Source: Paragyromitra xinjiangensis (Eukaryota > Ascomycota > Pezizomycetes > Pezizales > Discinaceae). Taken from it: a DNA stretch of 64,000 bases. The notes beneath the pieces were generated by a model. It ran no database searches. It was not told the DNA's origin and worked only from the letters and a program-made list of their open reading frames with translations. This document shows, in pieces, positions 1 to 64,000 of this stretch. The translations under genes were made by a program, and so were the position numbers. Position 1 is the stretch's first letter, and every line of letters begins with the position of its first letter. The stretch covers positions 496,001-560,000 of the forward strand of contig JBCAMK010000021.1 of NCBI GenBank assembly GCA_038503065.1, given 5' to 3'.

Positions 1-1
1 T

Positions 2-811
2 GAATCTCTTTCTTCGCCTGCACCTTCGAACGCCTCGATAATCTCCTTCCACACTCTCCCGCAACCCCGCTCATCTGGTCCGCTGAAACCAGGTTCTCGC
101 TCTGAATCAAGTTTGATAGCATATCTTGACGAACAGCTCCTCCAAGTCTCCAGAAAGTATGCAAAGAAGTACAACGTGGGCGGCTATACTGCCATTAAGG
201 CTATCATCGAAGACCTTGAACGATTAATAGACATACTCTGGGTTTCCTCTACTCGTTTGTCCCCTTTTTCGTATTAGACCCTAAGAGGAATTGCGAGAGG
301 AGCAATTGTGGAGGGAAGTTTGTTTCGCTGATTGTTTTTCGAATATAAAGCAACCCTTCAGACACACTACCTCCTCCAGATGGCAAACTCATTCAACGAC
401 TATCTCGCCTCATTCCCTCCACAGCTGAAACTTACTCTAAGACTGTTAGACACACTTGATAGATGTTTTTGCATGCTTATCACAGGCTCTTCTGGTGATC
501 TCTCTGCACCCGTATCACCAGCACTCTCAGTCTACAGGATGAATATGACCGAAAAAGTACGACTGAAAAGTGTAATAGAGAGAACAAGATTGCACGTGGT
601 AAGGCTGATGGAGGGGAGCGTGTCAGCGCCTGATCCGCCGACCGAAAGTGTCCGGGACATTGGAGAAAGGACTGATATTATGGATATAGAAATTGGAGGA
701 GAAACTGATGTTGATGGAGATAATATAGAAGACGAGGAATGGGAGATAGAGGTGGCGAAGATCTATGATCGAAGTTTAGTACAGATCGGAGAAAGCTTGA
801 AGGAGGGATAG
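2..811 (+). CDS. 3' part of a conserved fungal protein gene (two exons visible)
   Basis: The reading frame is already open at the left edge (codons at 2, 5, 8...), so the 5' end lies outside the window. Exon one runs to about 254 and exon two from 351 to the TGA/TAG-terminated end at 811. The intron 255-350 (96 nt, GTTTGT...AAAG) joins the frames in phase and gives a continuous leucine-rich helical segment (IDILWVSST then LQTHYLLQ). The C-terminus is acidic (DIEIGGETDVDGD). The pattern reminds me of a fungal family that pipelines often label 'meiotic recombination protein DMC1-like', but no RecA-type ATP-binding motif is visible, so I do not adopt that name. The acidic tail and absence of membrane segments suggest a soluble protein. 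Function unknown. Confidence 0.6.
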
Positions 812-3435
812 GCCGGTTGGGTGGGACATCATTTGACAGGACAAGTTGAGTCTTTAGTATCTGTCTTTATGAGAGTAAATGAAACGGGGATACCAAACCA
901 TCAGCACTAAAGTTTTGAGTTTGTCTTCCTGAAGCAACCTGTTTGGCCATAAACTTCTAGTTGTGCTGAGAATTTCTAATCCATCCTAAGCAAATGCTTT
1001 TTGTCTACGGATCAGCGTGGATTTTCCTCCTTGATTAAGGGGAATGTGATGGTCGCTTCGATTCTTTTTAATCATACGCTAGTACATGTTCTTTCTGATA
1101 TATCACCGACATATTTACTTTTTTCGCTTGATTCCTTTGCAATTGTGCTGGGTGCCTTTTTTTTCAGCGGCCAACATCCCCCTTTATTAACACGAATGAA
1201 ACTCAAAGACAATTTCTTTTTCAATGGGATCTAGCCATACGCTTTCAGTATTTTTCAACCTATGGGCTGTGGCGGATACATGAGTACGTTTATCAAATCG
1301 CTCCAGCCTAGTCGTTTTCGGGTCTACTCCACGAGAAGAATTGTAGAGTCAGTCTCTTAGAGAGATGATGCACAGGTTTCTTGAACAGGATTGAGCTAAG
1401 AAGTTAATACCTTTAAACCGTTCACCGGGAGGAGAATTAAAACCCATGGATCAAGCTACTAGTTTCCGTCAAATGTGTCGGTCATATCATTTGTAGGATT
1501 CAGTGTTGAGATCGAGCGATGATTTATAGGAATACCGTATAATATCGGTTTATTCAGACGGTTGCCAAGCGGGTAGCTTGTGGATACTATGCTATTTCTG
1601 GGTGGAATATACACAACTTTTCTGATGTTGGCTTTGATTCCCCCCTAAATGACCCAGTTTTCGTGTTGGAGCTCTGTGCTTTGCTTCGATCACCCCTCAG
1701 CAAGTATTGGTTTTTGTCTATGACGCTAGCCACGACTCTTGGCAACCGTCCGAATAAACCGAGATTATACGGTACCAATTCTTACGTGTCACGGATCCGT
1801 TCTAAGAAAACGTATTTGCAATTACTTCTTACTTCGTTCTTACATTATGTCCCACAAATAACGTTACAGATGCCTAATTATAACTCTAATCATTAACCAT
1901 CACCCCTCGCTAAGATTGATGTTACTGTCTTTTATGATACTTCTGATGCTAGTCTGAACTTCTTTAGAATCTCGTTACATTCAAGGTTCCAAAGTGATAC
2001 AAGATTAGTTAGTTTTTAAAGATTTAACCTCTTAGCTGTGACGTCCCTATATTTATTAGTTACAAGAGAGTTTCCCCCGGTGCCTTTTAAACCTTTATAA
2101 CCGGCGAGCTTAGGAGAGAAAGTTTCGCGATTACTGTAGTTAGAAATACCGTGTTTATTAAGGCTAGCCCAATCCTGTTAGGTATCGGTGCGGGTCGGTT
2201 GCAGAAACATACTCATAATCGGCTTGAGGCTTCTCCAGACGGCCCATAGCAAGTTTCTTGAAATGGAGTTTTTTGACCAGGAAAGAGAATTATATGATAG
2301 AAGTAGTGTTGGGTTGCTATTGAATTTCGTTAAATTAGATGTGTTGGTCAGGAGATTAGTGTGTTGGTCGTGTGACTATCATGATTGCCGAAATGAATTT
2401 GGTCTCCTTGTATGTTGATCGAAACTCTCCTATGATGTGTATCTCACGCTTCCGTAACGTTACCGACCAGATAGCATCAAGTACGGTTCTAAACAGAACA
2501 TGCGTATTAGGGGGATTTGGTACAGGCTCCCTTCCTAACAAGTACGATGCTAGTTTGTTACAGTCACGAGATATTAGTCTACTATAACGATTTTAGAATT
2601 GGTTGTAAGATATGCGAGAAACAACTCTAAAATCTACCTTTAAATCCTAGCCTGATTGGTTATCTTCTTAGACTAATAAATAGCTATCTTAGGGATAATC
2701 TTTGGTGTTAGTGAAGGTAAAGGATGCGATAGACAGGCTCCTTACAGACAAAACTGGGCACATATCTGGTGATCTTATTCTTCTACAAGAGGATATCGGG
2801 GAGCTGCTTTCGGACGCCCAGTTGAGGAAGTAGTTCGAGAAATGACTGGAATTACTACGAACAGAAGCTCCCTTTCAGTATATTTGCGGTGGTGTTCCGG
2901 GAGCTGGATATTTTGCGATTTGGAATACAGAGGGGTAAGCGCCCTCCCCTACCTGGAGCGACATGGCAAAAAAGGAACAAATCTCATGGCAAAAGTAAGG
3001 CATTTATGGCTATTAATGCATAAATTATATTCAAGTTTCGAGAGTCCTTCGAGCCGAGTGATATGTGATGACATATGTAATATATATACCTTTGCTGATT
3101 AAGTCGGTTGGATGCGAAAAGGGGATTTTACATGGCTGCTTTGAGGTGATTGGATCTACTCCATATAGTAGCTATTGGGTATGCAAGTGGGCCTCAGATG
3201 ACGTCCTTCGATCTTGAAACGGCTACGTGGTCGTATGCATGCAGGTCTGAATAACGATCTAAACCTGAAATGGACATCTGAGATCTGGAGATTTGGCGCA
3301 TCAGAAGATTTTGACTCAAGAAGTAGCTAGGACTTCAGGTTATATAAGGGGGAGGTATATCGTCCCCAAGCCGATCATCTATATTCAACCATCCGACTCG
3401 AGAAACAACCAGTTAAAATACCTGACGAGATTAAA
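812..3435. other. AT-rich intergenic stretch, no gene recognised
   Basis: Frames are short and broken. A coding-like patch around 2710-2940 (plus strand) reads for about 35 codons, meets stops, then continues with a glycine/aromatic segment (GGVPGAGYFAIW). It may be a decayed gene or transposon fragment, but I cannot name it. Nothing else is supported. Confidence 0.5.
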
Positions 3436-3930
3436 ATGTCCAAATACACAGCATCTACCTTCACCTGCAGGCGTATCATCCACAAAGCCACGGCTACCAA
3501 TGATCGCTCTCACTTTCACCCTTCAGAGTCGCCTCGAGGCATCCCTGCTCAAACGAAGATTGCCTACCATTTACATCTCGGTGGTGACACTTCCAGCAGA
3601 GATTCTAGACCAGAACAGGGGCGAGGGAGTAACCCATATGCTCATCGGCAGGACCCAGGGTATGTTCAACTGAGGAGGGAGGTCGGGCGTGGCCAAGGAC
3701 AGTACGTGGGACGCACTGGGGAAGACTACCGGGGGGATTCAAGACAAGAATATCGGCGAAAAAGGGAATTTGAGCGCGAGCAGGACCGGTACGAAGAAGA
3801 GCGTAACAGACAACTAGACGAAGAAGATTGCGGCTGTGATAATTGCAAGATACAGCGACGCGCAAGGTTGACCAAACGAGTCCACGCATGGCTTGCTCGC
3901 ACGGAGGAAATTCCTCCTCGGAGAAAGTAG
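3436..3930 (+). CDS. small hypothetical protein, 164 aa, charged
   Basis: This is an ATG-initiated single-exon frame. The second half is dense in Arg/Glu/Asp (RRKREFEREQDRYEEERN), followed by a small cysteine cluster (CGCDNCK) and a basic tail ending PPRRK. The charge pattern is unlike random out-of-frame translation and suggests a helical or coiled-coil segment. I recognise no family. The first 60 residues are less protein-like, so the real start may be downstream or an upstream exon may exist. It stands alone between AT-rich spacers. No promoter or regulatory element was recognised. Confidence 0.4.
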   Translation: MSKYTASTFTCRRIIHKATATNDRSHFHPSESPRGIPAQTKIAYHLHLGGDTSSRDSRPEQGRGSNPYAHRQDPGYVQLRREVGRGQGQYVGRTGEDYRGDSRQEYRRKREFEREQDRYEEERNRQLDEEDCGCDNCKIQRRARLTKRVHAWLARTEEIPPRRK

Positions 3931-5406
3931 CTGAATCGTTGGCTTTGGTTTTTTTGATAAAAAGATTTCAGTTTCCTTTATGTTTATTTATCTGTTGGCT
4001 TTAGGAGGGGTTTTTGTCGAGGGTTCATTTCTTTTAGGGTTCAGCCATTTTGTATTTGTTTGGTGTTGTTCCTTTTCATTTATTAATGAGCTTTTTTTTC
4101 CCTAAAACTTTATGTTTATATGATCTGGATATAGTGCATAATGTATGCCTGATGATGCGGCCATGTATTTGGCGTCTCAGAACAGTTAGAAAGCTTAACA
4201 ATCTTTGTCTCTATGGCTCCGAGTACCCAGGCCAATATCATGGTATTGTGCATTGAAGACAACTTATGCGAATAGAATCAAACATTAGTATATCTACTAG
4301 AAATATGTTCTGTTGGCTTCCTAAGGAGTGAGTGACTGGGGGTCTATACAGATCGCTGAAGAGTTGACACGGGAAACCGTGACTTCAATTTAGATACCGT
4401 TTGATACGGCTTAAGAGCTATGAGCAATAGGAAGTCTCTAGAATTTGAATCTACAAGAAACCGACCCCCTTTCCAAAATGCCGATCAAAATATTCGGACA
4501 GGGACCGACTTAGAATAACCGAAGAACGCAACCAGTTTGGCTTTCCTCGCCTCTCGCGAAATCCTTGTATTTATTTACCAATTAGGCACCCTGCTTGAAA
4601 GAGTATTACAAGTTAGCGGGTATGATAACAGTCGTGAGTTTTCACTGGGTAGAGGGACAGCTTCGTAAGTTTTGCTTTGGTGAATACCGTGGTGAGGCGG
4701 TGTGGGCTTTGACGGGAACCGATGAAGTTTCAATCAATATCAGTTTGAAAAGCCTAGGTTTGGAGGTCTAGTATATTTGAGCGACTTATCTCACTATTGG
4801 TTGGTTACTGGCTTACATGTAACTTTGATAGCGGCCGAAGAGTTATAAACGTGTGTAAATTAATAGAAACGATCTTTTAAAGTAGTAGAAAGGAGAGCCC
4901 GATCTGTGGTTGATACACTGCATTGAACACGCAGCCACCACGTGACCAGCCACAGATTTGCGTCAGTCAATCTTTTTGATTTTGCTGATTCTCGTGTCTT
5001 CACGATCAATAAACTACCATCGCTTCACTCTGCGCTCGAGATTTCTCCCTTGGACTGGTTCTTTATCGATCGTCAGTTGACTTTGGATCATCTGATAGCT
5101 TTCTCCTCCGCCGCCAGCACGCCATTACGCTACACCTCGCTAATACATATAGAAAAAATATATCCAAAACGCTGTTTATACGTATACACTTGCGCAATGG
5201 CTCCACCCCCTCCAAAACGGAGACCTACTGTCCTGGTATTATTGTTATTCCCATCCGCAACCTTTCACTTGGAAATGTTCTTAGGGGTTCAATTCAGGCT
5301 CGCAGTCTAACTCTGCTCGGGATATGCTATGATATAGGTAACGGACTCACGAGACCCTGGCACGCGTGGCCCACAGCGTAGGGCATCAGGTGCTTCCATA
5401 CCCTCT
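3931..5406. other. spacer and possible 5' region of the DUF155 gene
   Basis: AT-rich and without a recognisable gene up to about 4900. From 4942 to 5400 the sequence is more GC-rich and short frames are open (for example an ATG at 5197 encoding MAPPPPKRRP). These could be an upstream exon or 5' UTR of the gene that follows, but no splice model is convincing. Confidence 0.35.
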
Positions 5407-7186
5407 ATGGTTCGATTTATTAGTGTAGACTCAGTTCTTCAGGATTCCTCGGAGATTCCTTCTGGCCAGAGCCGGAATCCCCTTGCCAATCTGCAACGCT
5501 CCCGGAGCCCTGTTTCACCGTCACCCACTAGTACACCAAGGCCATCAGATCCTCGCCGCTTCCTCGGTCAAAACCTCCCTGTTCGCTCTTCAAAGTTATC
5601 CGAGAAACTGGTATTGCTGCCAGACACCGAGGAGGAGGGGGGTCGTTGGGATTACGCTGAGGACGACAATGACGACGCGCCTATAAAGGATGACGAAGAG
5701 GAATGGAGAAATAGACTCAATGAAGAGGACGAGTCGCCTGAGCAACGTCCAAGGAAAAGCTATGCGGAGCGATTGCCAAAATCGAGGAGGGCTGAGAAAT
5801 TGAGCCGTGTTACAGCTTACTGCACTGCGAATTCGTACAAACTTAATGCAACCTCTAAATTCTTAAGATCCAAACATGCTGCGAGGACAAAACTCTATGA
5901 TGAATGTTTATACTGTGCATACCATCTGCCTTTGATGCCTGGCAGTGATGGGTGCAGAGTTCGTTCATCGCCAGTGCTCAAGAGTCCTGGTGGCAAAGCA
6001 GTTTTGGATGTTCAAATAGAGAGGTCCGAGCAAAGAGATTACCGTGAAGGATATTTTGAGAGTGCGTATTCGAGGGTCAGACGGCCAAGTGGTGATGCGA
6101 CAGATGGGGAAGATGAAGGGGGCCATGGTCAATCTAAGTCACTTGGAGACAGGCATCATTTTTCGAATCACAGGGACGCTAGAGATGAAGAATCGTACAG
6201 GCTGGAGAGCCCAAGAGAGTCACAGATGGAGATGAAAGCGTTCGCAGAGATGTTTGTCTTTAGCTATGGTGTGGTTGTTTTTTGGAACTTGACGGAAAGA
6301 CAGGAGAAGGCACATTCCTGTTCTTTTTTTTTAGAGCTAAGAGCTAAGAACTCGTGGCTAACTACGGTCTATAGGATATCCTTGCAGATTTGACATTCGC
6401 CGGAAATGATGTCGGAACACCGTTGATTATGGGCCCATTGAAAGAAGAAGAGTTTGAGACCGAGGAATTCCATTTCCAATATTCTTCTCGAACTCGATCA
6501 CCACGAGTATGCTGTCCTGCTAGTGCTTTCTGAGAACTGGACAGTACTAACTTTTTTTTGAGATATATAATGACATGATAACGTTACGATCCGGAGATAT
6601 AATGATTAAACTTGCTATATCGCATGCAATAGCACAATCCACGAAACTTTGCCGCTTCGAAGAGAGAATGAACTCGACCATGCTGGGTGTGCAGCATATA
6701 CCGAAGAAACTTGCCTTGACAGGAAACCTTGGAATGAAGAGAGAAGAAGTTGTGAAGATGAGTGGGAGACTATTTAAACTAAGAGTTGACGTGAATCTAT
6801 GTATATCACACGCCTCGCCTCTGATTTCTTCCTTCCTTTGTGACAATTGCTGACCTTTCTTCGCAACCGGAACAGCTAGTAACGTCCTTGATGTGCCTGA
6901 GTTCTTCTGGGATTCCGAGCCGACACTACACCCGCTTTATGCTGCTGTGCGCGAATATCTCGAGATCAAGCAGCGCATTCTGGTGTTGAATGAGCGGTGT
7001 AGAGTATTTTTGGATCTCGCTGATATTCTCTCAGACTCGATTGCTGATAGTAATATGTCACGAATCACTTGGATCATCATCATACTGATTGTGTTGTCGA
7101 TATTTGTTACAACTGCAGAGGTGGCGATTAGATTTGGGATCTTGAAAAAGAAGAGTACCAGTGTAGGAACCTTCACGGAACTGTAA
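5407..7186 (+). CDS. RMD1/Sif2-like protein (DUF155 family), four exons
   Basis: Spliced exons 5407-6309, 6375-6506, 6563-6800 and 6876-7186 give about 527 aa. Introns are 65, 56 and 75 nt; the second has a TACTAAC branch site and the first begins with GC. The N-terminus is Pro/Ser-rich and acidic. The conserved core follows (SRVTAYCTANSYKL, KLYDECLYCAYHLPL, VRSSPVLKSPGGKAVLD, AEMFVFSYGVVVFWN, AISHAIAQSTKL, RVDVNLSSNVLDVPEFFW), with one C-terminal membrane helix (SRITWIIIILIVLSIFVTT). This layout matches the DUF155 family that includes yeast Rmd1/Rmd8 and fission-yeast Sif2/Sif3, which are membrane-anchored proteins of poorly defined role. The core and C-terminus look complete. The N-terminus is the weak point: the first in-frame ATG is at 5407, but an upstream exon is possible. 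Confidence 0.9.
6310..6374 (+). other. probable GC-AG intron in the DUF155 gene
   Basis: Exon one ends ...CAGGAGAAG and the intron begins GCACAT. It ends CTATAG and contains GGCTAACTACGG, a good branch site. Splicing 6309 to 6375 joins RQEK to DILADLTF, the order expected for the family. No GT donor nearby keeps that reading frame. Confidence 0.75.
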
Positions 7187-9435
7187 GAAGAAAGCGGTTT
7201 GCGTGAGATGTTTTCCCGATGGCGGGCACGGGGGGAGGAGAGTTCATGTGTACCGGTCTTTAGATTGGGCACAGTGGCAATTTTCTTACATCTTCGATCT
7301 ACTATTCGGACAGTCTGTCAACATCGAGCGCCCTCTTATGTATCGGCAAAATATTTAATTGTGTGGAGTCACTTTCTCAAGTTTTCAACGTTTCTTTGGT
7401 ACCGAGCAATTGCTTTTAAGTTCAAGAAAAGTTTGATAAAAATGTAATAAATAATAGGAGTACAACTCTACGCGCATGCAGAAACGCCAGGCAGAACTTG
7501 GTTTTTGGGAAATTCACACTAAGGTTTGCTGACTAGCTGGGTAACATCCGAAGATCTGAAAAGAGGTAATATGATGCCGTTGGATCTGAGTGAGTTGATT
7601 ATCGCATTTGATCCGCCGGATTGTGACTTCATGTAACTTGAACTATAGGCTGTAGTCGTTTTTGGGCTATTTTTGTTGCATATTCAGTGCACGAATTAAC
7701 ATCTTCGTGAAATGAGAAGCGTATTGATTGAGAACGAGGAGCACGGCCAGTGATTTGTCTATATATTCGAGGCTTAATCAACTAGGAGAGTTTCCACCGT
7801 ATCAACTGCCGGTACATATCCTTTGACCTGAAACAGTCCTCAAGAAATCCAAGCCTATAGCACACTAGTTAGAAAGAAGGAAAAAAACTGCAGAATAGCC
7901 ATGGTAGGGGTCTCAGAAGCGATAATTCTAAAACTCAAACGATTTTTCCTAGAAGGAGCTTGCGTCACCAAGTCTAGAGGTCATTTGTCTTCTTGCCTAG
8001 TTAACTCAACGCTCCATCTTGATTTTATTCTTTTATTCGTTCAATCGCTGATTCACTAATTTCTTGGTATAAGAATTGCGCATGGGGCCGGAGCTACTGT
8101 GTTAATAACTCCTATCAACAGCTCCTTTCAATTGATGAGAGGTAAATACCTCTAAATATCCAGTAATCTAAGCAGTAAGAAGAGCTCTACCATTCACTTC
8201 ACCGGTTCCCAAGAGGAACTCTATAGTCGGCAAAGCACCGAACTCGATATGGAAGCCTGGAGGGAATATGGGATAGTCATCTCGGGGTGTTGGGAAGCAT
8301 GATATTTTCAACAATTTTATCGCGGAAGAGCAACGAGTGACTTGCTGTGATTTAGTATTGTTATCTGGGATTTGAGATTGTATCCACAATAACCGCAAGA
8401 CACCTCGCCATTTATCACATATGTAAGGTGTAAAAATAAGGTGTGGATGGCAGTGATTTACTGAGGGTGAGCATTCCTGTATCTGGAATTATTATGTACT
8501 GGTTCATAACAAGCTTGAGGCGCAACCTCACTTCAGCAGGAATCGCTTTCAAGTATGGACGGCCAACGAAATAATTGTCGTTAGTGAATATTTTTGAGAC
8601 GGAAGAAGTTATTGCTTACACCAGGGTTTCGCAGCTAGCCTACATATACTTGGTTGGATTACTAGGCCCGGGGGCACACTAAGAGGGGGACTCATTTTTT
8701 AGTTGTGTTGAAAGGTCTGATCTTACTATATTCCAATACTAAGCTATCTTTATTATTCTGTATCTACTTGATGAATTAGAAGTGCTTCTGCGGTTGAGCC
8801 TTTATGTTATTTTGTGTTTGAATACCAAGAGGCTTTTGATAGGTTAGACGAATGATGCTCAGTAAATCATACCACCACTTGTTCTGAATGGCTTTAGGCA
8901 AGCGTAGCAAACAGGCATATCAACGAGGAGTCCTCACCGGGTAACCATTGTGTAACTGGCTCTTCAGGTTTAAATTAAGGTATTTTTCACTTGCAGCGGA
9001 AGTGTGCCTGCATGATGCAAGGAACGCGGGAGCTGGAAATTCGGGCACTTGGTCCAAACAAAATGTGTTTAGCAACCCACGCAACAGGGAAAGGCGGGAA
9101 ATCTCGGCATTATTTCCGGGGTGCTGACAGTGCTACAGTCGCACCTCGTTATGTCGGATACCAAGAATCCAGTGGATCTCGTACAGAACCCGGGACAGCA
9201 AATTTATTTTACGGTAGAGAAAATGTTATGGTCAAGGCATTTTGTACGAGACAGCAAGGTATCTGGCATACTGAGTTCCGGCATAGCGAGGTACGACTGT
9301 ACATATAGTTTTAAGAGAGAAGGCTGTGATAAATTAATCAACGGTACTGTTCGTCGAACTCGCAGTCTAAATCTTAGATTTACCTGGGTGATGCTTGGAA
9401 CCCAATTGCCGTTTTGTGTACTGGAGGCGCGAGAG
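7187..9435. other. intergenic, no gene recognised
   Basis: All frames are short and low in coding character. A 76-codon minus-strand frame at 8168-8398 and plus-strand frames near 9000-9300 have no recognisable motif and non-ATG or arbitrary starts. Confidence 0.5.
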
Positions 9436-9443
9436 TATATATA
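9436..9443 (+). promoter_or_regulatory. TATA-like element upstream of the Rax1-like gene
   Basis: TATATATA lies 229 nt before the ATG and is followed by a CT-rich tract (about 9475-9600), a layout common in fungal promoters. Assignment is by position only. Confidence 0.3.
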
Positions 9444-9671
9444 CGTGTTGGTTTGGTTCAATGTATGCGCGGCTCCTTGTCGCTCTCCTCTGATCAAGCC
9501 TTTTCACCCTTTCACGCACCTCCCCTCATTCTGGCAGCAACATCAACATAATCACCAACCTCACTCGCTCCCTTAAACTAGTCGCTCATTCTCGCCTATC
9601 ATCTCTAGGGAGAACGAGAAAGAAGAAAGTATCTCTACACCCTTTCAGTGATCATCGTCTCAATCATCGCC

Positions 9672-10897
9672 ATGGGCACACCCCGTAATCGGCTTCCAAC
9701 GCTTTTCGAGGTCTTGAGCCGCAGGACCTTGCCGCCTGTTGACCTATTTTCGTTCTATATTTATATGCGAGACCAACAGAGATCCGTAGACTATTTAGAC
9801 TTCTGGTAACTTTCCTTGCGCTTTTAGAGGGAAGAGAAGGAGGAGGAGTTTAAAAGCCATGCTTGCGCGTTGAGCTTTCACTGAGCTTACTATGTTCCTT
9901 CAGGCTCGATGTTGCCCAACATATGTCTCTATGCCGCCATTACGTCCGCGAACTACGCCGCAGTGTCCTCGTTTCTACACCAGATCTAGATAAGAATGGC
10001 AGCCACCGGTCGTCGCAGGCTCTCGAGATGCCTGATGATCACGAGTACGAGCTGAAGAACGACGATCAAAGACTTTCGGCCTTCCTTCGCTCCGAGGGCA
10101 CATCCCTACAGGATTCGACGCCGCGTCGTTCCATTGGTGAAACCCTTCAGACCCCAGGTCGCCCCTCCTCTTCTGCGCACGATGCAACGCACACGGGCTC
10201 TGCGTCACCAGGAGTTGGCGTTTCCCGCACCGACATCCGCGCATCCGCTGAGAAGATTCTGTATACATATTTACTGCGTGGAGCTGAACGAGAGATTGTA
10301 TTACCAGAAGTGATCCTGCAATCGATTGCTAATGCAATTGAAGTGGATGGGAGGGATGACCCTGAAGTGTTCGACGAGGCAAAGGACTACGTGTTCCAGG
10401 CAATGGAAAGGGATGCGTTCCCCGGATTTTTGACTGCAAAGGCGTTGGGAAATCTAGTTCCCGCGAGCGCCATGATTAGGCTAATTGTGGGGCTATTGGC
10501 CATGTTTGCTGGATTTTGGGCGGGATTCGCTCTCATATTTTTGGATATAAAACCAAAGGCAACAAGATTATGGGTATGTCCGGATCCCGCTTAGCCCCAC
10601 AGCCAAATCCCATGTTCCTTTCACCCGACTCTATTATTATGGGCGCTCACAATAATGCAGCTCATTCTTCCGTTCGCCCTTGGGGTCTACTGTCTCATGG
10701 CACACCAATATTCCCTGGATCCAATTATGGGTCTCATGGGAGTTAGTGAATATACACTTATGTCATTCATGAAGGTTAGAGAACCTTATGTGAGGAAACT
10801 GCTAAGTAAGCGGTCTGTTATGATCTTGGCCTTAACATTTATAATGGTCGCGGCTTTGACATGTCTTTATGCGTTGGTGCCTGGGAAACGTTTATAA
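9672..10897 (+). CDS. RAX1: Rax1-like RGS-domain membrane protein, three exons
   Basis: Exons 9672-9805, 9904-10573 and 10661-10897 (introns 98 and 87 nt, both GT-AG) give 346 aa. The start has a good context (CGCCATGG). The N-terminal RGS-like domain (RLPTLFEVLSRRTLPPVDLF, QQRSVDYLDFW, LDVAQHMSLCRHYVRELRRS, then IRASAEKILYTYLL and DDPEVFDEAKDYVFQAMERD after a Ser-rich low-complexity insert) is followed by three or four membrane helices (MIRLIVGLLAMFAGFWAGFA, LILPFALGVYCLMAHQY, VMILALTFIMVAALTCLYAL). This is the fungal Rax1 architecture. In yeast Rax1 works with Rax2 as a cortical landmark for bipolar budding, and in filamentous fungi homologues act in polarity and signalling. Both splice joins restore conserved motifs (DFW-LDV; TRLW-LILPF), so the gene looks intact. 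Confidence 0.93.
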
Positions 10898-11970
10898 ACG
10901 GATTAATTTCTGCTGGGGGTTTTTTTCCATCTGTAAGGGATAACTTCTGGTAATTAGGATTGGGGGTGTATTAGAGATTTTTTATAATTATACCACTAGT
11001 GATCACCTATACCCTCCTGTTTGAGCTCACTCTGTTTGTTTTACTTTGGGCCTCCGGTCGCATTCGATTTTCCACCATCGACACATCGGGAAATTTAGTT
11101 ACAGGACAAAGAGGTGTATTTCTTGAATAGGGTTTATATGCGGGGGGCTAGTCCTTGTGTGTGTTCCATGAAGTATTTGATAGAGGGTTCAGTATGATGT
11201 GATAATCTGGGCGGTTTTCGAATGGGCCTCTCTAGTGAAAAGGAATGAAGATTACCGTATGCAGTGCCGCCAATGGTCTTGTCTGACTGCAGTCGACCAT
11301 AGTCAAATTATGCCAAACAAATCCGTCCATAGACTATGTAGACTACAGTTGACTATCCCCTAGACCGTACCCTCGTTTCGGTCCCGTTTGGGACCGATAA
11401 TTTTGGTCATATACAACACTATTCTTACAACCAATATCAGCCCAAAAAAATCAGGATTTTTTAGGATGATAGTATGCTACCTAAATGATTAATCCCTTGT
11501 TTTCTTACTATAGAGGAGCACATTGTTGACCTGTGGTGTTGGCTGTTTCAGTGGCTCGGCACTTTTTTTTTAGGGTGCCTAGAATACAAGAGGTTCTGGG
11601 CCTTCATGTACAATAGAATAAGCTGTGAAAAAAATAAATCATGTTTATTAATATTAGAATAATAGATCTAAATTATTTTAGGGTACTATAGATTACGGGT
11701 ATTCTTATAGGCTCTAGAAAGCTGTAGTTGTACCTAAGAAAATGATCTAGATTTCTAATTCCTAATGCTACTCTAGCATGTGTATTTTTCATCACAACAC
11801 CAAAAACAGCCATCTTTCTACCATTCCCTCCCACACATACAAAAACAAGAAATAGTTGTTGGGATTCCAGGATTGTGAAGTTAACTCACTGAAGTATCAT
11901 ACAACCAAAAATCGGAAAAAAAATACTTCATTTGGTCTCAGGATAACCTTAAGTACTGTTGTTGTTGGGT
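10898..11970. other. intergenic region with a decayed palindromic repeat
   Basis: No gene seen. Around 11279-11372 is a degenerate inverted repeat. Its ends (GACTGCAGTCGACCATAGTC and the complement of GTCTAGGGGATAGTC) match the better preserved fold-back at 19082-19164, so both belong to one small repeat family. Confidence 0.45.
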
Positions 11971-12221
11971 TAAATTGTAACGGGTACGCCGTTACTGCCT
12001 CTAGCGTTTAGTGTTTAGTGTTTTAATTCTGCGGCCCTGATACTAAAGTATATCGCCTCATCCGCCGCCAACTACAAAAATAAACCCTCCCCGTTACGAA
12101 ATGACTAACTAAAAAAAGAAAGAAAAAAAAAAAAAATAAATAATAAATAATAAAAAAATTTCCCAAGGAAAGAAAGATAGCCGAAAAGACAAATCAATCA
12201 TTCCCTACTATTCGCGCATGC

Positions 12222-15200
12222 TTATAATCCAATGGAATCAATATAAGAAAAGAAATCAGAAAAATTTAACTTAGGCGAAAAGAAAATATCCCAATTTGGT
12301 TCCGAATCTTTAAAGAAATCTAGTCGCTCTTTGTTTCTGAGTTTGCAAAACATGATGCGGTGATGGGAGCCATCCTGTTCGCCGCATGCGCATATAAGGG
12401 GGTCAGTGAATCCGGTGGGATCAATGAAATGTACTTGGTTGCGTATTTTCGCGAGTTTGGAAAATCGTTTTCGTGAAAGCGGTGTGAGGTGTTGTGCGAT
12501 GTGGAATGCAGTGGACTCTGTGGTGTTGGAGGCCCATGTTTTAAGTAAGTGTTTTTTAGGTAAGAGTGAAAGGTGTCCAAGGGTGAGGTGGTGCCATGGG
12601 CAGAGGGGTTTGTTGTGGGCGATCGTGGCTAATTGATCGGCTTTTTCATTGCCGAATATTTGTGTGTGGGAGGGGGTCCATACTCCATGAATGGAGCAGC
12701 CTATGTTCTGGAGTGAGTTGCATGCGTTGAGTGCGTGCCAAAGATATTCTTTGTTGTTTGTAGGTCCTCCTATGAGTGACTTGAGGGCGTTTTGGTTATC
12801 AACGCATAGGTAAATGGGTGTTGGATAAATAATATGTTGAAGTAGTAAAGATAAAGCTTCTTGCATGGCGTGGATTTCAGCATCTTCGTTTTCGGCATGG
12901 TGTCCAAGAGCGCAAGAGTGTGTGTAGGTTTGGGTGGTGATGCCGTAGCGTATGTGGGCGATGTAGACTCCAGAGGATGTGTGTCCGTTTTCGTTGAGGG
13001 AACCATCGGTGTATAGAAGCCAGGCGTTTGTGAGGGTGCCTGTCCAGCTGATGTGTTGTGTGGCTGTTTGTTGTTTGGAAAGTTGGGAAATTTGTAGGGA
13101 ATTTGGTGTGAGAAAGTGTGGTTGGAAGGGATAGTCAAGTCTTTCGAGAGGTTGATTGTTGATGAGGGGTTGAAGTAGGGAGGCTATTCTTTTGAGCCCT
13201 GTGCCTTTATAATTTACTTTTTGTGGGAGGAATTTTAGTAATGGGAGGAAGGCTGGATTGTGCGCGTTGTTCTTTAGAATGCGGATGCCATATTTTTGTG
13301 TGTGATAATCCAGAAGTAGATTAAGTGGTGGTAGGGAGGCTTCACGTAGTAGTTGGGGGATTTTGGTATTCCTGGGGAGACCAGTGATGAGGCGAGCGAG
13401 GCTGTGATATGCTGGTTGAATGTTATCTATGATGGTGGGGGCGCCCGTCCACCATATGGGGGAGCCCCATAGCATTTTGGGGATGTGAACTATGTGCAGT
13501 ATGTGGTGTATCGTGGCGGGGGTGAGGTGTATGGATTTAAGAAGGGGGTAGATGATTCCTTTGGTTTTGAGAAGGGAAGCAACAATGTGATGAGTATGTT
13601 GGTGAAAGGTTAATCTTCGGTCGATTATGAGGCCAAGCATGCGGTTTTGTTCAGAGGGTAGGATGCTTTGATCATAAAGTGTGATGGGGGTGGGTGTGGG
13701 GTCTTTTGCTCTAGAGCTAAGTCGTAGGTGCATGAGTTCTGTTTTTGGCGGGGAGAAGAGGATGTTGAGGTGTAATCCTCTTTGGATTTTAGAGTTTAGG
13801 CGTTGTTGTAATGTCATGGTGGCGAATTTTTGCGAGAAGCTTGCTTGTAGCATGGCGTTATCGTCAATGTAAGTGTTAGAATGAGTGAGATTGGAAGGTG
13901 AGGGTTCGGTGTCTAAGGCAGCGCTGTATATGGTGAAGGCAATGGAGGAGACAGCGGATCCTTGTGGGAGTCCGCTGTTGAAGGGTGTTGTTGGGCTTGT
14001 GGTGTTGTTGAATCTGAAGGCTATGGTTCGGTTGGTGGTGAAGGTTCGGTACCATTGTATGAGGTATGTGGGGAATTTGAAGTGAAGGAAGATGGTGATC
14101 ATTTGTTGATGAATAACGCAGTTGAATGCTCCTTCGATATCTGTGGTGAGGATGGAGGGTCGGAGTTGTTTTTGGTGTCCTGTTGTGGCAGGGGTGTCCA
14201 GCCAGGATTGAGAGGGTGTGATGATTTGTTGCAGGGCATCTATTGCTGAGATTCCTGTACGTCCACCTGTGTGCTGGTGGTTGATTGCGCCTGAATTTAT
14301 TGCAGCAAGTTCTAATTGTCTGGTGATGATGCGTTCTAGTAGCTTGCCGAGGCATGATAGCAGTGAAATGGGCCGATAGGCATTGGGTTTGGCGTAGTCA
14401 TCTTTGCCTGATTTGGGTATGGGTGTGACGATTGCTTGTTTCCATATGTCAGGAAAGGCGCCAAAGTGGAGAGCGGCTGTGAAGATTTTGGGTATGAGTG
14501 AGGGGGCGGCTTGATGAGCGTGTTGTATGTGAGGGTAAAGGATCCCATCTGGTCCTGGTGCAGACGCAGGAGAGGTTTTGGCAAGTAGTTTTGAGATTAA
14601 CTCTGGGGTGATGTGGGGTGTGTTGAAGGATTGATCTGATGCGGGTGGAGGGAGCCAGTTTTGCGGTAGTGGCTGAGGGGAGGCGGTGATGGGGGGGAAG
14701 AAGGCAGTTTTGAAAGCGTTGCATTGTGATTCAAAGTTGGGTGCGTTATGTAATGCTTGTACGGTGGTGGGGGGTCTTCGGCCATTGGTTTGTTTGATGG
14801 CTTGCCATATTTGCCTGGGGTCGTTGGTGGAGAGGCGTTGATGCCAGTGGTGTTTTTTTGCTTCAATGATTTCAGATTTCCATTGTGTGCGGAGGAGTTG
14901 GAGGATTTTCCTGGCGTTTTGTGGTGGGTTGGGTAGTCTGAGCGTGTGATTTATGGTGTTTATTTTCCTTTTGAGTTTGGAGAGTTCGTTGGTCCACCAA
15001 CCTTTGGAGTGTTGGCTGGGCTTTGATAGTGGTATGGCTGTGATTGTGGCGAGTTGTATGAGAGATGTGAGCTGTTCGCATTCTTTTGTGGTTTCGCTAG
15101 CGTTGGTGGGTTGGGATTTGTTGAGTGCTGACTGTTGTATTATGGTATGGAATAAGGTCCAGTTTGCTTTGCTGAGATTGCGTTTGGGTGTGGCTGTGGG

Positions 15201-15914
15201 TTTTGGTGGAAGAAATATTGTTGTTGTGATTAAGGTGTGGTCAGAGTTATCCCTGAGGTTCTGATCAGACTGCCACGTTATGAGATATTGTTGTATGTTC
15301 CTGAAGAGGGTGAGGTCGATGATGGAATTTTTGTTGCCGTTTCTGGGAAAGTGTGTGAAGGTTCCTGGGTGGTTGATGAGTTGGTAGTTGTGATCTTCGA
15401 GCCAGTCAACGAGCTGGTTGGCCGTTGGTCTGGTGTTGTTGATGGAGGAGGTGTGATGATCAGTTTCAGAGCCGTACCACCATGTGTGGTGTAGGTTGGT
15501 GTCTGCTAGTATCATGTGCATGGGAAGGAAGTTGTGCATGTTGAGGTAGGTGTGTGTTGTTGGTGTGTGGTTGGCGTAGATGTTGGAGATTTCGATCTCA
15601 CCTATCGCTGTGGTTATGATGATTGAAATGGCGTTGTTAAAGTAGGAGGTTGAGATGCGCGGGTTTAGATTCATGTTTGCGTTTATGTAGGTGACGCATT
15701 TGGGGTTTTGGTTGGTTGGTGAAAAGCGGTGAAAATTTGGGATGTTGGGTGGTAGGCCTTGGGTTTCTGACCATGGGTCCTGTAGTGCGAGTATGGCGAG
15801 TTGAATGTTTGTGTTTGCATGATGGAGTACTGAGAGAGTGGAGGCCTTTCCTTTAGCGCAATTCAGTTGTTGCACTTGGGCTATGCCTGTGATGTGTGTT
15901 GTGTGCTTAATCAT
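12222..15914 (-). CDS. LINE-A1 ORF2: endonuclease, reverse transcriptase, RNase H
   Basis: About 1230 aa. I start at the ATG at 15914, which overlaps the ORF1 stop and is conserved in copy A2; the frame is open further upstream but without an ATG. An APE-type endonuclease fills the first 230 residues (ILADTNLHHTWW; NSDHTLI near residue 221). The reverse transcriptase follows (YRPISLLSCLGKLLERII, TTDIEGAFN, GLPQGSAVSSIAF, catalytic YIDD at about 681). RNase H starts near residue 965 with YTDGS, then NEDAEIHA, CVDNQNA and SHTQIFGNEKADQLA, giving the D-E-D-D set. A Cys-His motif lies near the C-terminus (CACGEQDG...HH...C). Expected role is target-primed reverse transcription of its own RNA. No truncation seen. 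Confidence 0.95.
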   Translation of the reverse strand: MIKHTTHITGIAQVQQLNCAKGKASTLSVLHHANTNIQLAILALQDPWSETQGLPPNIPNFHRFSPTNQNPKCVTYINANMNLNPRISTSYFNNAISIIITTAIGEIEISNIYANHTPTTHTYLNMHNFLPMHMILADTNLHHTWWYGSETDHHTSSINNTRPTANQLVDWLEDHNYQLINHPGTFTHFPRNGNKNSIIDLTLFRNIQQYLITWQSDQNLRDNSDHTLITTTIFLPPKPTATPKRNLSKANWTLFHTIIQQSALNKSQPTNASETTKECEQLTSLIQLATITAIPLSKPSQHSKGWWTNELSKLKRKINTINHTLRLPNPPQNARKILQLLRTQWKSEIIEAKKHHWHQRLSTNDPRQIWQAIKQTNGRRPPTTVQALHNAPNFESQCNAFKTAFFPPITASPQPLPQNWLPPPASDQSFNTPHITPELISKLLAKTSPASAPGPDGILYPHIQHAHQAAPSLIPKIFTAALHFGAFPDIWKQAIVTPIPKSGKDDYAKPNAYRPISLLSCLGKLLERIITRQLELAAINSGAINHQHTGGRTGISAIDALQQIITPSQSWLDTPATTGHQKQLRPSILTTDIEGAFNCVIHQQMITIFLHFKFPTYLIQWYRTFTTNRTIAFRFNNTTSPTTPFNSGLPQGSAVSSIAFTIYSAALDTEPSPSNLTHSNTYIDDNAMLQASFSQKFATMTLQQRLNSKIQRGLHLNILFSPPKTELMHLRLSSRAKDPTPTPITLYDQSILPSEQNRMLGLIIDRRLTFHQHTHHIVASLLKTKGIIYPLLKSIHLTPATIHHILHIVHIPKMLWGSPIWWTGAPTIIDNIQPAYHSLARLITGLPRNTKIPQLLREASLPPLNLLLDYHTQKYGIRILKNNAHNPAFLPLLKFLPQKVNYKGTGLKRIASLLQPLINNQPLERLDYPFQPHFLTPNSLQISQLSKQQTATQHISWTGTLTNAWLLYTDGSLNENGHTSSGVYIAHIRYGITTQTYTHSCALGHHAENEDAEIHAMQEALSLLLQHIIYPTPIYLCVDNQNALKSLIGGPTNNKEYLWHALNACNSLQNIGCSIHGVWTPSHTQIFGNEKADQLATIAHNKPLCPWHHLTLGHLSLLPKKHLLKTWASNTTESTAFHIAQHLTPLSRKRFSKLAKIRNQVHFIDPTGFTDPLICACGEQDGSHHRIMFCKLRNKERLDFFKDSEPNWDIFFSPKLNFSDFFSYIDSIGL

Positions 15915-17340
15915 TATGGTTGTTGAATTTATGTGCGCGTTGAGCAAGGTAGAGTGCTCTGGTTTTCATTTTTTCGGGGCAGTCGATGGCGGTGTGTTGG
16001 TTGGTGTTGCAGCATGCGCATCTGAGGGGCATGTGCGTGCATCTGGCGCCTCCTTTGCAGGTGACTTGATCGCATCTGTGGTCTTTGGTGTGGTGAGCGA
16101 GTGCGCAGATGGCGCAGGCGACTTCTTGTTTGCATGTGGCGTCATGGTGTCCTAGTTTTTGACAGTTGCGACATTGGGTGGTTGGGTTTATAGGGTGATA
16201 TTCGCGGATTTTGCATGTGGCGTTTAGGATGTTGAGGTAGGTGAAGCCCAGGGATTTGAGGGTGTGTCTGGCTGGTAGGGCGATGACGATAGAGGAGGCT
16301 TTCTTGCCGGCTCGCTTTTCTTCTGTGGAAAGCCACCTTGGGGCTTGGGCTAGCTGTACGTCGGGAATGGCGGCTTGGAGGGCGTTGGCGATGGTGGTGG
16401 GTGTGACAGGTTCAAGGTTGAAGTTGAGGGGGACGGCGTCGATGATGAATTTGGACCATCTGCTGTTGACTCTGATGTTGGTGATTGGGATTTTGAGGAG
16501 GTTGCATGCTGAAGTGATTTCATGTTCAAATTGTTCGATGAATTTGTCAGCGGCTTCATTTGGTTTGGTAGTGAGGATGAGGTTGTCATTATTGGTTTTT
16601 CGGACTGCTAGGATGCATGTGTTGACGGATCCTAATCGGTTGTTGATGGCGTTCAGTATGGAATCTGGGGTAGCTGAGGTGGGTAGGGGTTCTGTGAGTT
16701 CGATGATGATTTCCCTTTTGTCAGTGGTGAACTCAGGTTTGTATAGTGGCTGAATTTTCGGAATCTTTTTGTTGGTGACGGTTGTGAAGTTTGCTTCACC
16801 AGGTGCAGTTGTGATTTTGCTGGCGTAGGATTCTTGCGTTTTGGCGGGATTGGTGGGTGGTCTGGTGGTGTTTGTGGTGGAAGGTTTGTTGTTTGTGGTG
16901 GAAGGGGTGATTTGAACGTTTTGGTTGGTTTGGATGTGGAGGAGTCTGGCGTCTAAGGAGCGGACTGTGTTTTGAAGGGAAATGTTTTGTGCCTTGATTT
17001 CGGCGAGTTTTGAGGTGGTGTTTGTGTTTTGGATGTTGTTGAATTTGATCTGGGCTTGGAGGCTGTCCATTTGTCTTTCAAATTCATCTTTCATAGTGTT
17101 GAATTGGGTTTGGATGAACCAGGCAAGGTAATTGGTGGAAGTGGCATTGGTCATATTCGCCATGTCTTCGGCAGGGATTTGGGTGAAATTGAGGTTAGAA
17201 TTATATTCTTGGCCTCCGACGCTCTCGTCGTCATCGTGTTCGCTGGAGGGGCTGCTGTGGTTGGAGGTGGGTTTGTCTTCCATTGGAAGATCGGTGGGAT
17301 CAAAGGCGGAGAGGGCGGTGCTGCCTTCAAGTGCAGACAT
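15907..17340 (-). CDS. LINE-A1 ORF1: gag-like RNA-binding protein with three zinc knuckles
   Basis: 477 aa from the first ATG. An acidic/Ser-rich N-terminus is followed by a short coiled-coil-like stretch (NTTSKLAEIKAQNISLQNTV), a Thr/Pro linker, a central domain (KREIIIELTEPLP, INNRLGSVNTCILAVRKTN, INSRWSKFIID-type motif), and three Cys-His clusters near the C-terminus: CRNCQKLGHHDATC, CAICALAHHTKDHRC and CACCNTNQHTAIDC. Such proteins coat the element RNA. The frame stays open well upstream of this ATG without another ATG, and a proline-rich segment there (TPPRVSPSPPATPVRLV) is shared with other families, so translation may start earlier at a non-AUG codon. The stop overlaps the ORF2 ATG by 8 nt. 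Confidence 0.93.
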   Translation of the reverse strand: MSALEGSTALSAFDPTDLPMEDKPTSNHSSPSSEHDDDESVGGQEYNSNLNFTQIPAEDMANMTNATSTNYLAWFIQTQFNTMKDEFERQMDSLQAQIKFNNIQNTNTTSKLAEIKAQNISLQNTVRSLDARLLHIQTNQNVQITPSTTNNKPSTTNTTRPPTNPAKTQESYASKITTAPGEANFTTVTNKKIPKIQPLYKPEFTTDKREIIIELTEPLPTSATPDSILNAINNRLGSVNTCILAVRKTNNDNLILTTKPNEAADKFIEQFEHEITSACNLLKIPITNIRVNSRWSKFIIDAVPLNFNLEPVTPTTIANALQAAIPDVQLAQAPRWLSTEEKRAGKKASSIVIALPARHTLKSLGFTYLNILNATCKIREYHPINPTTQCRNCQKLGHHDATCKQEVACAICALAHHTKDHRCDQVTCKGGARCTHMPLRCACCNTNQHTAIDCPEKMKTRALYLAQRAHKFNNHND

Positions 17341-17755
17341 GTTGGAGGTGCGGGTGAAATGGGGAGAAAAGTGGCTAGCGGTGCGTTTGCGCCCGGCGAT
17401 AGGTGTGGATGTGATGGGTGCCCAGACAAGTCGGACGGGAGTTGCAGGTGGTGATGGCGATACTCTGGGAGGAGTATTGGGAGCCAGGTTGATGGGGGAG
17501 CGATGGGAATGATGAGTTCCCGGAAGCGAGGTGGGGTGTGGTGATACACGAGGCCAAAGGGATGAAGACTTTTTGGTTTCGTGAGGTTCTGGGAGAGGTA
17601 GTTTGTGGTGTTGAGTTTTGCGGTCGGAGGTGATGGAGGAGAAGTGGAAGCGAGGTGGGCGGTCGCTTGTTATATATTGCCTCTAGCATGTGTAGTAGAA
17701 TAGGGCCGGACTGATGGGACAGTAGGAGCCTGCATCGGTGGGGTTGCTCCCACAT

Positions 17756-18258
17756 TGTAACGACCATGCCGTTCACGATCGTTGCACGACATTAAGTCAA
17801 GAATATGACAGTCCCGTAACATGGTATTTGTTACTCAAGCGTCAATCGAACTCGTGTTTCAACTCACTTCGTCGTTGTCTTTAGTGTAGACATTATACAA
17901 GTGTTGTTATAGTTGAGAAGAGGCTTCGATTTATAACTTAGAAGATTGCGTACAGAACTAAACTATCTATCTACTCGACCTTTCTTTTATAGAGGTCGAT
18001 ACATGACCTTTGTATCCCTCCTACGCAATACCATTGCGTAGTCTCTGACGTATTCATTAGCTATGACTCTATGCCTACGCAAGCTCTTGCGTAGTCATGA
18101 CTCAGTACATGATGTCATAAGAAATCCAACTGCGTAATACATTGCGTGTCCCTTCGTCATGATCTTCATGACGCAATACATGATGTAGTTTCTCCCTCCA
18201 TTAGTTCCTTTCGTGATGTAATTGAAATGAATGAAGGTCTCGATAGAGGTTCGTGACA
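17756..18258. mobile_element. solo LTR of a second LTR-retrotransposon family
   Basis: 503 bp, begins TGTAACGACC and ends TTCGTGACA (TG...CA ends with imperfect inverted repeat). It is flanked by the 5-bp duplication CACAT (17751-17755 and 18259-18263). The same LTR position is empty at about 28315 (plus) and 37925 (minus), which confirms the insertion. No ORF. It is rich in TGCGTA-type repeats. Confidence 0.9.
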
Positions 18259-18873
18259 CACATGCAGAGAGCTACCGCGTCCCACTGATCTGGTTGATAC
18301 AGAGGAACCGCATGTGCATAAGCTGACGAGCTGATGACACATAGACGGCTGCATCTACCACTCCGAGGAAGTGGTAGAGTTCTGAATCAACCTGTGCAGT
18401 ATGCATCAGCGGAAGCTGATAGGCAACGCACTGGCAGCGCTATCTACAGATAATACACATGCGGATTAGACTGAACTGTGCCGCGCATGTAGGACTGCAG
18501 TGTGCAGGACTATGCCGGTGGTTCATAGAGTCTAGAGTGGTCAGATTGCTAATGGAGGTGCGGCAGCTCTTGGAGCATAGCCCCTGGAAGTACGAAAGGT
18601 CTTCCGGAGTAGAACACCAGTCCATTTGGCAATGGGACTCCGGGTCAAACCCAGTCCCCCCACTAGAGCACGGCAGAGCGAGGACTGCGGAACGCAGGTG
18701 TTAAATACATCGCGAATGCTCCACCCTGCTGCTCTATTCTTCAGCGATAGTTGAGCCCTTAAGATTCTTGAGTAGTTTGCACGAAAGAATCGGATTCTGA
18801 ACTTGATCTATATCCATTTCGCAACGGCCGTACACCTAGCCTACCTACCTAGGCCTACCCCCGTTACATAAAT

Positions 18874-19333
18874 CACACCAAAAAAGCGTTGACTTGGCAC
18901 AATCAAAGCCCTATCTTCAGAGATCTGTCTCTAGCTCTACAAATTTACTAAAAATATGCGAAATTTATTGAAGATTAACTAGCTTTTGCCCTACCTTTAT
19001 GATCAAAATTGAAGGGGTAATTGGAGGGTGGTTGTTGAGCAATTCACAAAAAACTCGAAAAGTTGGTGAACACCGGTTACAGTCTAGGGGATAGTCTTAC
19101 AGCCAAGCCAGTCCGTCCAAAAGTTGGACGGACTGGCTTGGCTAGACTGCAGTTGACTATGGTCCTTCCAAATGCATCTAGTCTTTATCAAATGGACTGG
19201 CTTGACTGTCATGCCATAGCTTATTTAGCAAAAAAAAATAAAAGAGGGGTTCAAGCATTCCCCACACATCAATATGAAATTTTCCATCTCACAACATCAC
19301 AACCCATATCACTATCTCAATAAACTACAAGTA
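18874..19333. other. old intergenic DNA with a perfect fold-back
   Basis: AT-rich, no gene. Within it, 19082-19164 is a palindromic repeat related to the one near 11279-11372. Its core is an exact 20-bp inverted repeat, 19101-19120 against 19124-19143, with a 3-nt loop. Confidence 0.6.
19101..19143. repeat. perfect 20-bp inverted repeat (fold-back core)
   Basis: AGCCAAGCCAGTCCGTCCAA, loop AAG, then its exact reverse complement. Outer borders GTCTAGGGGATAGTC and GACTGCAGTTGACTATGG recur at 11279-11372. It is probably a small fold-back or MITE-like repeat. Confidence 0.8.
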
Positions 19334-19580
19334 CATCAGCAAAAAAATTAATTGTCACCCAGTGCGTTTTGGTCTTCAGGTGCATCCCGATCTTCTGGAA
19401 GACCACATTCCTTCAGAAGTACCAGGTGCAATTTTTCACTTTTAGTATGTTATCATTCAGCCTAATCCAGTAACAATATTTTTGGCACCCAGTATCATTT
19501 TGGCACCCAGTGCATCCTGATCTTCTGGAAGGCCACATTCCTTCAGAGGCACTGGGTGCCACTTTTTTTTTTTGCTGATG
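19334..19580. mobile_element. short TIR element (MITE-like), 247 bp
   Basis: Starts CATCAGCAAAAAAA and ends TTTTTTTTTGCTGATG, with flanking TA on both sides (19332-19333, 19581-19582). Inside are two related halves, each with a CTTCTGGAAG segment; the second is bounded by GGCACCCAGTGC and GCACTGGGTGCC. The same termini flank the 1851-bp element at 29904-31754. Non-coding, so non-autonomous. Confidence 0.75.
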
Positions 19581-19582
19581 TA

Positions 19583-19856
19583 CTTAAAAAAGATAATGGA
19601 TAGCAGATTTGATCCTCATCTTTTTGTTAAAGCACATACAGGTCCAAACGAACAAGGAATTTCATTAGATGATGATGAATCTGTATGCGGTAGTTCACAC
19701 ACATCTTCGGTTATTGGCACTCCCATGCCTGAATTATGGCGCAGCCTTTTACAATGCCAAGTTCCAGCTTCATTTCTGGCACGGCCAAAAGAACGAACAA
19801 GTTGGGTTTGGAAACATGGTAGTGTATATCAAGAACCAAATAAAAATAGGATAATG
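19583..19856 (+). pseudogene. possible hAT-type transposase N-terminal remnant
   Basis: The frame in this stretch (open 19572-19895) is low in stops and contains ERTSWVWKHGSVYQE, resembling the start of BED-type zinc fingers in hAT transposases (…SWVW.HG…). It is cut at 19857 by another CATCAGC-ended fragment before the expected cysteines. The assignment rests on this one motif. Confidence 0.35.
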
Positions 19857-19890
19857 CATCAGCAAAAAAAAAAAAGGCATCCTGAAGGGT
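19857..19890. mobile_element. 34-bp stub of a CATCAGC TIR element
   Basis: CATCAGCAAAAAAA followed by GGCATCCTGAAGGGT, ending exactly where the LTR begins at 19891. It is the terminus of the same family as 19334-19580; the remainder is displaced or lost. Confidence 0.6.
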
Positions 19891-19919
19891 TGTAACGGGT
19901 ACGCCGTTACTGCCTCTAG

Positions 19920-20245
19920 TGTTTTAGTGTTTTAGTGTTTTAATTCTACGGCCCTAATACTAAAGTATATCGCCTCATCCACCGCCAACTACAAATAATT
20001 CCTCCCCGTAAAAAATAAACATTCGTAACCAAAAGAAAAATAATACCAAAGCTTTTAATGAAACTAATGGAAAACAAAAGATCATCTTCCTACTATCTGC
20101 AAAATATTTTATAACCCAATTGAATCAATATAAGAAAAGAAATCAAAAAAATTTAACTTAGGCGAAAAGAAAATATTCCAATTTGGTTCTGAACTTTTAA
20201 AGAAATCTTGTTGTTCTTTATTTCTAAGCTTGCAAATCATGATAC
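19920..20245 (-). mobile_element. LINE-A3, 5'-truncated copy
   Basis: About 326 bp: the family-A 3' UTR with tandem GTTTTA/AGT repeats at its end, plus the last codons of ORF2 (FFSPKLNF..FFSYIDSIGL). It breaks within the Cys-His tail region. It is inserted at the same LTR position (after TGCCTCTAG) as A1 and A2. Confidence 0.85.
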
Positions 20246-23200
20246 TGTAACGGGTACGCCGTTACTGCCTCTAGTGTTTTAGTGTTTTAGTGTTTTAATT
20301 CTACGGCCCTGATACTAAAGTATATCGCCTCATCCGCTGCCAACTACAAATAAATCCTCCCCGTTTCCGAACCAATTTTTTAAACATAATAAAGGAAAAA
20401 TAAAAACAATTTTTTACGAAAAGAAATAATCGAAAGAAAAATCAAATCAATCATCCCCCTACTTATTCGCATAATTTTTATAACCCTAAAAGGTTAACAT
20501 AAGAGAAAAACTCGGAAAAATTTAACTTAGGCGAAAAGAAAACACTCCAATCTGGTTCTGAATTTTTAAAGAAATCTTCTCGTTCTTTGTTTCTGAGTTT
20601 GCAGGACATGATGCGATGGTAGGAGCCATCCTGTTCGCCGCATGTGCATGTGAGGGGATCGGTGAATCCGGTGGGATCAATGAAGTGTGCTTGATTGCGT
20701 ATCTTCGCAAGTTTGGAAAATCGTTTTCGTGATAATGGTGTGAGGTGTTGCGCGATGTGAAGCGCGACGGGCTCTTGGGTGTTAGAGGCCCATGATTTGA
20801 GTAGATGTTTCTTGGGTAGGAGTGAAAGGTGTCCAAGGGTGAGACGGTGCCATGGGCAAAGGGGTTTGTTGTGGGCGAGTGTGGCCAGTTGATCGGCTTT
20901 CTCATTGCCAAAGATTTGTGTGTGAGAGGGAGTCCATATGCCATTGATGGAGCATCCTATGTTTTGAAGTGAGTTGCACGCGTTGAGTGCGTGCCACAGG
21001 TATTCCTTGTTATGTGTGGGTCCTCCTGCGAGTGACTTCAGGGCATTTTGGTTGTCAACGCATATGTGTATGGAGGCAGGGTAGATGATGTGTTGAAGCA
21101 AGAGATTTAAGGCTTCTTGTATGGCGTGAATTTCGGCGTCTTCGTTCTCGGCATGGTGTCCGAGGGCGCAGGAATGTGTGTATGTTTGTGTGGTGATGCC
21201 ATATCGTATGTGAGCGATGTATGCGCCGGAGGATGAATGTCCGTTGTCAATGAGGGAGCCATCTGTGTAAAGGAGCCAAGAATCTTCTAATGTGCCTGTC
21301 CACTTAATGTGTTGCGTGGCTGTTTGTTGTTTGGAAAGCTGGGAAATTTGTAGGGCGCTTTGTGTAAGAAATGGAGAATGAAAGGGAAATTCAAGTCTTT
21401 CGAGGGGTTGATTATTGATGAGGGGTTGAAGCAGGGAGGCTATTCTTTTGAGTCCTGTCCCTTTGTATTCTGTTGTTTGTGGGAGGAGCTTAAGTAGTGG
21501 GAGAAAGGCTGGGTTGTACGCGTTGTTTTTTAAAATGCGTATGCCATATTTTTGTGAATGGTAGTTTAGCAGTAGGTTAAGCGGTGGTAGGGCGGCTTCG
21601 CGTAATAGGTGGGTTATTTTGGTGTATCTGGGAAGGCCCGTGATGAGGCGGGCGAGGCTGTGATATGCTGGTTGAATGTTGTCTATTAGGGTGGGTGCAC
21701 CTGTCCACCATATGGGGGAGCCCCATAGCATTTTGGGGATGTGGACTATGTGTAATATGTGATGTATTGTGGCGGGGGTGAGGTGTATGGATTTGAGCAG
21801 GGGGTAAATGGCTCCTTTGGTTTTGAGTAAGGAGGTGACGATGTGATGAGTGTGTTGATGGAAGGTTAATTTTCGATCAATTATAAGACCTAGCATACGA
21901 TTTTGTTCGGTGGGTGATATGCTTTGATTGTAGAGCGTGATGGAGGTGGGGGTGGGATCTTTGATTCTGGAACTGAGTCTTAAGTGCATGAGTTCCGTTT
22001 TGGGTGGGGAAAAGAGGATATTGAGGTGTGAACCTCTTTCAACTTTGAGGTTGAGGCGTTGTTGTAATGTCATGGTGGCAAATTTTTGTGAAAAACTTGC
22101 TTGTAGCATGGCGTTATCGTCGATGTAGGTGTTAGAAAAATTGAGATTGGAAGGTGATGGTTCAGTGTCTAGCGCGGCACTGTATATGGTGAAGGCGATG
22201 GATGAAACGGCAGATCCTTGGGGGAGTCCGCTGTTGAAGGGTAGTGTTGGGCTTGTGGTGTTATTAAAGCGAAAAGCTATTGTTCGGTTGGTGGTGAAGC
22301 TTTGGTACCATTGTATGAGGTATGTGGGGAATTTAAAATGAAGAAAGATCGCAGTCATTTGTTGATGTATGACGCAGTTGAAGGCTCCTTCAATGTCTGT
22401 GGTGAGAATGGAAGGTCGTAATTGTTTTTGGTGTCCTGTTGTGGCAGGAGTGTCAAGCCAGGATTGGGATGGTGTGATGATTTGTTGTAGGGCATCTATA
22501 GCCGAAATTCCTGTGCGTCCACCTGTGTGTTGGTGGTTAATTGCGCCTGAATTTATTGCAGCAATTTCTAGTTGTCTGGTGATGATGCGTTCTAGGAGTT
22601 TACCAAGACATGATAATAGCAAAATGGGGCGGTAGGCGTTGGGTTTGGAACAATTGTCTTTGCCTGATTTGGGTATGGGTGTGATGATTGCCTGTTTCCA
22701 TATGTCAGGGAAGGCGCCAAAGCGGAGGGCAGCCGTGAAGATTTTGGGAATGAGTTGGGGGGCGGCTTGATGGGCATGTTGTATGTGAGGATAAAGAATT
22801 CCGTCATGTCCTGGAGCGGATGCGGTGGAGGTTTTGGCGAGCAATTTAAAGATCAGCTCTGGGGTGACATGAGGTGTATTGAGGGATTGATCTAGTGCGG
22901 GTGGGGGAAGCCAGTTTTGTGGTAGTGGCTGGGGAGAGGCGAGGATAGGTGGGAAGAAAGTGGATTTAAAAGCATTGCATTGTGCTTCGAAATTAGGTGC
23001 ATTGTGTAGGGGTTGTATAGTAGTGGGGGGTCTGCGTCCATTGGTTTGTTTGATGGCTTGCCATATTTGTTTGGGATCGTTGGTGGAGAGCCGTTGGTGC
23101 CAGTGGTGTTTTTTGGCTTCATTGATTTCGGTTTTCCATTGTACTCGAAGGTTTTTGAGGAGGCTTTTGGCGTGTTGTGGTGGGTTGGGTTGTTTGATTA

Positions 23201-23879
23201 TATGGTTGACGGCGTTTATTTTCCTTTTTAATTTGGAGAGTTCGTTGGTCCACCAGCCTTTGGAATGTTGGCTGGGTTTCGATAACGGTATGGCTGTTAT
23301 GGTGGCGAATTGTATGAGAGAAGTGAGCTGTTCGCATTCTTTGGCGGTTTCGCTGGCGTTGGTGGGCTGGGAATTGTTGAGTGCTGATTGTCTTATTATG
23401 TTGTGGAATTGGCTCCAGTTTGCTTTGCTGAGATTGCGTTTGGGTGTGGCTGTGGGTTTTGGTGGGAGAAATATGGTGGTTGTGATTAGGGTGTGATCAG
23501 AGTTATCCCTTAGTCCTTGATCGGATTGCCACGTTATGAGGTATTGTTGTATTTTTTTGAATAGGGTGAGATCGATAATGGAATTTTGATTGCCATTTCT
23601 GGGGAAATGTGTAAGGATTCCTGGGTGGTTGATGAGTTGGTAATTGTGATCTTCTAGCCAGTCCACGAGTTGGTTGGCTATTAATCTGGTTCTGTTGATG
23701 GAGGTGCGATGTGTGTCGGTTTCAGATCCGTACCACCATGTGTGGTGTAGATTGGTGTCTGCTAGTATCATGTGCATGGGGAGGAAGTGATGCATGTTGA
23801 GATAAGTGTATGTTGTTGGTGTGTGATTGGCGTATATGTTGGAAATTTCGATGTCGCCTATTGCCGTGGTGATGATGAT

Positions 23880-26170
23880 TTATTTATTTATTTATTTTTT
23901 ATTTATCGTTCATACTCGCATGCATCCGAATCGGATATGGCGTACAATAAGAGAAAACCCAACAGGAACAAAAAGAAAACAAAACAAACTAACTAAATCC
24001 TCCGCCAGTTCCATCTCAGCCTCTCTCAGGCTCATCGTCAGTTGATATGATAAGGAAAGACAAGTGACTACCCGAAGATCTCAACCTGTTCCTTTTTCCT
24101 TCACCATCGCATGTTTTGTGCCTATAGCACTCCTTCCACTGAATCCTAAGACCCCTGAAGGCTGGTTAAATCATAACAGGTAGGGGAAAACTTAAACAAC
24201 CATGCGATCCTGACGTTCGCTGGCTCTAAGTCTTGCTTGTGTGAGTGTGAGGCAACCAGAGAAGTTACCACGATGCGGTTCGTTACAGTTCTTGCAACGG
24301 ATGATAGTGTGGAGGCAAGGAGCTCCCGTGATGGTGCAAGAGGAGGTTGCGCAAGAGTGAGAAGATGCTGTATGTGGCCCAGCACAGATGTTGCAGTAAG
24401 GGGTTTTGCTGGTACAGCGTTGTTGTGGGTGGCCAAAGGCCAGGCAGGTGGTGCATTGGGTGTCTGGCCCAAAGCGAAGGTATTTGGTGACTTTGTGACG
24501 AAGTCCAAACATGGAGAGCCCTCTCTCAAGGGCAGTGGTGGCAGGCTGCTTCCCCACAATGGTAAGAACCATGGAGGATGCCTGTTTCCCCTCTCTCTGC
24601 TCAGGTCTAGTGAGCCAGCGAGGGTCGCGAAGTAGGGTGGTGCCTGGGTTGAACTGCTCAACCTCAGACCTGATCTGCTGGAATCCCTCTTCGCCAGAGG
24701 GGATGGAGGTGGGAACGTTGTGCACAACAACTTGGGTCAGGACTGCTTCCTTCTCCATGCTGGTGGCATTGGGAATGGTGGTGCGAACAACTTCCTCAAG
24801 CTTCTGTCTTTGCTTGAGGAGGGAGTCAGAGGTGGTGGAGGTGACAGCAATAAGCTGCACATGATGGGCAGGAGTGAATCGCACTTCTGCAATCAATGGC
24901 CTTTCCAGGGCAGCATTGACTGCATTGCGAATGAGCAGTGGGGTTATGTCATCAGGAATGGGTAGACCATTCCTGGTGATGATGAGGGTACGGTCGCGTT
25001 TGGGGGGTGCTGTAGGTTGTTTGGAAGGCTTTGGGGCCTTGCTGGCGGGTCTGGAAGCCTTTTTGGAGGCAACCTGAGCCCAGGAGGTGGTGGCAGGTGG
25101 GGGAGCAGATGCTGGAGGTGGTGGGAGGTTGGCAGAGGTCAGAATCGTTGTGAGGGTCCGTTTCTGTTCCAAGTCTGCTACCTTGGAGGTGAGGGTGGCC
25201 ACCTTTTCCACTAGAGCTGGGTCATTGTGGAAGGTAGGGGCTGGTGGTGGGGTGAGGATAGCTTTTTCAAGCTGTTTGACGCGTTTGGTGAGTGCTTTGA
25301 TGAGCCTGTTCTGCTCATCCATCACTGCGAAGAGGGAGGGGTTGTAGTTCTCCCCAGTACCAATGGCACCAAGGCGATCTAGGTTGCTGTTGGAGTCGTC
25401 CATCTGGATGACTGGAGGTAGGGTGGTGGAGAAGGTGAGGGGTCCTTCAGTGTCCGTCATGTCAGAGTCAGACTCTTCCAGGAGGACAGAGCCACTGTCT
25501 GTAGGCTCTGTGGCGGGCAGGGAGGCATAGTGAGGTAGGGGGACTGCTGGGCGAAGTGGCAGGGCTTGGGTGGGTGTTTGTTCTGGGTCTCCATGGAGCA
25601 AAGGTGAAAAACGGGTGTTTGGGGGTGTTGTAGGGGCGCCAAACGGCGTTTGGAGCGGGTTTTGAGGTGAACTAGTCACAGAAGAGGGAGACCTGAAGCC
25701 TCTGCCTCTCCCTCTGCCTCTAGACGAAGAGGAAGACATAGAGAAGGGTCCTGAACCGACAGGAGGAGGTGGGGTGTGTTGGGGGGGGGGGTCCCTGGCG
25801 GAGGGAAATGGGAAATCGAGCAGAACTTCTGCAGTTCTGGTCGGATCCGAACGAACGAGAGGGCGATCGAACGGGCGCGCTGAGGCGGTTCCAAAAAGCC
25901 CGGGGTCGAGCTAATCGGACGAAAACTGGTGGAGTTATGACAAAATGCAGATTGCCAAAGTTTGGTGAGGTTTTTGTTGTTGGGGGGGAAAAGAGGGGTA
26001 AAACAGCGAATTCGACAACAACTTTTGCAAATCCGGAGCAAACCAGGCGTACAATAGCAGGATCGAACGGGGGCAGTGAGGCGAGTCCGAATAATCAAAA
26101 AGTAGAGCAATCGGAGTAAAACTGGTGGAGTTGTGACCAAAAAGTCACTTTGGCGTTGTTGTTGTCGGTT
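23880..26170 (-). mobile_element. B1: gag-only non-LTR element
   Basis: 2291 bp with a 14-bp target duplication GTGGTGATGATGAT (23866-23879, 26171-26184). In the sense direction: a 5' end GACAACAACAACGCCAAAGT, a 5' UTR of two related repeats, one ORF, about 300 bp of 3' UTR with stem-loop, and a (TAAA)n tail. There is no reverse transcriptase. Confidence 0.9.
24192..25739 (-). CDS. B1 ORF1: gag-like zinc-knuckle protein, 515 aa
   Basis: ATG-initiated and intact. The Ser/Arg-Gly start MSSSSSRGRGRGRGF is followed by a Pro-rich region, a coiled-coil-like segment (NRLIKALTKRVKQLEKAI and EKVATLTSKVADLEQKRTLT), a central domain (RTLIITRNGLPIPDDITPL, AEVRFTPAHHVQLIAVTS, RDPRWLTRPEQREGKQASS) and three Cys-His clusters (CTTCLAFGHPQQRC, CNICAGPHTASSHSC, CKNCNEPHRGNFSGC). 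It is related in layout to LINE ORF1 proteins A, C and D but clearly distinct. As the element's only protein, it presumably packages the RNA while enzymes come from elsewhere. Confidence 0.92.
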   Translation of the reverse strand: MSSSSSRGRGRGRGFRSPSSVTSSPQNPLQTPFGAPTTPPNTRFSPLLHGDPEQTPTQALPLRPAVPLPHYASLPATEPTDSGSVLLEESDSDMTDTEGPLTFSTTLPPVIQMDDSNSNLDRLGAIGTGENYNPSLFAVMDEQNRLIKALTKRVKQLEKAILTPPPAPTFHNDPALVEKVATLTSKVADLEQKRTLTTILTSANLPPPPASAPPPATTSWAQVASKKASRPASKAPKPSKQPTAPPKRDRTLIITRNGLPIPDDITPLLIRNAVNAALERPLIAEVRFTPAHHVQLIAVTSTTSDSLLKQRQKLEEVVRTTIPNATSMEKEAVLTQVVVHNVPTSIPSGEEGFQQIRSEVEQFNPGTTLLRDPRWLTRPEQREGKQASSMVLTIVGKQPATTALERGLSMFGLRHKVTKYLRFGPDTQCTTCLAFGHPQQRCTSKTPYCNICAGPHTASSHSCATSSCTITGAPCLHTIIRCKNCNEPHRGNFSGCLTLTQARLRASERQDRMVV

Positions 26171-26467
26171 GTGGTGATGATGATGGAAATGGCGTTGTTG
26201 AAGAAGGAAGTTGAAACGCGTGGGTTGAGGTTCATGTTTGCATTGATGTAGGTGATGCATTTGGGATTCTGGTTTGTTGGTGAAAAGCGGTGAAAGTTTG
26301 TGATGTTTGGTGGTAGGCCCTGTGCTTCTGACCATGGGTCTTGTAATGCGAGTATGGCGAGTTGAGTGTTGATGTTTGCGTGATGGAGTACTGAGAGAGT
26401 GGAGGCCTTTCCTTTAGCGCAATTCAGTTGTTGCACTTGGGCTATGCCTGTAATTTGTGTTGTGTGT

Positions 26468-27901
26468 TTAATCATTACGGTTGTTTAGTTTTTGTGCGCG
26501 TTGAGCAAGGTAGAGTGCTCTGGTCTTCATTTTCTCTGGGCAGTCGATGGCAGTGTGTTGATTGGTGTTGCAGCAGGCGCATCTGAGTGGCATGTGTGTG
26601 CATCTGGTGCCTCCTTTGCATGTGATTTGGTCGCATTTATGGTCTTTGGTGTGGTGGGCAAGTGCGCAGATGGCACAGGCGACTTCTTGCTTGCAGGTGG
26701 CATCGTGGTGTCCAAGTTTTTGACAGTTGCGGCATTGGGTGGTGGGGTTGATTGGGTGGTATTCGCGGATTTTGCAGGTGGCGTTAAGAATGTTGAGGTA
26801 GGTGAAGCCTAGGGTCTTGAGGGTGTGTTTGGCTGGCAGAGCGATGACGATGGAGGAGGCTTTTTTGCCGACGCGTTTTTCTTCGGTGGATAGCCATCTT
26901 GGGGCTTGAGCCAGTTGTACGTCAGGTAGGGTGGCTTGAAGGGCATTGGTGATTGTGGTGGGTGTGACGGGTTCAAGATTGAAGTTGAGGGGGACAGCGT
27001 CGATGATGAACTTGGACCATCTGCTGTTGATTCTGATGTTGGTGATTGGGATCTTGAGGAGATTGCAAGCTGAGGTGATTTCGTGTTCGTATTGTTCAAT
27101 GAATTTGTCAGCGGCTTCGTTGGGTTTGGTGGTGAGGATGAGATTGTCGTTGTTGGTTTTGCGAACGGCCAGAATGCATGTGTTGACAGTTCCTAGGCGA
27201 TTGTTGATGGCATTGAGTATGGAATCTGGGGTGGCTGAGGCGGGAAGGGGTTCGGTGAGTTCAATTATGATTTCTCTTTTGTCGGTGGTGAAATCGGGCT
27301 TGTATAGTGGTTGTATTTTTGGGGTTTTGCGGTTGGTGACGGTGGTGAAGTTGGCTTCGCCAGGTGCTGTTGTGGCTTTGCTGGCATAGGTTTCTTGTGC
27401 TTTATTGTTGGAATTGGAGGGTTTGCTGGTGTTTGTGGTGGGAGGTTTGTTGTTTGCGGCAGGGGTGTTGGCTTTTGCACTTTGGTTGGTTTGGAGATGT
27501 AGAAGCCTGGCGTCTAGTGAGCGTACAGTGTTTTGGAGGGAGATGTTTTGGGCTTTGATTTCGGCCAGTTTGGAGGTGGTGTTGGTGTTTTGAATGTTGT
27601 TGAATTTAATTTGTGCTAGGAGAGTGTCCATTTGTCTTTCAAATTTGTCTTTTATTGAGTTGAATTGGCTCTGAATGAACCAGGCAAGATAGTTGGTGGA
27701 AGTGGAGTTGGTCATGTTTGCCATTTCTTCGGCGGGGATTTGTGTGAAATTGAGGTTGGAATTGAATTCCTGACCTCCGACGCTTTCATTATCGTCATGT
27801 TCACTAGAGGAGCTGCTGTGGTTGGAAGCAGGTTTGTCTTCCATTGGAAGGTCTGCGGGGTCGAAAGCAGAGAGGGCAGTGCTGCCTTCAGGTGCAGACA
27901 T
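26468..27901 (-). CDS. LINE-A2 ORF1: gag-like protein, 477 aa
   Basis: Intact, the same length as the A1 protein and very similar (MSAPEGSTALSAFDPADLPM start). The three Cys-His clusters CRNCQKLGHHDATC, CAICALAHHTKDHKC and CACCNTNQHTAIDC are preserved. The stop overlaps the ORF2 ATG in ATGATTAA (26468-26475), exactly as in A1. Upstream of the ATG the same ATG-less open frame with a TPPRVSPSPPATPVRLV-like stretch is retained. Differences from A1 are scattered substitutions without frame damage. Confidence 0.92.
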   Translation of the reverse strand: MSAPEGSTALSAFDPADLPMEDKPASNHSSSSSEHDDNESVGGQEFNSNLNFTQIPAEEMANMTNSTSTNYLAWFIQSQFNSIKDKFERQMDTLLAQIKFNNIQNTNTTSKLAEIKAQNISLQNTVRSLDARLLHLQTNQSAKANTPAANNKPPTTNTSKPSNSNNKAQETYASKATTAPGEANFTTVTNRKTPKIQPLYKPDFTTDKREIIIELTEPLPASATPDSILNAINNRLGTVNTCILAVRKTNNDNLILTTKPNEAADKFIEQYEHEITSACNLLKIPITNIRINSRWSKFIIDAVPLNFNLEPVTPTTITNALQATLPDVQLAQAPRWLSTEEKRVGKKASSIVIALPAKHTLKTLGFTYLNILNATCKIREYHPINPTTQCRNCQKLGHHDATCKQEVACAICALAHHTKDHKCDQITCKGGTRCTHMPLRCACCNTNQHTAIDCPEKMKTRALYLAQRAQKLNNRND

Positions 27902-29903
27902 GTTGGAAGTTCGGGTGGAGTGGGGGGAGAGGTGGCTGGAGGTGCGTTTGCGCCCAGCAAGGGGTGTGGGTGTGATGGGTGCCCAAACAAGTCGGACAGG
28001 AGTTGCAGGTGGTGATGGCGATACTCTGGGAGGAGTATTGGGAGCCAGGTTGATGGGGGAGCGATGGGAGTGATGAGTTCCCAGAAGCGAGATGGGGTGT
28101 GATGATAAACGAGGCCAAAGAGATAGAGACTTTTTGGTTTCGTGAGATTCTGGGAGAGGTGGTTTGTGGTGTTGAGTTTGCGGTCGGAGATGATGGAGGG
28201 AAAAGTAGAAGCGAGGTGGGCGGTCACTTATTATATACTGCCTCTAGTATGCGTAGTAGATCAGGGCCGGACTGATTGGACTGTAGGAGCCTGCATCGGT
28301 GGGGTTGCTCCCACATGCAGAGAGCTACCGCATCCCACTGATCTGGTTGATACAGAGGAACCGCATGTGCCTAAGCTGACGAGCTGACGGCACATAGACG
28401 GCTGCATCTACCACTCCGAGGAAGTGGTAGAGTTCTGAATCAACCTGTGCAGTATGTATCAGCGGAAGCTGATAGGCAACGCACTGGCAGCGCTATCTAC
28501 AGGTAATACACATGCCCCGACATCGCTGATTGAAATAGCCGAAAACACCAAATTCTGCGTTGCAACCGCGTTACACACAGCAAAAAGTCTTTAACTTTAC
28601 TGCTTCTTTTCTCACCACTTTTACCCCGCTTCAGGAACTTTACCTCCTCCTGCATCGGAGTCATCACTCTGGATCCCCAAACTCCCCCCAGGAGATCCCC
28701 CTCACCCATCGCAACCCCAGTGCACTTTGTCCGCGTTCAAACAACCCTACCAAAGGTTGCTGGCCGCAAACGAATATCTTCCCATCTCTCCCCTCCTACC
28801 CAACGCAAAACAGCCCCAATGTCTCAAGCTGAAGGCTCCACTGTGCGTTCTGCCTTTGACGCAGCAGACCTCCCCATGACGGACAAGCCACCCTCACACC
28901 ACAGCAGCTCCTCCAGCGAAGCCGACGAAGACGAAGAAGACATTGGAGGACAAGATTACAACTCCGACATGAACTTCACTCAACTTGCGCCCGAAGAACT
29001 TCAAAACCTCAACCACGGCAAAACCACAAACTACCTCGCCTGGCTCATCCAGAGCCAAATTGCAGACTTGAAGCTAGACTTCCAACAACAATTAAGCAGC
29101 CTCAAGACACAAATCCAATTCAGCCACAAACAGCATGAATCCTCCCTCACCAAACTTGCCGACATCAAGGCACAAAACATCAGGCTTCAAAATGACATTC
29201 GCACCCTAGACAACAGACTTCATAGCCTGCAAACTGAAAAAATCGCACCAACCACCACCACCATTCCCACCATTCAAGCCCCCCAACTCACCAACCAAAC
29301 CAAACCGAAACAAGGAGCTCAAACCTCCTATGCTAACATCACCGCCCCAGCACCAAATGAACTCTCATTCCAACAAATTCAAAACAAAAAGGGAAAAAAA
29401 CCAACCCCCCAACCCCTCTACAAGCCAGATTACACCACGGACAAAAGAGAAATCATTCTGGAACTCACCGAACCTCTCCCAACAACCATCACCCCCGACG
29501 CAATTCTTGATGCCATAAACAACAAGCTAGGAGCACAAAAAACCTGCATCCTTGCAGTCAGAAAAACAAATGGAGACAACTTGATGCTCCTCACACGCCC
29601 CAATGAACCTGCAGACACCTTCCTTTTGCAATACCAACATGAAATCACCTCTGCCTGCACACTACTCAAAATTCCCATCACTAACACTAGAGTTAACAGC
29701 AGATGGTCCAAATTCATTCTGGACAGTGTCCCAACCTCTTTCAACAACAAACCAACTCAAATCATCGACATCACCAATGCACTCCAAGCAGCCCTCCCTG
29801 AAGTTGAACTAGCACAAGCACCCAGATAGCTAAGCACCGAAGAAGGCCGCAAAGGGAAAAAACACTCTTCCATCGTCATCGCCATACCCGCCAAGCACAC
29901 CCT

Positions 29904-31754
29904 CATCAGCAAAAAAACGGATTGTCGCCCGGTCCGCCCAATGCATCAGGCGCCCCAGGCGGTCGGGGCGGAATATAGCCCTCCCTCAGGCTGTAAAATT
30001 TGCCCTTCACGTCTGGGCGACAGCTTACTAGAGGTCGGCATGGGGGCGCCCTAGGATCAGGAGGCTATTCTCTGGGCGACCACGGAGGGTGGATGAGCAT
30101 CTGGAGGACAGCGGGGGGAGAGCTGTGCGCCCACAGAATCACATTTTCAGCAGGTCACCCTGTGGTCTAGTTTGAATGCTTTCGCCCATATTCTTGTTTA
30201 CAATTGTTCTATTATTTCTATATAGCTCTGTATGTACATGTATCTGTTCCTCGTATCCTAGGGGTAGGGGGGGGAACGGAGGCAGCGGAGGCTCCTGCAG
30301 CGAATGGACCAATTGGCGCAGGCAGCGGAAGCTGCAGCAGCAAATCGATCAATTGGCGGAGGCGGCGGAAGCTCAGGCAGCGAATTGACCATATGGCGCA
30401 GGCAGCGGAGGCTGCTGCAGCGAATCGACCATATGGCGGAGGCAGCGGAGGCTCAGGCAGCGAATTGACCAATTCGCGGAGGCGGAGGAAGCTCAGGCAG
30501 CGGATCGACCATATGGCGCGGGCAGCAGAAGCTCAGGCAGCGAATTGACCATATGGCGGAGGCGGAGGAAGCTCAGGCAGCGGATTGACGACCTCCAGGA
30601 GGCAGCGGAAGCTCAGGAAGCTCAGGCAGCGGATCGACCATATGGCGCAGGCAGCGGAAGCTGCTGCAGCTGTGGCGGAAGCTCAGGAAGCTCAGGCAGC
30701 GGATCGACCATATGGTGCAGGCAGCGGAAGCTGCTGCAGCTGTGGCGGAGGCGGCGGAAGCTCAGGCAGCGAATTGACCATATGGCGCAGGCAGCGGAGG
30801 CTGCAGCAGCAAATCGATCAATTGACCGAGGCGGCGGAAGCTCAGGCAGCGAATCGACCATATGGCGGAGGCGGAGGAAGCTCAGGCAGCGGATTGACGA
30901 CCTCCAGGAGGCGGCGGAAGCTCAGGAAGCTCAGGCAGCGGATCGACCATATGGCGGAGGCAGCGAATCGATCAATTGACTGAGGCAGCGGAAGCTCAAG
31001 CAGCGAATCGACCATGTGGCGGAGGCGGAGGAAGCTCAGGAAGCAGATCGACGACCTCCAGGAGGCAGCGGAAGCTCAGGCAGTGGATCGACCAGCCAAT
31101 TGAGCCGCCTCCTGAGCTCGCTTAGGCGGAAGCAGCGAAGCAGGCAGCCAGTGGAGGCAGAGGAAGCTGAAGCAGCGGATCGACGCGAGTCTAGGAGGCA
31201 TATCAGCGGGAGTCAAATAAACGGAATCAAGACGTTACCTAGGAGGTTCTTTGCAAGCAGAGCTTGGTACTTCGAGCCTAAAAGTCACGATGTTAGCAAA
31301 GTACTATGGTACAGCGAGGTAGGGAATGGGTGGAAGGGAATAGGGGGAAGCAATAGTAGGAAGGACGGGAGGGAATAGGGGGAGGTGGAGATTGGTGTCT
31401 TACTAGGCGTTGCTTTGGCGACGACTAAGCGATGACTGAGCGACCTGGAGATTTTTGAAAATCGCTAAGTGCCTGGGGGAGGCGACGTGAATTTTGCTAA
31501 GTCCCGAGTTTTCAGGGACTTTGAGAAAAAAAATTCAATCGAGCAACCTGCTGGATTTCGCTAAGTACCACATCTGGGCGCGGGTGGCCGCAGCCGAGCG
31601 CCAGGAGGTCGGTGCAGTGTGTAGGTTGCGCCTACACAGGCCAGCGCTTGGAGCAGCTCGCCTAGGCGGTCGGGAAGGCCACAAACTCAGCGGGCGGAAT
31701 ATGGCCTTCCAGAAGACAGGAAAGTGTCGGGGCGACTTTTTTTTTTTGCTGATG
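29904..31754. mobile_element. 1.85-kb TIR element carrying a minisatellite
   Basis: Starts CATCAGCAAAAAAA and ends TTTTTTTTTGCTGATG; CT is duplicated (29902-29903, 31755-31756). Removing the element restores the LINE-F ORF1 frame (KHT-L-KSLGF). The left end has CGCCCGGTCCGCCC and the right end GAATATGGCCTTCCAGAAG, which matches the interior of the 247-bp element at 19334-19580. No transposase is visible, so it is a non-autonomous member. The interior is dominated by a 40-bp tandem repeat. Confidence 0.8.
30286..31105 (+). repeat. 40-bp minisatellite array, about 20 units
   Basis: Units start ACCATATGGC or ACCAATTGGC and continue GGAGGCAGCG, GAAGCTCAGG, CAGCGAATCG. Consecutive units counted by hand are 40 bp, with occasional irregular spacers (GACGACCTCCAGGAGG). 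Because 40 is not a multiple of three, all three plus frames stay open and give the same 40-residue periodic peptide shifted in phase. Confidence 0.85.
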
Positions 31755-32343
31755 CTTAAATCACTCGGCTTCACATACCTCAACCTCTTCAACACCACTT
31801 GCAAAGCACGAGAATATCATCCCATCAACCCCACCACCCAATGCCGCAATTGCCAAAAACTTGGACACCACGATGCAACATGCAAAAATGACACTGCCTG
31901 CGCCATATGTGCCCAATCCCACCACACCAAAGATCACAAGTGCTTCACCCCCACCTGCAAAGGAGGAGCCAGATGCACTCACATGCCCCTACGCTGCTGT
32001 AACGGGGGTAGGCCTAGGTAGGTAGGCTAGGTGTACGGCCGTTGCGAAATGGATATAGATCAAGTTCAGAATCCGATTCTTTCGTGCAAACTACTCAAGA
32101 ATCTTAAGGGCTCAATTTTTTTTTTTTTTTTTTTTTTTTTTCAATTAATATTTTATCGCATTGAAGTACTAAAATACTTATGGCGCAACCCCTCACCCCG
32201 CAACAAACAAACAAACAAAAGAAACAAAACACTCCAAATCCAAACTAACTAAACAGACATAATTGAAATCATCCTCCGACATTTCTTTCAAGCATATAAT
32301 CGAAAACATTTTCAATCCAAACGATAAAACCATCTCAAAATTT

Positions 32344-35300
32344 TTACCAAGGAAATATTATTCCAACGCATTTTGCCAATTTCTTTATCAAATCAACTTC
32401 CAACTTATTTCCGTACATAAGGTTTTCCCATGTCAGGTCTCCTTTGAACTTATCTATCAGTTCTCGTCGTTGGGGGGACCACTTCGGGCATTCTATCAGG
32501 AGGTGTTTCGTTCCTATTTCTGCTCCGCATTCGCAAGGTAGGCGAGGGCGACCTAACTCGGGGTCATGGTTGGTCTTTTGGCTTCGTATTAACATCATGT
32601 GAAAGGCTTTTTTAGGGGTGAGATTCTTGACACTTTTGGGGAGGTCCCATTCCACTGGGATGTAGGCGTCATTCGCTACCCTTTGTGTCCATCGATCTAG
32701 CATATCTTTCTTCAGGGCGTCTATCTGCTCGAATTTTTGTCTTATGTTTCCTTCTGTCTGGAAGGGGAGGAGGAGTTGTTTAATTCTTGCTATTCCGCAT
32801 TGGAACTTGGTGGTTCGGAGGGGGGCGACCGGATGGTTTACTAGTATTCGTTTAAGAGGATGATCTTCGGGCCCGCAGAGAATGCGTGTGCCGTATATTC
32901 GTGAGCGGTAATCGAGGAAAAGGTTTAGAGGAGGCATGCCCGCTTCCCTTAAAAGGCGGGTAATTTTGGTGAAACGTGGGAGTTTGGTTATCAACCTTGC
33001 CATTGCGTGGTATACCGGAGATAGGGCGTCAAGCAGGTGGGGTGCGCCTGTCCACCAGACTTCGCTGGCGTAGAAGACCATGGGGATAATGATTTGATAT
33101 ACCAGATTTCTGATGGTTCGGTGATTAAATTTGTTCCATTTGGATCTGATGTTGGTGATAATTCCCCATGCTTTGCTTATTTTCCCATTTATATGGTCGC
33201 TAAAGGTAAGGCGGTTGTCTATCCAGACTCCTATGTATTTTACCTTTTTCGACGGATGTATGGCTTGGTTTCGGATGACGACTGGTCTATTTGAATCTGC
33301 CTTCCCAGAGGTGAGGGGTTTTAGGAATAGGAGGTCTGACTTTTCCAATTCGAATTCTAGGCCCAGTTGGTCCGCTATTTCTATCCTGTCTCTCATTCTT
33401 CTTTGGAGTCGTCCGACTAAGTAGGTTTCCTGGTTTGCACCTTGTAGCAAGCCGTCATCATCTACGTAGCCTGTATCCAGCTCTGTGGGTATTCGTGGGT
33501 TTTCCGGAGGGATCATCATTCCGGCGTAGATCATGTAAAGAACTGGGGATATGGGTGAACCTTGAGGTGTTCCTATCCAGACTGGGTTTAGTGGGCCGCT
33601 TTGTCCATCAAATGACATGTAGTAGGTTCTTTCGGATAAGAAACTTTCTATCCATTTGACCATGTATTTCGGGAAGGTTAAATGTTTTAGGATTTTTATT
33701 GCATGTCCATGAATGAGGCTGTCGAAGGCGCCTTTTACGTCGTTCGTGAGGAGGGCTGGTCGGATGACTGTACGTGACTGACTTGACTTGGCGCCTGCTG
33801 TTGGAACCTGTAACCAAGTGTTCGCTGGTGTGATTGTTCTCATGAGGGCATCCACCGCATTTAGGCCTCTTCTTGCTCCAAACTGTGTCGACGATAGGGC
33901 TCCGGTGAGTGATCCGTATGTTTCCAGGCGGGAGGCAACTATTTTCGAAAGGAGTTTATCGAAGCATGACAAGAGGCATATTGGTCTATAAGCTTTCGGT
34001 TGGGAATAGTCGGGTCTTCCTGTTTTGGGAACTGGGACGCAGATGGCCTTTTTCCACTCCCTTGGGTGAATTCCGAATCTTAGGAGGGCGGTGAACATTT
34101 CCATGAACATGTCTCTGTTTGCATTTACTGCGGCCAAAAGGGTAGGATATCTCAGTTTATCTGAGCCCGGAGCGGACTTTGCTGCGCATGACCTTAGGGC
34201 TCGGATGATTTCTTGTTCAGAAACTTCTTCAAAGGCTTCTTCCAGGTTCATGAGGGGATCCCTGATTTTCCCCATGTCCAGGCTGGGTTCGTCTTTCCTG
34301 CTCGACGGGAAAAACCTCTCCCCCAAATGTCGACATTTGCCCTCAAAAGAACTTTCTCCTAGGATTTCTGGGACCGGTGCTTTGCTTTTCGGTTTTGTGA
34401 TCAGCTTCCAGGCTTGGGCTTTAGATGCCTTTTCCATCTTTTCCTGTTCGGATTTGGCTTTCGCTTTTCTGACACTTGATACCCAGGATCTTGTTAACTT
34501 CTTAAGGGTGTTTCGATTATCCTCACTGGGATTTTTCCTGGTATGGCGTTCGAAGGCTTTTAGCTCCTTCCTTTGAGTTTTGAGCTGTGTGGTCCACCAT
34601 TCCTTCGATCTCTGGCAAGGCTTGGACCAGGGGGTGGTCACGTCCATGGTGTTGTGCAATATTTGAATGAAGAAGGAGGCGCTGAGACGGGTGTTATCTT
34701 CTGTGTCCCATTCCAGGGGAGGAATTTCCGCTATGAGTCTGTGGAACTCGGGCCAGTCGGTTTTATGCCATAGTCTTCGAGGGATAAATTTTGGGGGGTT
34801 GAAATTAAATGTGAGGGTTATCGAGCCGTGATCTGAGCCGAAACCGTCTTCGTTTATAGACCAGTTGCAGAAATTCTTTGCCCAGCAGCCATTAGCAAAG
34901 GCGAGGTCTATGATTGTTGGCCGGTTTCCGTTTCGGGGGAAGTGTGTAAAGCGTCCTGGAGGGTTTAGGAGGGTTAAGTTTCTTTTTTCGGCAAAGTCTG
35001 GTAGGGGAGATCCTCGAATGATGTCGTGATATTCCTGACTTTGAATTCCGTACCAGAGTTTATCGTGCGCATTGGTGTCTCCTAAAAAGAGGGTGTTTGA
35101 ATCGAAAGGTATGGTTTCTAACTGTTGGGTTAAAAATTTTGGTTGGGGAGAATAAAAGGCTATGATTGTAAGGGGTTTCTGGTCCATCTGTATCCGTATC
35201 CCGATAGCGAGGTCCTTCCAAGTATAAATAATCCTGGGTTGGAATCCCCATCTCTTACGTACCAGAATGACTGTCCTAGGAAAACTTGAAGGAAATAAAA

Positions 35301-35481
35301 CATCAAAATTAACAACAAAAGGAAAATTTCCATTTTTATCTGTCCAAACATCTTGCAAAGTAACAAAAGAAATTTCCAAATCCATTTCACAATCCTCCAA
35401 TACTGCCTTTGTGGTGACTTCGTTTTTGGCACAGTTCAGCATTCTGACCAGAAGTCTTTTCCGTATTGGTGTATTATTCAT
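32344..35481 (-). CDS. LINE-D ORF2: endonuclease and reverse transcriptase, 1045 aa
   Basis: ATG-initiated, sharing ATGA with the ORF1 stop. The APE-type endonuclease occupies the first 230 residues (LFLGDTNAHDKLWYG; GSDHGSITL). The reverse transcriptase has KAYRPICLLSCFDKLLSKIV, LTNDVKGAFDSL, GTPQGSPISPVLY and catalytic YVDD at residues 672-675. After the thumb region the protein ends about 130 residues later with a Cys-His motif (CECGAEIGTKHLLIEC). No YTDGS, NEDAE or DNQNA motifs occur, so RNase H is missing and the protein is about 190 residues shorter than the A and C homologues. The frame is otherwise complete. Confidence 0.95.
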   Translation of the reverse strand: MNNTPIRKRLLVRMLNCAKNEVTTKAVLEDCEMDLEISFVTLQDVWTDKNGNFPFVVNFDVLFPSSFPRTVILVRKRWGFQPRIIYTWKDLAIGIRIQMDQKPLTIIAFYSPQPKFLTQQLETIPFDSNTLFLGDTNAHDKLWYGIQSQEYHDIIRGSPLPDFAEKRNLTLLNPPGRFTHFPRNGNRPTIIDLAFANGCWAKNFCNWSINEDGFGSDHGSITLTFNFNPPKFIPRRLWHKTDWPEFHRLIAEIPPLEWDTEDNTRLSASFFIQILHNTMDVTTPWSKPCQRSKEWWTTQLKTQRKELKAFERHTRKNPSEDNRNTLKKLTRSWVSSVRKAKAKSEQEKMEKASKAQAWKLITKPKSKAPVPEILGESSFEGKCRHLGERFFPSSRKDEPSLDMGKIRDPLMNLEEAFEEVSEQEIIRALRSCAAKSAPGSDKLRYPTLLAAVNANRDMFMEMFTALLRFGIHPREWKKAICVPVPKTGRPDYSQPKAYRPICLLSCFDKLLSKIVASRLETYGSLTGALSSTQFGARRGLNAVDALMRTITPANTWLQVPTAGAKSSQSRTVIRPALLTNDVKGAFDSLIHGHAIKILKHLTFPKYMVKWIESFLSERTYYMSFDGQSGPLNPVWIGTPQGSPISPVLYMIYAGMMIPPENPRIPTELDTGYVDDDGLLQGANQETYLVGRLQRRMRDRIEIADQLGLEFELEKSDLLFLKPLTSGKADSNRPVVIRNQAIHPSKKVKYIGVWIDNRLTFSDHINGKISKAWGIITNIRSKWNKFNHRTIRNLVYQIIIPMVFYASEVWWTGAPHLLDALSPVYHAMARLITKLPRFTKITRLLREAGMPPLNLFLDYRSRIYGTRILCGPEDHPLKRILVNHPVAPLRTTKFQCGIARIKQLLLPFQTEGNIRQKFEQIDALKKDMLDRWTQRVANDAYIPVEWDLPKSVKNLTPKKAFHMMLIRSQKTNHDPELGRPRLPCECGAEIGTKHLLIECPKWSPQRRELIDKFKGDLTWENLMYGNKLEVDLIKKLAKCVGIIFPW

Positions 35482-37208
35482 TGATCCATGTTTTGGACTT
35501 CAGGAGGGTTCAAGGGGGTTTGTTGGAATCTTTCTGCGCGGGCTTGGAGGATGACTTTCATTCTTGTGGGGCAGTTGCGATCGTTTGCTTTGTGGCCTGG
35601 TTGGCCCGGGCAGTTTATGCATTTTGTAGGGGGGTGGGTGCACTTTGGGCCTCCTTCGCAGCTCTGGCATTTGTGCTCACTGGTGATGTGGCTCTCGCTA
35701 CACACCGCACAGGTAGGGTTTTCTGCTTTGCACATGGAAGAGACGTGGCCGTATCTGCAGCAATATCCACATAGGGTGTCGCTTCCCAGGGCGTTGTATT
35801 TCGCTAGTCTGCATATTTTGTTGAAGAGGATGAAGTGATCAGTACCGATCAATGTTTTGGGGTTTGCGTTTTTGGCGCCGTCTTCACAGGCGAAGCATAT
35901 AACCATAGACGAGTGTTGTTTGTTTGCTCTTGCTTCTGGCTTGGAGAGCCAGCGAGGAATCTGTGCCAGGGTCAAGCTTGGATATGCGATTTTCAATTCA
36001 GATGCCATCATGTTTCCCCCGTCTTGTCCGTCCCCGATTGCAGTTGGGATTCCATGAACAATGTATTTCGCCCATGGTTGGTTGACTCTGATTGTCGCCG
36101 CTTTTAAATTTATGTCTTGCAAGGCTTTGAGGATCTCGTTTTTATATGCGTATACTGAGGAGGCAGGGGTGTCAAAAGGCGTTTCGCAGACCAGGTTGTT
36201 CTTGTTTGTTTTCCGAACGAGGATAACGTTCAAGTTGGTGGACTTAAGGACTTCGTTTATGGTTTCCTTGATCCTGTTTATTGGGGGGATTTCTGGGAGG
36301 GACCCTTCGATTTCCACCACTAATTCACGGTCGACTCTGCTGTAATCCGGCTTAATAAGGGGAGTGATCTTTTTTGGCTGTTTTTTCCTCTGGACTTCGG
36401 TGAATTTGTCGGCTTCTTGTGCGGCAATCGCAGCCCAAGAGTTTGGGGGGGAGGGGATTGAGGATTGGTGTTGGGATTGGGTTAGGCTCTGTAGGGGGGC
36501 CGTTTCCCTTGTTTGTGATGTGATCGGGGCAGGAATAGAAGTAGTAGGCTGTGGGGGGTTGGACGGAGGGGGTGGAGGTCCTGGTTTTCCTGTCCTTCCG
36601 CGGGGTTCTTGTCCTTGTGTCATGTTCTTAACTGACTGAGAAAACTGTCTAGCCAGGGCGTTTTGGGCCTGTTCAAGGCCAATGAGTCTCCTGCTGAATG
36701 TCTTGTCCAGCTCGGTTAGCTTATCCACGAAAGTGTTAAACATCATGAGGTTGCTGTTTCTGGTCATCCATGTGTTATAGTTGATGGTAGGCCAGTGTGC
36801 TCCCTGCTCGGTCAGGCGGGACCTTTGGTGGGTATAGTCTATGTTGAACTGGTAGTCTTTCACGAAATCTTCGTGTATTGCTGGGGGGCAATCCGAGGAG
36901 AAGGGTTCCTCGGGGAGAGTTAGGTTAGGGGGTTGGTCCATAAACTGGGTGCCTCCAGTATAAGTTTGTGCCGTGAGGGGTGGTCCTGACAGGTTGGACG
37001 GGCCGGCTGACCCCATGGTGGAGGATTCTCCCATTTCAAGATCCTGGGAGTCGGGGATGGTGGAGCCCACTTGTTGGACTATGTCGCTTGCTACTGAGGA
37101 ATGCCTGGAGTCTCCGAGGCGGGCGAACGGGAGGGTTGTTTGCATGGTGGCCCTAACTGGACTGCCCTCACGGGTGCCCTGAAGCGAGGAAGTTCTTTTG
37201 GATGCCAT
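35478..37208 (-). CDS. LINE-D ORF1: gag-like zinc-knuckle protein, 576 aa
   Basis: Starts at an ATG (MASKRTSSLQGTREG). The N-terminal half is polar and Ser/Pro-rich. A central domain has VDRELVVEIEGSLPEIPPIN, NVILVRKTNKNNL and VNQPWAKYIVHGIP, then RWLSKPEARANKQHSSMVI. Three Cys-His clusters follow: CGYCCRYGHVSSMC, CAVCSESHITSEHKC and CINCPGQPGHKANDRNC. It has the same layout as the A, B and C proteins but only distant sequence similarity. The stop TGA overlaps the ORF2 ATG (ATGA at 35478-35481). Unlike A and C, its start is a good ATG and lacks the TPPRRSPSP extension. Confidence 0.93.
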   Translation of the reverse strand: MASKRTSSLQGTREGSPVRATMQTTLPFARLGDSRHSSVASDIVQQVGSTIPDSQDLEMGESSTMGSAGPSNLSGPPLTAQTYTGGTQFMDQPPNLTLPEEPFSSDCPPAIHEDFVKDYQFNIDYTHQRSRLTEQGAHWPTINYNTWMTRNSNLMMFNTFVDKLTELDKTFSRRLIGLEQAQNALARQFSQSVKNMTQGQEPRGRTGKPGPPPPPSNPPQPTTSIPAPITSQTRETAPLQSLTQSQHQSSIPSPPNSWAAIAAQEADKFTEVQRKKQPKKITPLIKPDYSRVDRELVVEIEGSLPEIPPINRIKETINEVLKSTNLNVILVRKTNKNNLVCETPFDTPASSVYAYKNEILKALQDINLKAATIRVNQPWAKYIVHGIPTAIGDGQDGGNMMASELKIAYPSLTLAQIPRWLSKPEARANKQHSSMVICFACEDGAKNANPKTLIGTDHFILFNKICRLAKYNALGSDTLCGYCCRYGHVSSMCKAENPTCAVCSESHITSEHKCQSCEGGPKCTHPPTKCINCPGQPGHKANDRNCPTRMKVILQARAERFQQTPLNPPEVQNMDQ

Positions 37209-38021
37209 CAGGCCTTGCGACCGTGATTAAATTTGTCCGTGAGGTAGGGGGAGGTTGGGGCTTTGTAACTAACAGCTATAGGCGAAACGAAGTGGTGGTG
37301 TGGGTAGCGACTCCTCACTTTCACTTGGTGCGGGGTAACTTGAAGCTGTGGAATAAAGACTTATCGTGAGATTTCTGTGTTGCGTGGTGGTTGGATTTCC
37401 CGTTTAGGAAGGTGTGGGTTCGGTTCGAAGGCTCAACTATCGCTGAAGAATAGAGCAGCAGGGTGGAGCATTCGCGATGTATTTAACACCTGCGTTCCGC
37501 AGTCCTCGCTCTGCCGTGCTCTAGTGGGGGGACTGGGTTTGACCCGGAGTCCCATTGCCAAATGGACTGGTGTTCTACTCCGGAAGACCTTTCGTACTTC
37601 CGGGGGCTATGCTCCAAGTGCTGCCGCACCTCCATTAGCAATCTGACCACTCTAGACTCTATGAACCACCGGCATAGTCCTGCACACTGCAGTCCTACAT
37701 GCGTGGCACAGTTCAGTCTAATCCGCATGTGTATTATCTGTAGATAGCGCTGCCAGTGCATTGCCTATCAGCTTCCGCTGATGCATACTGCACAGGTTGA
37801 TTCAGAACTCTACCACTTCCTCGGAGTGGTAGATGCAGCCGTCTATGTGTCATCAGCTCGTCAGCTTATGCACATGCGGTTCCTCTGTATCAACCAGATC
37901 AGTGGGACGCGGTAGCTCTCTGCATGTGGGAGCAACCCCACCGATGCAGGCTCCTACTGTCCCATCAGTCCGGCCCTATTCTACTACACATGCTAGAGGC
38001 AGTAACGGCGTACCCGTTACA

Positions 38022-38035
38022 GTACCTCCCTCTCC
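38022..38035 (-). promoter_or_regulatory. polypurine tract before the 3' LTR
   Basis: In sense, GAGAGGGAGGTAC directly precedes the LTR TGTAAC. Position and purine content fit the plus-strand primer site of LTR retrotransposons. Confidence 0.65.
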
Positions 38036-38211
38036 AAGAACCTGCCCTCAGGGTCTAGTTACTATGCTCGTTCTATCTCTAGGTCTAGGTCTATGATGGT
38101 GTTTGTACAGGTGAATTAAAATGAAAAGAGAATACCGCCGATAGGAAATGATCGAAATGCAGGAAAGATAGCCAGTATCGTTGATAGGAAATAGAGACAC
38201 AGGAAACATGG

Positions 38212-39306
38212 CTATGATAGCCCCTTCACTCGAGCATCCCTAGGCTTCTTGGGGTAGCGTTTGTGGAAGTCCAGGAGTGCGTCCTCCGCAGTCCTCTTCA
38301 GGTTCTCCCATGGTTCCCAAGTAGCGTCCTCCTGTTCGAATCCTTCCCAAAGCACTAGGTATTCCACCCTCTTCACCTGCCTGTTCACCCTCGAATCCAC
38401 CACCTCGTTGATCACCCAGTTCTCCTGGCCTTCTATCTCCTCTGGCTCCGGCGGGGGCACTCTTCTCAGCGGGTCTTCAGGAGCCTTGTATGGCTCCAGT
38501 AGGCTGACATGGAACACAGGATGAATCTTCATCTGCGGGGGTAGGTCTAGCTGATAAGCCCGCTTGCCTATAGCCTTCACAACCTTGAAGGGACCGAGCT
38601 TCTTGCGGTCCAGCTTGTTCATCGGCCGCTTTGTTTGCACATTGCGGCGGTCAAGCATCACTTCATCCCCAGGCTTTACCTCTGGCGCCTTCATGTGGTG
38701 TTTATCATACCACCAGGCCATCCGGAGTCTTGCCTTTGCCAGGTTTGCGTTCATGTGTCCCCAGATAGTCTCCCACTGTGAAATGATCACCTCGCTCGCT
38801 GGATTGCTCCACTCAGTAGACGGCTTCGGTTTGGGCCAGTTGGTTCTAGGTTCAAACCCATAGTTGGCGCAGAACGGCGAGTACTTTGTGGCCTCGGAGA
38901 TGGCAGAGTTGTAGGCATACTCCGCAAGAGGTAGTGACTCTGCCCAGTCGTCCTGTTGATAGGAACAGTACGTACGCATGTACTGCTCTAGCGTCTGATT
39001 AACCCGTTCCGTTTGGCCATCTGTCTGTGGGTGGAAGGCCGTCGATAGGTTCAGCTTAACTGAGAGGAGGTCCATCAATGATTGCCAGAAGTGGGACAGG
39101 AACTTGCTGTCTCTGTCTGAGACTATGTCCTCAGGGAGCCCGTGGTGCTTCCATACCTCAGTAAGGAAGAGCTTCGCCATGTCCTCAGTCTTATTCAGCG
39201 TTGGCAGCGGAATAAAGTGAGCCATCTTGGAGAAGCGGTCAACTATGACCCACACCTTGGTGTACCCATTGGACTCAGGTAGTCCCACAATGAAGTCCAT
39301 AGAAAT
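38212..39306 (-). pseudogene. chromovirus pol, part 5: integrase core, GPY/F and chromodomain
   Basis: About 360 residues in one open frame to the natural stop. Catalytic core: first Asp in MDFIVGLPESNGYT, second in VSDRDSKFLSHFW, Glu in HPQTDGQTERVNQTL. A GPF module follows (KKLGPFKVVKAIGKRAYQL, HPVFHVSLLEPYK), then a chromodomain (WVINEVVDSRV, VEYLVLWEGF, DATWEPWENL). Chromodomains of this clade target integration to modified histones. The frame joins to the piece at 47146 once C1 and C2 are subtracted; no stops lie inside. Confidence 0.93.
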
Positions 39307-39316
39307 TGAGGCCCAA

Positions 39317-41398
39317 TTTTTCCAATTTCCAATTTCAATTTATTTTAGACAGTCGCTAACCTAACTAGCTACTGAATGGCACGCGTATAAGAATACATGG
39401 CCTCATCCACCGCCAACCTCACAACCCCTACACTCCCAAGTTACAGTCTCTATGGTACGAGACCAACCGCACGTTCCGTTACAGGACAGGCCACTAGGAA
39501 GCACAAAAGAAAGCGTACAAGAACACCACAAGGGGAAATTCAAGCTTAGCGAGTAAAAGGAATAAAAAAACAACAGGTAGGCTAAAAGAAAACTTGATCA
39601 AGGTAAACGAAACTTGCCACATGAAAATATAAAAACAATGCAACAAGAAATCAGTAAGTATGGTCTCTTACCAACCGCACATCCTTTTTACAGGCAGGAA
39701 ATCATTGTTGTTGGTATGAAAGGTAGGCAAAGTAGACAGATCAGGTGTTTGCCGGATGAGGGGTGCGTTTTGCCAGATTGAGTTTGGCAAAATGAGTGCA
39801 GGAGGAACGCTCAAAGGCGCGGTGTCCCTGTTTACAGTTGACACATCTGATGGGGGGGTGGGTGCACTTGGCTCCTTTTTGGCATCCTTTGGTACTGCAT
39901 GGGTGTTGGGCCGTTGGATGGGGCTCAGCGCAGATGGCACAGGCAATGGTGTTGTGGCAGGTCTGTTGGTGATGACCATATTGCTGACATTTCCGACATT
40001 GTGTGGTGGGAGAAATTGAAAAGTATTCCTGGACGCGGCAGGATTTGTTGAACATGGGGATATAAGTTAATCCAAGGGTTGCCATGGTGTATTTTTTGGG
40101 AAGGGCGATAACAATGGCTGAGGCTGCTTTCCCAGCTCTCTGGGCTTCAGTTGTGAGCCAGCGTGGGATTTGGGCTAGAGTGAGGGAAGGTGCGGCAGTG
40201 GCAATGGCCTCCTGTGCCTCTTTCATGGTGGTGGTGGTGGGAACGCCGTGGATGATGAACTTAGACCATCTGGAGTTGGGTCGTACGTCGGAGATGGGTA
40301 GGTGGAGGAGGTTGCAGGCTTCTTCAATCTCTCTCTGATAAAGAGAGCAGACTTGTTCGCCAGATTCTGTGGGTCGGGTGAGGAGAACAAAGTTGTATCT
40401 TTCTGTTCTGGTGCACATAAGGATGGAAGAATTGCGAGGGGAGAGAGTGATGTTGATGGCCTTCAAAAGGGCATCACTGGTGATTTCGTGGGAAGAGGTT
40501 GAGGTTTCCACAATGATCTCGCGATTGATCTTTGTGTACTCGGGGTTGTAGAGGGGGGTGACCTTAGGCTTCTTGGTCTTGTTCGTGGTGGTGATGGCGG
40601 GAGCAGCGGCGGCTTGCGCATATGTGGTGGCTTTTGGACCAGGAGCCTGTGGGGAGACAGGAGCTGGGTGTGGGACGAGAGGGGTGCTGGGTTTGGTAGA
40701 GATGTCTCTGACCAGGGAGGAAAGGGCATTGTTGGCTCTAGAGAGCTCGTTGATGCGGGAGGTAAGGGTGAGAATGTCGGATGCCTGGTGCTCCAGTCTG
40801 TTGATGAGTGCTTGCTGGTTGAGTTGCATTTGCTCCGTTAAGGCTGCAAAGCTGTTCTGGATGGTCCACAGCATATATTGCTGGACGTCTTTGCCATCCT
40901 CTTCTGCTGGGACTTCGGGAGCGTAGTCTTGTTCAGGGGAGAAAGGGAGGTGGGAAGGGGGGGCGCTGGTTTGCTGGGGTGGGAGGGCTGAGGAAGAAGA
41001 TTCCCCCATGTCGAGATCTTCTGCGAAGGCAGACAAAGCAGTGGAGCCAAAGAGAGCCATCTCTTTTGAGGGAGATGGGGTTCTGGCTGGTTGGGGTGAA
41101 GGGTTGGAGAGCTGGCGCTTCCTGGGGATGGGGCCTTTCTTGCGGCCGTTCCCTTTGGTGAAGATGGGTGGCAGGCGCACGTCCACCAACTTGACAGGTG
41201 ATGGGGAGGGTGAAGCTGAACGTCTAGGAGGTGTTTGTGGAGGATCCAGTGTGATTTCCACGGGTTGCGACCGTGAAAACTGAGAGCGGGGTAAAGGTGG
41301 TGAGAAATGAAGCCGAAGAATTAAAGACTTTTTGCTGTGTGTAACGCCGTTGCAACGTAGCTTCTGGAGTTTTGCAGGGATCTTTTTCGCGTGCAGGA
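39317..41398 (-). mobile_element. C1: gag-only derivative of LINE family C
   Basis: 2082 bp between target copies TGAGGCCCAA at 39307-39316 and 41399-41408. It has the same 5' end as C2 (sense TCCTGCACGCGAAAAAGATC) and a family-C 3' end (AATTTCC-type repeats), but only ORF1 between them. There is no ORF2 and no trace of one, so it is a compact non-autonomous form rather than a simple 5' truncation. Confidence 0.88.
39741..41060 (-). CDS. C1 ORF1: gag-like protein, 439 aa from first ATG
   Basis: The first in-frame ATG is at 41060 (MALFGSTALSAF), but the frame is open to the very 5' end of the element (41408), adding about 116 codons that include LDPPQTPPRRSASPSPSPVK. That stretch is conserved in C2, A and F although no ATG precedes it. 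The main body has QQYMLWTIQNSFAALTEQM, INREIIVETSTSS, VRPNSRWSKFIIHGVPT and RWLTTEAQRAGKAAS. Three Cys-His clusters: CRKCQQYGHHQQTC, CAICAEPHPTAQHPC and CVNCKQGHRAFERSSC. Intact and of similar length to the C2 protein. It would bind element RNA; enzymes must come from another copy. Confidence 0.9.
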   Translation of the reverse strand: MALFGSTALSAFAEDLDMGESSSSALPPQQTSAPPSHLPFSPEQDYAPEVPAEEDGKDVQQYMLWTIQNSFAALTEQMQLNQQALINRLEHQASDILTLTSRINELSRANNALSSLVRDISTKPSTPLVPHPAPVSPQAPGPKATTYAQAAAAPAITTTNKTKKPKVTPLYNPEYTKINREIIVETSTSSHEITSDALLKAINITLSPRNSSILMCTRTERYNFVLLTRPTESGEQVCSLYQREIEEACNLLHLPISDVRPNSRWSKFIIHGVPTTTTMKEAQEAIATAAPSLTLAQIPRWLTTEAQRAGKAASAIVIALPKKYTMATLGLTYIPMFNKSCRVQEYFSISPTTQCRKCQQYGHHQQTCHNTIACAICAEPHPTAQHPCSTKGCQKGAKCTHPPIRCVNCKQGHRAFERSSCTHFAKLNLAKRTPHPANT

Positions 41399-41680
41399 TG
41401 AGGCCCAATTTCCAATTTCCAATTTCATTTAATTTTAGACGGTCGCTAACCTAACTAGCTACCCGAATGGTACGCGTATAAGAATACATGACCTCATCCA
41501 CCGCCACTCTCTCTTCCCCGTGATAAACAACCAACAAAATAAAGAAAACTAATAACAAAATAACACTTCGAACCAAGGAAATCAAACAACAATAAATAAA
41601 TCAAAACTATAACATATTTAAATGAAATATCCAATAACCGGAAACAAAAGAAAAGCTTCCCCCGCCCGGTTTACCAGTTT

Positions 41681-44600
41681 TCATTCTTGATCTAGCAAAT
41701 TGCAATTGGAAATTGCGTCCAAATATGAATTCGAGGATAGTTGGACCAGATTATTTGTTCGGATAAAATGGAGTAGGTCGGTTGCGTTGGTATTGTTCAA
41801 TATCGCGTTGTGCCAGTCATTTCCCCATTGAGGTCGTGAGGTGGTATTTAGTGGGCAATGTAGGGCTAAGTGAACTGATGATGATATTTCACCACATGCA
41901 CATGTCGATGGAGGGGTTAGAGGATTTGGATCCGCTTTGGTTTGATTTGTGCGTAGCAGGGAGATGGCTCGTGCTTGGGATCGTCGGAGGAATCTGATGA
42001 CCGTGGGAGGTTTTAAGGAAACTGAAATGGATGTTTCTTGTTGCCATTGTGTTAAGAGCTGTATTTTGGGTTGTAGGCAGAGCCAACCTAAGGTTGTGCA
42101 CGTATGTTTGCATGGGCGTTTTGTTAGGCCCTCTTTGGCCATGCGATCTGCTACCTCGTTGCCTTCAATGCCCATGTGAGATGGGGTCCAGCGTGCAGTT
42201 ACCGAGCAATTAAGATTGTGTAGGGTGTGGATGTGTGCTAGGGCGTCATTTAGGAATTGTCTGTTGGATGTGGGTCCTCCAGTCAATGCTTTGATCGCGT
42301 TTTGATTGTCGATGCACAGGTAAATGTCAGCGTTGTCTATCGGTAGATTTTTGATGAGGTGTGAAGTGGCTTCTTGAATTCCGTGCAATTCAGCGTCTTC
42401 GTTTTCGCAGTGGTGTCCCAGGTTGCAATTGCCTGTGTGTGATTGGAGGGTAACTCCGGCAAAGATGTGGCGGATATTCCAGCCTGCTGCGGTGATACCA
42501 GTTTCGGATTTGGAGCCATCTGAATAAACTACCCAGGCGTTGTTGAGGGAATTTATCCAATCTGTGTGTGAAAGTGTTGCTGATTGTTTGGTGCCAGCTA
42601 TGTGGATGTTGTTTTGTGGGAGAAATGGATGTGTGGGTAAATGTAAGGCTTCAAGAGGGGGACCGCGGAGGAGTTTGGAGAGGACGCTACCCACTCTTTG
42701 TAGTCCTGTGCCTATGAAGCTGTTATGGTGTATATGCTGTTGTAGGATGTGGTGGATGGGGTTGTTGGGGTTGCGTAATATGCGTATCGCATATAACTGT
42801 GTGCGCATGTCCAATAATAGATTGAGGGGGGGTAGGCCTGCTTCTGGTAGGAGTTTGTTGATGGGGGTGAATTTGGGGAGGCCGGTTATGAGTCGGGCTA
42901 CTCTATGGTAGGTGGGGGCGAGACGATTGAGGATGTCTGAGGTGCCGGTCCACCATACCTCAGAGCCGAAAAGGGCTGCTGGAAGGATGATGGTGAGGGC
43001 TAGTTGGTGTAGGAGGTGTGGTGTTGGGCCCTTGCTTTTGACAAGGTTGTTGACTAGAAAGATTGATGTTCGAAGTCTGGAAGCTGCTTTCTGGCAGTGT
43101 GTGTGAAAATTTAATCGTTGGTCCAAGATGATTCCTAGGACCTTGATTTGTGGGGATGGATTGATAGTTTTATTGAATAGATGTATGTCTTGTTTGATCG
43201 TGAGGCTGCTGCTGGAAGGAATGAGATGAAGCAATTCGGTTTTGGGTTCGGAGAAGGTTATATTGAGGAAGGCGGCTCTTTGTGCCTTGATCTCATGTCT
43301 TTCCGTGAGTCTCTTGGTGGCAAAGAGCGGAGTTTTTGCTAATTGGAGGGCTGTGTCATCATCAATGTAAATGGTGGAAGATTCGTTTGGGGAGGTATAG
43401 GAACAATCAAGGGCCGCTGCATAAATGACAAAAGCTATTGATGACAGTGGTGATCCTTGTGGGAGACCAATTTTGAGCGGAAGTGGTGTTTCCAGGTTCC
43501 CATTTATCCTGAAGGCGAGTGTGCGATTGGTGGTGAAGCTGGACATCCATTTGATGCACCAGTTTGGGAATTGAAAGTGTTGTAGAATTTGCGTTAGGTG
43601 GGGGTGTGAGACGCAGTTAAATGCACCATCTATGTCTGTGGCGAGGAGAGTGGGTCGGAGTGGTAAGCGCTGTGTTTTTCTGTCGTTGTTGGTGATTGGT
43701 ATGAGGAGCTGCTTTTGTGCTGGGGTGAGTATTAGGTGTAGCGAATCTATTGCAGATACACCCCTTCTGGCACCTGTGTGATGAGGGCGGATAGCTCCGT
43801 TGAGGGTGGCATATTGTTCCAGTCTTTTTGCTATTATTTTTTCCAGGAGTTTGCCTAGGCATGATAATAGGGACACTGGGCGATAGCTTTTGGGGTCAGA
43901 ATAATCCGCCTTGTTTGATTTGGGGATGGGGACACAATGTGTGATTTTCCATCTGTCGGGCATGTGTCCTAATTGGAGGAGGTTGTTGAAGAGGGTGGAT
44001 AGTAGGGCTGGGCGGGCTCTGTGTGTTTCTCTGAGTGTGAGGTAGTTGAAGCCGTCTGCGCCCACTGCTGTACGCATGTTTGAGTGTTGTAGCAGGTTTT
44101 CTATTTCGTGAGGGGTGATGATGTGTGTGAGGTGGCTGGTGTCCATGAGAGGGGGGGGAAGAAAACTATTTGGAAGGGGGGGAGGTTCATTTTGGGGCGG
44201 GAAGAAAGTCTGGCGAAAGGATGTGCCTATTTCTTCGTTGGTTGAATTGCCTTGTATGGATGGGATTGTGGATTTGTTTCGGGCGGAGGATTTGTTTAGA
44301 AGGTTCCATGCTGCGCCTGGGTTTAAGCCTTTGAGGGTGAGGTGCCAGTGATTCCATTTTGCTATGGTGATCTCAGCTTTCCATGTTTGTCTCACTTGGT
44401 TGGCTTGTTGCCGGATGTTGGGAGGAGAATTGGGTTTGCGTTGTTGTTTTTCTAGCCAGGCTAGTTTTCGTTTGAGGGTGGATAACTGAGGTGTCCACCA
44501 GCTTTTGGCTCCGATTTTTGGTTTGGAAAGGGGAACCGTGTTCTGGATGGCCCTGTTGATTAGATTTTCGATGTGGTTGAGGGTGTTCTCCATTGTTTGT

Positions 44601-45409
44601 ATGTTTCTGTAATCAAGGGGAATCGCTCCTTCCTGAATGATTTTGTGGAAGGCGGGCCAGTTGGTTTTCGAATATAGGTGTCGAGGAATGTAGGAAGGGG
44701 GGTGGAGGTATAGGGTTGTTTTTGTTGTAATGTGATCTGAATTATGTTCATCTGAGGGGGGAGCTGACCAAGGTCCTAATGTGTCGGTGAGGCCCCTCGC
44801 GAATGTGAGATCAATTGTGGAGGGGGAGCTTCCGTTTCTTGGGAAGTGAGTGAAGATGCCCGGTTTATTGAGGAGTCTGAAGTTGTTGTTTTCCAGCCAT
44901 TCCGTCATTGTTTCGGTGAGGTGTAGGTGCCTGGAAAAGTATCGATGAGATGTTTCGGCTTCTGCTCCATACCACCATGGGTGGTGTAGGTTGAAGTCAC
45001 CTGCTAGTATGGCGTTGGTGTGGAAGGGGTGTGATAATAGTGGCAAGTGGTGATTATCGTTGGCTCGAGGTTGGAGGTATAAATTGCATACTTCTAATTT
45101 GATGTGTGCAGTTTGGAGTGTGACCGCAATTATGTGTGGATTGGGTTTTAATGTGACGATTGTTTTGATGTTTAAGTTCTTTCGTATATAAGTGACAACT
45201 TTAGGAAAAACGCAAGGAAAGTATGTGTCGAAATTATTTGCTGCTGGTGGTAGTCCATTGTGATCTAGCCAGGGTTCTTGTAGCATTTCAATGAGGATGT
45301 TGTTGGATGAATCTATGTCGCGGATTACTGAAAGGGTAGAGGCCTGTCCTTTGGCACAGTTCAGTTGCTGCACCATGGCTATGCCTGATAATATCGGGTG
45401 TGGCTGCAT
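41681..45409 (-). CDS. LINE-C2 ORF2: endonuclease, reverse transcriptase, RNase H, 1242 aa
   Basis: ATG at 45409 shares its A with the ORF1 stop (TAATG). Endonuclease: ILAGDFNLHHPWWYG and NSDHITT within 230 residues. Reverse transcriptase: YRPVSLLSCLGKLLEKII, ATDIDGAFNCV, GLPQGSPLSSIAF and catalytic YIDD at residues 681-684. RNase H: VYSDGSKSE near 961, CENEDAELHG, CIDNQNAIKAL and SHMGIEGNEVADRMA. A Cys-His motif lies near the C-terminus (CACGEISSSVHLALHC). Domain order and length match family A; the sequence is clearly diverged. No disabling change seen, so this copy could supply enzymes in trans to C1. Confidence 0.95.
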   Translation of the reverse strand: MQPHPILSGIAMVQQLNCAKGQASTLSVIRDIDSSNNILIEMLQEPWLDHNGLPPAANNFDTYFPCVFPKVVTYIRKNLNIKTIVTLKPNPHIIAVTLQTAHIKLEVCNLYLQPRANDNHHLPLLSHPFHTNAILAGDFNLHHPWWYGAEAETSHRYFSRHLHLTETMTEWLENNNFRLLNKPGIFTHFPRNGSSPSTIDLTFARGLTDTLGPWSAPPSDEHNSDHITTKTTLYLHPPSYIPRHLYSKTNWPAFHKIIQEGAIPLDYRNIQTMENTLNHIENLINRAIQNTVPLSKPKIGAKSWWTPQLSTLKRKLAWLEKQQRKPNSPPNIRQQANQVRQTWKAEITIAKWNHWHLTLKGLNPGAAWNLLNKSSARNKSTIPSIQGNSTNEEIGTSFRQTFFPPQNEPPPLPNSFLPPPLMDTSHLTHIITPHEIENLLQHSNMRTAVGADGFNYLTLRETHRARPALLSTLFNNLLQLGHMPDRWKITHCVPIPKSNKADYSDPKSYRPVSLLSCLGKLLEKIIAKRLEQYATLNGAIRPHHTGARRGVSAIDSLHLILTPAQKQLLIPITNNDRKTQRLPLRPTLLATDIDGAFNCVSHPHLTQILQHFQFPNWCIKWMSSFTTNRTLAFRINGNLETPLPLKIGLPQGSPLSSIAFVIYAAALDCSYTSPNESSTIYIDDDTALQLAKTPLFATKRLTERHEIKAQRAAFLNITFSEPKTELLHLIPSSSSLTIKQDIHLFNKTINPSPQIKVLGIILDQRLNFHTHCQKAASRLRTSIFLVNNLVKSKGPTPHLLHQLALTIILPAALFGSEVWWTGTSDILNRLAPTYHRVARLITGLPKFTPINKLLPEAGLPPLNLLLDMRTQLYAIRILRNPNNPIHHILQQHIHHNSFIGTGLQRVGSVLSKLLRGPPLEALHLPTHPFLPQNNIHIAGTKQSATLSHTDWINSLNNAWVVYSDGSKSETGITAAGWNIRHIFAGVTLQSHTGNCNLGHHCENEDAELHGIQEATSHLIKNLPIDNADIYLCIDNQNAIKALTGGPTSNRQFLNDALAHIHTLHNLNCSVTARWTPSHMGIEGNEVADRMAKEGLTKRPCKHTCTTLGWLCLQPKIQLLTQWQQETSISVSLKPPTVIRFLRRSQARAISLLRTNQTKADPNPLTPPSTCACGEISSSVHLALHCPLNTTSRPQWGNDWHNAILNNTNATDLLHFIRTNNLVQLSSNSYLDAISNCNLLDQE

Positions 45410-46821
45410 TAAGCAGAGTTGGTGTTGATTCGGGAGGATTTGAGGCTCTCAGTGAGCTTGGTGTAAGCGATGCAAACTTTTCGTTCGTAGGCTTTATGCC
45501 CTTGGTTGCAGTTAGCGCAGCGGATTGGGGGGTGTGTGCACTTAGTGCCTGCAGGGCATCCAGTGGTGGTACAAGGGTGTTTGGAAGTTTCGTGGGTTTC
45601 CGCGCATACTGCACATTTGAAATCCTTTTTGCATGTTTGTTGGTGATGGCCATATTCTTGGCATCTTCTGCATTGCGTGGTTGGGGAGACTGCGATGTAT
45701 TCTTGTACACGGCAGAAGGAGTTGAAGAGGGGGATTTGGGAGAGGCCGAGTGTCTCCATGGTAAATTTTTGCGGCAGGGCGATGACGATTGCTGAATGGG
45801 TTTTGCTGGCTCTTGCCTCTGGGGTGGTGAGCCATCTGGGGGTTTGGGCGAGGGTGAAGGTGGGAACTGAGATGGACATTTGTTCTGCAACTTCTGCCAT
45901 CGTTGCTTTGGTGGGGATGCCATGGACAATGAATTTGGACCATTTGGAGTTTGGTCTGGCTTCACCAAGGGGGATTTTGAGTAGGGTGCATGCCGTTTCT
46001 ATTTCCTTTTGGTATGCTTGACAGATTTGTTCGGCGGATTCGTCGGGGCGAGTGGTAAGAACGAAGTTATGTCGGGCAGTTTTGGTGCACATGAGGATGG
46101 AGGTGTTGCGGGGGGCAAGTTCCTTATTTATAGCGGCCAGGAGGGAGGAGTTATCAATGGAAGCTGGGACGTCAGCGGAGGTTTCTAGAATGATTTGGCG
46201 GTTTATGGTGGTAAACTGCGGTTGAAAGAGCTTGGGAGGAAGGGGCTTCTTCTTCTTGTTGCCTTTGTTGACCTTGGTGAAGGGAGCACCAGGGGCATTC
46301 GCAGCTTGTGCGTAGGTCATTGGTTTTCCGTCGTTTAGAAGGGGAGTTTGTGGTTTTTGTGCAGGCGGTTTTTGCTGCTGGTTGCTGGCTGGTGCCGGGG
46401 TGCGAGAGGGTTGGCTGGTGTTTTTGTCGATGGTTTGAAGAGACCTGGCCATGTTGTTGAGGGTGGTTGAAAGTTTTCCAACCATTTCTTGAAGGATTTT
46501 GGTCTGATCCGTGAGCCTGAGAATGTCATTCTCCTGCATGGTGATTTTGGCAATGAGGTGGGTATTGTTTTCCTCGGTTTGTGAATTGAGGCGAGCAAAG
46601 CTGGACTTTAGAAGCCAGGCTGTGTATTGCTCCGTGTTGCCTTCATCGGGTATTTCGGGCATGTAGTCTTCGGTTGGCTCGAAGTCACGAAGCCAGTTGG
46701 GGGTGGAATCATCGGGAAGTTCCTGCATGAGGGCTTCGTCAATGTATTGGGAGTCAGTGGAAGGACCAGCATGAGCTGAGTCGAAGAGGGATTGACCGGT
46801 GGAGGGTCCAGGGGCTGCCAT
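45409..46821 (-). CDS. LINE-C2 ORF1: gag-like protein, 470 aa from first ATG
   Basis: First ATG at 46821 (MAAPGPSTGQSLFDSAH); the frame stays open to 47145 without another ATG and reads LDSPQTPPRRSRTPSPSPVK there. Body: YTAWLLKSSFARLNSQTEE, a coiled-coil-like DILRLTDQTKILQEMVGKL, INRQIILETSADVPA and RPNSKWSKFIVHGIPTKAT. Cys-His clusters: CRRCQEYGHHQQTC, CAVCAETHETSKHPC and CANCNQGHKAYERKVC. Stop TAA overlaps the ORF2 start. Intact. It differs from the C1 protein at many positions while keeping all clusters, so C1 is not a fresh deletion of this copy. Confidence 0.92.
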   Translation of the reverse strand: MAAPGPSTGQSLFDSAHAGPSTDSQYIDEALMQELPDDSTPNWLRDFEPTEDYMPEIPDEGNTEQYTAWLLKSSFARLNSQTEENNTHLIAKITMQENDILRLTDQTKILQEMVGKLSTTLNNMARSLQTIDKNTSQPSRTPAPASNQQQKPPAQKPQTPLLNDGKPMTYAQAANAPGAPFTKVNKGNKKKKPLPPKLFQPQFTTINRQIILETSADVPASIDNSSLLAAINKELAPRNTSILMCTKTARHNFVLTTRPDESAEQICQAYQKEIETACTLLKIPLGEARPNSKWSKFIVHGIPTKATMAEVAEQMSISVPTFTLAQTPRWLTTPEARASKTHSAIVIALPQKFTMETLGLSQIPLFNSFCRVQEYIAVSPTTQCRRCQEYGHHQQTCKKDFKCAVCAETHETSKHPCTTTGCPAGTKCTHPPIRCANCNQGHKAYERKVCIAYTKLTESLKSSRINTNSA

Positions 46822-47145
46822 TTGTTTGGATGGAGAGCCTGAGCGAGCGGGGGCTGGTGAGGGGTTGGAGAGGGTTCGCTTCTTGCCGATGAGGGGGAGG
46901 GTGAAGTTGGTGCCAAAGGTTACCAGCTTCACGGGGGATGGGGAGGGTGTGCGGGATCTCCTGGGAGGAGTTTGGGGCGAATCCAGGATGAGTTGGGGCA
47001 ATGCGCCCGATGAAAAGTTGCGAGAGCGGGGAAGTGGTGAGAAATGAAGCCGAAGATTTAGAGACTTTTTGCAGTGTGTAACGCCGTTGCAACGTAGCTT
47101 TTGGAGTTTTGCAGGGATCTTTTTCGCGTGCAGGATGAGGCCCAA

Positions 47146-47814
47146 GGGCGATAGGGAATCTCCAAGGGAAGCAGCTCTCCATACTTCTTATGGCGAGCTG
47201 TCTTATTCCTCTGACAGCTATCACAGCTGCGGACGTATTCCTCTATGTCCTTGTCCATGTTGGGCCAGTAGAAGTTCGCCTTGATCCTCTCAGCGGTCTT
47301 GTACTGCCCAAAGTGCCCAGCAATCCTGCTATCATGGTTCTCAGAGAAGATCTCTTGCCGGAGGTCTCTGCCTTCCGGGACATACCAGCGGTTCTTGAAG
47401 AATACCAGTCCCTCGGAAAGGGACAACGCCTGGTCGAGTCCAGTCTTCTTCTCCTCCAAAGCCTTACGGATCCCTTGCCACTGCTCATCTCCCAACGACG
47501 CATCTTTCAGCTTCTGCAGGAACGGCGATTGCAGCTGGTGAACTCTCACAGCACTGAGTCTGGCTGAGTTCATGACAAGCTGTCCAGGACGGAAAAACAA
47601 CTGCGGCTGTGGAACAGCAAGTTCACCTCCCTCTCCCAGACGGTGATCCCAACGTCTAGATAGGACATCAGGCTTGCCATTCCGCTCACCGGGTCTGTAG
47701 ATGACCTTGAAATCAAACCCCGCCAGGTCCTCAGCCCATCTGGCCTGCCGGCGGGTCAAAACCTTAGTACTGTTGAAGTACTTTAGGTTCTTATGATCGG
47801 TGAAGACCACAACC
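47146..47814 (-). pseudogene. chromovirus pol, part 4: end of RNase H and integrase zinc-binding domain
   Basis: RNase H C-terminal motifs (VVVFTDHKNLKYF, RQARWAEDLAGFDFKVIYR, GKPDVLSRR) are followed by the integrase HHCC domain (H in ENHDSRIAGHFG, then CDSCQRNK). The frame is open throughout. It is bounded by C2 on the downstream (low-coordinate) side and B2 on the other. Confidence 0.93.
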
Positions 47815-47828
47815 TCTCCCTCAACGGA

Positions 47829-50077
47829 AACCGACAACAACAACACCAAAGTGACTTTTTGGTCTCAACTCCACCAATACTACTCCGATTAACGAGATTT
47901 TTGATTATTCGGAATCAGCTCGCTGCCCCCATTCGATCCTGCTATTGTACGTCGAAATCGCTCTCGATTTGCAAAAGTTGTTGTCGAATTCGCCTATTTA
48001 CCCCTCTTTCCCCCAAAACCACACCAAATCCTGAGATATTGCAAAACCTCATATCTCCACCAATACTACTCCGATTGACTCGACCCCGGGCTTTTTGGAG
48101 TCCCCTCACTGTGCCCGTTCGATCGCCCTCTCGTTCGTCCGGATCCGAGCAGTTTTGCAGAAGTTGTTGACACTTACTGCTCCCACCCTCCCCCACCCGC
48201 CAGGGACCCCCCCAGGGCCCCACAGCAACCCCCCCATACACCCCACCTCCTCCTGTCGGTTCAGGACCATCCTCTATGTCTTCCTCTTCGTCCAGAGGCA
48301 GAGGGAGAGGCAGAGGCTATCAGCCCTCCTCTTCTGGTGTCAATTCGCCCCAAAACACCCCTACAACACCCATTATCGCACCTACAACACCCCCATTTTC
48401 GCGTTTTTCGGCCTCCCACCATGGAGACCCAGAACAAACACCCACCCAGGCCCTACCACTGCGCCCTGCAGTTGCTCTGCAGGACTATGAATCCCTCCCA
48501 CTTCCCCCAGACTCTCAGGACCATGAGATGAGTGAGTCTGAGAGTGAAACGGAAGACTACCACCCCCCCACCATGACCACCACCCTGGAGATGGCACAGA
48601 CAGTCACAGAGCTGTGCAGGAATCTTCACGAATACCGCAGATGCATCAAGCAGATGATCAAGAAGATTGAAAGGCTTGAAACAGCAGCCAGGAAACCCAC
48701 ACCTCCTGCTACTTACCACAACGACCCTGCTCTTGTGGAAAAGATAGCAATCCTCACATCCAAGGTAGCAGACTTGGAGCAGAAACGCGCCCTGACTACC
48801 ATCTTGGCCTCTGCCTCTGGCCCTGCCTCACTCCCTCTACCTCCAGCAGCTGCCCCACCACCTGCGCAACACTCCTGGGCTCAGGTTGCCTCCAAAAAGG
48901 CCTCCAGACCCGCCCCTAAGGCCTCCAAGGCCCCCAAAACATCCACAAGCCCCCCAAACGCGACCGCACACTCATTATCACCAGGAATGGTCTACCCATT
49001 CCTGAAGATGTCACCCCACTCACCATTCGCAATGCAATCAATGCAGCCTTAGAAAGCCCATTGATTGCAGAAGTGCGATTCACACCTGCTCACCATGTGC
49101 AGCTCATTGCTGTCACCACCACCACCTCCGACACACTCCTCAAGCAGAGATCAAAGCTTGAGGAGATTGTGAGAACCACCATCCCCAATGCCAACAGCCT
49201 GGAGAAAGAAGTCACTCTCTTTCAGGTTGTTCTGCACAACGTACCCACCTCCATTCCTTCTGGCGAAGAAGGATTTCAACACATCAGGTCAGAGGTTGAA
49301 CAGTTCAACCCTGGCACCACCCTCATGCGCGACCCTCGCTGGCTCACCAGACCAGAGCAGAGAGAGGGCAAGCAGGCTTCCTCCATGGTCCTTACCATTC
49401 AGGGGAAACAACCTGCCACCACTGCCCTTGAGAGAGGGCTCTCCCTTTTCGGACGCCGCCTCAAGGTTTCCAAATACCTTCGCTTTGGACAGGATACCCA
49501 ATGCACCCACTGCCTGGCCTTTGGCCACCACCAACAGCGCTGTACCAGCAAGACCCCCATCTGTACCATCTGTGCTGGGCCTCATACAGTGTCAACACAC
49601 ACCTGCGGCAAACCTTCCTGCCATGTCAAAGGATCTCCCTGCCTCCACACCATCCTCCGCTGCACCAACTGTGGCGAACAACATCGTGGTAACTCCCCTG
49701 AGTGCCTCAAACTCACAGCAGCAAGACTAGCTGCAAGCGAAAGACAGAATCGCATGCAAATCTAAGTCTCCCCCCCACCCTTACGACTTCATCTCCCTTG
49801 ACAGTGCTCGGATTGTTGGAGGGACGTGCTATAGACACAAAGCATGTGCTGGTGAAAGAAGAATGCCCAGGGTAGTCTTGTCCTGTGAGAGAGGGCACTA
49901 GATCGGGGTATTAACACATATACTGAAGAATAGCTGTAGAGGGCTGAGTTGGACCCAGTGGGAGGAATCGGGTAGTTAGTTGCGTTTGATTTTGTTTTCT
50001 GTTTGGTTTTCTCTATATGTATGCCATATCCGTTTCGGATTTATGCAGTATGAAATATAAATAAATAAATAAATAAA
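47829..50077 (+). mobile_element. B2: gag-only non-LTR element, opposite orientation
   Basis: 2249 bp with target duplication TCTCCCTCAACGGA (47815-47828, 50078-50091). The 5' end is CCGACAACAACAACACCAAA and the 3' end TAAATAAATAAATAAAT. The 5' UTR contains the 20-mer CCACCAATACTACTCCGATT twice (47871-47890 and 48057-48076), marking tandem monomers. It is the only B copy on the plus strand. Confidence 0.9.
48276..49765 (+). pseudogene. B2 ORF1, gag-like gene with one frameshift
   Basis: Starts MSSSSSRGRGRGRGYQPSSS and follows the B3/B5 protein to about residue 225. There, in a C/A-rich run near 48950, the frame shifts (the family reads PPKRDRTLIITRNG), and the second frame carries AEVRFTPAHHVQLIAVTT to the end at 49765. 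The clusters CTHCLAFGHHQQRC, CTICAGPHTVSTHTC and CTNCGEQHRGNSPEC are intact. A one-base loss in the homopolymer-like run is the simplest explanation; a sequencing error cannot be excluded. Confidence 0.88.
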
Positions 50078-50091
50078 TCTCCCTCAACGGA

Positions 50092-50595
50092 CTTAAGAAG
50101 GTGCTCCCATTCCCGGAACGCAGCTACTATGGCACCCATTTCCTTGTCATGGATGTCATAGTTGATCTCAGCTGGCGAGTGCTTCTTGCTATAGAAAGCA
50201 ACAGGATGCAGTTTGCCATCCTCGCCATACTGGGACATCACAGCTCCCTTCGCAAAGTCAGAAGCATCAGTCTCTACAACTGTGCGTCTCTGTGGGTGGA
50301 AGTGGACCAAGATAGGCTCGCTGGTGAACAGCTGCTTGAGTTCCTCGAAAGCCCTGTCACAGGCAGCGGTCCAGTGCCACTTCCCTTCTTTCCTCAGCAG
50401 GTCAGTCAATGGTTTGCACACCTTGCTAAACCCGGCGATGAACCTGCGGTAGAAGTTGGCAAAGCCTAAGAAGGCTTGCACATCTTTCACGTTCCTAGGG
50501 ACTGGCCAGTCCTTCACGGCGTTGACCTTCTCTTTAGACATAGAGATGCCACGCTCGGAGATCTGGTATCCCAAGTACTCAACTTCCTTCAAGTG
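50092..50595 (-). pseudogene. chromovirus pol, part 3: RT thumb and RNase H start
   Basis: One open frame with KEVEYLGYQISERGI, VKDVQAFLGFANFYRRFI and FSKVCKPLTDLLRKEGKW (RT connection), then the RNase H start (VVETDASDFAKGAVMSQYG, LHPVAFYSKKHSPAEINYDI). B2 interrupts it right after this part of RNase H and B3 lies on the other side. Confidence 0.93.
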
Positions 50596-50609
50596 GAAGA
50601 AGGTCTTGT

Positions 50610-52840
50610 TATTTATTTATTTATTGCTCATACTCGCATGCATCCTATAAGGATATGGCGTACATCAAGAGAATAACCGACAGAAAGAAAATATAGGAAA
50701 ATATAACGAAATCCATCACCCGTTCCATCCCAGCCTCTCTTAGGCTCGTCGTCAGTAACAAAATATTAAAACCGTGATCTCAAAACATAAATGAAATGAC
50801 TACCAACGGCCTTGTTCTTTCACCATCACATGCTTTGTGCCTGTAGCACAGCCCAATCCAATCCTAGAACCAGAGAAGGACATGTAAGTCGTAAGGGTGG
50901 AGGAAAGACTTATTCCTGCATGCGATTCTGTCTTGCGCTTGCAGCTAGTCTAGCAGCAGTGAGTTTGGGGCACCCAGGGGAGTTGCCTCTATGTGGTTCG
51001 CCACAGTTGGCGCAGCGGATAGTGGTGTGTAGGCAAGGAGATCCTTTGACAGTGCAAGAGGATTTGCCACAGGTATGTTGTGACGCTGTATGGGGCCCAG
51101 CACAGATGGTACAGATGGGGGTCTTGCTGGTGCAGCGTTGTTGGTGGTGCCCAAGGGCAAGGCAGTGAGTGCATTGGGTATCCTGTCCAAAGCGAAGGTA
51201 TTTGGAAACCTTGAGGCGGCGTCCGAAAAGGGAGAGGCCTCTCTCAAGGGCAGTGGTGGCAGGTTGTTTTCCTACAATAGTCAAGACCATTGAGGAAGCC
51301 TGCTTGCCCTCTCTCTGCTCTGGTCTGGTAAGCCAGCGAGGGTTGCGCATGAGGGTGGTGCCAGGGTTGAACTGTTCAACCTCTGACCTGATCTGTTGGA
51401 ATCCTTCTTTGGTAGAAGGAATGGAGGTGGGGACGTTGTGAAGAACAACTTGGAAGAGAGTGACCTCTTTCTCCAAGCTGTTGGCATTGGGAATGGTGGA
51501 TCTCACAATCTCCTCAAGCTTTGATCTCTGCTTCAGGAGTGTGTCGGAGGTGGTGGTGGTGACAGCAATGAGCTGCACATGGTGGGCTGGTGTAAATCGC
51601 ACTTCAGCAATCAAGGGGCTTTCTAGGCCAGCATTGACTGCGTTGCGGATGGTGAGTGGTGTGATATCATCAGGAATGGGTAGACCATTCCTGGTAATGA
51701 TAAGTGTGCGTTCGCGTTTGGGGGGGGCTGTTGGTGTTTTGGAGGCCTTGGTGGCCTTGGGGGCGGTCCTGGAGGCCTTTTTTGAGGCAACCTGGGCCCA
51801 GGAATTTGGTGCAGGTGCTGGGGCAGCTGCTGGAGGTGGGGGAAGGTTGGCAGTGGCCAGAATGCTAGTTAAAGCACGTTTCTGCTCCAAGTCTGCTACC
51901 TTGGTTGTGAGAGTTGCTACCTTCTCCACAAGAGCTGGGTCGTTGTGAATGGTAGGGGGAGGTGGGGGGTTCCTGGCTGCCTTCTGGAGGCGTCTGATTT
52001 CCCTCTCCAGTTGCTTCACATAGAGGCGATACTGATGGAGGTCTCTGGCGATTTGGATCACAGCATCTGCGATCTTGACAGTGGTGTTGAGGGTGGGAGC
52101 CACGAAATCATCCATGCTCTCATGCTCAGACTCAGACTCTGTCATCTCATGGTCTTGAGAATCAGGAGGGAGTGGGAGCGACTCATAGTCCTGAAGGGCA
52201 ACAGCAGGACGCAGTGGGAGGGTCTGGGTGGGGGTCTGCTCTGGGTCTCCATGGTGGAGAGCAGAAAGTCGCGAATTGGGGGGTGTTGTGGGTGCTGTGG
52301 GTGTTGTGGGGGTGGTAAATGGCGAAATTCCGCCAGGAGAGGGAGACTGATAGCCTCTGCCTCTCCCTCTGCCTCTAGACGAAGAGGAAGACATGGTGAA
52401 GGGTCCTGAACCGACAGGTAGTGGGGGGAGGTGTTGCTGGGCCCTGGAGGGGTCCCTGGCGGGTGGGGGAGGGTGGGAGCAGGAAGTGTCAGCAACTTCT
52501 GCAAATCTGCTCGGATCCGAGCGAACGAGAGGGCGATCGAACGGGCACGGTGAGGGGACTCCAAAAAGCCCGGGGTCGAGTCAATCGGAGTAGTATTGGT
52601 GGAGATATGAGGTTTTGCAATATCTCAAAATTTGAGGTGTAGGGGGGAAAAGAGGGGTAAAATAGCGAATTCGACAACAACTTTTGCAAATCGAGAGCGA
52701 CCTCGACGTACAATAGCAGGATCGAACGGGGGCAGTGAGGCGAGTCCGAATAACCAAAAATCTCGTTAATCGGAGTAAAACTGGTGGAGTTATGACCAAA
52801 AAGTCGTTTCGTGGTTGTTGTTGTCGGTTGGTGTTAACCT
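50610..52840 (-). mobile_element. B3: gag-only non-LTR element
   Basis: 2231 bp; target duplication GAAGAAGGTCTTGT (50596-50609, 52841-52854). (TAAA)n-type tail at 50610 and the same 3' stem-loop as other copies (ATCCT/AGGAT version). About 11 extra nt (AGGTTAACACC in sense) precede the usual 5' end, likely untemplated or variable 5' addition. Confidence 0.9.
50910..52394 (-). CDS. B3 ORF1: gag-like zinc-knuckle protein, 494 aa
   Basis: ATG-initiated and intact. MSSSSSRGRGRGRGYQSPSP start, then an acidic patch (SQDHEMTESESEHESMDDF), coiled-coil-like segments (YVKQLEREIRRLQKAA; KVATLTTKVADLEQKRALT), the central domain (RTLIITRNGLPIPDDITPL, AEVRFTPAHHVQLIAVTT, RNPRWLTRPEQREGKQAS) and three Cys-His clusters (CTHCLALGHHQQRC, CTICAGPHTASQHTC, CANCGEPHRGNSPGC). 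It belongs to a subfamily with B2 and B5; B1 and B4 form another. No enzyme domain follows before the 3' UTR. Confidence 0.93.
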   Translation of the reverse strand: MSSSSSRGRGRGRGYQSPSPGGISPFTTPTTPTAPTTPPNSRLSALHHGDPEQTPTQTLPLRPAVALQDYESLPLPPDSQDHEMTESESEHESMDDFVAPTLNTTVKIADAVIQIARDLHQYRLYVKQLEREIRRLQKAARNPPPPPTIHNDPALVEKVATLTTKVADLEQKRALTSILATANLPPPPAAAPAPAPNSWAQVASKKASRTAPKATKASKTPTAPPKRERTLIITRNGLPIPDDITPLTIRNAVNAGLESPLIAEVRFTPAHHVQLIAVTTTTSDTLLKQRSKLEEIVRSTIPNANSLEKEVTLFQVVLHNVPTSIPSTKEGFQQIRSEVEQFNPGTTLMRNPRWLTRPEQREGKQASSMVLTIVGKQPATTALERGLSLFGRRLKVSKYLRFGQDTQCTHCLALGHHQQRCTSKTPICTICAGPHTASQHTCGKSSCTVKGSPCLHTTIRCANCGEPHRGNSPGCPKLTAARLAASARQNRMQE

Positions 52841-52854
52841 GAAGAAGGTCTTGT

Positions 52855-52988
52855 CTATGTGTGCATGCAGACTTGCCTCTCGAAGCCTCTGCAGCACCTT
52901 CTGAACAAGGCATTGATGCTCCCCAATTGTCTCTGTGTAGATAAGTATATCATCTAAGTATACTATCACGCCCAGATCCAATAGGTCA
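52855..52988 (-). pseudogene. chromovirus pol, part 2: RT catalytic region
   Basis: A short open segment containing LGVIVYLDDILIYTET, with the YLDD catalytic motif, and ASLHAHIDKTFF. It is continuous with part 1 at 55325 once B4 is removed and with part 3 at 50595 once B3 is removed. Confidence 0.93.
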
Positions 52989-53002
52989 TGCAACACCTCA
53001 TT

Positions 53003-55310
53003 ATTTATTTATTTATTTATTATTTATTTATTTATTATTCATACTCGCATGCATCCGAAACGGATATGGCGTACAGCAGAAGAAAACCCAACAGGAACAT
53101 AAAAGAAAACAAAAACAAAACTAACTAATCCTCCGCCAGTTCCAACCCAGCCTCTTCTAGGCTCATCGTCAATGAATGTGTTAATACCCCGATCTAGTGA
53201 CTCCCTCTCACAGTGTCAAGACTACCCTGGGCATTCTTCTCTCACCATCACATGTTTTGTGCCTATAGCACTCCCTCCACTAAGCCCGAAGGCCCATGAG
53301 GGCTGGATAAATCAATACAGGTAGGGGGAAACTTTAAAGAACCATGCGATCCTGACGTTCGCTGGCCTTAAGTCTAGCTTCAGTGAGTTTGAGGCAACCA
53401 GAAAAGTTACCACGATGCTGTTCGTCACAGTTCTTGCAACGGATGATGGTGTGGAGGCAAGGAGCTCCCTTGATGGTGCAAGAGGAGGTTGCGCAGGAGT
53501 GGGAGGATGCTGTATGAGGCCCAGCACAGATGTTGCAGTAAGGCGTTTTGCTGGTACAGCGTTGTTGTGGATGGCCAAAGGCCAGACAGGAAGTGCATTG
53601 GGTATCTGGTCCGAAGCGAAGGTATTTGGTGACTTTATGGCGAAGTCCAAAGAGTGAGAGCCCTCTCTCAAGGGCAGTGGTGGCAGGTTGTTTCCCCACA
53701 ATGGTCAAGACCATGGAGGAGGCCTGCTTTCCCTCTCTCTGCTCAGGCCTGGTGAGCCAGCGAGGGTCGCGAAGTAGGGTGGTGCCTGGGTTGAACTGCT
53801 CAACCTCAGATCTGATCTGCTGGAATCCCTCTTCGCCAGAGGGGATAGAGGTGGGGACATTGTGCACAACAACTTGGGTAAGGATGGCTTCCTTTTCCAT
53901 GCTGGTGGCATTGGGGATGGTGTTGCGAACTACTTCTTCAAGCTTTTGTCTCTGCTTGAGAAGGGAGTCGGAGGTGGTGGAAGTGACAGCAATGAGCTGC
54001 ACATGGTGTGCTGGTGTGAATCGCACCTCTGCAATCAATGGCTTGTCTAGGGCAGCATTGACTGCATTGCGAATGAGGAGTGGGGTGATATCATCAGGAA
54101 TGGGTAGACCATTCCTGGTGATGATTAGGGTACGGTCGCGTTTTGGGGGGTTTGCTGGTGGTTTGGTAGGCTTGGAGGCCTTGCTGGCGGGTCTAGGAGC
54201 CCTTTTAGAGGCAACCTGAGCCCAGGAGTTGGTGGCTGGCGGGGGAGCAGCTGCTGGAGGTAGGGGGAGGTTGGCAGAGGTCAGAATGGTTGTGAGGGTC
54301 CGTTTCTGTTCCAAGTCTGCAACCTTGGAGGTGAGGGTAGCCACCTTTTCCACTAGAGCTGGGTCATTGTGGAAGGTAGGGGCTGGTGGTGGTGTGAGGA
54401 TAGCTTTTTCAAGCTGCTTGACGCGTTTGGTGAGTGCCTTGATGAGCCTGTTCTGCTCATCCATCACTGCGAAGAGGGAGGGGTTGTAGTTCTCCCCAGT
54501 ACCAATGGCACCAAGGCGATTTAGGTTGCTGTTGCTGTCATCCATCTGGATGACTGGAGGTAGGGTGGTGGAAAAGGTGAGGGGTCCCTCTGTGTCCGTC
54601 ATGTCAGAGTCAGACTCTTCCAGGAGGACAGAGCCACTGTCTGTAGGCTCTGTGGCGGGCAGGGAGGCATAGTGAGGTAGGGGGACTGCTGGGCGAAGTG
54701 GCAGGGCTTGAGTAGGTGTTTGCTCAGGGTCTCCATGGAGCAATGGCGAAAATCGGGTGTTTGGGGGTGTTGTAGGGGCGCCAAATGGCGTTTGGAGCGA
54801 GTTTTGAGGTGAACTAGTCACAGAAGAGGGAGACCTGAAGCCTCTGCCTCTCCCTCTGCCTCTAGACGAAGAGGAAGACATGGAGGAGGGTCCTGAACCG
54901 ACAGGAGGAGGTGGGGGGGTGGTTGCTGTGCCCTGGGGGGGAGGGCTGGCGGTTGGGAATGGGAAATCGATCAGAACTTCTGCAGTTCTGGTCGGATCCG
55001 AACGAACGAGAGGGCGATCGAACGGGCGCGCTGAGGCGGTTCCAAAAAGCCCGGGGTCGAGCTAATCGGACGAAAACTGGTGGAGTTATGAGAAGATGCA
55101 GAATCTCAAGATTTGGTGAGGTTTTTGGAAGTGAGGGGTAAATAGGCGAATTCGATAACAACTTTAGCAAATCCGGAGCAAACCAGACATAAAATAGCAG
55201 GATCGAACGAGGGCAGCGAGGCGAGTCCGAATAATCAAAAAGTAGAGCAATCGGAGTAAAACTGGTGGAGTTGTGACCAAAAAGTCACTTTGGCGTTGTT
55301 GTTGTCGGTT
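53003..55310 (-). mobile_element. B4: gag-only non-LTR element
   Basis: 2308 bp, target duplication TGCAACACCTCATT (52989-53002, 55311-55324). It has a long (TAAA)n tail, a 3' stem-loop, one ORF and the two-part 5' UTR. Closely similar to B1. Confidence 0.9.
53334..54881 (-). CDS. B4 ORF1: gag-like zinc-knuckle protein, 515 aa
   Basis: Intact, ATG-initiated and nearly identical to the B1 protein (MSSSSSRGRGRGRGFRSPSS start, same length). Clusters are CTSCLAFGHPQQRC, CNICAGPHTASSHSC and CKNCDEQHRGNFSGC. Differences from B1 are substitutions only, for example in the Ala/Pro linker around residue 215. Two intact close copies in different host elements indicate recent amplification of this subfamily. 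Confidence 0.93.
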   Translation of the reverse strand: MSSSSSRGRGRGRGFRSPSSVTSSPQNSLQTPFGAPTTPPNTRFSPLLHGDPEQTPTQALPLRPAVPLPHYASLPATEPTDSGSVLLEESDSDMTDTEGPLTFSTTLPPVIQMDDSNSNLNRLGAIGTGENYNPSLFAVMDEQNRLIKALTKRVKQLEKAILTPPPAPTFHNDPALVEKVATLTSKVADLEQKRTLTTILTSANLPLPPAAAPPPATNSWAQVASKRAPRPASKASKPTKPPANPPKRDRTLIITRNGLPIPDDITPLLIRNAVNAALDKPLIAEVRFTPAHHVQLIAVTSTTSDSLLKQRQKLEEVVRNTIPNATSMEKEAILTQVVVHNVPTSIPSGEEGFQQIRSEVEQFNPGTTLLRDPRWLTRPEQREGKQASSMVLTIVGKQPATTALERGLSLFGLRHKVTKYLRFGPDTQCTSCLAFGHPQQRCTSKTPYCNICAGPHTASSHSCATSSCTIKGAPCLHTIIRCKNCDEQHRGNFSGCLKLTEARLKASERQDRMVL

Positions 55311-55324
55311 TGCAACACCTCATT

Positions 55325-56518
55325 GATCATAGCCTGGAACGACGAAGGGGCATTACAGAGGCCGAAGGGCATGACATTGTACTCATACAATCCATACCGG
55401 GTCCTGAACGCCGTCTTCCACTCATCCCCTTTGGCTATCCTTAACAGGTTGAACCCATCCTTCAGGTCAATCTTGGTAAAGACCTTAGCGGTTCTCAGCC
55501 TGTCCCTCAACTCAGACATCAGCGGTAGCGGGTATTTGTCCTTTACTGTGATCCTGTTAAGGCCCCGGTAGTCAACGCAGATGCGGAGAGTACCATTAGG
55601 CTTGGGAACGAACAGGATAGGTGCAGCGGCGGGGGAATTGGATCTGGATATCTTTCCAGATGGTAGGGCCTTATTCAGGAACTCCCGGAGGGCCTTAAGC
55701 TCAGATTCAGAGCAAGCATACAAGGGCCCGAACGGTGGCTTTGTTCCTGGTTGTAGGTTGATGTGGTGATCGAAAGCACCATGCTCCGGCAGCTTTGAGC
55801 TCTTCTCATTGCTGAAGACATCCGCCCATTCCCTGTACTCCGCTGGTAGCCTCAGGCTCACATCTCCTCCGCTATCATCATGCCAAACCGCAGCTCCAAT
55901 CTGATGCACATTGGTCCGGTCTTCTGCCATCATCTCCCAGTCTTCGCACACCTCTATGTGGACGTCAGTGGGGATGCAGTTCTTGTGGCAGTAATCAGAA
56001 CGCCAATGGATGCGGCCAGTATGCCAATCGATGTCTGGGTTGTGCTTCTGTGCCCATGAGATAGGTAGATACCCGGAGATGCCTCCCTCTAGAGGTCCAA
56101 CCTCCCAACGGATCAGTTCCTCATGCTTGCCCATGACCATGTCTAGGGGGGCAGTAAAATACTCGCCAGCTCCCATCATCAGGTCTCCCTGGGCATCAAG
56201 CATCTGAATGGGAACCTCACGCTTCTCTGTTGGTATCCTTTCCTTCCTCACAAACTCCTCGCTGAGGATAGGTCCAGTGCAGCCAGTATCAAACAGGAAC
56301 TTACCATGGCACCTGTTGATATGCTTCCGCACCTTCCAGTTCAATTCAGCCTTCAGTATAGGCCTCTGACCATGTACTGGCTTCGCTGGCGGTTCTTCCA
56401 GTCTTCTCTTCGATGGTGGGTTTCCACTAGGGCTATGACTTCTCTGACGCTTTGCCTTTTGTCTCTCGGACAAGGTCTTATGCATGCCGTCATTGTATGT
56501 GGTGTAGCCTGTGGACAT
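55325..56518 (-). pseudogene. chromovirus pol, part 1: protease and RT N-terminal half
   Basis: An ATG at 56518 (MSTGYTTYNDGMHK) opens the frame. An aspartic protease follows (KFLFDTGCTGPILSEEF, catalytic DTG), then a linker and the RT fingers (NSPAAAPILFVPKPNGTLRI, CVDYRGLNRITVKDKYPLPL, KIDLKDGFNLLRI, MPFGLCNAPSSFQAMINEVL). B4 interrupts immediately before the YLDD region. The gap of about 200 nt to the gag stop suggests pol is made separately or by reinitiation rather than by a simple in-frame fusion. Confidence 0.93.
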
Positions 56519-56714
56519 GACTGTTGTACTGTGATACCAGCGCAGCCAATGATGTCAATGATCGTTGAGCAGGTTTCTGTGCAGGTATCGATAATGGTTG
56601 AGCTGGGTGTTAGCTAGGAGAAGTTGCATATCGATCCAGCGATTTCGGCCTATCAGGCCTCCTCAGTACAACTGATATAAGAACGAGATAATATTAAGAC
56701 TAATGAACGGCTAT

Positions 56715-57748
56715 CTAGTAGATCTCAGGATCGCTATCCTCATCTACTACAAATAATCTCTCAGGCTCTGCCTTGAGAGGAACAGGACTATGGACTGCCG
56801 CTACTGCGGCTGCTTTTCCCTTCTTAGACTCTGGTGGAACAGCAGTGGCTTCTAGCTCTTCTGCTCTTTTCCTCTTCCTCGTGGCTGCTACTCTAGCTAC
56901 CACAGGAACCTGAGTCCAACACTTTCCCCATGAATGGCCCTTCCTTCCGCACTTTAAACAGACTTCGGCCTTACGCCTTTCTGCCAGGATACTCTCTGGT
57001 ATTCCTGTGAATGCGGACGGGTCAGTCAGGTACTTGTCTTAAAGGAAGGTAGTACTCAGACATACCTTTTAGCTCCACAGCTTTGTCCTTCTTCGCTGGC
57101 GGAGTCTTATTCTCACCAGCGGCCTTTCTATCAGAGGTAGCAGCGGTACTCTGACCCTTCTGCTCACCCTTCTTCTTTCCACTACTCTCGCCACCACCCT
57201 TCTTCTCTTCCTTCCGTTCCGGGGGCCTTGTCTTCTTGTATCTCTCAAGAACATGACCCATGTGCCGGACTAGTTGAATCCTCTCATGGAGAGAGGCGGG
57301 TTTGACAGCTACCTTGGCCCAATCAAGGGCTAGTTCTGCGTTGAGACCTTGGGATATTTTATCGTCCACTACCTCACCGCTATAGCCTGTCTTCCACATC
57401 AACTGCACAATCTGGTCCAAGAAGGCATCGATACCGGCGGTCTGTGAGAGCTTATCCCACTTAGCTACCGCTTCTTCCCTGGTGACTCTATCCCCAAACG
57501 AAGACCGGAATGAAAGCATGAAGGTGGCCCAAGAGAACCAGTGAGCATCCAAGACTACTGGACGCCCTGCGGCCCTATCAGCTGCTCCTTGGTCGATGAG
57601 GTTGTAGTAAGCCTCATACCAGTTGAGCACTGCGTTGCCTTCCAGGAGATTGCCAGTGTAACGGATCTTCATGACATCCTGTTGGAAGGAGGATGCTTCT
57701 ATCGAGAAGACGTTCTCACACTGGCGTAGGAAACGGTTGACATCATGG
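56715..57748 (-). pseudogene. chromovirus gag, part 2: capsid core and zinc knuckle, with frameshift
   Basis: The capsid-like domain (FLRQCENVFSIEASS, KIRYTGNLLEGNAVLNWYEA, WATFMLSFRSSFGD, GIDAFLDQIVQLMWKTGY, SLHERIQLVRHMGH) leads to a Lys/Gly-rich linker and GMSEYYLPL. Near 57040 the frame shifts by a small indel. The next frame carries LTDPSAFTGIPESILAERRK and the zinc knuckle CLKCGRKGHSWGKC, ending DSDPEIY. It is the only coding defect noticed in this chromovirus apart from the insertions. Confidence 0.85.
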
Positions 57749-60002
57749 TTATTTATTTATTTTATTTATTATTCATACTCGCATGCATCCGAAACGGATA
57801 TGGCGTACAGTAGAAGAAAACCCAACAGAAACATAAAAGAAACAAAACAAAACTAACTAATCCTCCGCGAATTCCAACTCAGCCTCTTCTAGGCTCATCA
57901 TCAGTTTAGTAGTTAATACCCTGATCTAGTGACCTCTCCCACAAGTCAAGACTACCCTGGGCATTGTTCATTCACCATCGCTTGCTTTGTGCCTATAGCA
58001 CAGCCCACTTCCAATCCAAAAACCAGAAAGGACAAACGAAATCGTAAGGGTGTAGGAAAGACTTATTGTTGCATGCGATTCTGTCGTTCGCTAGCAGCAA
58101 GTCTAGCTGCAGTGAGTGAGGGGCATCCTGGGGAATTGCCCTTATGTTGTTCGCCACAGTTAGTGCAGCGGATGGTGGTGTGGAGGCATGGGGATCCCTT
58201 GACAGTGCAAGAGGATTTGCCACAGGTATGTTGTGACGCTGTATGTGGCCCAGCACAGATGGTACAAATGGGGGTCTTGCTGGTACAACGTTGTTGGTGG
58301 TGCCCGAAGGCAAGGCAGTGAGTGCATTGGGTGTCTTGTCCAAAGCGAAGATATTTGGAAACCTTGAGGCGGCGTCCGAAAAGGGAGAGCCCTCTCTCAA
58401 GGGCAGTGGTGGCAGGTTGTTGGCCGTGGATGGTAAGAAACATTGAGGAAGCCTGTTTGCCCTCTCTCTGTTCTGGTCTGGTGAGCCAGCGAGGGTTGCG
58501 CATGAGGGTGGTGCCAGGGTTGAACTGTTCAACCTCTGACCTGATATGTTGGAAACCTTCTTCGCCAGAAGGGATGGAGGTTGGGACGTTGTGCAGAACA
58601 ACTTGGAAGAGAGTGACTTCCTTCTCCAAGCTGTTTGCATTCGGGATGGTAGATCTCACAATCTCCTCAAGCTTTGATCTCTGCTTGAGGAGTGTGTCGG
58701 AGGTGGTGGTGGTAACAGCAATAAGCTGAACATGGTGGGCAGGTGTGAATCGCACCTCTGCAATCAATGGGCTTTCTAGGGCTGCATTGACTGCATTGCG
58801 AATGGTGAGTGGGGTGATGTCCTCAGGAATGGGTAGACCATTCCTAGTGATGATAAGGGTGCGGTCGCGTTTGGGGGGCGTTGTGGGTGTTTTGGAGGCT
58901 TTGGAGGCCTTGGGGGCGGTCTTGGAAGCCTTTTTTGAGGCAACCTGGGCCCAGGAGTGTGGTGCAGGCGCTGGGGCAGCTGCTGGAGGTGGGGGGAGTG
59001 AGGAGGAGCCAGAGGCAGAGGCCAAGATGGTAGTTAGGGCGCGTTTCTGCTCCAGATCTGCTACTTTGGCTGTGAGGGTTGCAATCTTTTCCACAAGTGC
59101 AGGGTCGTTGTGGAAGACTGGAGGTGGTGGAGGAGTCCTGGCTGCTTTTTCAAGCCTGCGGATGGTTTTGAGCATCTGCTTGATGCAGGCCCGGTATTCA
59201 TGAAGGGTTGCAGCAAGCTGGACAACAGCATCTGCAATCTTGGGGGTGGTGTTGAGGATGGGGGGGGTGAATTCTTCCTCCGTTTCACTCTCAGATTCAG
59301 TCATCTCATGATCCTGAGAGTCTGGGGGAGTGGGAGGGATTCAAAGACCTGGAGAGCAAGTGCGGGACGCAGTGGGAGAGTCTGGGTGGGAGTCTGCTCA
59401 GGGTCTCCATGGTGGAGGGCAGAAAATCGCGAATTGGGGGGTGTGGTAGGTGCTGTGGGTGTTGTGGGGGTGGTAAAGGGCGAAATTGCGCCAGGAGAGG
59501 GAGACTGAAAGCCTCTGCCTCTCCCTCTGCCTCTAGATGAAGAGGAAGACATAGAGGGGTCCTGAACCGACAGGAGGAGGTGGGGTGTATGGGGGGTGTT
59601 GCTGTGGGGCCCTGGGGGGGTCCCTAGCGAAGTGGGAGGGGGTGGGAGAAGCAGGAAGTGTCAACAACTTCTGCAAATCTGCTCCGATCCGGACGAACGA
59701 GAGGGCGATCGAACGGGCGCGCTGTGGGGAGTCCAAAAAGCCCGGGGTCGAGCTAATCGGACGAAAACTCGTGGAGTTATGAGGTCTTGCAAGATCTCAA
59801 GATTTGAGGTGTAGGGGGGGAAAAGAGGGGTAAAACAGCGAATTCAACAACCACTTTTGCAAATCGAGAGCGATTTCGACGTGCAATAGCAGGAATGAAC
59901 GAGGGCAGCGAGGCGAGTCCGAATAACCAAAAAGTAGAGCAATCGGAGTTAAACTGGTGGAGTTGTGACCAAAAAGTCACTTTGGCGTTGTTGTTGTCGG
60001 TT
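57749..60002 (-). mobile_element. B5: gag-only non-LTR element
   Basis: 2254 bp, target duplication GTTGACATCATGG (57736-57748, 60003-60015), inside chromovirus gag. Structure as for the other B copies, with a (TAAA)n-type tail at 57749. Confidence 0.9.
58063..59552 (-). pseudogene. B5 ORF1, gag-like gene with one frameshift
   Basis: The ATG at 59552 opens MSSSSSRGRGRGRGFQSPSP. The frame shifts near 59305-59335 (the family reads LPPDSQDHEMTESES) and continues with MTESESETEEEFTPP to 58063. The clusters CTHCLAFGHHQQRC, CTICAGPHTASQHTC and CTNCGEQHKGNSPGC are intact. A single small deletion explains the break. Confidence 0.88.
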
Positions 60003-60015
60003 GTTGACATCATGG

Positions 60016-61196
60016 GCTTCTCCCTTGAACTTAGCAGGCTGTGGTGCCTTGGGTTCTCGGGTCCTGTTGGCAGTGTTAGACATGCCGCCTCCTGCTCCCA
60101 ACATCGTGGCCATCATTTCCATCATCCTCTTCTCCTGCTTCCTCATCTTGCGATGGTAGTACCTCTTCCAGGCTTTAGGATCTGCACCCTCAGGTTCAGA
60201 GTCGCTATCACTGGAATCCGGGTCCCTACCACCACCTCCTCCTACCCTTCTGCCTCCTCCTCCACCTCCTCCTTGTCCACCATTATCTCCTCCGTTGCCC
60301 GCTGCTTCTCCTTCCCCTCTATTCTCCTCCCTTGGTGTTGCCGGCCGGTCGAAGGGGGGCGGAGGTGAATTAGCAGGTGGTGTTCTCTGTGGTGCCCGTC
60401 CTGATGTGCCCTGAGGGGTTACAGGAGGCAGACCACCACCACCAGAGCGCTGAGATCCTCCAAGTCCCCAGGTACTCGAGCCGTAGCCGCGTGAAGGAGG
60501 TAGGGGTGTTCTGGATCCGCCAGAAAGGCCGAGGGGCATCCAGGACTCGTCTATAGGAGCCTGGCTTCGTGCTCTTCGTCGAGGTTGTGGTGCTGGAGGT
60601 GGGGGTGCGAGTGGTAGGGGAAAGGACTCTAAAGGGAACGTAGTATTAGACCTGGGCCTTCCTACCCTTTCTTCCGGAGCCTTGATGTGTAGCTGTCCAC
60701 TCCGGATAGCTTCCTGCACAATGGTTAGGTAGTCCGGTGGAGCAGCCTGCTCCGGTAGATCTAGGTCCATAGGTTCTGTTCCGCTTAGTTCGTCCCTTGA
60801 CAGCAGCAGGTGTTGCACTCGCTGCTGTAGGTGTTGGGCCTGATCATTCAGGTAGTTCATGGCATCCTTCATGAGGGTTTGCTCAGCTGACTGCCGTTCC
60901 TCTAACATCCGTAAGGCATGTCCTGCCTGGGCAACCGTGCTGTTGATATAGCTCTTCATGTGCTCTTGGTAGTGCTCAAAGAACTCAGCAATGGTGACCT
61001 TGGACCGGTCTGTCCAGTTGGTCTGGACACCTGGGATGTACTTCTCGAGGGTTGTCTTTGGGGCTTTGACTAGCTGTGCATCTTCTCCATCTCCAACCGC
61101 CAGCGTCTTCTTCTCCCATTGAATCTGAAGGGGAGGAGCGGGTGCTCCTAACGCTGGGGTGTTGCGGCTGGAGGATCGTCCAGAACGTGATGCCAT
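60016..61196 (-). pseudogene. chromovirus gag, part 1: N-terminal region
   Basis: An ATG at 61196 opens MASRSGRSSSRNTPALGAPA. A helical stretch follows (FEHYQEHMKSYINSTVAQAG, QHLQQRVQHLLLSRDEL), then a long Pro/Gly/Arg-rich region with a Gly/Arg run (GGQGGGGGGGRRVGGGGGRD) and a basic helix (WKRYYHRKMRKQEKRMMEMM) leading to KAPQPAKFKGEAHDVN. There B5 is inserted and the frame continues at 57748 with RFLRQCENVF. The frame is open throughout this part. Confidence 0.9.
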
Positions 61197-61375
61197 TGCT
61201 GGAGCTTGGGGTATAGGAGTGCTCGCTGTGGGAGTTCGATTGTACTGGTGCTGGAACAGTGATCTCGCAGATACTGCTCATTCAGCCACTCAGGGTAGGT
61301 CTCCTGCCAATAGACGTGGTCAGGAATCGAAGGTTTCCTCTTCAAACAGCTGAAGAGGATCGAAAGCCAACCCAT
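61148..61375 (-). CDS. possible short upstream ORF overlapping gag start, 75 aa
   Basis: ATG-initiated (MGWLSILFSCLKRKPS) between the 5' LTR and gag, ending 49 nt inside gag in another frame. It is either leader-region noise or a small regulatory ORF. No homology recognised; kept only because of its position. Confidence 0.25.
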   Translation of the reverse strand: MGWLSILFSCLKRKPSIPDHVYWQETYPEWLNEQYLRDHCSSTSTIELPQRALLYPKLQQWHHVLDDPPAATPQR

Positions 61376-61931
61376 GTACCGGTGGGCTACAGGAAGTGAT
61401 TCTGAAGGTGAAGTAGAGAGTTAAGATTCTACTGTAACGGGGGTAGGCCTAGGTAGGTAGGCTAGGTGTACGGCCGTTGCGAAATGGATATAGATCAAGT
61501 TCAGAATCCGATTCTTTCGTGCAAACTACTCAAGAATCTTAAGGGCTCAATTTCTATTTTTTTTTTTTTTCAATTAATATTGATTTCCGCATTGATGTAC
61601 TAAAATACATATGGCGTAAGACCTGAAGGTCACAAAACATAAATGAACATACATGGAGGAGAAAAGATAACATGGCCAAATGAAATCAAAACCTCCGACA
61701 AGCATCAGACAGAAATCCTAACTCCAGTAACTATGGTCTGCTACCAACCGCACATCTCGTCCAAGAGCAGGGCAAAGGAAATCCGCGCATTCAACAGGTT
61801 ACCCACAAGAACTGGCGAGGTCGTGGGGATCTTCAAACGGGGTGAACTATCAAGCTGCAATGACTATGGTATGTCATCAACCGCACTTCCTGTTACAAGG
61901 CAGGCCGAAAGAATAGTTCGAACAACAGGAT

Positions 61932-62178
61932 GTCTCCAAAGAGACGGTCAAACTGGGTGAGAAGTGCTTGCACTTCTCGGGTAAAAGGGTGAAAGTCTGG
62001 CAAACGAAACTCTCGGTGGACGGGGTGATGATTCCTAGGAAACATCGGTCTTACTGGGTGTCTCCAAGGAGACGAAATGAAATGGGGTGAGGTTAAGCTA
62101 AACAGAACCTCGGTCAATGGGGTGATGATCTGGCGAACGTAATCATCGGTTGAAGCTGGGTGACTTTGGGAAAAGTCA
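61932..62178. repeat. array of about seven hairpin units, roughly 35-nt period
   Basis: Each unit reads (G)GGTG, a 5-9 nt stem, a loop, the complementary stem, then CGGT or similar and about 8-10 nt. Stems differ between units but stay complementary: GAGAAGTGC/GCACTTCTC (61959-61978, loop TT), GTCTCC/GGAGAC (62060-62073, loop AA), GAGGTT/AACCTC (62089-62111), GATGAT/ATCATC (62124-62147), TGACTTT/AAAGTCA (62161-62178, loop GGGA). Confidence 0.8.
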
Positions 62179-62278
62179 GTCAAGCAGGGGGGTCTCTGGT
62201 TTATTTAACGGTCCCAGGCGTTATCCTCTCTGACCGTGTAAAAGTTTAAGGGCTGCTTGCGCCCGTAGTCGATGGGTT

Positions 62279-62752
62279 GTACCTTGCGAGGTACGTCTCG
62301 GAGGGGGGTGGTTAGGCAACCACGGCCAAGAAGGAGGAGGACTGAATTGCTGCATGCTGAATATGATCCCTAAGGTACGAGACAGACATGACAGTATCGC
62401 GTCCGGTGAGGAATGTAAACACAATAGAGGCCCAGCACGATCCCTAAGGTACAGAAGGGAACGACTAAAGTGTGAACGGTGGAGCGGGGGGGTGATCGAA
62501 CGTGTTGCCACACAAGCGAACAGGTGTGGCGCTGTATACGGGTGGGGAACCGATGTTCCCCGAAAAGCGGGGTTGCTACGCATGGCTCGGTTGAGTTGCG
62601 TAACAGGGTCAAACGGGGGCCCCAACCTCCAAAGGAGTTGGGGTATCGTGGAATGAGTGAGAGCAAGGACGCGAACGTTGCTCTCGTGTAGGCGGGGAAG
62701 GAGTCAAGATATTAACTCCATTCAAGCGGGGATGAATTCTCCAAGAGAATTC
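62279..62752. repeat. further short perfect hairpins in E1
   Basis: GTACCT/AGGTAC (62279-62294, loop TGCG), GTGGTT/AACCAC (62308-62323, loop AGGC), GGGGAAC/GTTCCCC (62544-62561, loop CGAT), GAGAGCAA/TTGCTCTC (62659-62685) and GAATTCTC/GAGAATTC (62734-62752, loop CAA). E2 repeats the first two at +1472. Confidence 0.8.
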
Positions 62753-63040
62753 GGTTGTAATGGTGCCACTCAGGCGAAACGAAGTTTCATGAGTGGAGTT
62801 GTCGAGGCGTTGTTGAGCTCGCTAAGCTCAGATTCCGTAGAGTTTGATGGCGAACATGAACCAGCAGTGACCATAGGTGATACTGGGGTCGACAGAACGC
62901 TCGTACGGGTGAAAGGGGTATGGATAGAGCGATATAGCACCGGCGAGGTGCTTATCCATGATCGATGAAGTTGGGATTAAAGAGGGAAAACCCACGATGT
63001 CGCAAAACCCGAAGGTTAGGCGGTGGTTTCGAAGGCTCAA

Positions 63041-64000
63041 TTCAATTAATATTGATTTCCGCATTGATGTACTAAAATACATATCGCGTAAGACCCGAAG
63101 GTCGCAAAACATAAATGAACATACATGGAGGAAAAAAGATAACATGGCCCAATGAAATCAAAACCTCCGACAAGCATCAGACAGAAATCCTAACTCCAGT
63201 AACTATGGTCTGCTACCAACCGCACATCTCGTCCAAGAGCAGGGCAAAGGAAATCCGCGCATTCAACAGGTTACCCACAAGAACTGGCGAGGTCGTGGGG
63301 ATCTTCAAACGGGGTGAACTATCAAGCTGCAATGACTATGGTATGTCATCAACCGCACTTCCTGTTACAAGGCAGGCCGAAAGAATAATTCGAACAACAG
63401 GATGTCTCCAAAGAGACGGTCAAACTGGGTGAGAAGTGCTTGCACTTCTCGGGTAAAAGGGTGAAAGTCTGGCAAACGAAACTCTCGGTGGGCGGGGTGA
63501 TGATTCCTAGGAAACATCGGTCTTACTGGGTGTCTCCAAGGAGACGAAATGAAATGGGGTGAGGTTAAGCTAAACAGAACCTCGGTCAATGGGGTGATGA
63601 TCTGGCGAACGTAATCATCGGTTGAAGCTGGGTGACTTTGGGAAAAGTCAGTCAAGCGGGGGGGTCTCTGGTTTATTGAACGGTCCCAGGCGTTATCCTC
63701 TCTGACCGTGTAAAAGTTTAAGGGCTGCTTGCGCCCGTAATCAATGGGTTGTACCTTGCGAGGTACGTCTCGGAGGGGGGTGGTTAGGCAACCACGGCCA
63801 AGAAGGAGGAGGACTGAATTGCTGCATGCTGAATATGATCCCTAAGGTACGAGACAGACATGACAGTATCGCGTCCGGTGGGGAATGTAAACACAATAGA
63901 GGCCCAGCACGATCCCTAAGGTACAGAAGGGAACGACTAAAGTGTAAACGGCGGAGCGGGGGGGTAATCGAACATGTTGCCACACAAGCGAACAGGTGTG
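63041..64000 (-). mobile_element. E2: second tandem copy of element E, cut by the window edge
   Basis: Begins after GGCTCAA (63034-63040) with the same 3' end but a much shorter A/T tail than E1. It is aligned at an offset of 1472 and nearly identical; differences include AGACCTGAAGGT to AGACCCGAAGGT and GTGGACGG to GTGGGCGG. Confidence 0.85.

Follow-up and report, generated by a model that had tools for sequence, protein, structure and literature searches.

Tandem hairpin-chain elements, probably non-coding parasites of LINEs, in the genome of Paragyromitra xinjiangensis

The stretch of the Paragyromitra xinjiangensis genome analysed here (64,000 nucleotides, positions 496,001 to 560,000 of contig JBCAMK010000021.1; hereafter, the window) ends in a tandem of an element, E1, whose 1.1-kb body is conserved as structure: hairpins follow one another in a chain, and the linkers between them are short and often C-led. 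The structure is under selection, tails and insertion sites are shared with LINEs, E1 has a target duplication, and E1 and LINE copies stand in mixed tandems. From these features, E1 is probably a non-autonomous, non-coding non-LTR retroelement that is mobilized by a LINE of the same window, LINE-D, and whose body is kept as structured RNA; a sister family, E2, would depend in the same way on another LINE, LINE-F.

Units, copies and partner LINEs

The 1,472-bp unit of E1, together with its A-tail and 5′ target duplication, spans window positions 61557–63040 (minus strand), and a second copy follows head to tail at a spacing of 1,472 bp. The two copies are 98% identical, both over a 300-nt reference and over all 1,472 nt, which bears out the head-to-tail repeat of about 1.48 kb that a first-pass annotation of this DNA had described. 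Its extent of 61551–64000 captured a real repeat, but 64000 is only the edge of the window: copy 2, the 3′ part of which occupies 63041–64000 (minus strand), continues to window-equivalent position 64512. In the extended locus, L009, the tandem copies lie at 1570–3041 and 3042–4513. The T-run at 61557–61570 of the plus strand is the A-tail of copy 1 on the minus strand; the E1 RNA is therefore the minus strand, and position p of the RNA of copy 1 corresponds to window position 63041 − p. Accordingly, the loops listed in the first-pass annotation (TGCG, AGGC, CGAT, CAA and GGGA) are plus-strand readings. At the 5′ end of copy 1 (63028–63040, minus strand), the target duplication TTGAGCC is followed by TTCGAA, as in LINE-D, and both tandem copies start with TTGAGCC. 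On the 3′ side lies a remnant of the target LTR (61433–61550, minus strand), which ends in CCGTTACA in RNA sense.

A search of the genome (48.2 Mb in 22 contigs) recovered at least seven full-length E1 copies, 91.7–100% identical to the window unit, and, when seeded with a distant E1 match, a second, diverged family, E2, with at least nine full copies, each about 1.26 kb long, and at least seven fragments. Copy counts for both families are lower bounds because the search scores best candidates only. Aligned copies measure 1,472–1,481 bp in E1 and 1,255–1,271 bp in E2. The two families are 73–77% identical over their longer matches and differ in 3′ tail and target; E2 copies also occur in tandem. 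Satellite DNA was considered as a description of these elements and dropped in view of their fixed retroelement ends. On each of six contigs (C1, C2, C3, C10, C16 and C21), the E1 or E2 copies cluster within about 0.25 Mb, in surroundings that, where read, are dense in retroelements and appear centromere-like.

LINE-D (32116–37429, minus strand), the presumed partner of E1, has an ORF2 with endonuclease and reverse transcriptase and sits in the same LTR site. A protein search with ORF2 returned 15 distant proteins, and one with the LINE-D ORF1 frame found nothing. E1 and LINE-D end in a common 3′-terminal hairpin (61588–61617 in E1 copy 1, minus strand), which is presumably the recognition site of the reverse transcriptase; its stems are ATGTA/TACAT in E1 and AAGTA/TACTT in LINE-D, and AATATTAATTG and a run of A’s follow in both. 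All eight LINE-D-type tails that were fetched lie at TTGAGCC|CTTAAG (five exactly, three with one change). Just upstream of four of these tails is a LINE-D-type ORF2, and the other four have no ORF2 match among the best 125 of 531 candidates scored. The same LTR site forms the 5′ flank in six of the seven full E1 copies, the seventh being flanked by its tandem neighbour, and the 3′ flank is LTR in four copies, E1 in one and a LINE-D-type 5′ end in two. The target duplication TTGAGCC is clear in E1 and LINE-D; that of E2 is less sharply bounded. At their 5′ ends, E1 and LINE-D have in common only TTCGAA and a weak similarity seen by eye. The terminal hairpin, A-tail and LTR site confirm the earlier observation that the 3′ end and insertion point of the unit match LINE-D, and the shared LTR target, the terminal hairpin and the mixed E1/LINE tandems support its interpretation as a non-coding parasite of that LINE.

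E2 is associated with LINE-F, a second autonomous LINE, with which it has a terminal hairpin in common. A recognizable LINE-F tail is found at five of nine LINE-F ORF2 matches, 88–108 nt past ORF2. Together with an ORF1-only element, O2, E2 and LINE-F share a TTTCTT site in another LTR: TTTCTT occurs within about 15 nt after nine of nine full E2 copies (five read on the reverse complement), and follows all eight O2 tails and all five autonomous LINE-F ends. In E2-type tandems, the next sequence is the 5′ end of another element, which itself starts with TTTCTT. That the targets lie in LTRs is apparent from the spacing of their matches, with two pairs about 7.2 kb apart for the E1 target, on contigs C14 and C9 (among the best 40 of 153 candidates), and six pairs 5.6 kb apart for the E2 target (among the best 40 of 203). 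The E1-target LTR has the ends TGTAACGG...CCGTTACA in the two copies read. Both target sites are in sense orientation, 50 and 56–60 nt after a TATA-like box (TTAAATA and TATATAAG, respectively).

The hairpin chain

Defined by at least six Watson–Crick pairs and a loop of 3–12, perfect hairpins number 13 in the window copy of E1, 14 in another E1 copy and 12 in each of two E2 copies, compared with 2.1–2.4 in dinucleotide-shuffled sense strands (60 shuffles for each of four of the 16 copies; 2.4 for the window copy). Six control segments of the window contain 0–6 hairpins, against 2.0–3.4 in their shuffles. Folding-energy z-scores are −3.7, −3.7, −3.0 and −2.1 on the sense strand and −1.0, −1.2, −2.0 and −1.6 on the antisense strand, but energy is a weak discriminator here, with one control segment of the window at −3.8.

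In E1 copy 1, the chain extends over 61932–62952 (minus strand; RNA positions 89–1109), and many linkers are 11–15 nt long and often led by CCC. The linker-spacing analysis took in six of the 16 copies. Gaps of 11–15 nt account for 12 of 25, 11 of 21 and 11 of 22 in three E1 copies, whereas shuffled sequences have 0.45–0.75; the excess is weaker in three E2 copies (5 of 18, 5 of 19 and 5 of 21; p = 0.01–0.04), and four control segments have 0–2 such gaps. CCC stands within 5 nt after the hairpin in 11 of 22 and 15 of 20 cases in two E1 copies, against 1.7 and 1.9 at random places, and in 8 of 15 and 7 of 16 cases in two E2 copies, against about 0.9. Only one of the four copies shows an enrichment of ACC ahead of the hairpin. 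One stretch of hairpins in E1 (61925–62196, minus strand) is internally duplicated, with RNA positions 845–988 and 977–1116 being 63% identical, and no such repeat was seen when E2 was compared with itself.

Covariation was assessed in a 16-copy alignment of both families (A2), in ten helices whose columns are common to E1 and E2. Of 944 cells in these helices, 99.5% are paired, compared with 89.7% (s.d. 0.7) after shuffling and 35–45% when the partners are slid. Both sides have changed in 19 of 59 pairs (14.0, s.d. 1.5, in shuffles), comprising 109 both-side-changed cells (42.6 in shuffles), and further pair types number 25, below the 30.6 of the shuffles. Because the ten helices had been picked for pairing in both families, the whole search was rerun on column-shuffled alignments. 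Without the non-crossing rule, the real alignment yields 11 helices with 63 pairs, 20 of them double-changed; 60 column shuffles give means of 2.8, 12.7 and 1.0 for these three counts and maxima of 8, 36 and 6. Double changes are also found within families (GACGAT/ATCGTC versus GATGAT/ATCATC in E1_C13, and GAGAT/ATCTC versus GGGAT/ATCCC in E2_C3b), and some hairpins in equivalent positions have very different stems in the two families, such as GTACCT/AGGTAC in E1 and TGGGAT/ATCCCA in E2. Given that the covariation rests on two families, most double changes represent one event each. Stems that failed to covary would have spoken against the first-pass annotation; they do covary between the two families, and its description of the RNA as a chain of hairpins agrees with the hairpin excess, the covariation and the regular linkers. 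As paired stems change on both sides at 20 pairs versus 1.0, the RNA has been selected as structure and is not a decayed coding fragment.

Searches of Rfam with E1 and E2 gave nothing credible (best E-value 1.7). They include no credible match to a tRNA-, 7SL- or 5S-derived Pol III head, and none to an HDV-like ribozyme, a divergent form of which could escape Rfam, or to a hammerhead ribozyme, the hallmark of retrozymes. Eight of the 16 copies have only heptamers that resemble the hammerhead core, and their position is not the same in all eight. Transcription by Pol III was considered and dropped, as there is no credible head; several T-runs were seen by eye. In the search for homologues elsewhere, exact patterns have no match in viral contigs or prokaryote genomes.

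A possible, although somewhat doubtful, origin of this structure is that E is an old LINE-D copy in which template switching has put a host non-coding RNA in place of the interior, and that the structure is that of the captured RNA. There is a precedent in MINE, which joins a 1.1-kb non-coding RNA to LINE 3′ ends, according to its description (PMC2104539), and the ends of E resemble those of the LINE while its body does not. However, the body did not turn up on its own, since every long match to it among the best candidates is an E1 or E2 copy or fragment, and Rfam offers no credible source. Both families also keep changing with compensation, which argues that the structure has been selected after any capture.

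The ACCAUA domain and ORF1-only elements

Near their 3′ ends, E1 and E2 elements carry two 75-nt hairpin pairs, built around UGCGGUUG and ACCAUA. These loop and flank sequences are invariant in 16 aligned sequences. Pairing holds in 97.7% of 128 cells, compared with 75.5% in shuffles; seven of eight pairs are double-changed (4.5 in shuffles, 14 of 500 of which reach seven), and double-changed cells number 30, against 7.2. In E1 copy 1, the 3′ domain lies at 61710–61784 and the 5′ domain at 61843–61917 (minus strand; 78.5 and 87.3 bits with model R1), and copy 2 has R1 matches at 63182–63256 and 63315–63389 (minus strand). Matches in E1 hold by construction, because R1 was built partly from E1. 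Within the window, R1 finds the domain in E1 and in one further element, O1, only.

O1 (39318–41403, ends approximate, minus strand) is an ORF1-only element with an open frame of 569 amino acids, and has its two ACCAUA domains at 39429–39503 and 39637–39711. We take it to be of the same kind as HAL1, a non-autonomous LINE derivative that codes for ORF1. It has its tail and target in common with LINE-C and is present in at least 25 genomic copies. A search with its ORF1 protein gave two matches, the better of which is a Morchella sextelata protein (40% identity over 48%). LINE-C (window positions 41404–47142) lies within the part of an LTR element that encodes integrase and has a TTGGGCCTCA duplication. 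Genome-wide it forms head-to-tail arrays, with 49 neighbouring pairs among the scored ORF1 matches whose starts are about 5.7 kb apart.

With one mismatch allowed, the ACCAUA pattern occurs at 86 places in the genome and its reversed control at one; the pattern overlooks domains whose spacer is 6 nt, among them most 5′ domains of E2. Among the best 150 of 540 ORF1 candidates scored, 25 loci are the nearest to O1 (at least 94%), and in 24 of them the motif stands 65–69 nt downstream. None of the other 125 has it within 400 nt, and the one motif within 5.3 kb of them belongs to a neighbouring E1 copy. The domain is also absent from eight LINE-D-type tails, eight O2 tails and five LINE-F ends (221–451 nt of each), and R1 does not find it in the O2 element of locus L016, so not every non-autonomous element possesses it. 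O2, the second ORF1-only element (L074–L081, and L016 at 205–1989), has a tail and site of the E2 type. On contigs C2, C4 and C13, its tails are spaced about 2.17 kb from one another, which suggests that O2 stands in tandems.

E could have been moved by the ORF1-only elements, with ORF2 supplied by a LINE from elsewhere, rather than by LINE-D itself. O2 does match the tail stem of E2 (AAGCA/TGCTT) more exactly than LINE-F does (AAGTA/TACTT), but the site and tail class of E match autonomous LINEs, and ORF1 alone has no endonuclease or reverse transcriptase, and we consider this route unlikely. Less likely still is that the hairpin chain is a feature of the DNA, through cruciforms or centromeric chromatin, rather than of the RNA. 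The grouping of same-contig copies within about 0.25 Mb, in repeat-rich regions, would fit such a role, as would the equal numbers of GU and AC changes inside E1 (13 and 14 cells, with the window copy as reference), a result that gives no proof of strand-specific pairing; nor does RNAalifold, run on the entire alignment, tell the strands apart (−400 sense, −413 antisense). By contrast, the ACCAUA domain, whose loops and flanks are invariant in the 16 sequences compared, keeps one orientation relative to the 3′ tail and retains GU pairs, and on the RNA strand the C-led linkers come after the 3′ arm.

In the window copy of E1, no stop-free stretch exceeds 160 amino acids, a length attained by 16–17% of shuffles; the maximum in E2_C2 is 121, attained by 48%. 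In 15 of the 16 aligned copies the length is ordinary (the observed value is attained by 8–83% of 200 shuffles), in keeping with the earlier remark that the unit lacks an open reading frame of note. The exception, E1_C10a, has a stretch of 233 amino acids that none of 200 shuffles attains; it is not kept, because the close relative E1_C10b has only 145, elsewhere. ORF1 coding of the HAL1 type was not found in E1 or E2 in reading-frame scans and the window comparison. When four E copies were compared leniently with window positions 1–61540, the matches comprised only the 3′ end of LINE-D, the 3′ part of O1 and one weak stretch of 48 nt. We give next to no weight to the possibility, raised in the first-pass annotation as one that would count against it, that E derives by decay from the interior of a coding element, with hairpins due to chance or composition: copies do carry many point changes and the stretch in E1_C10a is exceptional, but it is lost in the relative, the other 15 copies are unremarkable, the LINE interiors of the window do not match E, and the hairpin excess and both-side changes disfavour decay.

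Proposed mobilization and known systems

For E1 as a LINE-D parasite, transcription would probably start in the host LTR, given that the site is in sense and 50–60 nt after a TATA-like box. The LINE-D enzyme would bind the terminal hairpin of the RNA, nick TTGAGCC|CTTAAG in the LTR and copy the RNA by target-primed reverse transcription, steps suggested by the tail, site and target duplication that E1 and LINE-D have in common. Tandems would follow if the upstream half-site is restored at the 5′ end with each insertion. ACCAUA domains occur in E1, in E2 and in an ORF1-only element and were not found in the sequence of autonomous LINEs that was examined; they probably help foreign RNA to capture LINE proteins, a role in trans-recruitment that the hairpin chain may share. 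The chain might also bind Gag or resist degradation, as the first-pass annotation suggested. E2 would do likewise with LINE-F. A bolder hypothesis, which we offer tentatively, is that E1 and E2 are RNA-only parasites akin to satellite RNAs. The C-led hairpin chain might then be a multivalent docking platform for the LINE ORF1 protein, and ACCAUA a portable signal that beats the preference of a LINE for its own message, a domain that parasites of three LINE families would have in common or have passed between them.

In plan, E is closest to R2 SIDEs and MoTeR2, with some resemblance to MINE. The R2 SIDE and R2/R1 hybrid SIDE of Drosophila are described as LINE ends joined together, with an HDV-like ribozyme at the 5′ end, located in 28S rRNA genes (PMC3414825). 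Like E, R2 SIDEs are, in that account, non-autonomous and site-specific, have ends in common with the LINE that supplies the machinery and keep a 3′ structure by compensatory change (PMC3414825); unlike them, E has a structured 1.1-kb body of its own, no ribozyme that we could find, and LTR targets. MoTeR2 of Magnaporthe, as described, resembles E in being fungal, in its presumed dependence on the reverse transcriptase of a partner, in its head-to-tail mixed tandems and in its unrelated middle (PMC7367193). It has both 5′ and 3′ termini in common with MoTeR1, including 860 bp at the 5′ end, and is located at telomeres (PMC7367193), whereas in E the 5′ end in common with the partner is only short, and a conserved chain of hairpins makes up the middle. 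MINE (WEIRD-MGL), from the rice blast fungus Magnaporthe, is like E in placing a non-coding RNA of about 1 kb before a LINE 3′ end, and MINEs are reported to be template-switch chimaeras with 5′-truncated MGL (PMC2104539); E differs in its fixed junctions, its fixed target and its lineage of two families. In stringent LINEs, recognition by the reverse transcriptase needs a stem-loop in the 3′ UTR, and the same has been proposed for L1 and Alu (PMC5135761). That work concerns human L1, Alu and other LINEs; we infer such recognition for the hairpin of E.

Because R2 SIDEs and MoTeR2 have a similar plan, the suggestion in the first-pass annotation of an undescribed element class was too strong, and E is better described as a LINE-dependent kind that resembles them, most likely a non-coding LINE parasite. 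Among open-licence papers, we found no described element with a kilobase chain of hairpins and linkers, nor the ACCAUA domain. The RIME, NARTc and SIDER elements of trypanosomatids are short and dispersed, have a 5′ signature in common with an autonomous LINE and bear the Pr77 hallmark; we know of no hairpin chain in them. Classical SINEs are roughly 100–600 bp long, a range that both E families exceed, and E has no Pol III head by Rfam. Unlike HAL1, E has no coding that was found.

To our knowledge, the ways in which non-coding parasites overcome the cis-preference of LINEs are understood mainly for Alu. Here, one genome holds three LINE systems, with ORF1-only and non-coding parasites that have or lack a defined 75-nt RNA domain, and because the three systems share or lack this domain, the question of cis-preference becomes directly testable. 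A kilobase non-coding element that is kept by compensatory change suggests that evolution as a structured RNA, and not as a gene, is open to a retroelement. The LTRs, for their part, are landing sites that may lend a promoter.

Single ACCAUA domains also occur outside E and O1, in L041 (1489–1563) and L042 (1497–1571), the latter after an ORF1-like reading frame that contains stops. Degenerate domains in L082 (886–1067) and L052 (1468–1545) precede, on the upstream side, tails of a third type (GCCATAAC...GCATG) and are possibly the remains of another parasite family. Rfam matches in the relatives were sub-threshold only, in L082 outside the ACCAUA domain (MIR842 at 38 bits and TtnuCD25 at 22, with a cut-off of 85 each). 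L082 also contains a repeated insert-like stretch that has many copies genome-wide.
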